This document shows positions 1-64,000 of a stretch of DNA of 64,000 nt, in pieces. The notes under the pieces were generated by a model. That model ran no database searches and was not told where the DNA came from. It was given only the letters and a program-made list of their open reading frames with translations. Both the position numbers and the translations under genes were made by a program. Positions within the stretch are counted from its first letter, which is position 1. Each line of letters starts with the position of its first letter. Origin of the DNA: Panopea generosa (taxonomy: Eukaryota > Mollusca > Bivalvia > Adapedonta > Hiatellidae); the NCBI GenBank assembly GCA_029582155.1, contig CM055898.1:37209458-37273457 (forward strand). Reading direction: 5' to 3'.

Positions 1-119
1 TTGTTTGGTGTTATTAACTAACGTCATAGCAATTTTTAGCTCTTTTCTGATTGAATTGATTGATTGAATATATAGCTTCATTTTTATGCCATCGATGGCT
101 AACAGACGATCATTTAACT

Positions 120-330
120 TAACCACTGTTTCCTGGGATCCTGAAAGGTGAACCAGTACTCGAGTACAACCCATCTCCGCAAGTAACTGATGACTTTCCC
201 ACTTGAATCAGCGGTGAGAGACAAATGGCAATGAGACACAATGTCGTATGTCAATCATCACGGAGACTGTTGCCGGGCTGGGATTCGAACTCACGACCCT
301 GGGTTGATAGTCAGACAGCTCTTTTCTGCA
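120..330 (-). repeat. tRNA-headed SINE
   Basis: Read on the minus strand, the segment starts with a tRNA-like part containing a B-box-like GAGTTCGAATCCC near 285-300, followed by a tail that passes through ACTTGCGGAGATGGGTTGT and a CTCGAGTACTGGTTCACC segment. This is the usual layout of invertebrate tRNA-derived SINEs. The tRNA part has lost a foldable cloverleaf, so it is a retroposon and not a tRNA gene. The family name is not assigned. Confidence 0.6.
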
Positions 331-1934
331 CATTTTCTTCAAACAAATACGTGTTTTATCTGAAAGTGTTCTCTTTATCAAGTCTGTCAACTTTTGTCGT
401 TAAAAATAAAGGAGAGATTAAACATCAAATGCAGCATGCTTGTTAATCCATTAAAGCAGTTAAGCAGTTTTTGCTTATAAATCAATTTCAAAGGATGTAA
501 AAACACTATCACTGCCTTGACAGCCCTTGCAATTTGAACCCTACTTTTAAATGTATTACAAACCTTACAATTAGATGGTGAAAATTAAAACAATAAGAAT
601 TATCACCCGTAACGGAGACATCAGCAGACAGTCAGGTAGGTTCGCACGCTGAGAGAAAATCATACCATGCACACTCAACATTTGTGTTTTAAACGATACC
701 AAAACACGTTTGTCAGTTTTAAGTTGTAAATCCATACATCCGAATTTGTGTATATTGTACCACCGATATATAAACACGAACATTGCGTATTTACGTGGTT
801 ATATCATTAAGGCGATAGCGCGGATATGCGTTACTTCCTGTCTCGCTGCATACATATGTGCATTTTTCATCCATGTATTTTATTCGAAAGCCGAAAGTAT
901 TTATCATTTGTTAAACAAGACGTCTTAAATGCGCCTCGGTTGTTCGCATAGATGTTGATTTCGAATAGACCAACATTAACGATGTAAATGTCAAGGTAAT
1001 CTAATTGGGTAACAATGAACTCTGGGTCTTTTACTTGAACACATTAAAAAAATCATTAAATTTGAATTAAGGTAAAACTATAAAATAGCGAAACTGTTAA
1101 AAAAAAACAAGCAATAATACCTATAGAGAGGAAGAATGACTTATTATCAGGTTTCCTTTTATTTGTGTAACCTAGTATCTAAAATATTTTATCATCCGGA
1201 GCATGGCGAAGTATGATTAGACGGTGATGAGTTGAATACAACTTGTAGTAGACCATTACCGCAAGCTAATGCAAAATATGAAAACCAAAGCATCGTTCAT
1301 TTTTAAGAGAAGATTTAATAGGTTTAAGAGGTTTGCTAAGCTTAGCCTTAGACGTAGGCTGTGCTTTTTCAGAGATAAAAGTTTTAAACGGTTCTATTAC
1401 CGTGAGTAAACTTTTAAACCCTCAGGTGGAACCGCAATATGAACAGAGGGTCATAACCTAAATCTATATGCAAAATACAATAAATAAGACTCATGTGGTT
1501 TCAGAACAGTTTGTTACCCTGAGGCAAGTTGAAGTGTGACCCAATGCCAACTTGAAAGAGGATTTGCATCCTTTGCGTTTGCATACCATATAGAAGTTCT
1601 AGCATTTGTAGTTTCATTGCAGTGTTTTTTTGTATTTTCTTTAATTTTATGTTTTGAACGGTCAAATATGGTTTAGTGGTAATGATTTATACATATTAAA
1701 CGTATGGTTGTATGGTTATTTAAAAAGAACATCGCTTTAAAATTATTAGTGTAGTGGTGAGTTTAAAAGGATTTTATTTTATATCAATTTATCAATTTCA
1801 ATAACGATATATAATGTATTTCTAACGTAACATGTAAAATATTTATCAGCACTGGTTAGCATTTTTAAGATTGAAATTAAATAAGTATAAATACAACAAT
1901 ATGCGTATAATTCAAAAACACATCCATAACAACA

Positions 1935-1939
<5 letters not shown>

Positions 1940-2000
<61 letters not shown>
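1940..2000. repeat. (AT)n microsatellite
   Basis: About 30 uninterrupted AT dinucleotides, a simple repeat that is probably length-polymorphic. Confidence 0.95.
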
Positions 2001-2006
<6 letters not shown>

Positions 2007-2804
2007 GATCATAACAAATACAATCTGAATATACAAAATAAATGACAATACATGTTACTGTTTTAAAACAATCCGTCACTGGGAAACTTGAAAATGGTTT
2101 ACGATTGCATCCAACACCGCTCTTTCCCCCATTTCGTCACATCATACAAGCTAGGAGACGGCGTTAGTAAAAAAACAAAAACATCTTCCCTATGTTGTCC
2201 TCGTATAGACAAGTGCGGCATCGCATATATGTGTATGATGTAAAACACGAATTTCAGATACATACATTAAACACGTCTTTGTATTGCATTGCTATGTTAC
2301 GGTTCTAATTGCATGGCTTAAGGATTGAAACCGACACGTACACACGAACACAAGCAGAGAGATATGAACATGTTTATCATATACGTAATTCCAACGAAAT
2401 AAAAGACGCAGTTCACTTTAATTAATTCGTTTTGCATATAATACCATAAGAGACATATTTATTCCTAGTTGTTGTACCAGTCACCCAAGTATGTTCAAAT
2501 TTCAGTTAATGAATACATTTGAACTTAGTATTTTAAGTAACGTATTGTGGAATGTATTGCTATAAGATAAAGCATTACTGATAATGTAAACATATGACAA
2601 AACACCGATGCATCTATATTCTGGCGATTAGAAAATATTATAATACACATTAATGATTGATAAACGCATACTGCAAATTTCATCCACATTATTTTTATAA
2701 ATTTAATAACATATTTAATAGTATAATTATGAATAATGTAGTGCAAATTGTTTATATTCCGACAACTGCCATGTGTCTATAAGTATCCATGTATTGTATT
2801 ATAG

Positions 2805-2890
2805 GTCTTGGATATGAAATTGCTAAATGGACCGCTATGATGGGAGCAACTGTAATCCTCGCCTGCAGGTCGGAACAAAAAACAAGAAAG
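2805..2890 (+). CDS. SDR exon: second half of the cofactor loop
   Basis: Acceptor ATTATAG before 2805 and donor AAAG|GTGCTG after 2890. It enters in phase 1 and leaves in phase 0. It encodes GLGYEIAKW, the end of the TGxxxGxG loop and the first helix, then VILACRSEQKTRK. An earlier GT at 2868 (CAG|GTCGG) would put the next exon out of frame, so the GTGCTG donor was chosen. Confidence 0.85.
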
Positions 2891-5800
2891 GTGCTGTATA
2901 TACCATACCGTTGATCTTTGAGTTATTAGACTGTATCGGTTACAATTACCGTGATGATTTGAAAAGACATTTAATAAATTATGACATAATACACCATAAA
3001 CTGATTTTAAATGATTAAGGTTTAGATTTATATTTAACAGACCATAGAAACGATGAACGCCGAGTTTAGATCTGAGAAGGCACAGGGAACAGTCGGAATA
3101 ACGGAGGAAGACACCTTGGCTCTCGAATACATGAAACTGGATCTTAATTCTTTCAATTCCGTACAAGAGTTCGTGGAAGAGTATAAAAGAAGTGGGCGAA
3201 AGTTACATGTCCTCTTTTGCAATGCAGGGATCGGTTTGGGACCATATGGTATGGTTTTGATATATATATATGTTATATATAGTTTTATTTTACTTCGACT
3301 GTGAAACAAGTTAGTACAACTTATACAAGTAACGCTCGAAGATGTCCTGGGTAGAACCAGTACAAGGCATATGCGGAAAATGTGTCTTGCTCAAAGACAC
3401 CACACGTAGCTGTGGGTAGGATCGAACCCATGACCCTCCGGTCCATTCTTGTTTAAAATCATTTAACCGAATATGTTTTAAAACAACGAAAAACAAAACA
3501 ACATAACAACATACACACAAAAAAAAAATGAAAAAAAAAATGCCAAAACACAATAATGAACGTGTCTGTTTTATTATTTAGTATTATGCATTATGTCCTC
3601 ATTACCGGTTTAATCACACATCGACCTATAAAACTGCAGTTTTCTACGATCTTTTTACATTTACAAAAAATATATTGCAAAAACATCCATTATTATAAAG
3701 TGGACATGTGCTAGTTATTACATCAGTTATATACAGAAATGTTTCAACGCAAACAATGTAAACCACTCCCATTGCTGGTTAAAATATTAACGTTTTTGTT
3801 AAGAATTGTAAACTACTCCCTTACTTAATGGTGGTTGCAATTTTGAAACATTTGTTAAGCATTTCAACCCCCCCCCCCCCATCCCCCTTTTTACTTACTG
3901 CTGGTAACAATTTTGACGCCGTTGTTAAGAATAGTACCCTTATCCCCTAAAGAATGATTTATGATTAAACGCAATGTATTCGTTTAACAAATTATTATAT
4001 GACGCATACCATTAATTGTTCTGATATTATGTTCTCCAGTGAGTACGGAAGATGGCTATGAACAGATGTTACAAGTTAACTACCTCGGTCATTTTCTTCT
4101 GACTGCAAGACTTATTCATTTGATGAAGCAGTCTGGTCCGGATTGTAGATTGATACTGATGTCAAGTATAGCTCACAAGTCGGCCAACTTTAACATTAAG
4201 ACAATAAACTATGCTGGCGATCCATCTGACTTCCCCAAACTTGATTATTATGGGAGATCAAAATTGTATCAGGTATTTATTTATATACATATTATTTATT
4301 GGATTCAAGTCAAATATCATTGTTTGTTATTTATTGCACTGGAATTGTTACGAATGATTAGGCCGCAAGTGAGCATGCTACTTGTTTGTGTCCACAAGTG
4401 AAATTAAAAAGATAGTTTGATGTAACGTCTCACACATCAATTAATTTTGTACTGTTCCATATATAGAGACACACACTTCTGGAACATTGAACCCACTGCC
4501 AATAGTTTTAAAAGGATCTTGTTTCCATAGATACTCCTTTGTTTGTCCGAATATATTGGTTTGATTACACCTCTTCATTTTTTATAATTCTGCTCATTCT
4601 GCTTACAGTGTGTCATTACACATCTTTAATTGTTATATGTTCGTCCAACTGTACCCAATGTCATCCAAAATTGGCAGAACGCATGCAAATGTTCCAATGA
4701 TCTCACATGTACGAGTACAAAAATATGACATTTTCAAACATTTTCAAAAAAAAAAAAAAAAAAAAGAAAACATGCCCAACCGATTTACACAGCTCTAAGT
4801 TCTTGGGCGCAATAATCTTGTTCTCATCATTGTATACCATGTCTCTTGAGAGTATTTACTATGTCTGAAAACAGTCATACTGTCATGGTTCATAATTTTA
4901 CTTCTACATGAATTGATAGTCTGCGACTCTTGTCCACGAACTATAACATACATAATATTTTTTTATTAAATTTATATACACGAAGCATTCTACCATGCAT
5001 AAAACGTATCTCAATATATTGGCATAACCATATTATCTCGAAATGTTTTATTGTTGTTGTAAAATATATTTTTTAATCTCAACTTTATTTCCCTATTGAA
5101 AATTGTATTATATACTTATGTCCGCCTGTCAAGTGGATTCATAATTTGAGCTTGTTATTATTAGTATTACTTATAATATAAACATGTAAGACAATATCGA
5201 TTTTTTTTCTGACGACTAGGAAATATTTAAATACATATTTAGGATAAACTCATACTTTGAATTTCATCCTCAGTGACAATGGCAAAGACAACGGCAATTA
5301 CAATCTTTATTAAGAAATCTAGGTCTCCGGACCATAATACAAACTAATTATCAATTAAGTGATGTATGTTATTTGTAGTCTGATGTCTGACATGTGAATA
5401 TATATTGTTTATTCATGTTTTGTTACGAGAAACTGTAACAGTTTAAGTTAATAAAGTATTATTTTTCTTCTTCATCATCTTCTTCTTCGCACTCTTAATG
5501 GAATATTAGCTACAATATATGTCTGTCAATTCATAACCATGTCAATTAGGATACAGAAACGACATTGTTATCGGTGAAGAACTATTGTTTCAGATCATGC
5601 AAATGTTCAGTATGGCCAGGCGATTTATAAACAGTAACATTACAATAAATAGCTTACATCCGGGTGTCGTCGATACAGGTTTTGGGAGTGAAGCAACCGA
5701 ATGGTACTTCCGGTTTGGACTTTGGTGTGGCCGTAACTGCGGTGAGCAATTTCATTTTGAATTAAAACCAAATTTAAAAAAAAACAACATCTGAATAACT

Positions 5801-6743
5801 GAAATACTGCTTTGTTCAAAACAACATAAACATAACAAACTGAAGAATAATCGTAAAATATACATACAAATATACAGCATACATAAGAAAAAATAGACAA
5901 ATTTAGATCTACTTGCAATTTGAATTATGTTTTTCTTAATGCGGATGGTAAACCTACTACTCTTATAAAATCACAAATTGACACTTATTATGTTGCAAGT
6001 TTGTTACGCAAGTGACTATTTTCATATTGATATACAAAACAGGTATCTCCAAAAGTGCGGATGATGCGGCTAAATGCAGTATTAACTGTGCGGTCAATCC
6101 TAATCTAGAAGGCGTTTCTGGAGTTTATTTTGATAACTTCAAACGACCGGCACCCTCAGCAGATGCGAGGTAAATATAATAAATTAGTCAACTATTTTCA
6201 TGTCTAGAGTATACATACTTTTTTTATAATGCTAGAGGATGAAAATGTGTTTAACATTATTTTCATAACATTAAAGGTTATAAATACTTTGATTGTAGAT
6301 TTTAAGAGTTTTGTTTTACATTTTCAAAAACTCTTTATCATATTCTATTCATTTTCAAAACAGGGTATGAATGAAATTTTATTGATTAAAGAATCAAATA
6401 CATTATAATTTCGAAAACAGTACATTTCGGACATAAATTATTGTTTGCATAGAATATGACACAAACTCTTGTTATTGGTCGACCTCTTGCAGGTGCTTTT
6501 TTTTTCTTGTTAAAACAAGAACCATCAGGAATATTCATTGCATTCGTTTGCTATTTAAAAAAAACAACTTTGAATTGATCGTTTGTGTTGTGTGTCTTAT
6601 CGGAATAACTGTCTATGATATATCCGTATTATGTTTGTGATTGCAGGAATAAAGAGTATCAAGAGTTGCTATGGAAACAAACATTAGACTATTTACAACC
6701 ACACCTTAATGCAGAAGAAATATCAGCTATGGAAGGACATTAG
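2805..6743 (+). CDS. Short-chain dehydrogenase/reductase, retinol dehydrogenase/WWOX-like (3' six exons)
   Basis: Six exons (2805-2890, 3041-3248, 4040-4272, 5594-5741, 6043-6169, 6647-6743) join with matching phases into one reading frame ending at TAG 6741-6743. The protein is a classical SDR, an NAD(P)-dependent oxidoreductase with a Rossmann fold. Visible family marks are the cofactor-binding start (GLGYEIAKW, then VILACRSEQ), the acidic LDLNSF segment, CNAG (family NNAG), the active-site serine in ILMSSIAHKS, the catalytic YYGRSK (YxxxK) and the HPGVVDTGF segment after the active site. CxNPxLEGVSGVYFDN near the end is typical of retinol dehydrogenases, RDH11-14, DHRS13 and the SDR half of WWOX. 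No WW domain is seen, but the N-terminus is missing. The substrate cannot be told from sequence. The frame is intact and the catalytic residues are present, so it should be functional if the upstream exon is. Confidence 0.9.
3041..3248 (+). CDS. SDR exon: central Rossmann fold
   Basis: Acceptor TATTTAACAG and donor TATG|GTATGG; phase 0 in, phase 1 out. It encodes TIETMNAEF, then MKLDLNSFNSV and LHVLFCNAGIGLGPYG. The CNAG tetrapeptide corresponds to the NNAG motif of classical SDRs. Confidence 0.9.
3345..3445 (-). repeat. tRNA-related SINE fragment in SDR intron
   Basis: On the minus strand it reads GGTCATGGGTTCGATCCTAC (B-box-like GGTTCGATCC), then GTGTGGTGTCTTTGAGCAAG, a conserved central module. 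The same module occurs on the + strand at 57251-57320, so this is a dispersed family and not a gene. Confidence 0.6.
4040..4272 (+). CDS. SDR exon: active site (Ser, Tyr, Lys)
   Basis: Acceptor GTTCTCCAG and donor TATCAG|GTATTT; phase 1 in, phase 0 out. It encodes YEQMLQVNYLGHFLLTARL (the catalytic-Asn helix, VNYLGHF), ILMSSIAHKS (catalytic Ser region) and DYYGRSKLYQ (YxxxK). All the catalytic residues expected of the family are present. Confidence 0.95.
5594..5741 (+). CDS. SDR exon: HPGVVDT segment
   Basis: Acceptor TTGTTTCAG and donor CTGCG|GTGAGC; phase 0 in, phase 1 out. It encodes IMQMFSMARRF and then SLHPGVVDTGFGSEATEWYF, the segment after the active site that lines the cofactor nicotinamide and substrate side in this family. 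Confidence 0.9.
6043..6169 (+). CDS. SDR exon: C-terminal region
   Basis: Acceptor ACAAAACAG and donor GCGAG|GTAAAT; phase 1 in, phase 2 out. It encodes SADDAAKCSINCAVNPNLEG then VSGVYFDNFKRPAPSADA, matching the family pattern in which a GA-type stretch is followed by LEGxSGxYFxx. Confidence 0.9.
6647..6743 (+). CDS. SDR terminal exon
   Basis: Acceptor GTGATTGCAG; phase 2 in. It encodes RNKEYQELLWKQTLDYL and ends in EEISAMEGH followed by TAG. The length of the C-terminal helix after the catalytic core is normal for retinol-dehydrogenase-like SDRs. Confidence 0.9.
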
Positions 6744-7242
6744 CAACGTTGAATTCTAAAAGACATTAAGCATGTAGAATGCAATTGCACATGGCTGTTA
6801 CATGACTAAGACTGCTATTGTCTAATGTGATATAGGCATATACTTCATGCTAATACAAATTCAGTCATGTGCATGTAGGGTGATGTTTTAAAAGAACCAA
6901 AATGCGGTTAACCAGTCTATACCGGGGTTGCGTTCAGCACTGTTAGATAGTTACCATGTTTGCTGTCAGGTCCCCTAAAATCATTGTGAACTGCGTGCTA
7001 TTTAGAGGTTGAGCCAGCGTACAGGAAAATAAGTTAAAACAAGTTTAACCGAACTGAATGTAGCCCTGTATTGCTTGTAAAACGCATGGCAACACGTGAT
7101 TTTGAGCTAGTGTGGAGAAATATAACTAGATCTAGAACTGTTAACGAGCGTTATAGCCTGGACTTAGTCTGTTGAACGGACCTAGTTTTTCGATTGTGTC
7201 CGTTAAATAGCAATGTTGCGAAAGTCACATTTCAGCACGTTG

Positions 7243-7385
7243 ATTGATCAATTGCTTCAACCGAAAGTTTGAATGATGTCACAGTTTAGTAAGCTTTCAA
7301 TTGCTATGAATTGTGGGACAGGCATAGGATTCCCTGCATTTTCATTTGGGAGATATCAGGTTTTGGGGTAGAATAAAACTGGGGG
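7243..7385 (+). repeat. Dispersed repeat, copy 1
   Basis: The stretch containing AATTGTGGGACAGGCATAG and GATATCAGGTTTTGGG reappears as its reverse complement at about 29757-29935, and more distantly at 37625-37800 and 47540-47715. No coding potential or terminal repeats were recognised. It overlaps the presumed 3' flank or 3' UTR of the SDR gene. Confidence 0.6.
7372..7377 (+). terminator. Possible AATAAA polyadenylation signal of the SDR gene
   Basis: The first clear AATAAA after the SDR stop codon lies about 630 bases downstream, inside the dispersed repeat. It is position-compatible with a 3' UTR end but rests only on the hexamer. Confidence 0.25.
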
Positions 7386-7620
7386 CACTGGCGTAGGCAT
7401 ACAATTAAAGTTATTATGATTGTTGTTTTTTCTAGATATATCACATTTTCCTGTACAAAGCGGACAACTATCACAACATTATGTCTAGTTCATTGATTAA
7501 TATGTTCAATATGTATTGTCATTTTGCAATTTTTGTTTGTTATTATCCATGTTTGCACTCATTACAACTGCTGCTGCAGTTTTAAATTTTTTTTTAACAA
7601 ATACACAAGCCCGCCTGATG

Positions 7621-7628
7621 TGACGTCA
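7621..7628. promoter_or_regulatory. Perfect palindromic CRE (TGACGTCA)
   Basis: A full cAMP-response element followed within about 100 bases by a transcript-like, less AT-rich segment that ends in a consensus donor AAAT|GTAAGTTT at 7722/7723. CREB/ATF factors bind this palindrome near promoters. It could mark a promoter between the two host genes, but no downstream exon could be tied to it. Confidence 0.3.
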
Positions 7629-7722
7629 TCAATGTAATGTCAACCATTCGGAACACCTCTCACAATTCTGCGAATCAAACAAGCAGTGAAGAGTGCGCAC
7701 ACAGTGACCGAGAGTTCCAAAT
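7629..7722 (+). other. Possible non-coding first exon with GTAAGT donor
   Basis: This short segment has higher GC than its surroundings, lies just 3' of the CRE and ends in a near-perfect 5' splice site (GTAAGTTT). No start codon with an open frame is seen, so it would be 5' UTR. The nearest downstream + strand gene is the FN3 receptor, whose 5' end is otherwise missing, but more than 20 kb of repeats would then form the first intron. Speculative. Confidence 0.2.
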
Positions 7723-8049
7723 GTAAGTTTAGCCGGTTATTCTGGCACCAATGTCACCGTAGACTGCTTCTAAATTAGTGAAAAGCAAGATATCGTCTTC
7801 AATATTACGTAGCTTTAGTCAGGTTTGTTTGTCTCAAGCATTTTATTCGTTATTTGCAGCAAATGATTGTATCGAAACAATTGATATGTGCCATTGCAGT
7901 TATATTGTATATGTTAGTTTGTATTTTAGCTTAGGAAGAACTATATAAAGTTTACATTTTTAACTTAACATCGATTGTTTTTATATGTCATAAATATCAC
8001 CCGATGTCTGCTTCGGTAAAACTAATATATACATGTGTACAATGTGTGT

Positions 8050-8125
8050 ACAAAGTGCGATCCTACAGGACATGGTCATGCCGTAGTCTCGTGTGTGACC
8101 CTCCGGTCCTGGATTCGACGCTATA
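8050..8125 (-). repeat. Degenerate SINE fragment
   Basis: The segment resembles the 3' part of the SINE at 3345-3445: GACCCTCCGGTCC beside a B-box-like GGATTCGACGC. It is short and diverged. Confidence 0.35.
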
Positions 8126-8402
8126 CCAGCAAACTAACATTTAATATTCAAATTACACATTTATTTTTGTTGATGTGGTACATTATATTTTGTCTATATA
8201 GATAAATACAATGCGAACAAAAAAGACTGGTATTTTTCCCCTTGTTTATTGAAAAACTATTTCGATATACGTTTTAATAAAAAACCGTGTTGGGCCGATA
8301 ACTCGATAAACGCTAGTTTTTAAATCAACATGTTACTCTAACGTTGGAGTAAGAGTAAGAGTAACTCGAGATGTATAATCGTATCTCTTAACCCTTTACT
8401 TC

Positions 8403-8695
8403 ATATAGACGCCTTTGGACACCTCTAATATAGACGCCTGTGGACACTTCTAATATGGACGCCTTTTGACACCTCTAATATAGATGTCTTTGGACACCTC
8501 TAATATAGTAGTCTTTGGACACCTATAATATAGAAGCCTTTGGACACCTCTAATATAGACGCCTTTGGACACCTCTAATATAGAAGCCTTTGGACACATT
8601 TAATATAGACGCCTTTGGACACTTCTAATATTGACGCTATTGGACACTTCTAATATAGAAGCGTTTGGACACCTAATATAGAAGGCTTTTGAATT
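8403..8695 (+). repeat. 25-bp minisatellite, about 12 copies
   Basis: Head-to-tail copies of a unit close to TAGACGCCTTTGGACACCTC followed by TAATA. Units differ by substitutions, and the last is shorter. The array ends just before the LINE fragment. No coding role is visible. Confidence 0.9.
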
Positions 8696-8734
8696 ATTGG
8701 TTAAATTATGTTTATATTAGCTGACAGAGTGGAA

Positions 8735-10430
8735 GACAGTGCAGGAAGTGTTCAGATTGCTGTGATAGAGTTTGCTCTATCAAAACATACAACTCTGACC
8801 TCTTTGCCGTTGTCAATCGCTTTGCAAAATGTATTATAAACAAAAGATAGCTGATTGATAGTTGACTCACCAGGCACAAAACCAGATTGAAATGAGGAGA
8901 GAAAGTTACTATCTCGAAAATAATTGAATATATGCTTAAATTATGAGCCTTTCAAATACTTTATTCAATACACTCAGAAGTGAAATTGGTCTGTAAGTAT
9001 TAGCCAAAGACGGTCTCCTTTCTTGTTAAAAACACATACGAACGCTTCCTTCCAAAATTTTGAATAAAACCCAATTGTTAAACAAGTGTTACACAAATCA
9101 CACAGTGGGATAGATAATTCATTACTAAGTTCACGGAGCATATAATTTTTAATTTCATCGGGACCTGAGGCTTTTCCAACTGGTAACGACTTGCAAATAC
9201 TGCACACATCTGTGGGTAGTAAAGCAAGATCTAGTAAAATTTAGATGTTGTGTCTAGGTATCAAAATGGGTAGTTCAATGTTGTCGTTATTTGAAATTGA
9301 CTGAGATTGGACACATGTATTTAGCAAGTTGGCTTTTAACTCAAAATCGGAAATAATAATTCCATTGTCATTCAGTGGAAGGATTGCTGGCTTGTTATTT
9401 GAAGAGACAAACGACATTAATAATTTCAACCAGCCTTTGGGAGAGTGAGATGTAGAATTAAATTCACTTGCTAAATAATCACAGTATGGCTGCTTTGCTT
9501 GGCTTATAAGTTGGACGACCTCATAATATTTTTTTTATAATCTTTTCCAATGGTATATTTCGTTAGATTTCTTTGCCTTTTTAAATAGTCTTTTACGGAG
9601 CCTGATATTCTTCTTTTAACTCATATCAACGGAGGCTCATGCGGTTTAATTTATTTCAAATATTTGAAAGTTCATTAATTTTATTAGCAACATTGGCAGC
9701 ATACACGTTTACATCATCATTAGATAGTTCGTTCCAGTTAGTTTGAATAATTGTTTTTTTAAAACAGCATATATAGTCACCAAGCTCATATTTCCAAATA
9801 TGTCTCTCAAAAGCTAAGTGTGTGTTATTTCGTGAATTTTAATATACCGTATATCGGACAGTGAAATTTGATATCTTAATTTAAAAAAGGATCTGCGACA
9901 CCATTCTCAATAAGGCTGTCTTTATTACTTAAAAGTAAAATATCAATAAGAGACGATGGATTCACGTTAAAGTGGGTGGGATCTGTAATAGATTTAAATA
10001 GACGAAATTGTTGACATATGTTGTTTAGACTTCGCAGTCAACATCATTCAGCATATTATAGTTCAAATCATCAGTAATAATTACCTCTTTAAGACCAGTA
10101 TCGATAGCATGATTTAAAGAATCCTCAATTAAGTTATTATAAGCAGCATCAGAATTTGGAGGTCTGTTAAAAAACTCCTAAGAGTATATGTTTGGGCTTA
10201 ATAGTAATTTCAACCCATTTGCATTCTAGACGAACGATTTCTAAGTCATTTCTACACGAAAAATGAATTGTTTCGTTAATGCACATAATAACACCACTGT
10301 GGCTAAATCCGATCTTTTCTTATTGGTTTATGGAATGCTGGAAATTCTGGATCAGCTGACGCAACAATGTCATTAAGCCAAGTTTTGGAAAATGTTAATA
10401 TATCAAACATTATTGTTTAGTGTGTATTTA
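8735..10430 (-). mobile_element. LINE fragment (Jockey/CR1-type), EN to early RT
   Basis: Read on the minus strand, the order is an endonuclease segment near 10430-9900 (LTFSKTWLNDIVASADPEF, then HSGVIMCINETIHFSC), a linker near 9480-9240 (SSNNKPAILPLNDNGIIIS), then reverse transcriptase onset near 9200-8740 (LPVGKASGPDEIKNYMLREL, SSFQSGFVPGESTINQLS, GKEVRVVCFD). It is 5'-truncated near the start of EN, breaks off inside RT before the catalytic FADD box, and its frame is interrupted several times. It belongs to the same clade as the LINE at 11274-15539, whose linker and RT align with it, but it is clearly more decayed or from a sister family. Confidence 0.8.
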
Positions 10431-10546
10431 TCGATTTTTAGTATATGCAGTCAACCCTGTTAAGCTGTCAAGCCTATTGAGCAGCCACTTGTTTTATTTA
10501 TTACATTACTAGATCCCACACTTAGTCGCTACGATTTGGAAATACA

Positions 10547-10570
10547 CTGAGTTCCAAAAGTTTTGCATAT
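10547..10570 (+). repeat. Left terminal inverted repeat of the Tc1-like element
   Basis: CTGAGTTCCAAAAGTTTTGC matches the reverse complement of the right end at 15899-15920 with one substitution in the first 20 bases. Confidence 0.85.
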
Positions 10571-11621
10571 TAATTCAGTTTTGTATATTTTTCAAAATAT
10601 GTTATTTACACACATGATAGATACATGAATCGAATGTTACGAGAATAGCCCTTATTTTTGACCCATTAAAAAAAATTAACGTTAAATTAAATGTTCAAGA
10701 TCAACACCGAAGCGGCAGGCCGAGACAGACGGCCTGCGCAGGACAGGTAATAACTATTTTCTTTGTTATTGTTATTAGAATTTATTGTTTTATATGAAAA
10801 TGAGGTGGTAGGATATAGAGATCATAACAAAAGTGATTTTAGTGTTTTGCAGTAGCTTGTTTGGAAGAAATTTGATTTTTTTTTATCTAAAGCCTGTTTT
10901 AAAGTAAGTTCAACATTAGCAACGCTGATGGTCGAGAGCATGTTTGGCGAATCCAAGGAGATCGGTATGCGAAGTGTTGCATCCGGGAGGTAGGTCGTTT
11001 CAGCGGCGGCGGTGTTATGGTTTGGGGCGGAGTGAGTGAAAATTAAAGAACTGCGCTGCATATTTTCCGTGTTCCAGTTATTGTCGTAGCATATCGAGAC
11101 CAGGTTGTGCGACCTATTGATGTCCATTCACGGAGAACAACGTCATTACCCTCAAGCAGGAGAACGCAAGGTCCCACACTGCTCGCGTAACACAACAGTT
11201 CTTGCACAACAATAGTATCAATGTTCTCCCATGGTCAGCGATGTCACCAGACCTGGCTCTCATTGAGCATTTGGTTTAAACATATTTATTCATAAATTAT
11301 GTACAGCATATTCCACAACATATTAAGTAAAAGGATTGAAACGAAAGAAAATATTTCTTATATAGTTTCTCTCCTCAGTAACAAACATTTGTGTAAGGTG
11401 GCGAAGATTCATTAGATTAGTTAAGATATATTAACAAAATACAGTTCTATAAAAGATATATGATTTTTACATCGATAGTTGTATGTCTTGTTAAGTTTTG
11501 AAAGAAAACAAAATTTTATAATTAATCATATAAATTAGAATTAAAAACAAAATAAACAGAAAAAAAGGTGGACGAGTTCAGGACTAAGGCGAGCGAGCCA
11601 AGGGAAACAGACAGCAACATA

Positions 11622-11688
11622 TAAATTATTATTATTATAATCATAATTATTATTATTATTATCATTATTATTATTATTGTTATTATTA

Positions 11689-11729
<41 letters not shown>

Positions 11730-11731
11730 TA
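11622..11731. repeat. (TTA)n-rich run in the LINE 3' UTR
   Basis: An imperfect ATT/TTA microsatellite of about 110 bases just after the LINE coding end, with occasional ATC and GTT units. Confidence 0.9.
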
Positions 11732-11736
11732 CAAGT

Positions 11737-12648
11737 CTACAGCTTTACAGCGTTGTTAGATAAGTTTTTAGTTTTCGTTATTAAAACGCTTACTCGAGAG
11801 TATATATTTGTGGACAGCTTTAAAAATTTCGACGTTAGTATTGTGGGGGAGATGAGGTTCTCCAAAGAGCAGTGTGTTGAAGGTAACAGTGCATATATGA
11901 GAGATTGATGCGAGAAGTGTAGCGCGTTCGACATGATAAATAGGACAGACGAGGAGGTAATGATTTGTACTTTCAATTGCTCCACATGTACATAGTGGAT
12001 AATTTTCAATATTTTTTTGAATAAGTGTTGTTTCAGCGTGCTACAATTTGTACGAAGACGAGTATGCAAGACCTGACATTTTCTTGTGCCTGTGTAAAAG
12101 TGTTTTGATGTTTTGGCAAGATTTTTATTTAGCTGGTGCTTAAAGGCATTGATAGAAACGGCTTGTCTTGTTTCAATAGGTAGATTGTTCCAATCACGGA
12201 CAACAGATGGCATGAAAGAATTATAGTAGAGCGCTGTTCTCGAACTTGGAATGTGTAGGTCATAACTATTACTTAGATTATACGGGGAATTTTCACCTAT
12301 TTGGGATGGTACTAGTGCAGATAAGTAGGGAGGAGTCATATGGTTTACCATTTTATAGAAAATAATTAATTTGTGTTTCGTCCTTCCAGTTTCTAGACTT
12401 TCCCACCCAACTTCTGTGTTTAAGTTATTAATTGATACAAGTTTTGTTGTTCCAGTTGCAATGCGTGCTGCTTCAAGTTGAATTTGTTCTAACTCGTGTT
12501 TTTCATAATTAGTGCAGTTATCCCAGATTGTGTTACCATATTCTAACAGTGGTCGAATAAAAGATGTATATATTGTCTCCAGGGTTCTTCTGTCAAGCTG
12601 ATATTTCAGTTTTCTCATGACTTTAATTCTTGACCATGCCTTATCCAT
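11737..12648 (-). CDS. LINE ORF2 C-terminal region
   Basis: The part after the RT domain starts KAWSRIKVMRKLKYQLDRRT and continues TSFIRPLLEYGNTIWDNCT, LEQIQLEAARIATGTTKL and RDWNNLPIETRQAVSINAFK. These are the conserved post-RT motifs (thumb/C-terminal domain) of Jockey/CR1-like ORF2 proteins. It is on the same strand and directly downstream of the RT frame with a short break between. Confidence 0.85.
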   Translation of the reverse strand: MDKAWSRIKVMRKLKYQLDRRTLETIYTSFIRPLLEYGNTIWDNCTNYEKHELEQIQLEAARIATGTTKLVSINNLNTEVGWESLETGRTKHKLIIFYKMVNHMTPPYLSALVPSQIGENSPYNLSNSYDLHIPSSRTALYYNSFMPSVVRDWNNLPIETRQAVSINAFKHQLNKNLAKTSKHFYTGTRKCQVLHTRLRTNCSTLKQHLFKKILKIIHYVHVEQLKVQIITSSSVLFIMSNALHFSHQSLIYALLPSTHCSLENLISPTILTSKFLKLSTNIYSRVSVLITKTKNLSNNAVKL

Positions 12649-12723
12649 AATGTATTGAACATGAGAGTGCCAGGTACAGTTGTTTGATAAAAGTATACCT
12701 AAGTGTTTGTGTGATTGTACTTC

Positions 12724-13422
12724 TTATATTTGTTGGTTATGCATATAAAGTGGTGGATGGACGGGTTGATTACGTTTCCTAGATATAAGAAGCGATTCAG
12801 TCTTCGATGGATTAAAAGTTACAAGCCATTGTTTTGACCATTCAGTGATTTTGTTGATGTCGGAATTCAAAATTTGTGCAGCATTGTTTATATTGTTATT
12901 GTGATCGATTATAAAGTACAAGCTTGTATCATCTGCAAAAAGACGAATGTTAGATGCGATATCAGATACTATGTCATTAATATAGACTAAAAATAGAAGC
13001 GGACCTAAAATGGACCCCTGAGGCACTCCGGCCTTGATAAATGTCCAATCAGATTTGGTACCAGGCAAAACAACACATTGTTGCCTATCTTGTAGGTAGT
13101 CATTTAGCAAATTTATAAGTTGATTTGACATTCCTGCTGCTTTTAACTTGACTATTAGACCTTTGTGGCAAACTCTATCAAAAGCTTTGCTTATGTCAAA
13201 AAATATAACGCGAACTTCTTTACCGTCATCAATAGCTTTACTGAACATATTGTACAGATAAGTTAACTGGTTAATTGTTGAATCACCAGGAACAAAACCA
13301 GATTGAAATGACAAAATAAAATTAGTATCACGAAAGAAATTATACATGTGTTTAAAAATAAGTCTTTCAAACACTTTGCCAATTACGCTTAACAGTGATA
13401 TAGATCTATAGTTATTAACCAA
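12724..13422 (-). CDS. LINE reverse transcriptase domain
   Basis: A 232-residue open frame holding the RT core: NYRSISLLSVIGKVFERLI (box 1), FQSGFVPGDSTINQLTYLY, VIFFDISKAFDRVCH (box A), AGVPQGSILGPLLFLVYIND (box B) and RLFADDTSLYF (box C, the FADD metal-binding site). This enzyme copies the element RNA at the nicked target. All core motifs are intact here, but the frame stops after ISRKRNQPVHPPLY and continues in another frame downstream, so no whole ORF2 exists. Confidence 0.9.
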   Translation of the reverse strand: MVNNYRSISLLSVIGKVFERLIFKHMYNFFRDTNFILSFQSGFVPGDSTINQLTYLYNMFSKAIDDGKEVRVIFFDISKAFDRVCHKGLIVKLKAAGMSNQLINLLNDYLQDRQQCVVLPGTKSDWTFIKAGVPQGSILGPLLFLVYINDIVSDIASNIRLFADDTSLYFIIDHNNNINNAAQILNSDINKITEWSKQWLVTFNPSKTESLLISRKRNQPVHPPLYMHNQQI

Positions 13423-13429
13423 AGAAGGG

Positions 13430-13960
13430 TCTCCTTTTTTATAAACATCGCATACAAATGCTTCTTTCCAGACTTTTGGGAAAACACTTTTGGTCAGACA
13501 AACGTTAAATAAATTGCATAAAGGCTATTTCACGCAAGACGTAACTGTTGATATCATCGGGACCTGAGGCTTTGCCTGTTGGCAGTGTTTTTAAGATACT
13601 ACTTACATCGTTAGGCGATAGTCTAATAAATGAAATGATATCATTGTTAAAACTTGGTCATATGATTGGTGGTAAAATATTGTTATCATTAAGAATTGTC
13701 TGTTCCTGGAAAAAATTATTTAATATGTTTGCTTTGGTATTGTTATCAGAGACAATGTTTCCATTATCGTTAAGTGGTGGGACAGCTGGTTTATCATTTG
13801 AATTGATAAATGATTTTAATGTTTTCCACCAGTCCTTTGGCAAAAGAGACGGTGAATTTAATTTAGAAGCCAAATTTTCGTAGTATAACTTTTTAGTTTC
13901 GCGTATAAGCTTGACAACGTCATTTCTATATTTTTTAAACCTGTTCCAGCTATAAATTGA
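13430..13960 (-). CDS. LINE linker between EN and RT (part)
   Basis: The minus-strand frame encodes SWNRFKKYRNDVVKLIRE, KLYYENLASKLNSPSLLPKD, WWKTLKSFINSNDKPAVPPL and then the RT-proximal stretch. The Helitron enters at 13961 exactly where the LINE coding match stops; the match resumes past 15437. Confidence 0.75.
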
Positions 13961-14089
13961 ACTAGCTATTACCCGTGCTGCGCACGGAGTTGAGGCAGGT
14001 GTTTGGTGGAGCATGGTTTGGTTGACTGTGGCAAAATTATTCTCAAGCAATGACCCGTGCTGCGCACGGTGTTGAGGATGTAATTTCCA

Positions 14090-14460
14090 GGGCCTATAAA
14101 ATTATTTGGCTCTGTTTGGCAAGTGCCTATTAAGCTGTGAGCACCCCCATTTTACCGGTCACCCATTTGCGGATAAGCATACTTGGCATACTATTCAACA
14201 TGCATTGTCATGCTTCCACTCGTCATTGGCACCTATTTCCGGACAGGGATTTGCACATTCAATCAAGCTTTAAAATTCTTAAAAATTGGCTCCGTTTGGT
14301 GCGGGCCTTATTAAGCTGTGAGCACACCTATTGTACCGATCACCTATTTCTGGACAGTCGTACTGATTCATGTATTTGTCATGCTTACGTTATACGTAGG
14401 CGGCACCTATTTTCGAATAGGGAATCGCACATTCAATCAAGCTTTATAAACCGCATAAAT
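14090..14460. repeat. Direct repeat (about 185 bp, 2 copies) inside the Helitron
   Basis: Two adjacent diverged copies, each containing TATTAAGCTGTGAGCAC and CACATTCAATCAAGCTTTA. Confidence 0.8.
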
Positions 14461-14596
14461 ATATTGACGGTAGGGTGTAACTGTTATTGCGTTTCCCTAA
14501 ATTGCGTTTCCCTAACCTTTTCCGCGTTCCCCTTACCTTAATAAGTGATGTGAACTCTATAAAAAACATGAAAAACGTCGAAAACTGTCTGATAGA

Positions 14597-15060
14597 AATA
14601 ATGATAGCGGCTGAATGTCGAAATGCTGGCGAGCGAGGGGAGCATTCATTGCATGGTACCGGGAGCATACAGTAGCAGGCGGGAGAAGCAAGTGCACTTT
14701 CATCACGTACCACTTCTGTCCCATAAAATACAAATATTCTTCCTAACATAGCTTTATTACTTAATCCTTACGCATCATACTTTTTATCATCACAATTTGC
14801 ATGTGTTATCATTCAGTTGTAGTGCAATGATTGCTCCCTTCGTTGTGTGGCAGCACGTGATAGCGGCAGATTGTCGAACTACTGGCTTGCATGGGGAGCA
14901 TGCATTGCATGGCACCGGGAGCATACGGTAGCAGGCGGGAGAAGCAAGAACATTTTCATCAGGTTCCAGTTCTGTTCAATAAAATACAAAAATTCTTCCT
15001 AACTTAGCTTTATTACTTAATCTTTACTCATCACACTTATTATTATCACAATTTTTTTGT
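14597..15060. repeat. Direct repeat (about 260 bp, 2 copies) inside the Helitron
   Basis: Two tandem copies, each with CCGGGAGCATAC, GTAGCAGGCGGGAGAAGCAA and TTCTTCCTAAC followed by TAGCTTTATTACTTAATC. Confidence 0.85.
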
Positions 15061-15067
15061 TGCAATG

Positions 15068-15225
15068 CAACGATTGCTCCCTACGTAGTGTGTTTCACCA
15101 TTGACAGGTGGCAGCAAATACCGATTGCTCCCTACGTAGTGTGTTTCACCATTGACAGGTGGCAGCAAATACCGGCACCCTATTGGTGTGTTTCACCATT
15201 CACAGGTGGCAGCAAATACCGGCAA
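15068..15225. repeat. Short tandem repeat (about 52 bp, 3 copies) inside the Helitron
   Basis: Copies share GTGTGTTTCACCATT and CACAGGTGGCAGCAAATACC; the first two are nearly identical and also share GATTGCTCCCTACGTA. Confidence 0.9.
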
Positions 15226-15896
15226 GTTCCATGGCGATAGTGACTGAATCTGCGATCGTGGTGATTGAAAATCTTTCCTGAAGCTACGTTGATACATTAT
15301 CCACTTTGCCACATAGCTTATCTTCTTCGCCACATTTTTATAAAGCCCCACATACGAAAAATTAGCACGTTCCTTCAAGCGGTTTCGGAGGAGATACGTC
15401 AATTTACAGACGGCTGCTTACAGAAATAATATATAGATGAATCTCTTGGCTTTTATGTATAATCTTTTTCTAACCCTAATACTGCGCTTTATTTCACTGG
15501 TAATCCATTTCGGCTCATGTGGTTTAATTACAACAGTTTCATTGAGCATTTGAGGGACATGCTGTGTTCCGATGTCTACCGATTAAACCCCAGACTATAG
15601 CGCAACTGAAAGCGGTTCTTCTCTAAGAATGGAATTTCATATAAGGAAAGTGATACGATCAATGCGAGCACGGTGCCTTAGCTGTATAGCCGCAAACGGG
15701 GATCATACCCGATATTGAAAAAATATGTTCTTTTCATCTGAGAGGATGTGACGGTTTATATGTTTACACGTATTTGCTATGTCGTAAAATTTGAGGTGTG
15801 TTATGAACTTCGAAGAATAAATGTTGCTCTAAGCATACATATTTTAATATTTCATCAACATTAAACCGTTTTCGAAAAATTGCCATCTAAAAAAAC

Positions 15897-15920
15897 AGGT
15901 GCAAAACTTTTTGAACTCAG
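15897..15920 (-). repeat. Right terminal inverted repeat of the Tc1-like element
   Basis: GCAAAACTTTTTGAACTCAG ends the element and is followed by TATA, consistent with the TA target of Tc1/mariner transposons. Confidence 0.85.
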
Positions 15921-15922
15921 TA

Positions 15923-17050
15923 TATGTGTATTAATAATATTTAATTAAATGCGGTTTAACAAATTCGCATCTCAAATAAAAAACAAATCTTTTCAAGATA
16001 TCAACATAGTCCCAGTATGTCAATTTATATTCATGTCTGACTTGCACACACTTAAGTCTCAAACACGATTATTTGAGTCATAAATAATCTTTTGAGTGAA
16101 TGCAACTGCTATTCGGTTTAAATTTTAATATAGTGTACGTAGCATTATTTGCATTATTGCCCCGTCCTTATGTAAATTTTATTTGACAAATGGAAGATTG
16201 GCCTGTATATCGGGTTAACGACACGCTATGTCGTTTTACACATTTACGTTTTATATATATATGCGGTTTAATATCTGATACATTTAAATAATAGACTGTG
16301 ATTATTGCGGACATAAAAGTATATCTTGCTTTAGTTCATAACAATTTCCGTCAGTCATTTTAGTTGTTTATTCGACACATCATGACAGATATATAGAATG
16401 GATATTATGGACGCGGTGTGTAGGTTAATATTTACGGTAGGTGTAATGAATGTTTACACACATTAAAGATCTGAGTATGGGGTACGACTTACAATTATCT
16501 GATCATGTAATTACGATCGTTAAAATTAGGAACACCATATGACGGTGTTCATCATGAAATAAAATGCCTTTTATATCTTTGTATGATTTAACAAGATAAA
16601 GTCTTCTTTTGTATCTGTTTCCATTCTATTGAATACATCTAGTGACGTTCTTTAGTAAACGATATACTATACTCTTCTATACCTGTAATATCTAGTTTAC
16701 CATGACAGAATAATTGGGAGAGAATATTTGACCATATATTCGGTGTCCATACATTCGTGCCAATATTGGCCTCAAAAAGGTTTCTAAGTGTGTTTTTCAA
16801 AATTCATTCTTGTGTTCAAGTCTAAAAGTATTCATAAGAATTGTTGGTAAATACCAACTCTGAATCTGTAATAGTTGTACCAACGGTGTCAGTTCTCTTA
16901 TCGGGATATTCAATCTATCGAATATATCTGTAAGTAACGTTCTTGTATAGTCACATGGATTCTGAACTACTGTGTATGTTCGCTAACCGGATGACGAGGA
17001 TGTAAAATTTTGAAATTGCATTCTAGGAAAAGTGCTTAATTCACGGATCT
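15923..17050. other. Intergenic or intronic DNA, mostly featureless
   Basis: No exon or known element was recognised, apart from a diverged MITE-like copy at about 16690-16870. Confidence 0.5.
16690..16870. mobile_element. Diverged MITE copy
   Basis: It shares CTAGTTTACCATGACAGA, TATTCGGTGTCC and the TTCTTAAGAATTGTTGGT-like end with the complete MITE copies at 30348-30534 and 38257-38442. It is more diverged than those two. Confidence 0.55.
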
Positions 17051-17051
17051 G

Positions 17052-18720
17052 TTATTTTTATGCCCCCCCCACCCCCCGCACACCCAAATTGTTTAGGGAG
17101 GCATATAGTAATCGCAGCGTCCGTCTGTCCATCCGTCCGTCAGGTATTTCGTGTCCGGCCTGTAACTTTGTCATGCATAGATGGATTTTGTTAATACTTG
17201 CTACAAATTATCAACATAACATGAAGACGTGCCGCGAGTAAGACCCACACCCGTAGCTCAAAGGTCAAGGTCACACTTTGAGTTTGTTTGACATCACTTT
17301 GAGTCTGTGTGAGATTTCGTGTCCGGCCTGTAACTTTGTCATGTATAAAATGATTTTAAAAATACTTGCTACAAATGATCAACATAACATGACGACGTGT
17401 CGCTAGTAAGACCCACACCCGTACCTCAAAGGTCAAGGTCACAGTTTGAGTCTGTGTGAGATTTCGTGTCTGGCCAGTAACATTGTCATGCATAGATGGA
17501 TTTTGTTAATACTTGCTACAAACAATCAACATAACATGATGACATGCCACGTGTTACACTCAGACTCCCACTTAAAAGGTCATAGTCACAATTTAACTTT
17601 GTTTATGACACTTTCAGTCTGATTGAGATTTCGTGTCCGGCCTGCAACTTTGTGATGCTTAGATGGATTTTATAAATACTTGCTACTAACGATCAACATA
17701 ACATGACGACTTGTCGAACTTAACACCAAGACTCCCACTTCAAAGGTCATGGTCACAATTTAACTTTGTTTGACAACACTTTCAGTCTGTTTGAGATTTC
17801 GTGTCCGGTCTGTAACTTTGTCACCTATGGATAAATTTCAAAAACACTTGGCTCAGTTTATCAACATGACATAGTTAAGTATCGTATGTAAGACCCAGAA
17901 CCTTTCCTCAAAGGTTAAGGTCACACTGTCAATTTGTTTGATATTGTGTATCTGGTCTGTAACTTTGTTTTTAACTTGGCTCAATTAATCAAGATGACAC
18001 GAAGACGTGCCACACGTAAGACATAGACCCGTACCTCAAAGATCAATGTCACACTTTGAGTTGGTAAGACAACACTGTTTGAGATTTCAAGTCCGTTCTG
18101 TAACTTCATCATACATGGATGGATTTCAAAAAACACTTGGCTCAATTTATCAATTAAATAACATGACATAACGACGTGTCACGTTAAGACCCAGAACCTT
18201 ACCCCAAGATCATAGTTTTAGTTTGTTTGATATTTCATAACTGGTCTGTTACTTTGTCTTACATGGAGGGATTTTAAAAAAGCTTGACACAAGTCAGGCA
18301 ATTAAATTATTTTTTTATATATCACTTGTCCAGTTGGACAAGTGTTTCTAAAATCTGTTTGTCTTGACAAAGAACAACCTGTCCTACTTTATTTAAAACT
18401 ATGGTACTAGTCTTATGGATATAAATTAACTAAATAAACTGTTCTATTAAGGTTAAAAAACAGGGGGATTTGCGAAAAAGAGATGCCGTGTTTAATTTCT
18501 GAATTTTCACTTGTCCAGTCGGGCTAGCAGCCTTATATTTAACTTGTCCGTACCTACGGTTCAGTTGTCTTGGACAGTCGGATAAGCTAATGTAAATCCC
18601 TGCACAAATGATCAGCATGTCATGATGAGTCACCTGCATTTACCTGTAGAATACCAAGACCGTTACATCAGATGTCAAGGTTAAGGTTACACAAAGGTTA
18701 AACCACGTGAAATTGCATGT
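17052..18720 (+). repeat. Mollusc-type tandem repeat, about 145-170 bp unit, about 8 copies
   Basis: Units restart at about 17146, 17313, 17462, 17625, 17795, 17940, 18087 and 18231 with TTTCGTGTCCGGCCTGTAAC-like starts. They also share TACTTGCTACAAA, CAACATAACATGA, AAGACCCACACCC and AAAGGTCAAGGTCACA. The array is preceded by a C-rich run and a CCGTCTGTCCATCCGTCCGT segment, a familiar head of dispersed mollusc repeats. An unrelated segment interrupts the last unit at about 18295-18605. ORFs here are chance. Confidence 0.85.
18295..18605. repeat. Insertion within the 17-18 kb tandem repeat
   Basis: The repeat unit breaks after AAGCTTGACACA and resumes at CACAAATGATCAGCATG. The inserted segment has repeated ACTTGTCCAGT/TTGGACAAGTG palindromic pieces. 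The element type was not recognised. Confidence 0.45.
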
Positions 18721-19439
18721 CTGAAACGTCATTCCATTACTCTTGAAATTCATGGATACATCGCTGCCTATTATAACATATATTGTTATTTTCACAGACC
18801 ATTTGGGGGGCATGCGACACTTACCAATGACATTTCTTGTATATGTCATAATTCTGTTCACTACTCAATAGAAATTTACCACTGTTCATATTCACATACG
18901 TGTCTCCACTCAAATATAATGAAACGTTTTCACAATGGAGAATGTTATATGGTCATAATACATGTACATTCACTTTACTTGTTAATCCTTGATTTTTGGT
19001 AATACACGTAAGTTCAATAGTTCATGTATTACAAGATATTGTTTAAAATAAAGTAAATTCAAAATGTGCTTAAACAATGAAATTTAGCATTTGTCCTTTT
19101 TGGGAGAAAACGTTAAAAAACGTTAGTAGCTTTCATATAAAAAAATGCACACAATCTTAATGCATGTCCTGGCTCAAGATCAATGTTTTGTTACTCATTC
19201 ACAAAGTATTTTGGGTTTAAACCAACAACATATAGTCATATAACACTTTACTGACGGGATCAACTATTAACATAGATCGCTACATAACTAAAAACTGACT
19301 TGTCGATGTACGGTAAATGAAATGTTAGTAATACTGTAAATGAAATTTGTATATTTAATTTCAAAATGGGCATAGAAGTTTCATATGTATTCAGCATAGC
19401 AAAAAAAGAAGACAAAATAATATGAAATGTTTGCATTTT
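18721..19439. other. Featureless AT-rich DNA
   Basis: No exon, repeat or element was recognised in this stretch. Confidence 0.5.
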
Positions 19440-19585
19440 CATTGCATGACACATTATATGTTAACTCTTGTTATATGTAATTTGTATATATGTTATATAT
19501 TGTTCACATTGTACGTCAATTTTGTATATTAATCTCCCAAGAGGAGGAAATAAAGATATTCATTCATTCATTCATTCATTCATGT
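19440..19585 (+). mobile_element. Probable LINE 3' end with (ATTC)n tail
   Basis: The run TAATCTCCCAAGAGGAGG, AATAAAG, then (ATTC)n is the kind of 3' UTR and simple-repeat tail seen on CR1/Jockey-type LINEs. No coding part is attached. The satellite starts about 40 bases further on. Confidence 0.4.
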
Positions 19586-21661
19586 TTCGAGTTACTTTGT
19601 AGATATAAAAAAATTCTGTATGTAAATTTAGAGACACCGAAATACGGTTATTGTAATATTAGTATTATCATAGTGTATCAAAGATGAAACTTAATTTGGA
19701 GACACTGAAATACAGTTACTCTAATACTAGAATAACCGTAGTGTATTAGGAAGAAACTTAATTAAATTTTGGAGACACCTAAATACGGTTACTCTAATAC
19801 TAGTATGACCGTAGTGTATCAAAGATGAAACCTAATTTGGAGACACCGAAATACGGTTACTCTAATACTAGAATTACCGTAGTGTTTCAAAGATGAAATC
19901 TAATTTGGAGACACCGAAATACGGTTACTCTAATACTAGTATAACCGTAGTGTATCAAAGATGAAACCTAATTTGGAGACACCGAAATACGGTTACTCTA
20001 ATACTAGTATTACCGTAGTGTATCAAAGATGAAACCTACGTTGGAGACACCGAAATACGGTTACTCTAATACTAGTATAACCGTAGTGTATCAAAGATGA
20101 AACCTAATTTGGGACACCGAAATACGGTTACTCTAATACTAGTATTACCGTAGTGTATCAAAGATGAAACCTAATTTGGGACACCGAAATACGGTTACTC
20201 TAATACTAGAATTACCGTAGTGTATCAAAGATGAAACCTAATTTGGAGACACCGAAATACGGCTACTCTAATACTAGTATTACCGTAGTGTATCAAAGAT
20301 GAAACCTAATTTGGAGACAGCGAAAAACGGTTACTCTAATACTAGTATTACCGTAGTGTATCAAAGATGAAACCTAGTTTGGAGACACCGAAATACGGTT
20401 ACTCTAATACTAGTATTACCGTAGTGTATCAAAGATGACACCTAATTTGGGACACCGAAATACGTTACTCTAATACTAGAATTACCGTAGTGTATCAAAG
20501 ATGAAACCTAATTTGGGACACCGAAATACGGTTACTCTCATACTAGTATTACCGTAGTGTATAAAAGATGAAACCTAATTTGGAGACGCCGAAATACGGT
20601 TACTCTAATACTAGTATTACCGTAGTGTATCAAAGCTGAGACATAATTCGGAGACGCCGAAATACGGTTACTCTAATACATGTACTAGTATTACCGTAGA
20701 GTATCAAAGCTGAGACCTAATTCGGAGACACCGAAATACGGTTACTCTAATACTAGTATTACCATAGTGTATCAAAGCTGAGACCTACTTTGGAGACACC
20801 GAAATACGGTTACTCTAATACTAGTATTACCGTAGTGTATCAAAGCTGAGACCTACTTTGGAGACACCGAAATACGGTTACTCTAATACTAGTATTACCG
20901 TAGTGTATCAAAGCTGAGACCTACTTTGGAAACATCGAAATACGGTTACTCTAATACTAGTATTACCATAGTGTATCAAAGATGAGACCTACTTTGGAGA
21001 CACCGAAGTACGGTTACTCTAATACTAGTATTACCATAGTGTATCAAGATGAGACCGAAGTACGGTTACTCTAATACTAGTATTACCGTAGTGTATCAAA
21101 GTTGAAACCTAATTTGGAGACACCTAAATACGGTTACTCTTATACAAGTATTACTGTAGTGTATCAAAGATGAGACCTAATTTGGAGACCCCGAAATACG
21201 GTTACTCTAATACTAGTATTATCGTAGTGTATCAAAGCTGAGAAATAATTTGGAGACCCCGAAATGCGGTTACTCTAATACAAGTATTAACGTAGTGTAT
21301 CAAAGCTGAGACCTAATTTGGAGACACCGAAATACGGTTACTCTAATACTAGTATTACCGTAGTGTATCAAATCTGATACCTAATCTGGAGACACCGAAA
21401 TACGATTACTCTAATACTAGTATTACAGTAGTGTATCAAAGATGAAAACTAATCTGGAGACACCGAAATACGGTTACTCTTATACTAGAATAACCGTAGT
21501 GTATCTAAGATGAAACCTAATCTGGAGACACCGAAATACGGTTACTCTAATACTAGTATTACCGTAGTGTATCAAAGATGAAACCTAATTTGGAGACTTC
21601 GAAATACGGTTACTCCAATATTAGAATTACCGTAGTGTATCAAAGATGAAACCTAATTTGG

Positions 21662-23375
21662 AGACACCGAAATATGGTAACTCTTATACTAGTATTACCG
21701 TAGTGTATCAAAGATGAAACCTACTCTAATACTAGTATTACCGTAGTGTAACAAAGCTGAAACCTAATTCGGAGATGCCGAAATACGGTTACTCTAATAC
21801 TAGTATTACCCTAGTGTATCAAAGATGAAACCTAATTTGGAGACGCCGAAATACGGTTTCTCTAATTCTAGTATTACCCTAGTGTATCAAAGTTGAAACC
21901 TAGTTTGGAGACGCAAAAATACGGATACTCTAATACTAATATTACCGTAGTGTATCAAAGATTAAACCTAATATGGAGACACCGAAATACGGTTACTCTT
22001 AAAAAGTATTACCATAGTGTATCGAAGATGACACCTAATTTGAGACACCGAAATACGGTTACTCTTATACTAGTATTACCGTAGTGTATCAAAGATGAAA
22101 CCTAATATGGAGACACCGAAGTACGGTTTCTCCAATACTAGTATTACCATAGTGTATCAAAGATGAAACCTAATTTGGAGACACCGAAATACGGTTACTC
22201 TAATACTAGTATTACCGTAGTGTATCAAAGATTAAACTTAATTTGAGGCACCGAAATACGGTTACTCTAATACTAGTATTACCTTAGTGTATCAAAGATG
22301 AAACTTAATTTGGCAACACCGAAGTACGGTTACTTATAGACTATTATTACAGTAGTGTATCAAAGATGACACCTAATTTGGAGACACCGAAGTACGGTTT
22401 CTCTAAAACTAGTATTACCGTAGTGTATCAAAGATGAAACCTAATTTGAGACACCGAAATACGGTTACTCTAATACTAGTATTACCGTAGTGTATCAAAG
22501 ATGAAACCTAATTTGGAGACACTGAAATATGGTAACTCTTATACTAGTATTACCGTAGTGTATCAAAGATGAAACCTACTCTAATACTAGTATTACCGTA
22601 GTGTAACAAAGCTGAAACCTAATTCGGAGATGCCGAAATACGGTTACTCTAATACTAGTATTACCCTAGTGTATCAAAGATGAAACCTAATTTGGAGACG
22701 CCGAAATACGGTTTCTCTAATTCTAGTATTACCCTAGTGTATCAAAGTTGAAACCTAGTTTGGAGACGCAAAAATACGGATACTCTAATACTAATATTAC
22801 CGTAGTGTATCAAAGATTAAACCTAATATGGAGACACCGAAATACGGTTACTCTTAAAAAGTATTACCATAGTGTATCGAAGATGACACCTAATTTGAGA
22901 CACCGAAATACGGTTACTCTTATACTAGTATTACCGTAGTGTATCAAAGATGAAACCTAATATGGAGACACCGAAGTACGGTTTCTCCAATACTAGTATT
23001 ACCATAGTGTATCAAAGATGAAACCTAATTTGGAGACACCGAAATACGGTTACTCTAATACTAGTATTACCGTAGTGTATCAAAGATTAAACTTAATTTG
23101 AGGCACCGAAATACGGTTACTCTAATACTAGTATTACCTTAGTGTATCAAAGATGAAACTTAATTTGGCGACACCGAAGTACGGTTACTTATAGACTATT
23201 ATTACAGTAGTGTATCAAAGATGACACCTAATTTGGAGACACCGAAGTATGGTTTCTCTAAAACTAGTATTACCGTAGTGTATCAAAGATGAAACCTAAT
23301 TTGAGACACCGAAATACGGTTACTCTAATACTAGTATTACCGTAGTGTATCAAAGATGAAACCTAATTTGGAGAC
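21662..23375 (+). repeat. Higher-order duplication (855 bp, 2 copies) in the satellite
   Basis: The block of about 12-13 units beginning near 21662 reappears near 22517 with the same order of rare variants (truncated AAACCTACTCTAATAC unit, GGAGATGCCG, ACTCTTAAAAAGTATTACC, GACTATTATTACAGTAG). The two copies look almost identical. Confidence 0.85.
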
Positions 23376-24361
23376 ACTGAAATATGGTTACACTAATACT
23401 AGTATTACCGTAGTGTATCAAAGATGAAACCTAATTTAGAGACACCGCAATACGGTTACTCTTATACTGGTATTGCCGTAGTGTATCAAAGATGAAACCT
23501 ACTCTAATACTAGTATTACCGTAGTGTATCAAAGATGAAACCTGATTTGGAGACACCGAAATACGGTTACTCTAACACTAAAATTACCGTAGTGTATCAA
23601 AGATGAAACCTAATTTGGAGACACCGAAATACGGTTACTATTATACTAGTATTACCGTAGTGTATCAAAGATAAAACCTAATTTGGAGACACCGAAATAC
23701 GGTTAATCTAATACTAGTATTACCGTATTGTATCAAAGATGAAACATAATCTGGAGACATCGAAATACGGTTACTCTAATACTAGTATTACCGTAGTGTA
23801 ACAAAGCTGAGACCTAATTCGGAGATGCCGAAATACGGTTATTCTAATACTAATATTACCGTAGTGTATCAAAGATGAAACTTATTTGGAGACACCGAAA
23901 TACGGTTACTCTTATATTAGTATAACCGTAGTGTATCGAAGATGAAACCTGATGTGGAGACACCGAAATACGGTTACTCTAATACTAAAATTACCGTAGT
24001 GTATCAAAGATGAAACCTAATTTGGAGACACCGAAATACGGTTACTCTAATACTAGTATTAACGTAGTGTAACAACGCTGAGACCTAATTTGGAGACGCC
24101 GAAATACGGTTACTCTAATACTAATATTACCATAGTGTATCAAAGATGAAACCTAATTTGGAGACACCAAAATACGGTTACTCTTATACTAGTATTACCG
24201 TATTGTATCAAAGATGAAACCTAATCTGGAGACACCGAAATACGGTTACTCTTATACTAATATTACCGTAATGTATCAAAGATGAAACCTGATTTGGGAC
24301 ACCGAAATACGGTTACTCTCATACTAGTATTACCGTAGAGTATAAAAGATGAAACCTAATT

Positions 24362-25072
24362 TGGAGACGCCGAAATACAGTTACTCTTATACTAGTACAA
24401 CCGTAGTGTATCAAAGATGAAATCTAATTGTGAGACGCCGAAATACGGATACTCTAATACTAGTATTACCGTAGTGTATCAAAGCTGAGACCTAATTCAG
24501 AGACACCGAAATACGGTTACTCTAATACTAGTATTACCGTAGTGTATTAATGATGAAACCTAATTTAGAGACAACGAAATACGGTTACTCTTATACTAGT
24601 ATTACCGTAGTGTATCAAAGATTAAACCTACTTTGGAGACACCGAAATACGGTTAATCAAATACTAGTATTACCACATTGTATCAAAGATGAAACATAAT
24701 CTGGAGACATCGAAATACGGTTACTCTAATACTAGTACAACCGTAGTGTATCAAAGATGAGATCTAATTGTGAGACGCCGAAATACGGATACTCTAATAC
24801 TAGTATTACCGTAGTGTATCAAAGCTGAGACCTAATTCAGAGACACCGAAATACGGTTACTCTAATACTAGTATTACCGTAGTGTATTAATGATGAAACC
24901 TAATTTAGAGACAACGAAATACGGTTACTCTTATACTAGTATTACCGTAGTGTATCAAAGATTAAACCTACTTTGGAGACACCGAAATACGGTTAATCAA
25001 ATACTAGTATTACCACACTTTGTTTCAAAGATGAAACATAATCTGGATACATCGAAATACGGTTACTCTTAA
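24362..25072 (+). repeat. Higher-order duplication (340 bp = 5 units, 2 copies)
   Basis: The rare variant ACTAGTACAACCGTAG at 24391 recurs at 24731 followed by the same chain of variants (CTAATTGTGAGACGCC, GTATTAATGATG, GGTTAATCAAATACTAG), exactly five monomers later. Confidence 0.85.
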
Positions 25073-28000
25073 ACTAGTATTACCGTAGTGTATCAAAGAT
25101 GAAACCTAATTTGGAGACACCGAAATACGGTAAGTCTTATACTAGTATTACCGTAGTGTATCAAAGATGAAACCTAATTTGGAGACACCGAAATACGGTT
25201 ACTCTTATACTAGTATTACCGTAGTGTATCAAAGATGAAACCTAATCTGGAGACACCGAAATATGGTTACTCTTATACTAGTATTACCGTAGTGTATCAA
25301 AGATGAAACCTGATTTGGAGACACCGAAATACGGTTACTCTAATACTAAAATTACCGTAATGTATCAAAGATGAAACCTGATTTGGAGACACCGAAATAC
25401 GGTTACTCTTATACTAGTATTACCGTAGTGTATCAAAGATGAAACCTGTTCTAATACTAGTATTACCGTAGTGTAACAAAGCTGAAACCTAATTCGGAGA
25501 CGCCGAAATACGGTTACTCTAATACTAGTATTACCCTAGTGTATCAAAGATGAAACCTAATTTGGAGACGCCGAAATATGGTTTCTCTAATTCTAGTATT
25601 ACCGTAGTGTATCAAAGTTGAAACATAATTTGGAGACGCCGAAATACGGTTACTCTTTTACTTATATTATCGTAGTGTATCTAAGATGAAACCTAATTTT
25701 GAGACACCGAAAAACGGTTACTCTTATACAAGTATTACTATAGTGTATCAAAGATGAAACCTAATTTGGAGACACCGAAGTACGGTTACTCTAATACTAG
25801 TATTACCGTAATGTATCAAAGATGAAACCTAATTTGAGACACCGAAATACGGTTACTCCAATACTAGTATTACGTAGTGTATCAAAGATGAAACCTAATT
25901 TGGAGACACCGAAGTACGCTTACTTTAATACTAGTATTACCGTAGTGTATCAAAGTTGAAACCTAATTTGGAGACGCCGAAATACGGTTACTCTAATACT
26001 AGTATTACCGTAGTGTAACAAAGCTGAAACCTAATTCGGAGATGCCGAAATACGGTTACTCTAATATTAGTATTACCATAGTGTATCAAAGATGAAACCT
26101 AAATTGGAGACACCGAAATACGGTTACTCTTATACTAGTATTACCGTAGTGTATCAAAGATGAAACCTAATCTGGAGACACCGAAATACGGTTACTCTTA
26201 TATGTACTAGTATAACCGTAGTGTATCAAAGATGAAACCTGATTTGGAGACACCGAAATACGGTTACTCTAATACTAAAATTACCATAGTGTATCAAAGA
26301 TGAAACCTAATTTGGAGACACCGAAATACAGTTACTCTTATACTAGTATTACCGTAGTGTATCAAAGATGAAACCTAATTTGGAGACACCGAAATACGGT
26401 TAATCTAATACTAGTATTACCGTATTGTATCGAATATGAAACATAATCTGGAGACATCGAAATACGGTTACTCTAATACTAGTTTTAACGTAGTGTAACA
26501 AAGCTGAGACCTAATTTGGAGTCGCCGAAATACGGTTACTCTAATACTAATATTACCGTAGTGTATCAAAGATGAAACCTAATTTGGAGACACCAAAATA
26601 CGGTTACTCTTATACTAGTATTACCGTAGTGTATCAAAGATGAAACCTAATCTGGAGACACCGAAATACGGTTACTCTTATACTAGTATTACCGTAGTGT
26701 ATCAAAGATGAAACCTGATTTGGGACACCGAAATACGGTTACTCTCATACTAGTATTACCGTAGTGTATAAAAAATGAAACCTAATTTGGAGACGCCGAA
26801 ATACGGTTACTCTAATACTAGTATTACCGTAGTGTATTAATGATGAAACCTAATTCGGAGACACCGAAATACGGTTACTCTTATACTAGTATTACCGTAG
26901 TGTATCAAAGATTAAACCTACTTTGGAGACACCGAAATACGGTTAATCTAATACTAGTATTACCGTATTGTATCAAAGATGAAACATAATCTGGAGACAT
27001 CGAAATACGGTTACTCTAATACTAGTATTACCGTAGTGTAACAAAGCTGAGACCTAATTCGGAGACGCCGAAATACGGTTACTCTAATACTAACATTACC
27101 GTAGTGTATCAAAGATGAAACCTAATTTGGAGACACCGAAATACGGTTACTCTTATACTAGTATTACCGTAGTGTATCAAAGATGAAACCTAATCTGGAG
27201 ACACCGAAATACAGTTACTCTTATACTAGTATTACCGTAGTGTATCAAAGATGAAACCTAATCTGGAGACACCGAAATACGGTTAATCTTATACTAGTAT
27301 TACCGTAGTGTATCAAAGATGAAACCTAATTTGGAGACACCGAAATACGGTAACTCTTATACTAGTATTACCGTAGTGTATCAAAGATGAAACCTAATTT
27401 GGAGACACCGAAATACGGTTACTCTAATACTAGTATTACCGTATTGTATCAAAGATGAAACATAATCTGGAGACATCGAAATACGGTTATTCTAATATTA
27501 GTATTACCGTAGTGTAACAAAGCTGAGACCTAATTCCGAGACGCCGAAATACGGTTACTCTAATACTTATATTACCGTAGTGTATCAAAGATGAAACCTA
27601 ATTTGGAGACACCGAAATACGGTTACTCTTATACTAGTATTACCGTAGTGTATCAAAGATGAAACCTAATCTGGAGACACCGAAATACGGTTACTCTTAT
27701 ACTAGTATTACCGTAGTGTATCAAAGATGAAACCTGATTTGGAGACACCGAAATACGGTTACTCTAATACTAAAATTACCGTAGTGTATCAAAGATGAAA
27801 CCTGATTTGGAGACACCAAAATACGGTTACTCTTATACTAGTATTACCATAGTGTATCAAAGATGAAACCTGTTCTAATACTAGTATTACCGTAGTGTAA
27901 CAAAGCTGAAACCTTATTCGGAGACGCCGAAATACGGTTACTCTAATACTAGTATTACCCTAGTGTATCAAAGATGAATCCTAATTTGGAGACGCCAAAA

Positions 28001-29455
28001 TATGGTTTCTCTAATTCTAGTATTACCGTAGTGTATCAAAGTTGAAACCTAATTTGGAGACGCCGAAATACGGTTACTCTTATACTTATATTATCGTAGT
28101 GTATCAAAGATGAAACCTAATTTTGAGACACCGAAATACGGTTACTCCAATACTAGTATTACCGTAGTGTATCAAAGATGAAACTTAATTTGGAGACACC
28201 CAAGTACGGTTACTCTAATACTAGTATTACCATAGTGTATCAAAGATGAAACCTAATTTGGAGACACCGAAGTACGGTTACTCTAATACTAGTATTACCG
28301 TAGTGTATCAAAGTTGAAACCTAATTTGGAGACGCCGAAATACGGTTACTCTAATACTAATATTAACGTAGTGTATCAAAGATGAAACCTAATTTGGAGA
28401 CACCGAAATACGGTTACTCTTATACAAGTATTACCATAGTGTATCAAAGATGAAACCTAATTTGAGGCACCGAAATACGGTTACTCCAATACTAGTATTA
28501 CCGTAGTGTATCAAAGATGAAACCTAATTTGGAGACACCGAAGTACGGTTACTCTAATACTAGTATTACCGTAGTGTATCAAAGATGAAATCGAATTTGG
28601 AGACACCGAAGTACGGTTACTCTAATACTAGTATTACCGTAGTGTATCAAAGTTGAAACCTAATTTGGAGACGCCGAAATACGGTTACTCTAATACTAAT
28701 ATTACCGTAGTGTATTAAAGTTGAAACCTAATTTGGAGACGCCGAAATACGGTTACTCTAATTCTAATATTACCATAGTGTATAAAAGATGAAACCTAAT
28801 TTGAGACACTGAAATACGGTTACTCTAATACTAGTATTACCGTAGTGTATCAAATATTAAATCTAATTGCGATACACCGAAATACGGTTAATAATATAAC
28901 CGTACTATATCAAATATAAAAAACCTAATCTGGAGACACCGAAATGCGGTTACGCTAATATCACTTTACTAAATCAAAGATGAAACCTAATTTTGAGACG
29001 CTGAACTACGTTTACTCTAACATTACCGTACTATATGAAAGATAAAACACCTAATCTGGAGACACCGAAATACAGTTTCTCTAATATAACCGTACTATAT
29101 CAAAGATGAAACCTAATTTGGAGACACCGAAATGCGGTTACTCTAATACGGGTGACGGTGAAGTCGGTAAATGACTATCTCGGTAAATAGGATTTATATA
29201 GTAAATGGATTGGTGACCTCGGTAAAAAGGTAATTATATAGTACAATACTTAAAGATGCCGAGTAATAAAAAAATAGTCGGAAAAGGTGACTTTGTATTA
29301 AAGAAATTAAATAATACTACCGTACTATATCAAAGATGAAACCTAATTTAAAGACACCGAAAAACAATTACTCTAATACTACTGTACTTTATCAAAGATA
29401 AAAGTCCTAATTTGGAAACACCGAAATACGGTTACTCTAAGTTTATAAATGGATT

Positions 29456-30238
29456 TATTGCCGATTCCATAGGAAACTGGACATAGCGGGATATTTTGTT
29501 TATTCCATTGTTACAAAAATAGATACACATCATGTGCCACTTTGGGACACTCTGATGAACTTTGTAGGCGGCTTCTAATATCAACAGAAAAACATGCTTT
29601 CTTTAGCTTTTAAAGGGGCATACTTCTTGTTAATGGATTGTGGGATAAGCGATTTGTTTCTACTCATTAATTGTGATAAAAGGGAGAAGACTGTGTAAGC
29701 ATCTACATTTTGTTACTTGTTTTGTTTGTCTATTAAAGCAATTGTATACATGCTGATATATCATGCATAATTGTATTAGCCTATCCCAGAACCTGATATC
29801 CCCCGAATCAGGTATAATAACCCCCGATGAAAAAGAAGGGAATTCTATGCCTGTCCCACAATTCATAGCAATTGAACGCTTACAAAACTGTGACGTTATA
29901 TAAATTTTCAATTGAAGCAACTGGCCAATCAATGTACTCAAAAGTGGCTTTAACAACATTGCTATTGCAATTTAAGTGATCTACAGACTACAATTTTATC
30001 TATTTACAGGTGGTGATGGTGATCAGTTGTCTCTCACAAGTTTGTGACGGAACAGGTGAAGCTTTATTATTGTACTTTCCCCATTATTGTTATGTTTAAC
30101 GATTTTGGTGATTATTGCAATACAAATTTGTGTTATGTTTTAATTTTTATCGGTCTCATTGTTCAATGATCGCTCTTGTGATAATTTTTAAGTTAACGTT
30201 GTCTCTTTAACGTGAATCTCAAGTAACCTCATTAAATT
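29456..30238. other. Spacer between satellite and segmental duplication
   Basis: It holds one copy of a dispersed repeat (29757-29935). A short stretch at about 30010-30053 is flanked by AG and GT but is not convincing as an exon. Otherwise nothing was recognised. Confidence 0.5.
29757..29935 (-). repeat. Dispersed repeat, copy 2
   Basis: Reverse complement of the repeat at 7243-7385: it shares the complement of AATTGTGGGACAGGCATAG and of GATATCAGGTTCTGGG. The downstream part CAACTGGCCAATCAATGT is also matched near 37780. Confidence 0.65.
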
Positions 30239-30347
30239 GTGATATTCTATGCTTTTGATCAGCACAGATTTTGCTATTGATTGACTTTTAATGTAACAGT
30301 CCTTAAAATGATTTTGCTTTGGTGGGTTGGTGTATATCTATTAATCC

Positions 30348-30534
30348 GGGTTCGTATTCACCAAAATTCTGAGAATATTCTTAGACTTAAGCTTGAAAAT
30401 CCGAATTTCATCCTTAGAGGTCTAGTTTACCATGACAGATTGAGTAGTTGTGAGAGTGTATTTGTCTAATAATTCGGTGTCCTTGAGTTCGTGTCTTAGA
30501 ATATTCTTAAGAATGGTTGGTGAATTTGACTCCA
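30348..30534. mobile_element. MITE, copy A
   Basis: The ends are inverted: GTTCGTATTCACCAA...GAGAATATTCT at the left pairs with AGAATATTCTTAAGAATGG...TTGGTGAATTTGACTCC at the right, with arms of about 35 bp. No coding content. It was carried along in the segmental duplication (copy B 38257-38442). Confidence 0.75.
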
Positions 30535-30786
30535 GGTTTCTTGCATATTAAATAATAGCATCACCACCAGATGTTCAATCTGAAAAAAACCCCCAAAAAA
30601 ACAAGAAAAAAACAAACAAAAAAAAAAAAAACAAATTTACGAGTCTGCTTGCTTTGCAGTTAATTATATTTCCAGAATCTAAATTTATCAGTGTTTTGAG
30701 TCTGATATTTAGATTCAGAGTCAAAAGATCAAAAATGTAAGATTCAAATATATATTCCAGAAGCAAATTACTATATTTATTTACAG

Positions 30787-30864
30787 AAACAACAGTGTTG
30801 AGTATTACTTATATACAAAATGTTACAGTGGCACCTTTATTACCCGTAATTGTATGTTTACAGG
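30787..30864 (+). CDS. Possible short receptor exon (A)
   Basis: Acceptor ATTTACAG and donor CAGG|GTATAA enclose 78 bases open in phase 1-1, the phase used by the whole cassette, encoding TTVLSITYIQNVTVAPLLPV and a few more. It is kept open in copy B (38688-38765). There is no recognised domain, and the match could be chance. Confidence 0.3.
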
Positions 30865-33800
30865 GTATAAGAGCATAATACTTATGTTTATAATATGTGT
30901 TATTTTTCATTATATTCCTTGCATGCGTATAGTATGATTGGTTTCATTCTCATGTAGAGTAATATTAAATCAGCACCATCTCATTAGATTCCCATTATTA
31001 AAAAAATGTTTGTTGTTCACAGTAAAATATGCTCAGCTTTTAGCAAGTAATACAAATCATATACGCGAGTTTTCAATATCATCATGTAATATCAACAATA
31101 TGCCAGGTATATATAGAATATGTATCAGTCATGCTCTCAATTCTGACAGAGGTACAGAAGAAGGCAAATTATGCACGTTCCTCATTCGTTGAACAATCTT
31201 TTAATATAATGTGACAGCGTAAATAAAAAAAACATCGATCTTAAAAGGAGACGATGTAGAAAGATTAAACCTAACCTCAATATGGAAAATAAAACTGTGC
31301 TTCAGATACATGGCAATATCTGAACTACTGCCAGTATATATTTGTCTAAAATTACAGATCTGGGTCTTGGCGAAGCATGCACAGAAAGTAGTGAATGTTC
31401 CGACAAGGGAGCGATTTGTAACAGCACGTGCATATGTCAATCAAATCGATATGACAACAATGGTTTTAGTACCGGAGGTGCCTGTATGGACGGTATGAAA
31501 TGTTTATGAATTGTATATTTTTAAATTGTATTTATGGTTGTCAATAAATGCAAATATTGGATATTAAACAAATACACAAACTTGTCGTTTCGTCATTACC
31601 GTTACTCTATATTTACATGTATCAGTTAGAAAATGGATATGTATTTGATATGCCAAAATAAAACAACCTCACCCATGTATATTCCCAAAATCTCGATAAA
31701 ATATTGCCTCTTACTTTTTAAATTCGAAAGATTGGAACAAAGACGAAATTAGTGAACGCGGATGTATTATACAAGTTTATTAACCTGGGTTAAGTAGATT
31801 GGATATTTCATTTTCCTACAATAAATGTATGCAATATTTTGTACATGTAAATCACAAAAAAAAAAGACCACAAAAAGATGCTTGTTTTTATATTACAGTG
31901 CTGAAACTGCGTGTAGATATTGTATTCAGCGCCATAACAACAGTTGGATTTATTGTATCATGGACACCACCAAACGATAAACTACAACATATAGATGAGT
32001 ACACACTTAAATGGCAATCGTTTGACAATAAAGTTGTTGCTGGAGATACGGTAACATTAGCACGAAATGTGACATCATTTAACATATCATCAAACATCAC
32101 CGCAGGTCGTGCATACTCTGTATCTATAACTTCAAGGAACAGACAAACACAATATGATGTGGATAGAGTTACAGTGATGTATAGACAGCAGGCTGCACGT
32201 ACGTAGTTTTTAACTGACTGTGATTCGTACTCAAACAAGTAGTATAGAAAAAAGATTTTTACATTGATTATCATTTGTAAAATTAATAATTTAATGAGTT
32301 GTGATACAAAGAAAGTTTGCTGCAGTAACATTTAAAATGCACTAGCGCAGATTATTAGCATCAACATGAACATAATGTTCATTAATTAATTAATTATTTG
32401 ATAAAATTCTTTCTTTTATTATTTTTTATATATTTACTCTAATACTAGTATTACCGTAGTGTATCAAAGATGAAACTCAATTATTTACTTTTATTTGTAT
32501 TGTCTTTATGGCATAGGTATTTTATAGTTAAAAGTATTTATGAACTGTTGTTAAATTTATATAATTTAATTTATAGATATAGAAGTTTTATGAAAGATTG
32601 TACATCTGTATTATATTTGTAACCTTTTTATGTGAAACAAATATGCAACACCCTCATGGCCCTTAGCATCGGATAAAACGGTACATTTTATGACCGTCCC
32701 CCAGCACGTATGATTGTCTTGAATAAGACACTGATTTCTCATTATGATTGAACAATTTAGGGATCAGAACAAATCTTAAATATAACTATTTAGCCACTTT
32801 TTTTCGCCATGATATTATATTAATTGTGAACAAAGTCCATGTTCTGTGATGGCATTTGTAAAATGTGTTGGATGATTAAAATAATTTGAGCTAACGTATT
32901 ATGTTTTGAATAATAATAATTTGTTTTGACGTTCATGTTATATTCGATATGCATTTTTTTTAACCGTATACAATATTTGTAGTAGTGCAAACTTTCTTTC
33001 GTATACAATCTTCCTCGTTTTGAAACGGTGTTGTTCTTTATTATTCAAGTATGTTTCACATTTCAAATTATTTTCAGTTATCTCTCAGATTTAACTGGTT
33101 GTCAATTACAAGTATAATTAATCTAACTTACATCAGAAATGGTCCGATGAATACAAAACACGGCGTATCTGTCACCTTTTACTAATGTCCTTTCTGTGAA
33201 TACTGTTGGGTTAAAATAATATAATGTTTTGGTGTTTTTTTACTCAAATAAACTTCGTTTTATATTAATTATAGGCTTCAATATACATAATCTGTTCATT
33301 TTTATCTGAATTAAGAGCCAAGAAAACCCGGGCCTTTAACGAGAAACACCGACATCAGTATCAGCGACAACAGTATCACCATTACATGGATTGTTCCCAA
33401 CACCAATGTTAGTGTTGCCAGTGGTTACACTGCTGTGATACTTGACGGAACAGTGGTAAAGGAAAATAAAACAGTCCTTAAAGCAAGTGCCACCTTTTCG
33501 TTTTCCACCATTCTCTATGGTTACAGATATACTATTTGGATAACGACTAACAGTCAAAGGGCCGGTGGCGGTAATGTTGTTCTAAGTGAAACATACAAGG
33601 AGGAAATAAAGACTCTTGTAATAGGTAATCATTGAAATTGTGAATTCATTAAACTTCCGAAATGCACATTTTTTTATAATAACAAAAAAGATTGTAATTA
33701 AATGTGTTCATAGTACTGCTAAAACCATTCCTGTAGACCCCTTAGTGACTGTTTTTAAAAAAGCGAGAATATAAATAACTTCGATCGAAATTTCTTAGAC

Positions 33801-34100
33801 GAGCGGACCGAGCTTTTTAAATTTGTAATTCCGTAATGATTCGATTGCTTTCATTTAATATAATTTAACAATTTTTTATTGCAAATTTTACATGTACAAA
33901 ACATCAAATTGTAACACCAATAATGAATAAAATACAAAAGGGTTGGGCTACAAGTTTTAACAACATTAGTTACAGCTCTCTCCAATGCGTCAAAATGCAC
34001 ATACAAATTAAAGTGACGATATTTTTGATATACAAATAAACGCATATACTTTCGAACAAGCATATCACTCACTTCTACATGCATACAAGCACGCTCACTT

Positions 34101-34142
<42 letters not shown>

Positions 34143-37100
34143 AGAAAAAGTAGTAATATTTTAATATTCTACTTGAATTTTAGTAATTATAATAATGTTT
34201 TAAAGTAAAACAAGGTATATAAACATAAAATAAACTGTAAAAAAAAGAAGAAAAAAAATGAAAAAAAAAATGACAATATAAAAAAAGGTAGAAGAGTTGT
34301 TATTGTCTGCACCCCCAAAAAGGATAACATCCCCCATGATTCCGCCTGAGTCTTATATTAACATCTAGAGACATGAACTATTTGGAACTAATTATGACTG
34401 AAACGTTTAGAGTTTTTAATAAACTTTTGTACTTCTAAGAACATATGACCGTTTTCTTTTTCATTTTGATTTTTATTTCAACATAACAACTTGTTAGTAT
34501 TTAATAGATGATATTTTCTTGTTTCATTAAACAGCTGTAGCCTTTGAGTATTATATAGCTTGCATTGGAATAAGTAGTGTTCAGCATTTTCTAACATGCT
34601 ACCACAACTGCAAGAAGTATTGTCACGCAGGTGATTATTATATATTATTTAGGTCTGTATTAAAGTTGCTACAATTGTTTCGCATGCTTGATTAAGAGTA
34701 TGTCTTTAAAGTTTAAAACATTAAAAGCAGAGGAGAGCATTTGAGTATTATGTTCGTGCCATGAACCGTCCTGACCGAGTGTTACACCGAGATGTTTGTG
34801 ATGTGCTACAAAACTTAATGAGTACCTCGAAAACTAACGTATGGTTTATTTCGATTAATTAGGGATAAAAACATTACTTCAGTTTTATTTGAATTAAACT
34901 GAACTAGCCTTTGTTTTGACAATTTAGAAATAATTTAGGTCATTATTAAGTATGCTTTCCATTGAATTGATATTATTTGTTGAATAAGCTAATGAACTAT
35001 CATCTGCAAATAATCTTGCAATACTTAACATTGATTCAGCAATATCATTGACATATTCTAGAAATAATAAAGGACCAAGGACAGAGTGTTGTGAAACACC
35101 AGCACAAAATATGTGGTTATGAACGTTGTCTTGTGTTTTTTTTTTAAAAAAAAAATCACATAATATTACATACTCAATTGGATTACGGTCAATAAGTTCG
35201 AGATATATCGCCTTAATCGATGCAAATGGCGGACATATACTGATACAATTGTGAATTTTGACTTTCCGAGTCGTGCACTTTAAAAAGTTGTGACATGCCT
35301 ATTACTGTCTGAATTTAAATGAACATTTCTGAAAATATGCCTAATGTATTTGTTCATTATATTGTAGATTTTTTAAAATTGACAAACTCGTGTTGACAAA
35401 ATATCAATAATTCCAGGTTACCAATTATAACTATTGTTGAGAATATTTATCAATACATCTTTTATCTTTTATCATAGCAATGTAATCATATATGAAGTAT
35501 TTAAGAGTACAGGTTCGTATTTGTACAAAAAGGGACTAAGATTCATAGAGGCAATGCAAATGGGCGTTTAACTCTATGTAGATTACTGCAAAAACTGCCA
35601 AATATTTGTTTTTATATGAAATGAACAGTGATATTCAAGTGGACATTTTTTCAGGTTCTGTCTGCTTCTTGTGTTTCATATTCGTGATTGTAAACTGGCA
35701 TGACATCTGTAATGCAGATATTATTGATAATTAACTAAGGAGCAAGCTAGCATTACACCAAGTACAAAGTTCATATTATAAATCAAACTGTATATATGTT
35801 GTATATCAAAACGCAATTTAAATTACCCATTGTATATTTTTGTAACAATGACATAATCATCCATTATAAACTATAACATGTATGGCGACAAATGAATAAA
35901 TCAGTTGACATAATTATGTTATCATCAAATTGAACTTAACTTTAAATATAACTTTAAATATTGAATAAGAAGTATAACCCACGAGGTTAAGTAATACTAT
36001 TCATTTTTTTTGTAATAGTTTTATTTTTTATATTTGAAACGTTAGAATACTTAAAAAGTGTTAAAACATTATTTCTTTATACAAATTCATTATGCTTTTG
36101 TTTTAAATCATTGCTTTTAACTCATATGTATTGTATGTCCAGACTATCGTGATCAAGGCGTTTGTTTTATGGTGCAACAACTGCAATATAAATCTATATT
36201 CAATAGTAGAAAAAATGCATCTGTGAACATATTTTTGTAAAATTTATTCCAATAAATAAATATACTATAAACAACTGAATGATTCGTCGCTTAGATGCAA
36301 AATTATTAATATTATTTTATTAAGCAATTCGAGTTTTTCTCTAACGTGAGGTTATCTTCACTTTTCATTTTAAAGGTATTATATCAGAATTTTTCAAAAT
36401 TTTAAAATTTGCCCTGAAAACATTTTTTTTCTTACATACCGTGCTTATATATACTCACTGACTCCGTATTGCAAAAAACATATTTATTTATTATATATTT
36501 AGATATGCCAAAATAACAGTCTAAAAAGGGCTTTACTACTTTGGGCTACGCGCCCAGGTTAGACTAATTTAAAAATAAAGTTCCCACTTAAAACATATTT
36601 TGTGCCGTATTGAATGATCCGTTATACAGGTTTACACGTTGTAACAATTGTTTCATCTGATAAAAAGTCAGAATGACGATGTGAAGGTCGTCAAACAGTA
36701 TTTAAGTGCTGTCTATTTCCAGAATGGGGATTTCATTTCAATTTTATCACTTCATTGATATATTTGATATACTAATCTATTCGGATTCAATTTATTAATA
36801 CAAAATCCATTTTAATAATAATAACATTTTTAAGATATTTATAGCGTTTTATCCTGATTCACTCCCTTTATGTGAAAAACGAATTGTAAAATACGAGGTT
36901 TTCCATACTCTTCAGAACCTAACGAACCTACCAGTTTTAGATGTGCTGCTCTATCTAATGAGTATGTAGACCTTGCATGGTTGCCACCACCAATTCCTAA
37001 TGGAGACATTGTGCAGTATCATATTGAAGTGTATAACGATAACTACACACTAATAGCAACACATAATACTGTTAATGCAAGTACATCGTTTCGTGTGACA

Positions 37101-38491
37101 GGCTTGACTCCAGGTAAGCAACTGTTTTAAACTTAGAATTTGGCAATCTTGTCTTTTATTTTAAATAAAGATTGATAACATCAAAAAATTCATTTTCGAT
37201 TCATATGGACACATTTAAGCGGTTAAACTACCACACTGTTTTGCTATATTTGACACTGCTTGGTTCTTACGACTGTAATACTTGCATGGTGTAGAGTGAA
37301 AAAAGGTTAAAACGAGAGCTAGTAGGTTTATTTTGTGTCATACAGCGATGATTTTTATTTATGTCTACGTGTCTGTTTGTAATACATTGTCAGTGTAAAG
37401 ACGGCACTGTCTGGGGCCTTTTAGTTTTAGTGTACACCATATACAAAGTATATTTATTTGTGTTTGTATCCTGTGATATCCAAATTTTTCATAACTATAT
37501 TAAAAACGTCAATATCTCACTGAGTTTTGCAAAATTTCTGATATCAATAACATGTACGAAATATGTCAGGGTGGAGTATTAGAGTGATTTGTACTGTTCA
37601 CTACCTAGGCATCAGTTTATCACAGCAAAAGCATATATGATTGTAGTTTATCCCAGTATTTCCCCATTGAAATATGTTATATCCGAATGCAATAACTTGG
37701 AATTCCATGCTAGTCCATAATATCATTGCGCTTTACTGCGTTAACGAACTGTAAAGTTGTTCAACTTCAGCTGTAGCAAGTGGCCAATCAGTGTGCTTGT
37801 ATAAAGAAAATTGTTACCAGATGACTGATAACAATAGTCGCACACCGAACAATATTATAATAACAATCTTGGGAAAAGTATATAATAAAGTAATAGAACG
37901 GATTATATACATATACAAAAAAAACTTTTATAATACAGGTACCTACTACAGGTTTGGAATTTTTACGGAGAATGAGAAGTACAATTCTAGCAAACGCATA
38001 TTTGCCGTTCCTCTCTGTTTGACAAAAGAACGACGTAAGTGTGATGATTTTTCTTTTCCCTCAAATATAATGTGTATAGATTAGTTTCTGAACATATGCA
38101 ATGGGATTAGTCTTGATATCAGAGACTAATTATACCAGTACCATGACGTGATATTCTATGCTTTTGATCAGCACAGATTTTGCTATTGATTGACTTTTAA
38201 TTTAACAGTCCTTAAAATGATTTTGCTTTGGTGGGTTGGTGTATATCTATTAATCCGCGTTCGTATTCACCAAAATTCTGAGAATATTCTTAGACTTAAG
38301 CTTGAAAATCCGAATTTCATCCTTAGAAGTCTAGTTTACCATGACTGATAGAGTAGTTGTAAGAGTGTATTTGTCTAATAATTCGGTGTCCTTGAGTTCG
38401 TGTCTTAGAATATTCTTAAGAATGGTTGGTGAATTTGACTCCAGGTTTCTTGCATATTAAATAGTAGCATCAGCACCAGATGTTCAATCTG

Positions 38492-38539
<48 letters not shown>

Positions 38540-41500
38540 ACGAGTCTACTTGCTTTGCAGTTAATTATATTTCCAGAATCTAAATTTATCAGTGTTTTGA
38601 GTCTGATATTTAGATTCAGAGTCAAAAGGTCAAAAATGTAAGATTCAAATATATATTCCAGAAGCAAATTACTATATTTATTTACAGAAACAACAGTGTT
38701 GATTATTACTTATATACAAAATGTTACAGTGGCACCTTTATTACCCGTAATTGTATGTTTACAGGGTATAGGAGCATAATACTTATGTTTATAATATGTG
38801 TTATTTTTCATTATATTCCTTGCATGCGTATAGTATGATTGGTTTCATTCTCATGTAGAGTAATATTAAATCAGCACCATCTCATTAGATTCCCATTATT
38901 AAAAAAATGTTTGTTGTTCACAGTAAAATATGCTCAGCTTTTAGCAAGTAATACAAATCATATACGCGAGTTTTCAATATCATCATGTAATATCAACAAT
39001 ATGCCAGTATATATAGAATATGTATCAGTCATGCTCTCAATTCTGACAGAGGTACAGAAGAAGGCAAATTATGCACGTTCCTCATTCGTTGAACCATCTT
39101 TTAATATAATGTGACAGCGTAAATAAAAAAAACATCGATCTTAAAAGGAGACGGTGTAGAAAGATTAAACCTAACCTCAATATGGAAAATAAAACTGTGC
39201 TTCAGATACATGGCAATATCTGAACTACTGCCAGTATATATTTGTCTAAAATTACAGATCTGGGTCTTAGCGAAGCATGCACAGAAAGTAGTGAATGTTC
39301 CGACAAGGGAGCGATTTGTAACAGCACGTGCATATGTCAATCAAATCGATATGACAACAATGGTTTTAGTACCGGAGGTGCCTGTATGGACGGTATGAAA
39401 TGTTTATGAATTGTATATTTTTAAATTGTATTTATGGTTGTCAATAAATGCAAATATTGGATATTAAACAAATACACAAATTTGTCGTTTCGTCATTACC
39501 GTTACTCTATATTTACATGTATCAGTTAGAAAATGGATATGTATTTGATATGCCAAAATAAAACAACCTCACCCATGTATATTCCCAAAATCTCGATAAA
39601 ATATTGCCTCTTACTTTTTAAATTCGAAAGATTGGAACAAAGACGAAATTAGTGAACGCGGATGTATTATACAAGTTTATTAACCTGGGTTAAGTAGATT
39701 AGATATTTCATTTTCCTACAATAAATGTATGCAATATTTTGTACATGTTAATCACAAAAAAAAAGACCACAAAAAGATGCTTGTTTTTATATTACAGTGC
39801 TGAAACTGCGTGTAGGAGATATTGTATTCAGCGCCATAACAACAGTTGGATTTATTGTATCATGGACACCACCAAACGATAAACTACAACATATAGATGA
39901 GTACACACTTAAATGGCAATCGTTTGACAATAAAGTTGTTGCTGGAGATACGGTAACATTAGCACGAAATGTGACATCATTTAACATATCATCAAACATC
40001 ACCGCAGGTCGTGCATACTCTGTATCTATAACTTCAAGGAACAGACAAACACAATATGATGTGGATAGAGTTACAGTGATGTATAGACAGCAGGCTGCAC
40101 GTACGTAGTTTTTAACTGACTGTGATTCGTACTCAAACAAGTAGTATAGAAAAAAGATTTTTACATTGATTATCATTTGTAAAATTAATAATTTAATGAG
40201 TTGTGATACAAAGAAAGTTTGCTGCAGTAACATTTAAAATGCACTAGCGCAGATTATTAGCATCAACATGAACATAATGTTCATTAATTAATTAATTATT
40301 TGATAAAATTCTTTCTTTTATTATTTTTTATATATTTACTCTAATACTAGTATTACCGTAGTGTATCAAAGATGAAACTCAATTATTTACTTTTATTTGT
40401 ATTGTCTTTATGGCATAGGTATTTTATGGTTAAAAGTATTTATGAACTGTTGTTAAATTTATATAATTTAATTTATAGATATAGAAGTTTTATGAAAGAT
40501 TGTACATCTGTATTATATTTGTAACCTTTTTATGTGAAACAAATATGCAACACCCTCATGGCCCTTAGCATCCGATAAAACGGTACATTTTATGACCGTC
40601 CCCCAGCACGTATGATTGTCTTGAATAAGACACTGATTTCTCATTATGATTGAACAATTTAGGGATCAGAACAAATCTTAAATATAACTATTTAGCCACT
40701 TTTTTTCGCCATGATATTATATTAATTGTGAACAAAGTCCATGTTCTGTGATGGCATTTGTAAAATGTGTTGGATGATTAAAATAATTTGAGCTAACGTA
40801 TTATGTTTTGAATAATAATAATTTGTTTTGACGTTCATGTTATATTCGATATGCATTTTTTTTAACCGTATACAATATTTGTAGTAGTGCAAACTTTCTT
40901 TCGTATACAATCTTCCTCGTTTTGAAACGGTGTTGTTCTTTATTATTCAAGTATGTTTCACATTTCAAATTATTTTCAGTTATCTCTCAGATTTAACTGG
41001 TTGTCAATTACAAGTATAATTAATCTAACTTACATCAGAAATGGTCCGATGAATACAAAACACGGCGTATCTGTCACCTTTTACTAATGTCCTTTCTGTG
41101 AATACTGTTGGGTTAAAATAATATAATGTTTTGGTGTTTTTTTACTCAAATAAACTTCGTTTTATATTAATTATAGGCTTCAATATACATAATCTGTTCA
41201 TTTTTATCTGAATTAAGAGCCAAGAAAACCCGGGCCTTTAACGAGAAACACCGACATCAGTATCAGCGACAACAGTATCACCATTACATGGATTGTTCCC
41301 AACACCAATGTTAGTGTTGCCAGTGGTTACACTGCTGTGATACTTGACGGAACAGTGGTAAAGGAAAATAAAACAGTCCGTAAAGCAAGTGCCACCTTTT
41401 CGTTTTCCACCATTCTCTATGGTTACAGATATACTATTTGGATAACGACTAACAGTCAAAGGGCCGGTGGCGATTATGTTGTTCTAAGTGAAACATACAA

Positions 41501-42002
41501 GGAGGAGATAAAGACTCTTGTAATAGGTAATCATTGAAATTGTGAATTCATTAAACTTCCGAAATGCACATTTTTTTATAATAACAAAAAAGATTGTAAT
41601 TAAATGTGTTCATAGTACTGCTAAAACCATTCCTGTAGACCCCTTAGTGACTGTTTTTAAAAAAGCGAGAATATAAATAACTTCGATCGAAATTTCTTAG
41701 ACGAGCGGACCGAGCTTTTTAAATTTGTAATTCCGTAATGACTCGATTGCTTTCATTTAATATAATTTAACAATTTTTTATTGCAAATTTTACATGTACA
41801 AAACATCAAATTGTAACACCAATAATGAATAAAATACAAAAGGGTTGGGCTACAAGTTTTAACAACATTAGTTACAGCCCTCCCCAATGCGTCAAAATGC
41901 ACATACAAATTAAAGTGACGATATTTTTGATATACAAATAAACGCATATACTTTCGAACAAGCATATCACTCACTTCTACATGCATACAAGCACGCTCAC
42001 TT

Positions 42003-42052
<50 letters not shown>

Positions 42053-45000
42053 AGAAAAAGTAGTAATATTTTAATATTCTACTTGAATTTTAGTAATTAT
42101 AATAATGTTTTAAAGTAAAATAAGGTATATAAACATAAAATAAACTGTAGAAAAAAAAAGAAAAAAATGAAAAAAAAATGACAATATAAAAAAAGGTAGA
42201 AGAGTTGTTATTGTCTGCACCCCCAAAAAGGATAACATCCCCCATGATTCCGCCTGAGTCTTATATTAACATCTAGAGACATGAACTATTTGGAACTAAT
42301 TATGACTGAAACGTTTAGAGTTTTTAATAAACTTTTGTACTTCTAAGAACATATGACCGTTTTCTTTTTCATTTTGATTTTTATTTCCACATAACAACTT
42401 GTTAGTATTTAATGGATGATATTTTCTTGTTTCATTAAACAGCTGTAGCCTTTGAGTATTATATAGCTTGCATTGGAATAAGTAGTGTTCAGCATTTTCT
42501 AACATGCTACCACAACTGCAAGAAGTATTGTCTCGTAGGTGATTATTATATATTATTTAGGTCTGTATTAAAATTGCTACAATTGTTTCGCATGCTTGAT
42601 TAAGAGTATGTCTTTAAAGTTTAAAACATTAGAAGCAGAGGAGAGCATTTGAGTATTATGTTCGTGCCATGAACCGTTCTGACCGAGTGTTACACCGAGA
42701 TGTTTGTGATGTGCTACAAAACTTAATGAGTACCTTGAAAACTAACGTATGGTTTATTTCGATTAATTAGGGATAAAAACATTACTTCAGTTTTATTTGA
42801 ATTAAACTGAACTAGCCTTTGTTTTGACAATTTAGAAATAATTTAGGTCATTATTAAGTATGCTTTCCATTGAATTGATATTATTTGTTGAATAAGCTAA
42901 TGAACTATCATCTGCAAATAATCTTGCAATACTTAACATTGATTCAGCAATATCATTGACATATTCTAGAAATAATAAAGGACCAAGGACAGAGTGTTGT
43001 GAAACACCAGCACTCAAGGATTTTGTATCAGAAAACGATGAACCAACAAAGACCCGTTGGGGTCTGTTTGTAAGATAAATTGATAACCACTTAATTAGAT
43101 TTCCTGATATTGACGAAGTTTGAATATTAACTCTTTATGCCAGACTCTGTCAAATGCTTTTGATATGGCACAAAAACAATGCACGTATACTCCTTTTCAT
43201 CAAAAGCTTTACATATTTGATTATAAATAGCAATAAAGTTGAAAAATAGTAGAATGTCTTGGTAAAAAAAAACAGATTGATTTTGATAAATAAGGTCATT
43301 AAAATGGAGATAGTAATATAAATATTTAAAAACAATACGCTGCATTATTTACCAATACAACTAATTAAAGAAATTGGTCTATAATTTGACGGGATGTCTT
43401 TGTCTCCTTTTTTAAAAAGTGGTTGCTTTCCTACTGTACGGAAGTACACAAATGAATACTACAGTGGTAGTGTGCGGATTAAGACTGTTAGATAAGAGAT
43501 TCATTAACAAGATTAGAAAAGTTATCACTTCACTATATTACATATCGTTATTGGTTGTTTTTTTTTAAATATATTGATGTCTGCAATAAAACTGTATGCA
43601 TTATATTATTTATACGCACTGAAAAACAATAAGTACGGAATACTAGTTTGGCCTAGTAACACTTGCTCAGGATATTCCCTTGCATATACGCGTGATACTA
43701 CCGCACGCGCTATTACGTCACAAATCACTTTATTGCAATCAATATTGAGAGGCAACCAAGGGTGGTTTGTTTAGTACAGTTATTAAAAAAGTAAATTTTT
43801 TTTAAATTTTGATATCAACGATTCGTCGCTTACGTGCAATAAATGAGCTCGTGGGTTCCAGTTCATTAATACACTGAGGGAAATAAATAAATGGAATGTT
43901 GTTAAAAACTATCTAACCACAATTTAATTTTTAACCGCATCCCCTACAGTTCCCCATACTATGTTTCTCTCTGAAGTGAATTGATCATATATTACCGACC
44001 GACGCGTTTCCGAACAAGCTTCGTAACTCCCCGTTTTCTGCCGAAGGTGTTTATCGGAAAGAGACGAACATTAATTTGTAAACAAAACCCGTTCATAATT
44101 TTATACTAATAATGTGCTTTATATTTATTTGTTCGTTTGCAAAATCTCTCAGTGATCAAATAAACATGTATTCTATAATATGGAAGAGTAAAACTGACTT
44201 AAATTAAAACTAAAAACGACTATTTGGGAAGTTTAATGAGCCTTTAACCTACATTAAACATTTTTCTCAATATACGTTACACAAGAGTATCAATGAAATA
44301 TTTCATTTCACATCTGTTTCTACAAAGACATGGCCGAGTCTTAATAGGGGTAAAACATTTATTGTCGTAATTAAGCGTTTCAAAAGAATATTAATGAAAA
44401 ATGAAATATTTTATTTCGTATCTATTTCTGCACAGGCATGATTGAGCCTTAATAGGGGTAAAACATTTATTCTAATTATGCGTTACAAAAATATATCAAA
44501 GAAAAATGAAGTATTTCATTTGACATCTATTTCTACAAAGACATGACCGAGCCCTAATAGGGGATAATCATTTATTCTAATTATGCCTTACAAAAGAATA
44601 TCAATGAAAAATGAGCTACTAGTATTTCATTTCACATTTATTTTTGCATGGACATGATTGAGCCCATATATGGGTAAAACATTTATTCTTGTTTTATGTT
44701 ACAAAAAATAACAATGAAAAAATGAAGTATGTCATTTCACATCTTTTTCTGAATAGGCATGACTGAGCCCAATTGTAATCTACATTTTAATGCATCAAAC
44801 CATTTTGCATATATTCCATAAAATGTCATTAAAATTAATAAAGCAATAGATATTTATGTACCAACTATTTGAAATGCACCACCTGCGAAGTCAAAATTCA
44901 CAAACTATATCGTTATCATGTACGTACAGCATTAGCAGCGATTTGACCTCATTGAAACAATTTTAATTCTGCAAGAATCTTTGGACAGTGTTGTTCAAGA

Positions 45001-48000
45001 CCTCGATAATGTTCTGATTTAAATACATCAAAATATGTGGTTATGAACGTTGTCTTGTGTTTTTTTTTTTAAAAAAAAATCACATAATATTACATACTCA
45101 ATTGGATTACGGTCAATAAGTTCGAGATGTATCGCCTTAATCGATGCATATGGCGGACATATACTGATACAATTGTGAATTTTGACTTTCCGAGTCGTGC
45201 ACTTTAAAAAGTTATGACATGCCTATTACTGTCTGAATTTAAATGAACATTTCTGAAAATATGCCTAATGTATTTGTTCATTATATTGTAGATTTTTAAA
45301 ATTTACAAACTCGTGTTGACAAAATATCAATAATTCCAGGTTACCAATTATAACTATTGTTGAGAATATTTATCAATACATCTTTTATCTTTTATCATAG
45401 CAATGTAATCATATATGAAGTATTTAAAAGTACAGGTTCGTATTTGTACAAAAAGGGACTAAGATTCATAGAGGCAATGCAAATGGGCGTTTAACTCTAT
45501 GTAGATTACTGCAAAAACTGCCAAATATTTGTTTTTATATGAACTGAACAGTGATATTCAAGTGGACATTTTTTCAGGTTCTGTCTGCTTCTTGTGTTTC
45601 ATATTCGTGATTGTAAACTGGCATGACATCTCTAATGCAGATATTATTGATAATTAACTAAGGAGCAGGCTAGCATTACACCAAGTACAAAGTTCATATT
45701 ATAAATCAAACTGTATATATGTTGTATATCAAAACGCAATTTAAATTACCCATTGTATATTTTTGTAACAATGACATAATCATCCATTATAAACTATAAC
45801 ATGTATGGCGACAAATGAATAAATCAGTTGACATAATTATGTTATCATCAAATTGAACTTAACTTTAAATATAACTTTAAATATTGAATAAGAAGTATAA
45901 CCCACGAGGTTAAGTAATACTATTCATTTTTTTGTAATAGTTTTATTTTTTATATTTGAAACGTTAGAATACTTAAAAAGTGTTAAATTTCTTTATACAA
46001 ATTCATTATGCTTTTGTTTTAAATCATTGCTTTTAACTCATATGTATTGTATGTCCAGACTATCGTGGTCAAGGCGTTTGTTTTATGGTGCAACAACTGC
46101 AATATAAATCTATATTCAATAGTAGAAAAAATGCATCTGTGAACATATTTTTGTAAAATTTATTCCAATAAATAAATATACTATAAACAACTGAATGATT
46201 CGTCGCTTAGATGCAAAATTATTAATATTATTTTATTAAGCAATTCGAGTTTTTCTCTAACGTGAGGTTATCTTCACTTTTCATTTTAAAGGTATTATAT
46301 CAGAATTTTTCAAAATTTTAAAATTTGCCCTGAAAACATTTTTTTTCTTATATACCGTGCTTATATATACTCACTGACTCCGTATTGCAAAAAACATATT
46401 TATTTATTATATATTTAGATATGCCAAAATAACAGTCTAAAAAGGACTTTACTACTTTGGGCTACGCGCCCAGGTTAGACTAATTTAAAAATAAAGTTCC
46501 CACTTAAAACATATTTTGTGCCGTATTGAATGATCCGTTATACAGGTTTACACGTTGTAACAATTGTTTCATCTGATAAAAAGTCAGAATGACGATGTGA
46601 AGGTCGTCAAACAGTATTTAAGTGCTGTCTATTTCCAGAATGGGGATTTCATTTCAATTTTATCACTTCATTGATATATTTGATATACTAATCTATTCGG
46701 ATTCAATTTATTAATACAAAATCCATTTTAATAATAATACTATTTTTAAGATATTTATAGCATTTTATCCTGATTCACTCCCTTTATGTGAAAAACGAAT
46801 TGTAAAATATGAGGTTTTCCATACTCTTCAGAACCTAACGAACCTACCAGTTTTAGATGTGCTGCTCTATCTAATGAGTATGTAGACCTTGCATGGTTGC
46901 CACCACCAATTCCTAATGGAGACATTGTGCAGTATCATATTGAAGTGTATAACGATAACGACACACTAATAGCAACACATAATACTGTTAATGCAAGTAC
47001 ATCGTTTCGTGTGACAGGCTTGACTCCAGGTAAACAACTGTTTTAAACTTAGAAGTTGGCAATCTTGTCTTTTATTTTAAAAAAAAGATTGATAACATCA
47101 AAAAATTCATTTTCGATTCATATGGACACATTTAAGCGGTTAAACTACCACACTGTTTTGCTATATTTGACGCTGCTTGGTTCTTACGACTGTAATACTT
47201 GCATGGTGTAGAGTGAAAAAAGGTTAAAACGAGAGCTAGTAGGTTTATTTTGTGTCATACAGCGATGATTTTTATTTATGTCTACTTGTCTGTTTATAAT
47301 ACATTGTCAGTGTAAAGACGGCACTGTCTGGGGCCTTTTAGTTTTAGTGTACACCATATACAAAGTATATTTATTTGTGTTTGTATCCTGTGATATCCAA
47401 ATTTTTCATAACTTTATTAAAAACGTCAATATCTCACTGAGTTTTGCAAAATTTCTGATATCAATAACATGTACGAAATATGTCAGGGTGGAGTATTAGA
47501 GTGATTTGTACTGTTCACTACCTAGGCATCAGTTTATCACAGCAAAAGCATATATGATTGTAGTTTATCCCAGTATTTCCCCATTGAAATATGTTATATC
47601 CGAATGCAATAACTTGGAATTCCATGCTAGTCCATAATATCATTGCGCTTTACTGCGTTAACGAACTGTAAAGTTGTTCAACTTCAGCTGTAGCAAGTGG
47701 CCAATCAGTGTGCTTGTATAAAGATGACTGATAACAATAGTCACACACCGAACAATATTATAATAACAATCTTGGGAAAAGTATATAATAAAGTAATAGA
47801 GCGGATTATATACATATACAAAAAAAAAACTTTTATAATACAGGTACCTACTACAGGTTTGGAATTTTTACGGAGAATGAGAAGTACAATTCTAGCAAAC
47901 GCATATTTGCCGTTCCTCTCTGTTTGACAAAAGAACGACGTAAGTGTGATGATTTTTCTTTTCCCTCAAATATAATGTGTATAAATTAGTTTCTGAACAT

Positions 48001-51000
48001 ATGCAATGGGATTAGTTTTGATATCAGAGACTAATTATACCAGTACCATGACGTCTCTTTATAAAAAAATTCATTCCTGTAGCGGTTTAGAGTAAATTTT
48101 GATAAACTGTTAATAACTAATATACGCTAACCCTTTATCCCTTTGGGATTTAACAATTGATTTTAAGGGTTTTATGTACGAGTTTTTCAAAGAACTCTTC
48201 ACGAGTCATTATGTATTTCTGGTGCCGATGCATGCATTGGGTAAACACAGATTCAAAACATTGAGTAGCAAACCCCCGCACAACTTGCTGTACATGCTTC
48301 ACTTATGCATCGATGTTCTCGTGTCTGACTCCTTTAGCTGATAAGGATAGACTTCACCAACGTCACGAGTCCATCATTGATTTATCCCGTCGTCTCGGTC
48401 TCTCATCATCAGCAGTTGAACTTCTACCGTCCGAAAATCGTTTTTGCCACGTGTACACTAATACACGGCATATTTTCGGTTTTTCTGTTGCAGATTTTAT
48501 GATTTGAATGGTATCTCCTGGAGATTTTCATAAAGAATTAATTATAGTGCACTCTTCCGCGACGTTAAATTTGCACGTTTTTTTGCGTCATCAGAATGTC
48601 ATGCAGTTACGGAAACTGGCTGTAAAATGTAAACAACTTGCACGTTGCAGCTGCAATTGTCATGTTATGACGTCGACTTCACATAATTTTTACCGATAAA
48701 TATATCGTATGTATTTTTTCATCTTTCTTGTGATGTCCGACCTGCCCCGCACATCGTTATACGAGTATTCATAAGACATAGTACTTTATAGTAATAAAGT
48801 TGAATTTGATCAAACTGCGTTATTTTTCTGATAACGCCTAGTCTACGCATTTTACGGACACACCTCGTAATATTATTCAAACACTAAATGAGATGACACG
48901 CTTATGAATAAAACATTTATCATAAAATATAGAGATTGGCAGAGCAATATCTGGGACGTGATGACCTAAGGTTTAATTTATAATAGTATTTCATGTACTA
49001 TTAAACACATGCGCTATGTAGATGAACTTAATAAACACGTCAAAACCTGAAAACATGTCTCATGGCGATACAACCATTTTACGAACATGATTTACCCAGG
49101 GTACACCTGTGAGTACCTACATGTATGTATCTTTTGTTATCACGTTCGTATATGTTACACGTATGAAACATATATCGTCTTACATGGCCTAGTGATTAAG
49201 GTGTTCGCCTCGGAAGCGGGAGGTCGAAGTTTCGAAACCTGATGGAAGCACTTGGATTTTTCCGATGCGACCGGTTTCTCAACCAGTAGCTAGTTAAACT
49301 GAAGGGTACCGAATAATAGCCTGACGCCTGGCAATGATAGCTTTCAGAAAGTAACTGTGTACAGCATCAAGGTGTCTCATGAGCCCTTTTAATAGGATGT
49401 GACACTATAATAAACAAACACTTTATTTCTTACTTTTATAGGAAAATATATACTGAAATGATACAAAATCGAGTGAATGGCAGCCATATTATCGAACTAG
49501 TGTCAGGGATATTTACAGTTTTAGAATATAATATGTATGTAAAGGTATTCTATTAATGATTTTGTCAATAAGAATAATCATATTGACAAAATCATAAAAC
49601 AAATACCTTCAACTACATATTATAAAACTGTAAATATCGCTTACAGTACTTTAAGAATGTGGTTCCGAAATTAGCCCGCCGTTTCTCTATCCTGTCAGTG
49701 TATTTCCAATGACATATGTAGTATTCGAAAGAGATTGCCACTGCAAAGCACAATCGCAATAAATGCATAAAATAATTACAATGTATCAGTGTAGTACATA
49801 TATATAAAAGACATGACAAACAGTGACCATTCTTCATTCGAACGGTCAGTAGCAAAACTTGTCACTGGGTAGCTGAAATCTATAAATTGGTAGGACAAGC
49901 CTCCTTCTCCATTACTTCATGTTCACATCATAAAGCGAGATAGTTTAAGTTTGAGTATCCCTGCCAGGTTATTATCAAACAACATATAATTTACGTCATA
50001 TGTTTTGCACATTACGTCATAAATGAGTCTCAACGTCATAGCACGAGAGTTTGATCTCGGCCGTAGGGTGAGATAAAAAATATCTCATCCCGGTAAAAAT
50101 GCAGATATCCTTATCTGGTGTGCAAGGAATACGACAACATGTACCAGGCCCTACTCTCAACTTGAGATTTTCCTCAACTAAAAAATTTGAAATGTTATAA
50201 CTTCATTTACATTGGTCATTTTGCGTGTTATCCTTGTCTAATGATTTAAGATGTGTATCAATGTTTATTATGTAAGGTCATTAAATGTGTAATAAGTTCG
50301 AGTAATAATTTAGAGAAATTGAATATTTTGAGTTGAGGGAACTCTCAGCTTGAGATTTTTAATGAAAAAATGCCCCTTATATAATTAATTTGAGTTTTGA
50401 ATGTGGACTTTCAGTGTCCGATCCTCCGCAAAATTTGTTGATATCTGATTTGAGCAGCAGAAGTATGACCATTTCTTGGGAGGAACCAAACAACACATAT
50501 AGTGAGGACATCCTCGGATACGTCCTGCAGATAAGAACCAGAAATAATGACTGTGTTTTAGAAAGAAGATACATGTGCTCAGATTGTACTAAACATATTG
50601 AGGTACTTTGCATACTATTGTTTCTGTTATCTTTTTATATACGCTTACAATCTGACGTTCATATACATTTAAGTAAAACCGAGCCAGCATGATGCGTCCA
50701 ATGCCTCGAAGTGATGCTTGTTTAAGATATCCTTGAATTAACAATAGTTTAATGTGCCTTGTGGCGTCTGCAAAATGTCTTTCTTACTTTGACGTGTTGT
50801 TGTAACTATTTCTGGTTCTTTGAGATCGTTGATCTCATTAATTTGATGTTTCTAGTATAATAAACTACTGCTTTGAGACATTGCTAGGATGACGTACTGG
50901 TGGGATGTTTCACTTAACGTTATACATCATGAACAGGTTCAGTAAAGTCAAGTGTTTTTTCTAGGTTGTGTTCAAGGGATCATATATCTAATATTATACT

Positions 51001-54000
51001 CGTAATCAACCATATATAAATGGGAAACACAGCTATTACCATATTATGACCAATGCATGCCAACTAATATACCAACCTGCTACACATTGTTAGTACATTT
51101 TAACGGTTAATAATAATTTGGTAAAACAGCTGCTAAGCTGATCAAATTCGCATACATATATAACAAATCAGTTGCTTGACCTGGAAGAGGAAGCGTTTCA
51201 TCGACGGTGTTGTAGAGTTACCAGGACAGAACTTTCGGTTGATAAATAAAGGATCTTACATGAGTGCTTATTTATTACTGAATTTATCAAATGAGTTGGA
51301 ACACATATATTATGCGAGGCTCTGCCGAACATTATATCATTTTTCTCAACGAGTTTGATATATTCAATAATAAATTAGCACGATTATTACATAACATAAA
51401 CGTTTACAGTTACCATTTATTAAACTGAGGATCTAGACAAAATCGGGCATATTTGTGTCCATGAGTCATCGTATGACGTAACGTCTCAAAATAATTTCAT
51501 TTAACTACGGCAAATATACGTAATCGATTAATTCGGGCAAGTCCGAAGATATTTCGGCAATTTACGTACGAGAGCCGAGATATACGGAAAACACCGAGCG
51601 ATTAATCGGAAGTGATATTACACTCGGTTAATATCAAACATATGTCATGTGTTTATTACACTCCTGCACCGTAAATTACGTGATAATGCGTTTTAGGCAA
51701 ACAAAGGAAAGTGATATGCAGTCATTTCGTGATAAGAACCAACTATGTAATATATATACTATTGATTTCTATTCCAGGCACTTTCGTGACGTCAACATTA
51801 AAGGAAAATTATTATCTTTTATATATATTTTATACATATTTTAATTGTTTACAGTTAATGATTTATTTGTTCTTTTTTTATAAGACTGCCTTGAGTGGTC
51901 TTTGTCCAACGAATGCCAGCCTAGAAATACCAAAAACCAAGTTGCAGTTTACCGGTAGGCAGACTTTCATGGCGGACACGTTGTTACCATCTATACAATA
52001 CACAGTCAGTGTAACAGCCATTAACGGCGTAGGGCATGGTCATGCAGCCCAAGCGAATCAGACAACAAATGAAGATGAAAAAGGTTTGTGATAATTAATA
52101 TAAAAGGACCCTTTGTAAGCAAAGGATGCAACACAGAAAAGAAATTACATGTTATTTAAATTGTCAATTAGTAGCAATGTCACGTGGAAAACCACTCATG
52201 TCTCAAAGCAAAGGAGTAAAAATAATGTCGTTGTTTTATCACCTAATTGTCTGGTCTGTTATTGCAGAGATTATTTCTGACTATAGGCTTTGGGAAGGCT
52301 TGGCTGAAACTGGTGATTACTTCATGCACATTAGTTGGGTTTGATGACTTTAATTTAAAATCATTCTCAAACATATAAATTTAGCATTTGTGGTCGAACT
52401 GTGCGTTGTTTCAAGCGCATGGGTTTGGTTTGAGATTAAACTTATTCTTAAACATATGCTGTCCAGACACATTGTCTAAACAGCCTGTCTCATCATATAG
52501 TGTTGAGTAACAGTTAGTCCAACACTATATGTGTTTGAACCAGTATACTACTTATATATAATTAGTTTGATTATTATTTGTATGATTTTTAAATAATAGA
52601 ATATTTAAAATTTACGAATCAGGAGGCAAGAAGCTCAAGGAAACTTTATACGTTATATAGTTTGAACAAAATTGTTTAACATATATTCAAGCTAGCCTGT
52701 TTCACAGCTTAATCCAGTGAAGAAACGGTCGCCTTACAGAAGATCCCATTTTAAGTTCAATATACTTACACCAACATCTTGACAATATGCTTAAACAGTA
52801 TTTCAATTTGTCAAGACACATTGAATTAGCTCCATTATCGAAAAGGAACAGAAATTAAAATAAAACACTCACTGAATCAAAGTATTAAAATACGGGCCGA
52901 CATTTAACACACAGCACGAAATGCTGATGTTGTGAAATTCAAATATATCTGACTACAGTATAAGGATTTTTTGGAGAGAATAGAAGAAAGAATACCTTTT
53001 TTCTTATATCAAAACATTGCTATTTTTGTTAATAAAAGAAATCGTTACGATCACCAATGCAATGAATTCATACTTCTATTGTCATTACTGTATGTATGTA
53101 GGTAGGTAGGTAGGTAGGTAGGTAGGCAGGCAGGCAGGCAGGCAGGCAGGCATGTATGTATGTATGTAGGTATGTAGGTATGTATGGTATTCTACTTTAT
53201 ATATTTATTCTGTATATTGATAATGTGTGTACTGTTGTGGTGGTGTCCCTTGAATGCTACGTCACCATTTGGACTCATCTTTTTCGTATTTATAAAATAT
53301 ACCTGAGCAACTTAATACATACTAATTATGGTTTGTGATTATATGAATACCGTGTGTGATAGCTGACAATGCTATATCTATACGCACTGAACCATTTTCT
53401 GAAAACATAATCATTGAAATATATGGATTGCTCTTTTGTATAAGTGTTAATATTCATATAATTACGCTAACTGATTTATCTATTTTTCATATATGTATTT
53501 TATTACTGAAATAAAACGTTTCCTTTGCTCTTCATTGGTAACATAAATACATGAATTAAGAACTACTCGAACTTCATAGAAAGTGTGTATATATATCAAG
53601 CATTAAGGCCTTACTAATCATACTTTGAGCATTTCTATGTCACAGTGTGTACGTAACCTACTAGGAGAGGAATTTATGTAAGCGGTTCGATTAGCTCAGA
53701 CGGTAGAGCATTCGCCCTGTAAGCAAAGGGTCCCGGGTTCGAGTCCCGGACTGGCTGCATATTTTCTCGTCCTGTTACATTTGGCGCCCTACGAGGGACT
53801 GTGACTGATATATATTCCGAGAAACATTTCACATGATTCTCTGTTCTTTATGGAAATTCGGGACGAATTCCAAATTTGTGAGGGAATATGTCACAGTGTG
53901 TACGTAACCAACTAGGAGAGGAATTTATGTAAGCGGTTCGGTTAGCTCAGACGGTAGAGCATTCACCCCGTAAGCGAAGGGTCCTGGATTCGAGGCTGCA

Positions 54001-57000
54001 TATTTTCTCGTCCTATTATATTTAGCTCCGGGAAACGACGTTGGATATGTTCAGGGTATAGAAGTTTTTCAAGAATATAGATAAAGGACAGACAATGAAT
54101 TGCAAAAAAGACACACGCATATAGATAAAGATATAATCAATTTGCATATATAATACATTGTATGTAACTTAGCAGACCCGATCCAATGCTTTACTACAAA
54201 CTAATATATATGTATTACAAGTGTTTGCATTTAACAACATATCTATATTATTTTTACCAAGTATTTTATGTTAATCATATCAAGTATATAAAAATATTAG
54301 AAAAATGCTTACATTTTGTTTCTTCAGATCCCATAAGCAACACAACTGTAACTACAGTTATTGCAGTTTTGGGCTGTGTCGTCTTTGTGGCGGTAGTCGT
54401 CATTGCAGCTGTATGGTACTACAGACGTCGATTATCAACAGTTATGAAAAACAACGGTTAGTATATTTCATAAAATTTTAAAAAATAAGTTCATTCTAAA
54501 ATTCTATTTTATTTTTACCACCAAAATAATATATATTCAGTCAAGAGGGGTAATTTATTTATTAAATATATTCAAATTTTATCTTCTTAATCAGCCTTTA
54601 ATTTTCGTATTCAAAAAGGAATTGCTTGTATGGTTGATGCAACAAAAGTACACCTCTGAATACATGCCTCAAGTGGATATGCAATTTTAAAGGAATCAGT
54701 ACAATTCATACTTTTCCTCATTAATACTTAAAACTTCAGTTCTATGCTAAATATATATAATATAAAAAGACAAAGTTACTTTTATTTCCCATTTCTTAAA
54801 GTAACTTAAAAAAACTTTATTCTGCTGTGTAATTCTTTCTAAATTTTAGTGTGATTCAATATAAGAACCATTTTATTTTATGATTGTCACAACTAAATAA
54901 AAGCAAACAGAATATAATATAGTATAACATTTACCCTTTCCCGCTACTAAACAAAATGTTGAATAGTTACTTAAACCATTATTGTGTTTAGAATTTAATC
55001 CAATGCTCGAATATTTGAATTTAGGTTAAATGTAATTCCTGGCTAACAAAAACTCATCTTGTTACCTACCCACATTTTTAAAAGGAATATAAACTGAAAG
55101 CGCTATGCAAGCGATCACCTCTATTAAGCAGCCTCTTGTCTTAAGCAGACACATTTGCTGTTTCCCATTTCTGAGCTATCAGAGTAAAATCATCTGTATT
55201 AAGCATCAACCTGTATTATACCCTATACTTTTGATAATTCCGTATACTGGCTGTTTAGTGCATGTTGACTGTATTGGCAAATTACACATAAAAGTTGTAA
55301 ATGGAGACATTTTCAAAAATATCCGTGCACGCACCTGCCGGTTGAAAAATAATTGAAACATGCAATTGTCACAAACTCTATTTTTAGAATGGGTGTGCAC
55401 TATCAATGAATAGTTATAGGTTCCGTACGAAAATCCGACACCATGATAATAGTAAAATGGAAACGAAGAACAAACGCAGTAGTATTCTTGCGTTTTTTTC
55501 TGACATCGAATTCGTAAAACAGGTTATAAGGACCTGACCAATGGTATTATGTGGTCTTCACACAATTGTAAACACTTGACCATTATGCTAGTGAACCGAA
55601 TTTGTTTCCGTTCAGTTGTTGACATTGTGTCTGAGAATCATAGTTTACCTTAACTTATTAAACAATCATATACTAATAAATAAACCCTTGAAAAAATGTC
55701 ACCATTGCCGGTGTGTTAAATATAAACACGTACACAACAACTGACACCGTCTTAGTGTGTGTTAGTTGGTTGGAATACCGAAGGCAGTTCGTTCAAAATA
55801 GGAAATGTAAATAAATCAAATGACGCAGCTTCTGAAAACCGACACATATAATAAAACGGATGTATAACTATATATTATGGATATACAAATGAGTTAACGT
55901 TATACCATGTATATATTATTGCTGGTAATGTTTAGTTGCTATACCATAGTCAGAGTTGAATGCAAATATACTCCTCTTTAGCGTGTTAAGTATATAACAC
56001 GCCATATCTATAGAACCCATCAAAGCAAAAGGGTATATATATATATTGTATAACATAGTGTAGTTGCGAAGAAACTGACGTTTGGTACATCAGAATATAT
56101 CAACATAATACAACTGATACTATAATAACTTATATTTCATTGTGTTTTAACTTTACGCAGGTATATCTGCCGGAAAGAAAACAGAATCGACGTAAGTTAA
56201 CTAATACACAATAATTACTGATAAAGACGATACTATGATACTGTGTAAATAACATAAACGTTTAAAATATTGATACATATTTATATATAAACACCATTCC
56301 TACATGAATATAATATAGGTTAAACATATGCTGCAAACCAAACGCCAGATCATGTGTAACACTTATATTTGTATATGGTTTAAACATATTCAATTGCTTT
56401 TAAATAACAAGCAAACGGGTAAGGTCACAAGTTCTAAGACATAGTCTTCCTTTCAATTTACAATCTACATTAGAATCAAGATGACAATAATATTCAATAG
56501 GAAATGAACAAACAATCAAATAGAAGAAATAGAACAATGGAAAACCAAATGTAGAAACCAACATAAAAAAATAAAGTAAATACATAAAAGATTTTATTTA
56601 CATGCTGTCATAATTTTATTCCGGTGTATTGGAGGGCTGCTAAAATGTGAGTATCTGATACATGTAACACGAGAGTCGGTTGTTGACAAACGTTTCCGGT
56701 ATATAATGAATTGGGCTGCGTTCATCAACGATTAAACACTTTTTTCTCTGTTTATAAACGCAAACGGTGACCAAACGAACGAAAAGTAAAAGGAAATCGG
56801 ATAACATCGGCGTTGTCCCTTTATTTCTCTTTCAGGCACATAATTAAACACAAGCAAACAATATTTTTGTTTATAATACATGTAACACACTGTTAATAAA
56901 TCGATTTGCAGCATTACTTATAGTATTATTATGTGAATCTTAAATTGTATTTTGCATTGCGTGATAGTCTCTTGTAATTCCTATATTTAAATGACTTTGT

Positions 57001-59282
57001 ACATAAAATTATATTGTATGCTGTTGATGTTATTATTATTACGTTGTACACAGATGAGACTCTAATAATGATTAAAATAACTATATTATACAGTCAGGGA
57101 AACAAAGTGCCTGCAAACAACTGCGGAGAAGTAAGTGGACGTTGTACGAATCCCGACACTTTAATTGGATCTGATGGGTACGACAGTATCAATTTAGGTG
57201 ACTATATTACATGTAACATGTCCTTTTCTTACCTGAAATTATATGTTTGATACTCCGCCACGGCTATGTGTGGTGTCCTTGAGCAAGAAACTTTATCTGT
57301 ATATGCTTAGGAAGACCTCGATTATGATTTATCTAAGTTGTAAGAATGTGTGTTTCACTATCGATGTAAAATAAAAAATATGGTCCTGTGATGCATGTGA
57401 ACGTATTGAATACAGAGGTGAATACTCTAAAACACCTTAAATTCGCGTGAGCTTTATTTCGCGTATTTGCTCTGATTTGTTCTATTTTATTTATTTGTGA
57501 AATGTTGGATTCGCGACGTTAAAAAAGTAAAACCGCCGGAAAAAAAGTTTATTGCTTTATTTGAATATTGTAAACATTCGGACAGTGCATATGATGATAA
57601 TTTGATCGAAATCTTCGAATTCTCCTGAATAATAGCAAAAATAAAGTTATCGCTTATAAAAAGCGTTTTATAGTATACGAGTATAGGTACTACATACTGC
57701 ATATTTAATTTCTGACATGAAATCGTGGTACCAACGTTGATCGTAAATTAGTTTTAAATAAACGTACTTTATGAGTTTTAAACATGGTCTTGATGTGACT
57801 GTAATTTGAAGTCAGGTGCGATAAAGTAGTCAGTTTATTGGTTTAATTTTAAATTAAATTGAATAAAGTATTTATTTACATGATACCATGTAATACACTC
57901 GAGAGATATGAAAACGCAACACAAGGTTAAGAGGGGTCTTACTGGGAAATAAAAAAATGGCGCCAATGAAGGAGGTACGTAATTATTCTGTAACATTTAA
58001 AGTAAACAACCAATAACACCGACATGCCATTATTACTGTATTATATAGAAATATACACTCGTGCTTAACATTTTGCATTTTCATTCTCTTCATATGTTAC
58101 GTTACATATCTCTTGAGAGTACAATGTAAATAGTAGATACATTTTTCACACACAAGCTGTATCCTTTGAATACCAAGTCTCACTTTCTTAATGTTCTAAA
58201 AAAAATAAAAATTATACGAGTACATATTTTGAGCCGCTAACAGTTTTCCACTAATATTTCATTAATTATTTGTTTTACTCAAGTATTTTGATATATTTAC
58301 AGATTGTATGTCTGATGTTGCCAACTCCAGTGAAGAATATGTGAATCGGGGTCCGGTTTCACTTGACATCTTAAGCTGAGAATTTCCTCAACTCAGAAAA
58401 CTTAATTTCTCAAAACAACTATTTGCTTTCTTTAAGTATTCAAATTACCACACAAAATTTGTGTAGCAACAAATCTTCGTTGATAAAGGTCAACATGCAG
58501 AAGTTGGCAATCTAAATGTAGTTATAACATTTGAAAAATTTGAAAAATGAGGAAAATCTCAAGTTGAGATTTTTAGTGAATGTGAGGCCTGACAAACTGT
58601 GAAACGCGAACAAATGTGTTGTGCACGGATGGTCTGATGTCAGCGTCTGATTCATTCAACAATCTTTTGTATATAGCCATGCTCCCAAGACTTTATTTTA
58701 ATTAGATCATTAGTATTAAATATAAAATTGAAAAAGCAGTGTTTCAAAATCAATATTAAAATATAAGTGGTTAACTTTAAATGAAATCTCCTTTCTAAAA
58801 ATAGAAAGCACTTAATCACTGCATGATGACCTTCACATCGTCATACGGACTCTTTCTAAGATGAACAATGTTTAAACCTGCATATGTTAAACTAAACACA
58901 TAAGGAGACAGATCATATAAGCGTGAAGCTTCCTTCACGATCCTTTCCACGTGTCTAATATTTGAAATGTTTTTATTGAAATGTTTGTACAAATATGTAT
59001 TGTTGTAAATAAAATACTGTTTAAACTAAATTTACATAGCGGATAAATTTACAAGATGGATGTTAATTTTAAGTTCATGAACATATTTACAAACTGAATA
59101 ATCACATAAAGGTTCTTGAAGACCATGTGTTTAAAACATTACTATTCGTTCTCGTTTTCTTTCGGTTATTGTAAGTGACTAATTACATATCTAACTTGGT
59201 CACAGATGATACCTATGGCTTGGTTGATGATTCCGCTGTAATGCGACAGAAAGATCAACCATTTCCTCCATCTCTAAAGTAA
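30787..59282 (+). CDS. Type I transmembrane receptor with EB/EGF-like and seven FN3 domains (5' end missing)
   Basis: Confident exons: 31358-31492, 31899-32198, 33316-33624, 36916-37113, 37939-38034 (cassette A); 39258-39392, 39798-40100, 41218-41526, 46832-47029, 47844-47939 (cassette B); 50415-50602, 51885-52083 (last FN3); 54328-54456 (membrane span); 56161-56191, 57094-57197, 58303-58350, 59206-59282 (tail, stop TAA). All phases match across about 950 residues. The outside part is two repeats of [six-Cys module + three FN3] plus one more FN3; the span VIAVLGCVVFVAVVVIAAVW is followed by YYRRR as stop-transfer. The tail has no kinase or phosphatase domain but has YDSI, YVNR (pYxN, the Grb2 SH2 type) and YGLV. 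This suggests a surface adhesion or signalling receptor that recruits SH2 proteins; ligand unknown. No orthologue is named. Possible earlier exons at 30787-30864 and 31023-31106 are weaker. Confidence 0.85.
31023..31106 (+). CDS. Possible short receptor exon (A)
   Basis: Acceptor TGTTCACAG and donor CCAG|GTATAT enclose 84 bases open in phase 1-1 (KYAQLLASNTNHIREFSISS, then CNINNMP). It would join the preceding candidate and the EB-like exon in frame. In copy B one G at the donor is absent (39006/39007), which would upset the frame there, so either the exon is used only from copy A or it is not an exon. Confidence 0.3.
31358..31492 (+). CDS. Receptor exon: six-cysteine EB/EGF-like module (A)
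   Basis: Acceptor AAAATTACAG and donor GACG|GTATGA; 135 bases, phase 1-1. It encodes LGLGEACTESSECSDKGAIC and then NSTCICQSNRYDNNG...GGACMDG, with six cysteines in the spacing of EB/EGF-like modules that occur in extracellular invertebrate receptors. Confidence 0.75.
31899..32198 (+). CDS. Receptor exon: FN3 domain 1 (A)
   Basis: Acceptor TATATTACAG and donor GCAC|GTACGT; 300 bases, phase 1-1, one whole FN3 domain. Marks: GFIVSWTPPNDKLQHIDEYT (core Trp and strand C Tyr), FNISSNITAGRAYSVSITSR (the Y-S-V-x-I strand F pattern). A one-domain one-exon cassette flanked by phase-1 introns is the typical shuffling unit of extracellular proteins. Confidence 0.85.
32433..32477 (+). repeat. Orphan satellite fragment in intron, copy A
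   Basis: About 45 bases identical to two thirds of the 68-bp satellite monomer (from TTACTCTAATACTAGTATTA to GATGAAACT), in an intron 3 kb beyond the end of the array and in the same orientation. Confidence 0.9.
33316..33624 (+). CDS. Receptor exon: FN3 domain 2 (A)
   Basis: Acceptor CTGAATTAAG and donor ATAG|GTAATC; 309 bases, phase 1-1. SITITWIVPNTNVSVASGYT and ILYGYRYTIWITTNSQRAGG show the FN3 strand B Trp and strand F Tyr. The start at AG|AGCCA was chosen because a stop codon lies immediately upstream in this frame and phase 1 is needed. Confidence 0.8.
34098..34136. repeat. (CA)n microsatellite, copy A
   Basis: About 19 CA units. The corresponding run in copy B is longer. A cysteine-valine open frame on the minus strand here is an artefact. 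Confidence 0.95.
34380..35105 (-). mobile_element. LINE fragment (CR1/Jockey-like), copy A
   Basis: The minus strand shows a C-terminal HYLFQC-type motif and, upstream, RT pieces around the FADDS box (ARLFADDSSLAYSTNN). It breaks off at 35105 where copy A has lost 2.0 kb relative to copy B. It is heavily interrupted and inactive. Confidence 0.7.
36916..37113 (+). CDS. Receptor exon: FN3 domain 3, first part (A)
   Basis: Acceptor CTCTTCAG and donor CCAG|GTAAGC; 198 bases, phase 1-1. It encodes EPNEPTSFRCAALSNEYVDL, AWLPPPIPNGDIVQYHIEVY and FRVTGLTPG, i.e. FN3 strands A to E; the domain is completed by the exon at 37939. Confidence 0.85.
37625..37800 (-). repeat. Dispersed repeat, diverged copy (duplicate A)
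   Basis: It follows the order of the repeat at 29757-29935 (TATATGATTG...TATCCCAGTA...GGAATTCCATGC...GCAAGTGGCCAATCAGTGTG) but is more diverged. Confidence 0.45.
37939..38034 (+). CDS. Receptor exon: FN3 domain 3, second part (A)
   Basis: Acceptor ATAATACAG and donor CGAC|GTAAGT; 96 bases, phase 1-1. TYYRFGIFTENEKYNSSKRI completes the FN3 fold (strand F Y-x-F). It joins directly to cassette B through phase 1. Confidence 0.8.
38257..38442. mobile_element. MITE, copy B
   Basis: Same element as 30348-30534, at the corresponding place in duplicate B; a few substitutions only. Confidence 0.75.
39258..39392 (+). CDS. Receptor exon: six-cysteine EB/EGF-like module (B)
   Basis: Duplicate of 31358-31492; phase 1-1, all six cysteines kept. 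One codon differs from copy A (LGLG versus LGLS near the start). Confidence 0.75.
39798..40100 (+). CDS. Receptor exon: FN3 domain 1 (B)
   Basis: Duplicate of 31899-32198 but one codon longer: copy B has LRVGDIVFS where copy A has LRVDIVFS. Length 303 bases, frame kept. Confidence 0.85.
40336..40379 (+). repeat. Orphan satellite fragment in intron, copy B
   Basis: Same fragment in the second segmental duplicate; it was therefore present before the duplication. Confidence 0.9.
41218..41526 (+). CDS. Receptor exon: FN3 domain 2 (B)
   Basis: Duplicate of 33316-33624 with a few codon changes (for example RAGGDYVVL versus RAGGGNVVL, and KTVRKAS versus KTVLKAS). The clustering of differences in codons suggests some divergence between the copies after duplication. 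Confidence 0.8.
42004..42048. repeat. (CA)n microsatellite, copy B
   Basis: About 22 CA units, longer than the same locus in copy A, showing slippage since the duplication. Confidence 0.95.
42288..43510 (-). mobile_element. LINE fragment (CR1/Jockey-like), copy B
   Basis: On the minus strand: RIVFKYLYYYLHFNDLIYQN and ICKAFDEKEYTCIVF (RT onset, about 43345-43130), SAGVSQHSVLGPLLFLEYVN and ARLFADDSSLAYSTNN (boxes B and C, about 43017-42880), then AEHYLFQCKLYNTQRLQLFN (C-terminus, about 42490). Stops and shifts are frequent. It belongs to a family different from the LINE at 11-15 kb and lies in the intron between two FN3 exons. Confidence 0.8.
43014..45029. other. 2.0-kb segment present only in duplicate B
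   Basis: Absent from copy A between 35105 and 35106. It includes the 5' part of the LINE fragment and the tandem repeat at 44258-44775. The flanks share only about one or two bases (CAC and ATC before AAAATATG), so a simple deletion in copy A is the easiest explanation. Confidence 0.85.
44258..44775 (+). repeat. About 110-bp tandem repeat, 4-5 copies
   Basis: Units contain ATTTCATTTCACATCTATTT, GACATGACCGAGCC and TAATAGGGGTAAAACATTTATT and recur at spacings near 110 bases, moderately diverged. No element type was recognised. Confidence 0.8.
46832..47029 (+). CDS. Receptor exon: FN3 domain 3, first part (B)
   Basis: Duplicate of 36916-37113; differs at least by YNDNDTL versus YNDNYTL. Acceptor, donor and phases are unchanged. 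Confidence 0.85.
47540..47715 (-). repeat. Dispersed repeat, diverged copy (duplicate B)
   Basis: Counterpart of 37625-37800 in the second segmental duplicate. Confidence 0.45.
47844..47939 (+). CDS. Receptor exon: FN3 domain 3, second part (B)
   Basis: Duplicate of 37939-38034 with identical coding sequence by eye. It leaves in phase 1 and joins the unduplicated exon at 50415. Confidence 0.8.
48055..49177. other. Intron of the receptor gene, no exon seen
   Basis: The part from about 48300 to 48700 is less AT-rich and has two adjacent short open frames (64 and 63 codons), but I recognise no protein in them and they have no splice context. The remainder is featureless. Confidence 0.5.
49178..49430 (+). 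repeat. tRNA-derived SINE
   Basis: It starts TACATGGCCTAGTGATTAAG (A-box region), then TTCGCCTCGGAAGCGGGAGG (anticodon-arm-like, loop CTCGGAA), then a B-box-like TTTCGAAACC, followed by a body ending near GATGTGACACTATAATAAAC. The tRNA-like part lacks a proper T stem, which favours a SINE over a gene. Confidence 0.75.
49508..49638. repeat. Long near-perfect hairpin (about 60-bp arms)
   Basis: The left arm GATATTTACAGTTTTAGAAT...GATTTTGTCAATA (49508-49570) and the right arm TATTGACAAAATC...ATAAAACTGTAAATATC (49581-49638) are inverted copies with a few mismatches, separated by a 10-base loop. It may be a tiny foldback/MITE or the stem of a structured RNA. Confidence 0.85.
50143..50377. mobile_element. 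MITE upstream of the last FN3 domain
   Basis: Inverted ends: CTCAACTTGAGATTTTCCTC at the left and GAACTCTCAGCTTGAGATTT at the right (complement related), non-coding, about 235 bp. It is the same family as the MITE at 58349-58591. It ends just before the acceptor of the exon at 50415. Confidence 0.7.
50415..50602 (+). CDS. Receptor exon: last FN3 domain, first part
   Basis: Acceptor GACTTTCAG and donor TTGAG|GTACTT; phase 1 in, phase 0 out. SDPPQNLLISDLSSRSMTIS and WEEPNNTYSEDILGYVLQIR show the classic PP-x-N start and core Trp. Two extra cysteines (YMCSDCTKH) lie near its end. A MITE ends about 37 bases upstream of the acceptor. Confidence 0.85.
51885..52083 (+). CDS. Receptor exon: last FN3 domain, second part
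   Basis: Acceptor TTTATAAG and donor AAAG|GTTTGT; phase 0 in, phase 1 out. LLPSIQYTVSVTAINGVGHG is a textbook FN3 strand F and G pattern, followed by an acidic stalk TTNEDEK leading to the membrane. Confidence 0.8.
52084..53089. other. Intron, nothing recognised
   Basis: AT-rich receptor intron sequence without supported exons or identifiable elements. Confidence 0.5.
53090..53180. repeat. Compound tetranucleotide microsatellite
   Basis: (GTAT)n, (GTAG)n, (GCAG)n, (GTAT)n, with clean transitions between the tracts. Confidence 0.95.
53682..53757 (+). repeat. tRNA-Thr-like sequence in the first terminal repeat
   Basis: TTAGCTCAGACGGTAGAGC (D arm, A box), TTCGC-CCTGTAA-GCAAA (anticodon arm, TGT) and CCGGGTTCGAGTCCCGG (T arm, B box) are well formed. 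The 5' acceptor strand does not pair properly with ACTGGCT, and position 33 is C where tRNAs have U, so a working tRNA gene is unlikely. Confidence 0.6.
53933..53999 (+). repeat. tRNA-Thr-like sequence in the second terminal repeat
   Basis: Second copy of the tRNA-like sequence, with anticodon-position CGT; it is shorter than the first and is not a tRNA gene. Confidence 0.5.
54328..54456 (+). CDS. Receptor exon: transmembrane segment
   Basis: Acceptor TTTCTTCAG and donor AACG|GTTAGT; 129 bases, phase 1-1. It encodes a short stalk ISNTTVTT, a hydrophobic span of about 21 residues (VIAVLGCVVFVAVVVIAAVW) and a basic stop-transfer YYRRRLS, giving a type I single-pass orientation. Confidence 0.9.
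54457..56160. other. Intron, nothing recognised
   Basis: AT-rich receptor intron. No additional exon, repeat family or element is supported. Confidence 0.5.
56161..56191 (+). CDS. Receptor micro-exon (cytoplasmic)
   Basis: Only 31 bases, between acceptor TTTACGCAG and donor CGAC|GTAAGT; phase 1 in, phase 2 out. It encodes GISAGKKTES. The size is small but phases and sites fit both neighbours. Confidence 0.65.
57094..57197 (+). CDS. Receptor exon: cytoplasmic, YDSI motif
   Basis: Acceptor ATTATACAG and donor TTTAG|GTGACT; phase 2 in, phase 1 out. It encodes TQGNKVPANNCGEVSGRCTN and LIGSDGYDSINL. The acidic DGYDSI tyrosine is a plausible phosphorylation site. Confidence 0.7.
57251..57320 (+). 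repeat. SINE fragment sharing the GTGTCCTTGAGCAAG module
   Basis: It matches the central part of the SINE at 3345-3445 (GTGTGGTGTCCTTGAGCAAG), in opposite orientation. Confidence 0.5.
58303..58350 (+). CDS. Receptor exon: cytoplasmic, YVNR motif
   Basis: Acceptor ATTTACAG; phase 1 in, phase 1 out. It encodes CMSDVANSSEEYVNR. pYVN fits the Grb2 SH2 consensus. The only donor that keeps the frame to the next exon is CGGG|GTCCGG at 58350/58351, which is weak and lies in the first bases of a MITE. Without splicing there, the frame would run to a TGA at about 58376-58378. Confidence 0.6.
58349..58591. mobile_element. MITE at the exon/intron border of the receptor tail
   Basis: Left end GGTCCGGTTTCACTTGACAT...TTTCCTCAACTCAG; right end GAGGAAAATCTCAAGTTGAG...GTGAATGTGAGGCC, inverted relative to each other. 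Same family as 50143-50377 by its TCTCAACTTGAGATTTTCCT core. Its left edge coincides with the end of exon 58303-58350. Confidence 0.7.
59206..59282 (+). CDS. Receptor terminal exon, YGLV motif
   Basis: Acceptor TTGGTCACAG; phase 1 in. It encodes DDTYGLVDDSAVMRQKDQPF and PPSLK with TAA. The end of the tail has an acidic tyrosine motif and a proline-rich tip. Confidence 0.7.
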
Positions 59283-59967
59283 TAGCATTTTGACCCTTAG
59301 CTTTCCCTTTCGTTTATATTGTTTTTCAATGTAAACTGCATCTGTAGAGTATGTCTACTGGATTTGTAGAAACCGATGGAAATGTCGTGTTATTAACATT
59401 ATTCAGCCAGTATTGACGAGATTCTGTATAAATCCTAGAGTATTAAAAGGTAATGTAAATTTATTTTTGTGGTTGCAAACAAGCATTGCCTATATGATTG
59501 ACTAATGATTCCTGTTTATAAAACCCCTTTTGTTACGGGATGGCTTTTAGATTCTGATATGGGTCCCGTCTTTACATCCGATTATATCGAACACCCATTG
59601 TAAAAATGCTTCTAGACATTGTTTGTTGTTGGCCTAACATCAAAATGCGGCTTCAAACGACAAAGTATTTTTTTTTGTATTTATTCAATTATTTTGTGTG
59701 TACATGTTAAGATATACAGATTATAATATATTTATACATTGTTAAATATATGTAATATATATCCTTGTTCGATCATTTGAAATATATGATTTACATATTT
59801 TAGGTTGTAACTATCATCATATAATAATTGCTTTCTTATACTAGTAGTTATTTTACTAATAACTTTCAGAGTACCTTGATTCCATCTTGCTTTTATATTT
59901 TTAGACTTTTCCAAGTGGTACATATATGTTGACAACGATTCAATATTTCTATAAATTTTACTTGTTC

Positions 59968-59984
59968 AATAAAAATTGAATAAA
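59968..59984 (+). terminator. Possible receptor polyadenylation signals
   Basis: Two close AATAAA hexamers (59968 and 59979) about 690 bases after the stop codon. They are a reasonable 3' UTR end but supported only by the hexamers. Confidence 0.4.
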
Positions 59985-61520
59985 TTGCAAGAGTAAATGT
60001 ACTTTTTTTTTTTATAAACAAACAATAAAATATCAAGAATGCAGTCAATTCATGAAGAGCATTTTGTGCTCAAAAATAATGTTCTCTAGTTTGATATCTT
60101 CTGAAATATTACATTTGTCCTTTAATTGGCTATAAGCGTGGTAAGTATATTCAGTCATAAAACGGATGCGAAATAGTTTCTTTTCGATGTATTACAAAAA
60201 GTACACAATTTGGATTCTGACATTCAAATTGTATATAGTTTTGTATTGGTGAAAATAATTCTATAAACAAATTGAATTGCAAAGATTGGACGTGTGTATC
60301 TCTTTCGGAAATAATGGTTGTTTATACGAAATATTCCAATCTGTAATGTCCAATACACTACCCACGTCCCTTTCCTACTTTTGTGATGAGGTACTTGGGC
60401 ATTCAACAAAACATTTCAATAAATGAAGATAGAAAGATTGATTTACTTGTTTGACCATTGTTAGTTTAGAAATATTTCGATTTTTTGGGATACTCTTTTA
60501 TATACATTTTTTCCAATTAACTGAAATTGAAGAATGTCAGAGGCAAACAATTATTTTCAACAATAGGGTCTATAATATATAATCTCTTATTACAGATATG
60601 CTTATAAAAGACGGTGTTATTATCAATTTTAATATTTGGACTTTAGAATAAAGGTTCTGATAATATGTCTTCTACTGTAGTTGGGGAATGCTCCTGTATT
60701 TTCGCTCCTTTATTTAGACCATTTTTGTGAGCATACCATGATTTATATCTACCTAACATTTCTAAATCATCTATTATCAGGATTTTCAATGTCGTAATAG
60801 TTTCTGGTCTACAGTTATTTTAATCGAAGTTAATTTTAGTCAGTTACTAAGCGCTTTTATATGAAGAATTTGTAACCGGCCTTGTTCTATTGTATTTGAC
60901 ACAACATTACGTTTTATATTTTCAGATTAATTTGATCAAAGAATTTTAAATATCAGTTATTGTATATATACTGAGATCCAAAAGTTCAGTCTGTACTTTC
61001 GTGCAAGTTTAACTATAATATAAAATAATGTTTCGATATTGTTTTTCAATTTACTATTTTTGTCGAAGTATGTTGAGCAACAACAACAGATTTTTGGATT
61101 TATTCTTTAGTCTGGCTGAAGTTAGTGCGCCTTTATGTAAAACAGCATTTTATCAAATAGAAGCACTATTTGTCAGCTTAAACAACGGAAACTGTGCAAA
61201 TGATGATATATTAAACCACAGAATGTAAACCTTGTAAATGCATAACATGTCGTCACTGTACATGCATTCCCACTTGAAAGTTAAGAAGTCGGTAAATTAA
61301 CTCCCTTTACATTGAAATAAGAACGATTTAGAAAGACGGATAGCACCAGCATAAAAGTCGGTATACTTTATTTGATCACCGATTCTGTTTGTTTTAAACC
61401 CAAATTCAATTTCAGACTGCCTCTTTTAAATATCATTTCAATATCCAAACACACCTGGCCTTAAATGTACTCTATGTGATTTCCCATGTTCTAAACCTTT
61501 TGTTTTTAGTATGGAATCGG
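59985..61520. other. 3' flank of the receptor gene, nothing recognised
   Basis: No convincing exon or element was recognised in this AT-rich DNA. Confidence 0.5.
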
Positions 61521-61529
61521 CAACAGGGT

Positions 61530-62285
61530 TCTGGTTTAGTTTAATTGTCTATAGAGTAACGGCGACTTGCTTCTATTCTAGTGTGATTGCCTGTACAGTT
61601 ACAGCGACATACTTAATATAATATAATGTGATTGCCTGTACAGTTACAGCGACATATATGTATTCTAGTTTGATTGCATGTACATGTACAGCGACAGACC
61701 TCTGTTCTTGTTTGATTGCCTGTACAGCGACTGCTATTCTACTTTGATTGCCTGTAGAGTAACGAAAGCAGGCTTCTGTTTTAGTTTGACAGCCTGTACA
61801 GTAACGGCGTCACACTTTTATTTAAGTTTTATTACCTGTACAGTAGCGACGAAAGGTTTCTGTTTCAGCTTGATTTGTTGCAGAGTAACGGCGACATGCA
61901 TCTATACTAGTTTGACAACCTGTAGAAAAGCGACAAAAGACTTCTGTTTTATTTGATTACTTATACAGTGACGACGATATACTTCTGTTTTAATTTGATT
62001 GCCTGTACATTAACGGCGACAAACTTTTATTCTAGTTTGACTGTCTGTACAGTTACACCGACAAACATTTATTCTAGTTTGATTGCATGTACAGTTACAG
62101 CGACATACTTCTGTTCCAGTCAAGTTAATTGCCTGTATAGTAGCGATGAAATGTTTTCATTCTAGTTCTTTTGCCTATACAATAGCGATTATTATAGTTT
62201 TATTACATGTACAGTAATAACGGTAGTCTTCTGTTTTAGTTTGATTACCTGTACAGTAGCGACGAAAGCCTTTTATCATATTTTG
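61530..62285 (+). repeat. About 45-bp minisatellite, about 16 copies
   Basis: Units contain TTTGATTGCCTGTACAGT and TACAGCGACATACTTCTGTT with frequent substitutions and small indels. The 92- and 70-codon open frames within it, with a 15-residue period, reflect unit lengths divisible by three and not a gene. Confidence 0.9.
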
Positions 62286-62749
62286 AATGTTATATACTTG
62301 TAGCTTCGTAATTGCATGCATGTGTGCGGATGTGAAATATAATACTTAATTACACAAAAAATACTGTGTTTTTTTGGCTGCACCGGTATTATATAGACAG
62401 TAATTTGTGATATATTGCCTCAGGGTCTTGTAAAAGCATAGTGCATATATATATATTAAATTATTTATTTTTCTTTTATTACTTTACAAACGTTATTGAT
62501 TAATTTCTAAAATGAATTTTGATTTCGTTTATAAAGAGATAAGTAAATTTGGACTGTACCAAAAATATTTCCACCCTTTATGCTGAGCTTTTGTTAATGA
62601 TCTCATTCTTTGTTATCGCCATTCCGGACCACAGCTGATAATACATCATTTTTATTGATAATGTCTTATTTATGAATCTGATGGTTTGTATTGTAAATTT
62701 ATCATCGATATTATTTGAAATTCGAGGAGTGACTATTTCTTATTCCTCT

Positions 62750-63260
62750 TAACAAGAACAAAGGGAGGCAATACTGTACAATGAAGTTGAATACTTAGAA
62801 AAAGAAATCATACAAAATCATACTGTAATCGAATAAAAAAGAAAAGGAATTAATGTATATAAGAGAAAAAAATGTAGATCACGGACAAAGTGGGTAGAAT
62901 AAGGAGACAATATCTATATCTATTTTTGCAATATGTTCAAAATTGAATGATAAAACATAACTAAAGGGCACCATTACCTATGAAGAACTGCTAGATTTTT
63001 TTAAAAACTATGTCGAATGATAAAATCGTAAGCTTTGACGGATTAACAGTAGAATTTTACAAATTATTTTTGATTAACATAGGAAATTTTTATTGTGTGC
63101 TGTAAATGAGTGTTTTACAAAGGGAAAACGTTCAGTTTTACAAAAATAAGGCGTCATAACATGTTAACCCAAGGGCAACAAAGATAAATTGTTTTTTTAA
63201 AAAAATGCGCCCAATTTTACTTTTAAATGTGTCTTAAAGTTAGAATTTGAATGTTTAACC
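62750..63260 (+). mobile_element. LINE fragment, L1/Tx1-like RT onset
   Basis: In + strand frames: EVEYLEKEIIQNHTVIE, then ITYEELLDFFKTMSNDKIVS followed by FDGLTVEFYKLFLINIGNF, NECFTKGKRS and RPILLLNV. The order matches the region just before and at the start of the reverse transcriptase of L1/Tx1-like LINEs (EEL..., GxDGLTxEFYK, RPIxLLN). The frame is interrupted and both ends are lost, so it is a dead fragment of a third LINE type. Confidence 0.65.
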
Positions 63261-64000
63261 AAAAGAATGAAATGTGTTTTACTTTCTACACAGAAATACC
63301 TTAGAAACACAACACTCAGGTAAAAAGCAATAAAAAAGTACGTGCTTTATCGTTTTTTTAATTATTCTATTAAATACTGTAACATTTTTATTCTTTTTAT
63401 GGAAATTTTCATCAAAATCTATTACAATCATCATTTCTTTTTATTGTTTTGAAACATACAACTCCCTTTACCTAAATTCACAAAATCAGTATCTTGTATA
63501 ACCTCCTTGCGTATTGATGCACGCATGGCAGCGACCTCTCATTGAATGGTAGTATTTGAAATATTTCCGGGCATGCAGTATGTTGTTCCAATTTAACGGT
63601 TCGGTGATTTCAATAATTGTATTGCGAAATTGAAAAAAATACTAAAATCTGAATATCATAATGCAGATAAACAAATTCTAAACGAAATTGTACAAACAAT
63701 GAAATTATTGCGTTTATGTGAATTTACTCTATCATGGCTTTTATTAACAGGTACAAATGTACACCATAAATACACACTTCATATACAAGGATTGCTAGAA
63801 TGTGTTAAACTTTATTTATATAAACTTCTAATTGTTCATTTAGCTTGTAATGGCTGTAATAATGATGACAACTCCAAAAGGATGTATAATATCAATCTAT
63901 CAGTCTTTTATACAAGAAAATATAACCCTTCAATCCATGGGGCAATGAATTGGCTATAAGAACCAACCTGATTGGAACAAAATTTTACAGCCTTCCTTGT
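63261..64000. other. Right edge, nothing supported
   Basis: A 109-codon open frame at 63630-63959 matches nothing I recognise and has chance-like composition. No element boundary is seen. Confidence 0.4.

Follow-up and report, generated by a model that had tools for sequence, protein, structure and literature searches.

Does this stretch of Panopea generosa DNA (the window, 64,000 nucleotides of contig CM055898.1) hold a receptor gene whose ectodomain was lengthened by a recent, in-frame tandem duplication of exons, or is the apparent repeat an assembly error, or a duplication without effect on the protein? Self-comparison of the window revealed two copies, A and B, lying head to tail in direct orientation and adjacent to one another (Table 1). 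Positions 30239-35105 matched 38148-43013 at 98.7% over 4878 columns, and 35105-38149 matched 45029-48054 at 98.3% over 3048 columns, a similarity far above chance. Full alignment showed 14 indels between the copies and, across 7875 ungapped columns, 73 substitutions (0.93%); with three simple-repeat stretches masked, 63 substitutions remained in 7707 columns (0.82%). The direct, near-identical copies of a preliminary description were thus confirmed, including their near-identical introns.

The edges of the copies are sharp, and both breakpoints are apparently intronic, outside all exons found. The final two bases of copy B, GT, form the microhomology at the join. With 40 of 2052 candidates scored, the 1101 bp across the junction had one full-length occurrence, its halves reappeared nowhere but at the two outer edges, the remaining 76 of 79 matches were each <200 bp and fell on two dispersed-repeat stretches, and a third copy of the cassette was not found among the matches listed. 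The main indel between the copies is present in B only. Its start completes a reverse-transcriptase-like frame on the minus strand (42832-43134), and for this reason the segment is read as lost from A; the continuous frame in B matches another copy within the window at 46% over 100 columns, and in A the resemblance to that other copy is good only past the break. A Pfam search with the B frame by itself yielded nothing at E 0.01.

Table 1. Coordinates of the duplication, the predicted exons and the main indel (positions within the window).
Feature	Positions	Strand	Basis or remark
Copy A, cassette [EB, FN3a, FN3b, FN3c]	30239..38147	+	7909 bp; self-comparison, alignment
Copy B, cassette of copy A plus 2016 bp	38148..48054	+	9907 bp; self-comparison, alignment
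A exon 1, EB-like six-Cys module	31358..31492	+	phase 1-1; below profile cut-off
A exon 2, FN3a	31899..32198	+	phase 1-1; profile match
A exon 3, FN3b	33316..33624	+	phase 1-1; below profile cut-off alone
A exon 4, FN3c first half	36916..37113	+	phase 1-1; profile match
A exon 5, FN3c second half	37939..38034	+	phase 1-1; profile match
Putative chimeric intron between the last exon of A and the first of B	38035..39257	+	formed by the duplication
B exon 1, EB-like	39258..39392	+	borders, phase
B exon 2, FN3a, one codon more than A	39798..40100	+	borders, phase
B exon 3, FN3b	41218..41526	+	borders, phase
2016 bp retained in B, lost from A	43014..45029	-	A/B alignment, frame comparison
B exon 4, FN3c first half	46832..47029	+	borders, phase
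B exon 5, FN3c second half	47844..47939	+	borders, phase
FN3d (common last FN3), first half	50415..50602	+	phase 1-0; profile match
FN3d, second half	51885..52083	+	phase 0-1; profile match
Membrane-span exon	54328..54456	+	phase 1-1; hydrophobic residues, by eye
Tail mini-exon, 31 bp	56161..56191	+	phase 1-2; counterpart with intact borders in downstream copy
Tail exon	57094..57197	+	phase 2-1; gene model
Last coding exon with stop codon	58303..58379	+	gene model

The same five exons recur in each copy with phase-1 borders, as had been described: all ten cassette exons have AG/GT borders, phase 1-1 and a length divisible by 3, and splicing from A to B is therefore possible in frame. The complete model comprises 16 exons (AG at 16/16 acceptors, GT at 15/15 donors), in which FN3d is split across two exons and the tail is encoded by three further exons after the membrane-span exon; an intron to the left of copy A is presumed, no 5′ exon having been found. 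As the preliminary description held, the frame is kept across both copies, and the predicted two-cassette protein of 935 residues is open until a TGA at 58377-58379; a one-cassette form would have 589 residues.

In the profile search, PF00041 (FN3) chain scores amounted to 138.5 bits over four stretches; taken alone, FN3a (41.5), FN3c (48.8) and FN3d (51.5) exceeded the cut-off of 25, and FN3b, at 21.7, lay below it. A single-sequence structure model of FN3b was all-beta, at low confidence (mean pLDDT 55). The first exon of the cassette encodes six Cys and matched PF01683 (EB) at profile positions 18-50 of 52 with 19.5 bits, against a cut-off of 24.3. One hydrophobic span of ∼21 residues, located by eye without a span predictor, follows the ectodomain and is succeeded by YYRRR, from which a short tail of ∼83 residues runs to the stop. 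The span, the basic residues and the short tail fit a predicted single-pass type I layout, and the gene model agrees with the earlier architecture of two blocks of a six-Cys module and three FN3 domains before a common last FN3, a membrane span and a tail. Among the open frames listed, no kinase or phosphatase domain was seen by eye behind the span; a YVNR motif in the tail presumably resembles a Grb2 SH2 site.

The explanation that we consider likely is a real, recent tandem duplication of ∼8-10 kb in a single-pass receptor gene, with a predicted ectodomain lengthened by in-frame splicing. The duplication may have arisen by end-joining or a replication-type event with 2-bp microhomology, after which a transcript could be spliced from A to B via a new 1.2-kb chimeric intron, so that the ectodomain would change from EB-FN3x4 to (EB-FN3x3)x2-FN3; the longer protein might then act at the cell surface with altered ligand avidity or reach. 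Skipping of either cassette would leave the frame intact, so production of the old 589-residue form could continue alongside that of the 935-residue form, which would make the duplication tolerable. At a distance of ∼18 Mb, this contig carries related loci (54.77, 54.92, 55.28, and 55.43 Mb), and each of the four has a single FN3a-like and a single FN3b-like exon; judged by the exons detected they appear to contain one cassette each, and a change from one cassette to two is therefore the favored direction.

At the 5′ end, no signal-peptide exon was found between 5.8 and 31.36 kb of the window, where candidates were weak only (one in the scan of 14-31 kb). An ATG at 30308 was rejected as a signal-peptide start; it falls in a region of the cassette where differences between A and B are above average. 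The related locus L022 has an additional upstream EB-like exon, for which no counterpart was found within 111 kb upstream of the gene described here. Also upstream of the gene are a satellite array of 9.5 kb and part of a LINE. The 3′ end of the gene recurs 31 kb downstream as an incomplete and partly broken copy, which is unlikely to serve this gene as a second ending, because by eye its tail exon has no acceptor at the corresponding position and its last exon is shortened by 8 bp.

Comparison of the exons of A and B gave dN 0.0063 and dS 0.0042, with five of six substitutions nonsynonymous against a neutral mean of 4.4 of six, and the exonic substitution rate was not significantly lower (P 0.14); nothing in these six exonic substitutions pointed to purifying selection between A and B. 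At this divergence the chance of no stop is about 0.81 (P), and open frames in both copies are thus expected by chance. Relative to the downstream copy, the second half of FN3d had dN 0.163 and dS 0.038 over 60 codons, and FN3d second half and membrane exon pooled had dN 0.186 and dS 0.153; with these pooled values, and with dN/dS from about 0.2 to 1.4 among three close related loci, diversifying selection on FN3 is not claimed. The divergence of A and B would give the age of the duplication only loosely: it would overstate the age if the units came from two different alleles and understate it if the copies were homogenized by gene conversion, of which a 1.6-kb stretch with two differences hints at a trace (2 of 1000 permutations were as low, with the window size picked afterwards). 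With a divergence of 0.8-0.9% open to skew in either direction, the case for a very recent event is weaker than the preliminary description put it.

In a heterozygous animal two alleles could plausibly differ by as much, and the divergence fits an artefact in which A and B are two alleles of one individual placed end to end by the assembly; a transposon remnant that differs by 2 kb may likewise be allelic. False duplications are among the commonest assembly errors and can be mistaken for exon duplications (PMC8081667), which also speaks for such an artefact. Against it, the 264 kb around the junction contain no N, and a repeat scan of these 264 kb (at least 600 bp, at least 88% identity, satellite of the window excluded) found, among the 40 longest matches, only two other tandem arrays besides the A/B duplication. 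Moreover, A and B differ about every 100 bp, which should be resolvable if the reads were long and accurate. A false duplication of two haplotypes is accordingly judged unlikely.

A real duplication could alternatively be without effect on the protein, with the gene truncated at its 5′ end or silent, or with one cassette always skipped. The failure to find a signal-peptide exon, the upstream satellite and LINE sequence, the near equality of dN and dS between the copies and the broken 3′ copy downstream are in line with this reading, which is nevertheless improbable given 16 exons with canonical borders in a single frame open to the stop; first exons, furthermore, are short and easily overlooked from sequence alone. 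The receptor gene is probably a clean case, real and recent, of a known route of protein growth. Clean ectodomain growth with introns still near-identical represents an intermediate stage that is usually erased, and the locus could bear on whether duplications of this type start out as neutral changes, with both forms made and no selection, or are favored at once.

The literature searched on FN3 and EB receptors of bivalves, mollusks and sponges, and on tandem exon duplication, yielded no description of this gene. Shuffling and duplication of symmetric class 1-1 modules are known from animal extracellular proteins, and all cassette exons here are likewise in phase 1 on both sides; the difference is that five exons and four domains were doubled at once, with introns still near-identical. 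By analogy, the duplication appears to be of the same kind as the repeats of human CR1 and kringle IV-2 of human LPA, a mechanism already well known. CR1 consists of long homologous repeats, each of seven SCR, with a membrane span and cytoplasmic tail behind them (PMC6883348), and is, like the receptor predicted here, a membrane receptor with an ectodomain built from a duplicated multi-exon, multi-domain unit, although it has four SCR repeats, compared with two predicted copies of EB and three FN3 here. A rather doubtful extension is that the family is growing at two levels, by whole-gene duplication in a 0.65-Mb cluster of this chromosome and, inside the gene described here, by a CR1- and LPA-like series of cassette copy numbers, variable between individuals, with short and long forms arising by allele and by skipping. 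In LPA, near-identical tandem units of 5.5 kb add whole domains (PMC4378929, PMC11462820), and one unit is linked to the next by an intron of 1.2 kb (PMC4378929), the length of the putative chimeric intron here; however, LPA has from 1 to >40 units of two exons, with strongly variable copy number, whereas two units of five exons are found here.

The window (G+C ~33%, zero N) contains two direct, near-identical units, A and B, each carrying one exon cassette. In a MAFFT alignment, they differ by 73 substitutions in 7875 ungapped columns plus 14 indels, or by 63 in 7707 with three simple-repeat stretches masked. Their edges are sharp (60 bp inspected on each side), and 2 bp (GT) are common to the A-B junction and the right edge of B, which we read as putative microhomology. 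These adjoining units bear out the preliminary description of a near-identical direct tandem duplication of receptor exons. Two short dispersed repeats (30341-30550 and 30671-30870) lie in the left part of the cassette in A, with dozens of matches on many contigs, mostly 77-89% over 110-210 bp.

False duplication is a recognized assembly hazard that can mimic exon duplication, as passages of PMC8081667 describe; however, the junction region contains no N, which argues against this origin, and an assembly artifact is unlikely. The surrounding 264 kb also has zero N, and among the 40 longest matches listed there (length ≥600 bp, identity ≥88%, the window's satellite excluded) were the A-B duplication and two other tandem arrays, and nothing else. 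In the genome (1.474 Gb, 39 contigs; window at C5:37209458-37273457, C5 being CM055898.1), the 1101 bp spanning the junction occurred at full length once, with its halves recurring at the units' outer edges; the other 76 of 79 matches were each <200 bp and confined to two stretches of dispersed repeat, with 40 of 2052 candidates scored. When the first 1262 bp of A served as the query (40 of 2982 candidates scored), full-length matches came from A and B alone, and 55 of the 57 matches were short. The tandem duplication is very probably real; its description was good, and the kind of event is ordinary.

Features of the duplicated locus and related sequences (unprefixed coordinates are those of the window)
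Feature	Position	Strand or orientation	Details
Unit A	30239-38147	direct	abuts near-identical unit B; window self-comparison
Unit B	38148-48054	direct	abuts near-identical unit A; window self-comparison
FN3d	3' of unit B		two exons, phases 1-0 and 0-1
Membrane-span exon	3' of FN3d
Tail mini-exon			31 bp, phase 1-2
Tail exon			104 bp, phase 2-1
Last exon	ends at TGA 58377-58379
LINE-type reverse transcriptase remnant	8974-14101	minus	RVT_1 108 bits for 12724-13524
Related EB-FN3 cluster	C5:54.77-55.43 Mb	minus	L018, L020-L024, L026, L028

Each unit has five exons, encoding an EB-like six-Cys module, FN3a, FN3b, and FN3c split over two (135, 300 [303 in B], 309, 198, and 96 bp), and all ten have AG/GT borders and, as had been claimed, phase 1 on both sides. 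Pfam fn3 scored 138.5 bits over four stretches of the single-cassette chain; FN3b alone reached 21.7 bits against a cut-off of 25, and the EB-like module alone 19.5 against 24.3. A phmmer search of solved structures matched titin, receptor phosphatases, fibronectin, neogenin, and others (35 distinct sequences at E 0.001), mostly via FN3c and its neighbours. Upstream of the cassette lies a 9.5-kb array of a 68-bp satellite (19625-29149; higher-order periods 136 and 204 bp), and exons of a short-chain dehydrogenase-like gene occur at 3038-5794 on the plus strand, with adh_short matches below cut-off for two of three pieces.

The tail exons came to light when the locus was compared with an older partial copy (second half of FN3d, membrane span, and tail) at C5:37292320-37297807 (window scale 82863-88350), 31 kb downstream of the locus and past a 534-codon frame that we read as a putative carboxylesterase-like protein. 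The FN3d first half was not found with this copy, which is partly broken; by eye, the acceptor of its tail exon is missing at the corresponding position, and the last exon is shorter by 8 bp. From the first EB exon, the chain comprises 935 residues with both units versus 589 with one, without internal stops, so that both copies fit the unbroken frame earlier proposed to run on into FN3d, the membrane span, and the tail. A tRNA family match at 53691-53750 (40.3 bits) is perhaps a tRNA-derived SINE, and a piece near 53933 resembles it by eye.

Since neither border of a unit falls within an exon and all cassette exons are symmetric, the tandem unit would act as a removable cassette. Between FN3c of A and EB of B lies a stretch of 1.2 kb (38035-39257) that would serve as a new intron, with CAT (His) as the codon split across the predicted join; inclusion of both, either, or neither cassette would keep the frame each time. 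The product is likely a longer single-pass receptor, with a short form still possible.

The alignment also revealed 2016 bp present in B and absent from A. A minus-strand frame in B (42832-43134) continues across the breakpoint and matches another reverse transcriptase in the window (12724-13524) at 46% over 100 columns; in A, a good match begins only at the breakpoint. Searched alone, the B frame gave zero Pfam matches at E 0.01. B therefore represents the older state and A a deletion, which would have arisen after duplication or already in the allele ancestral to A.

Exons carry 6 differences in 1038 positions, five of them nonsynonymous, plus one codon indel, versus 67 in 6837 outside exons. 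The exonic shortfall does not reach significance (P 0.14), and the nonsynonymous share is as under neutrality (neutral mean 4.4; dN 0.0063, dS 0.0042); there is thus no sign of selection keeping both units, and none of decay. The differences are unevenly spread, with only two in a 1.6-kb stretch around FN3a, possibly a conversion tract (2 of 1000 permutations were as low, for a window chosen after looking); the longest clean run alone was not significant (57 of 1000). As a recent example, the duplication is attractive; conversion, if it acted, would mean an older event than is apparent, and if the units come from two alleles, their divergence predates the duplication.

The one-cassette protein gave 67 matches genome-wide at E up to 10. 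Besides this locus and the partial downstream copy, strong matches fell in the cluster on the same contig, on the opposite strand, where each of four loci shows a single FN3a-like and a single FN3b-like exon (43-52% identical to the query, starts 2.8-6.3 kb apart); an EB-like exon is present at three of these loci. Three of the four are fairly close copies of one another (FN3a exons differ at 16-18 of 300 bases). Also in the cluster are additional FN3d-like matches, three weak matches to the membrane span (E 0.8 to 1.1), and, at one locus, L022, an extra EB-like exon upstream. Judged from exon matches, among which diverged exons may escape detection, the one-cassette form is likely ancestral.

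The cassette would work in the same way as the long homologous repeats of human CR1 and the kringle IV-2 repeat of human LPA, and it shares those of their defining features that genome sequence can show.
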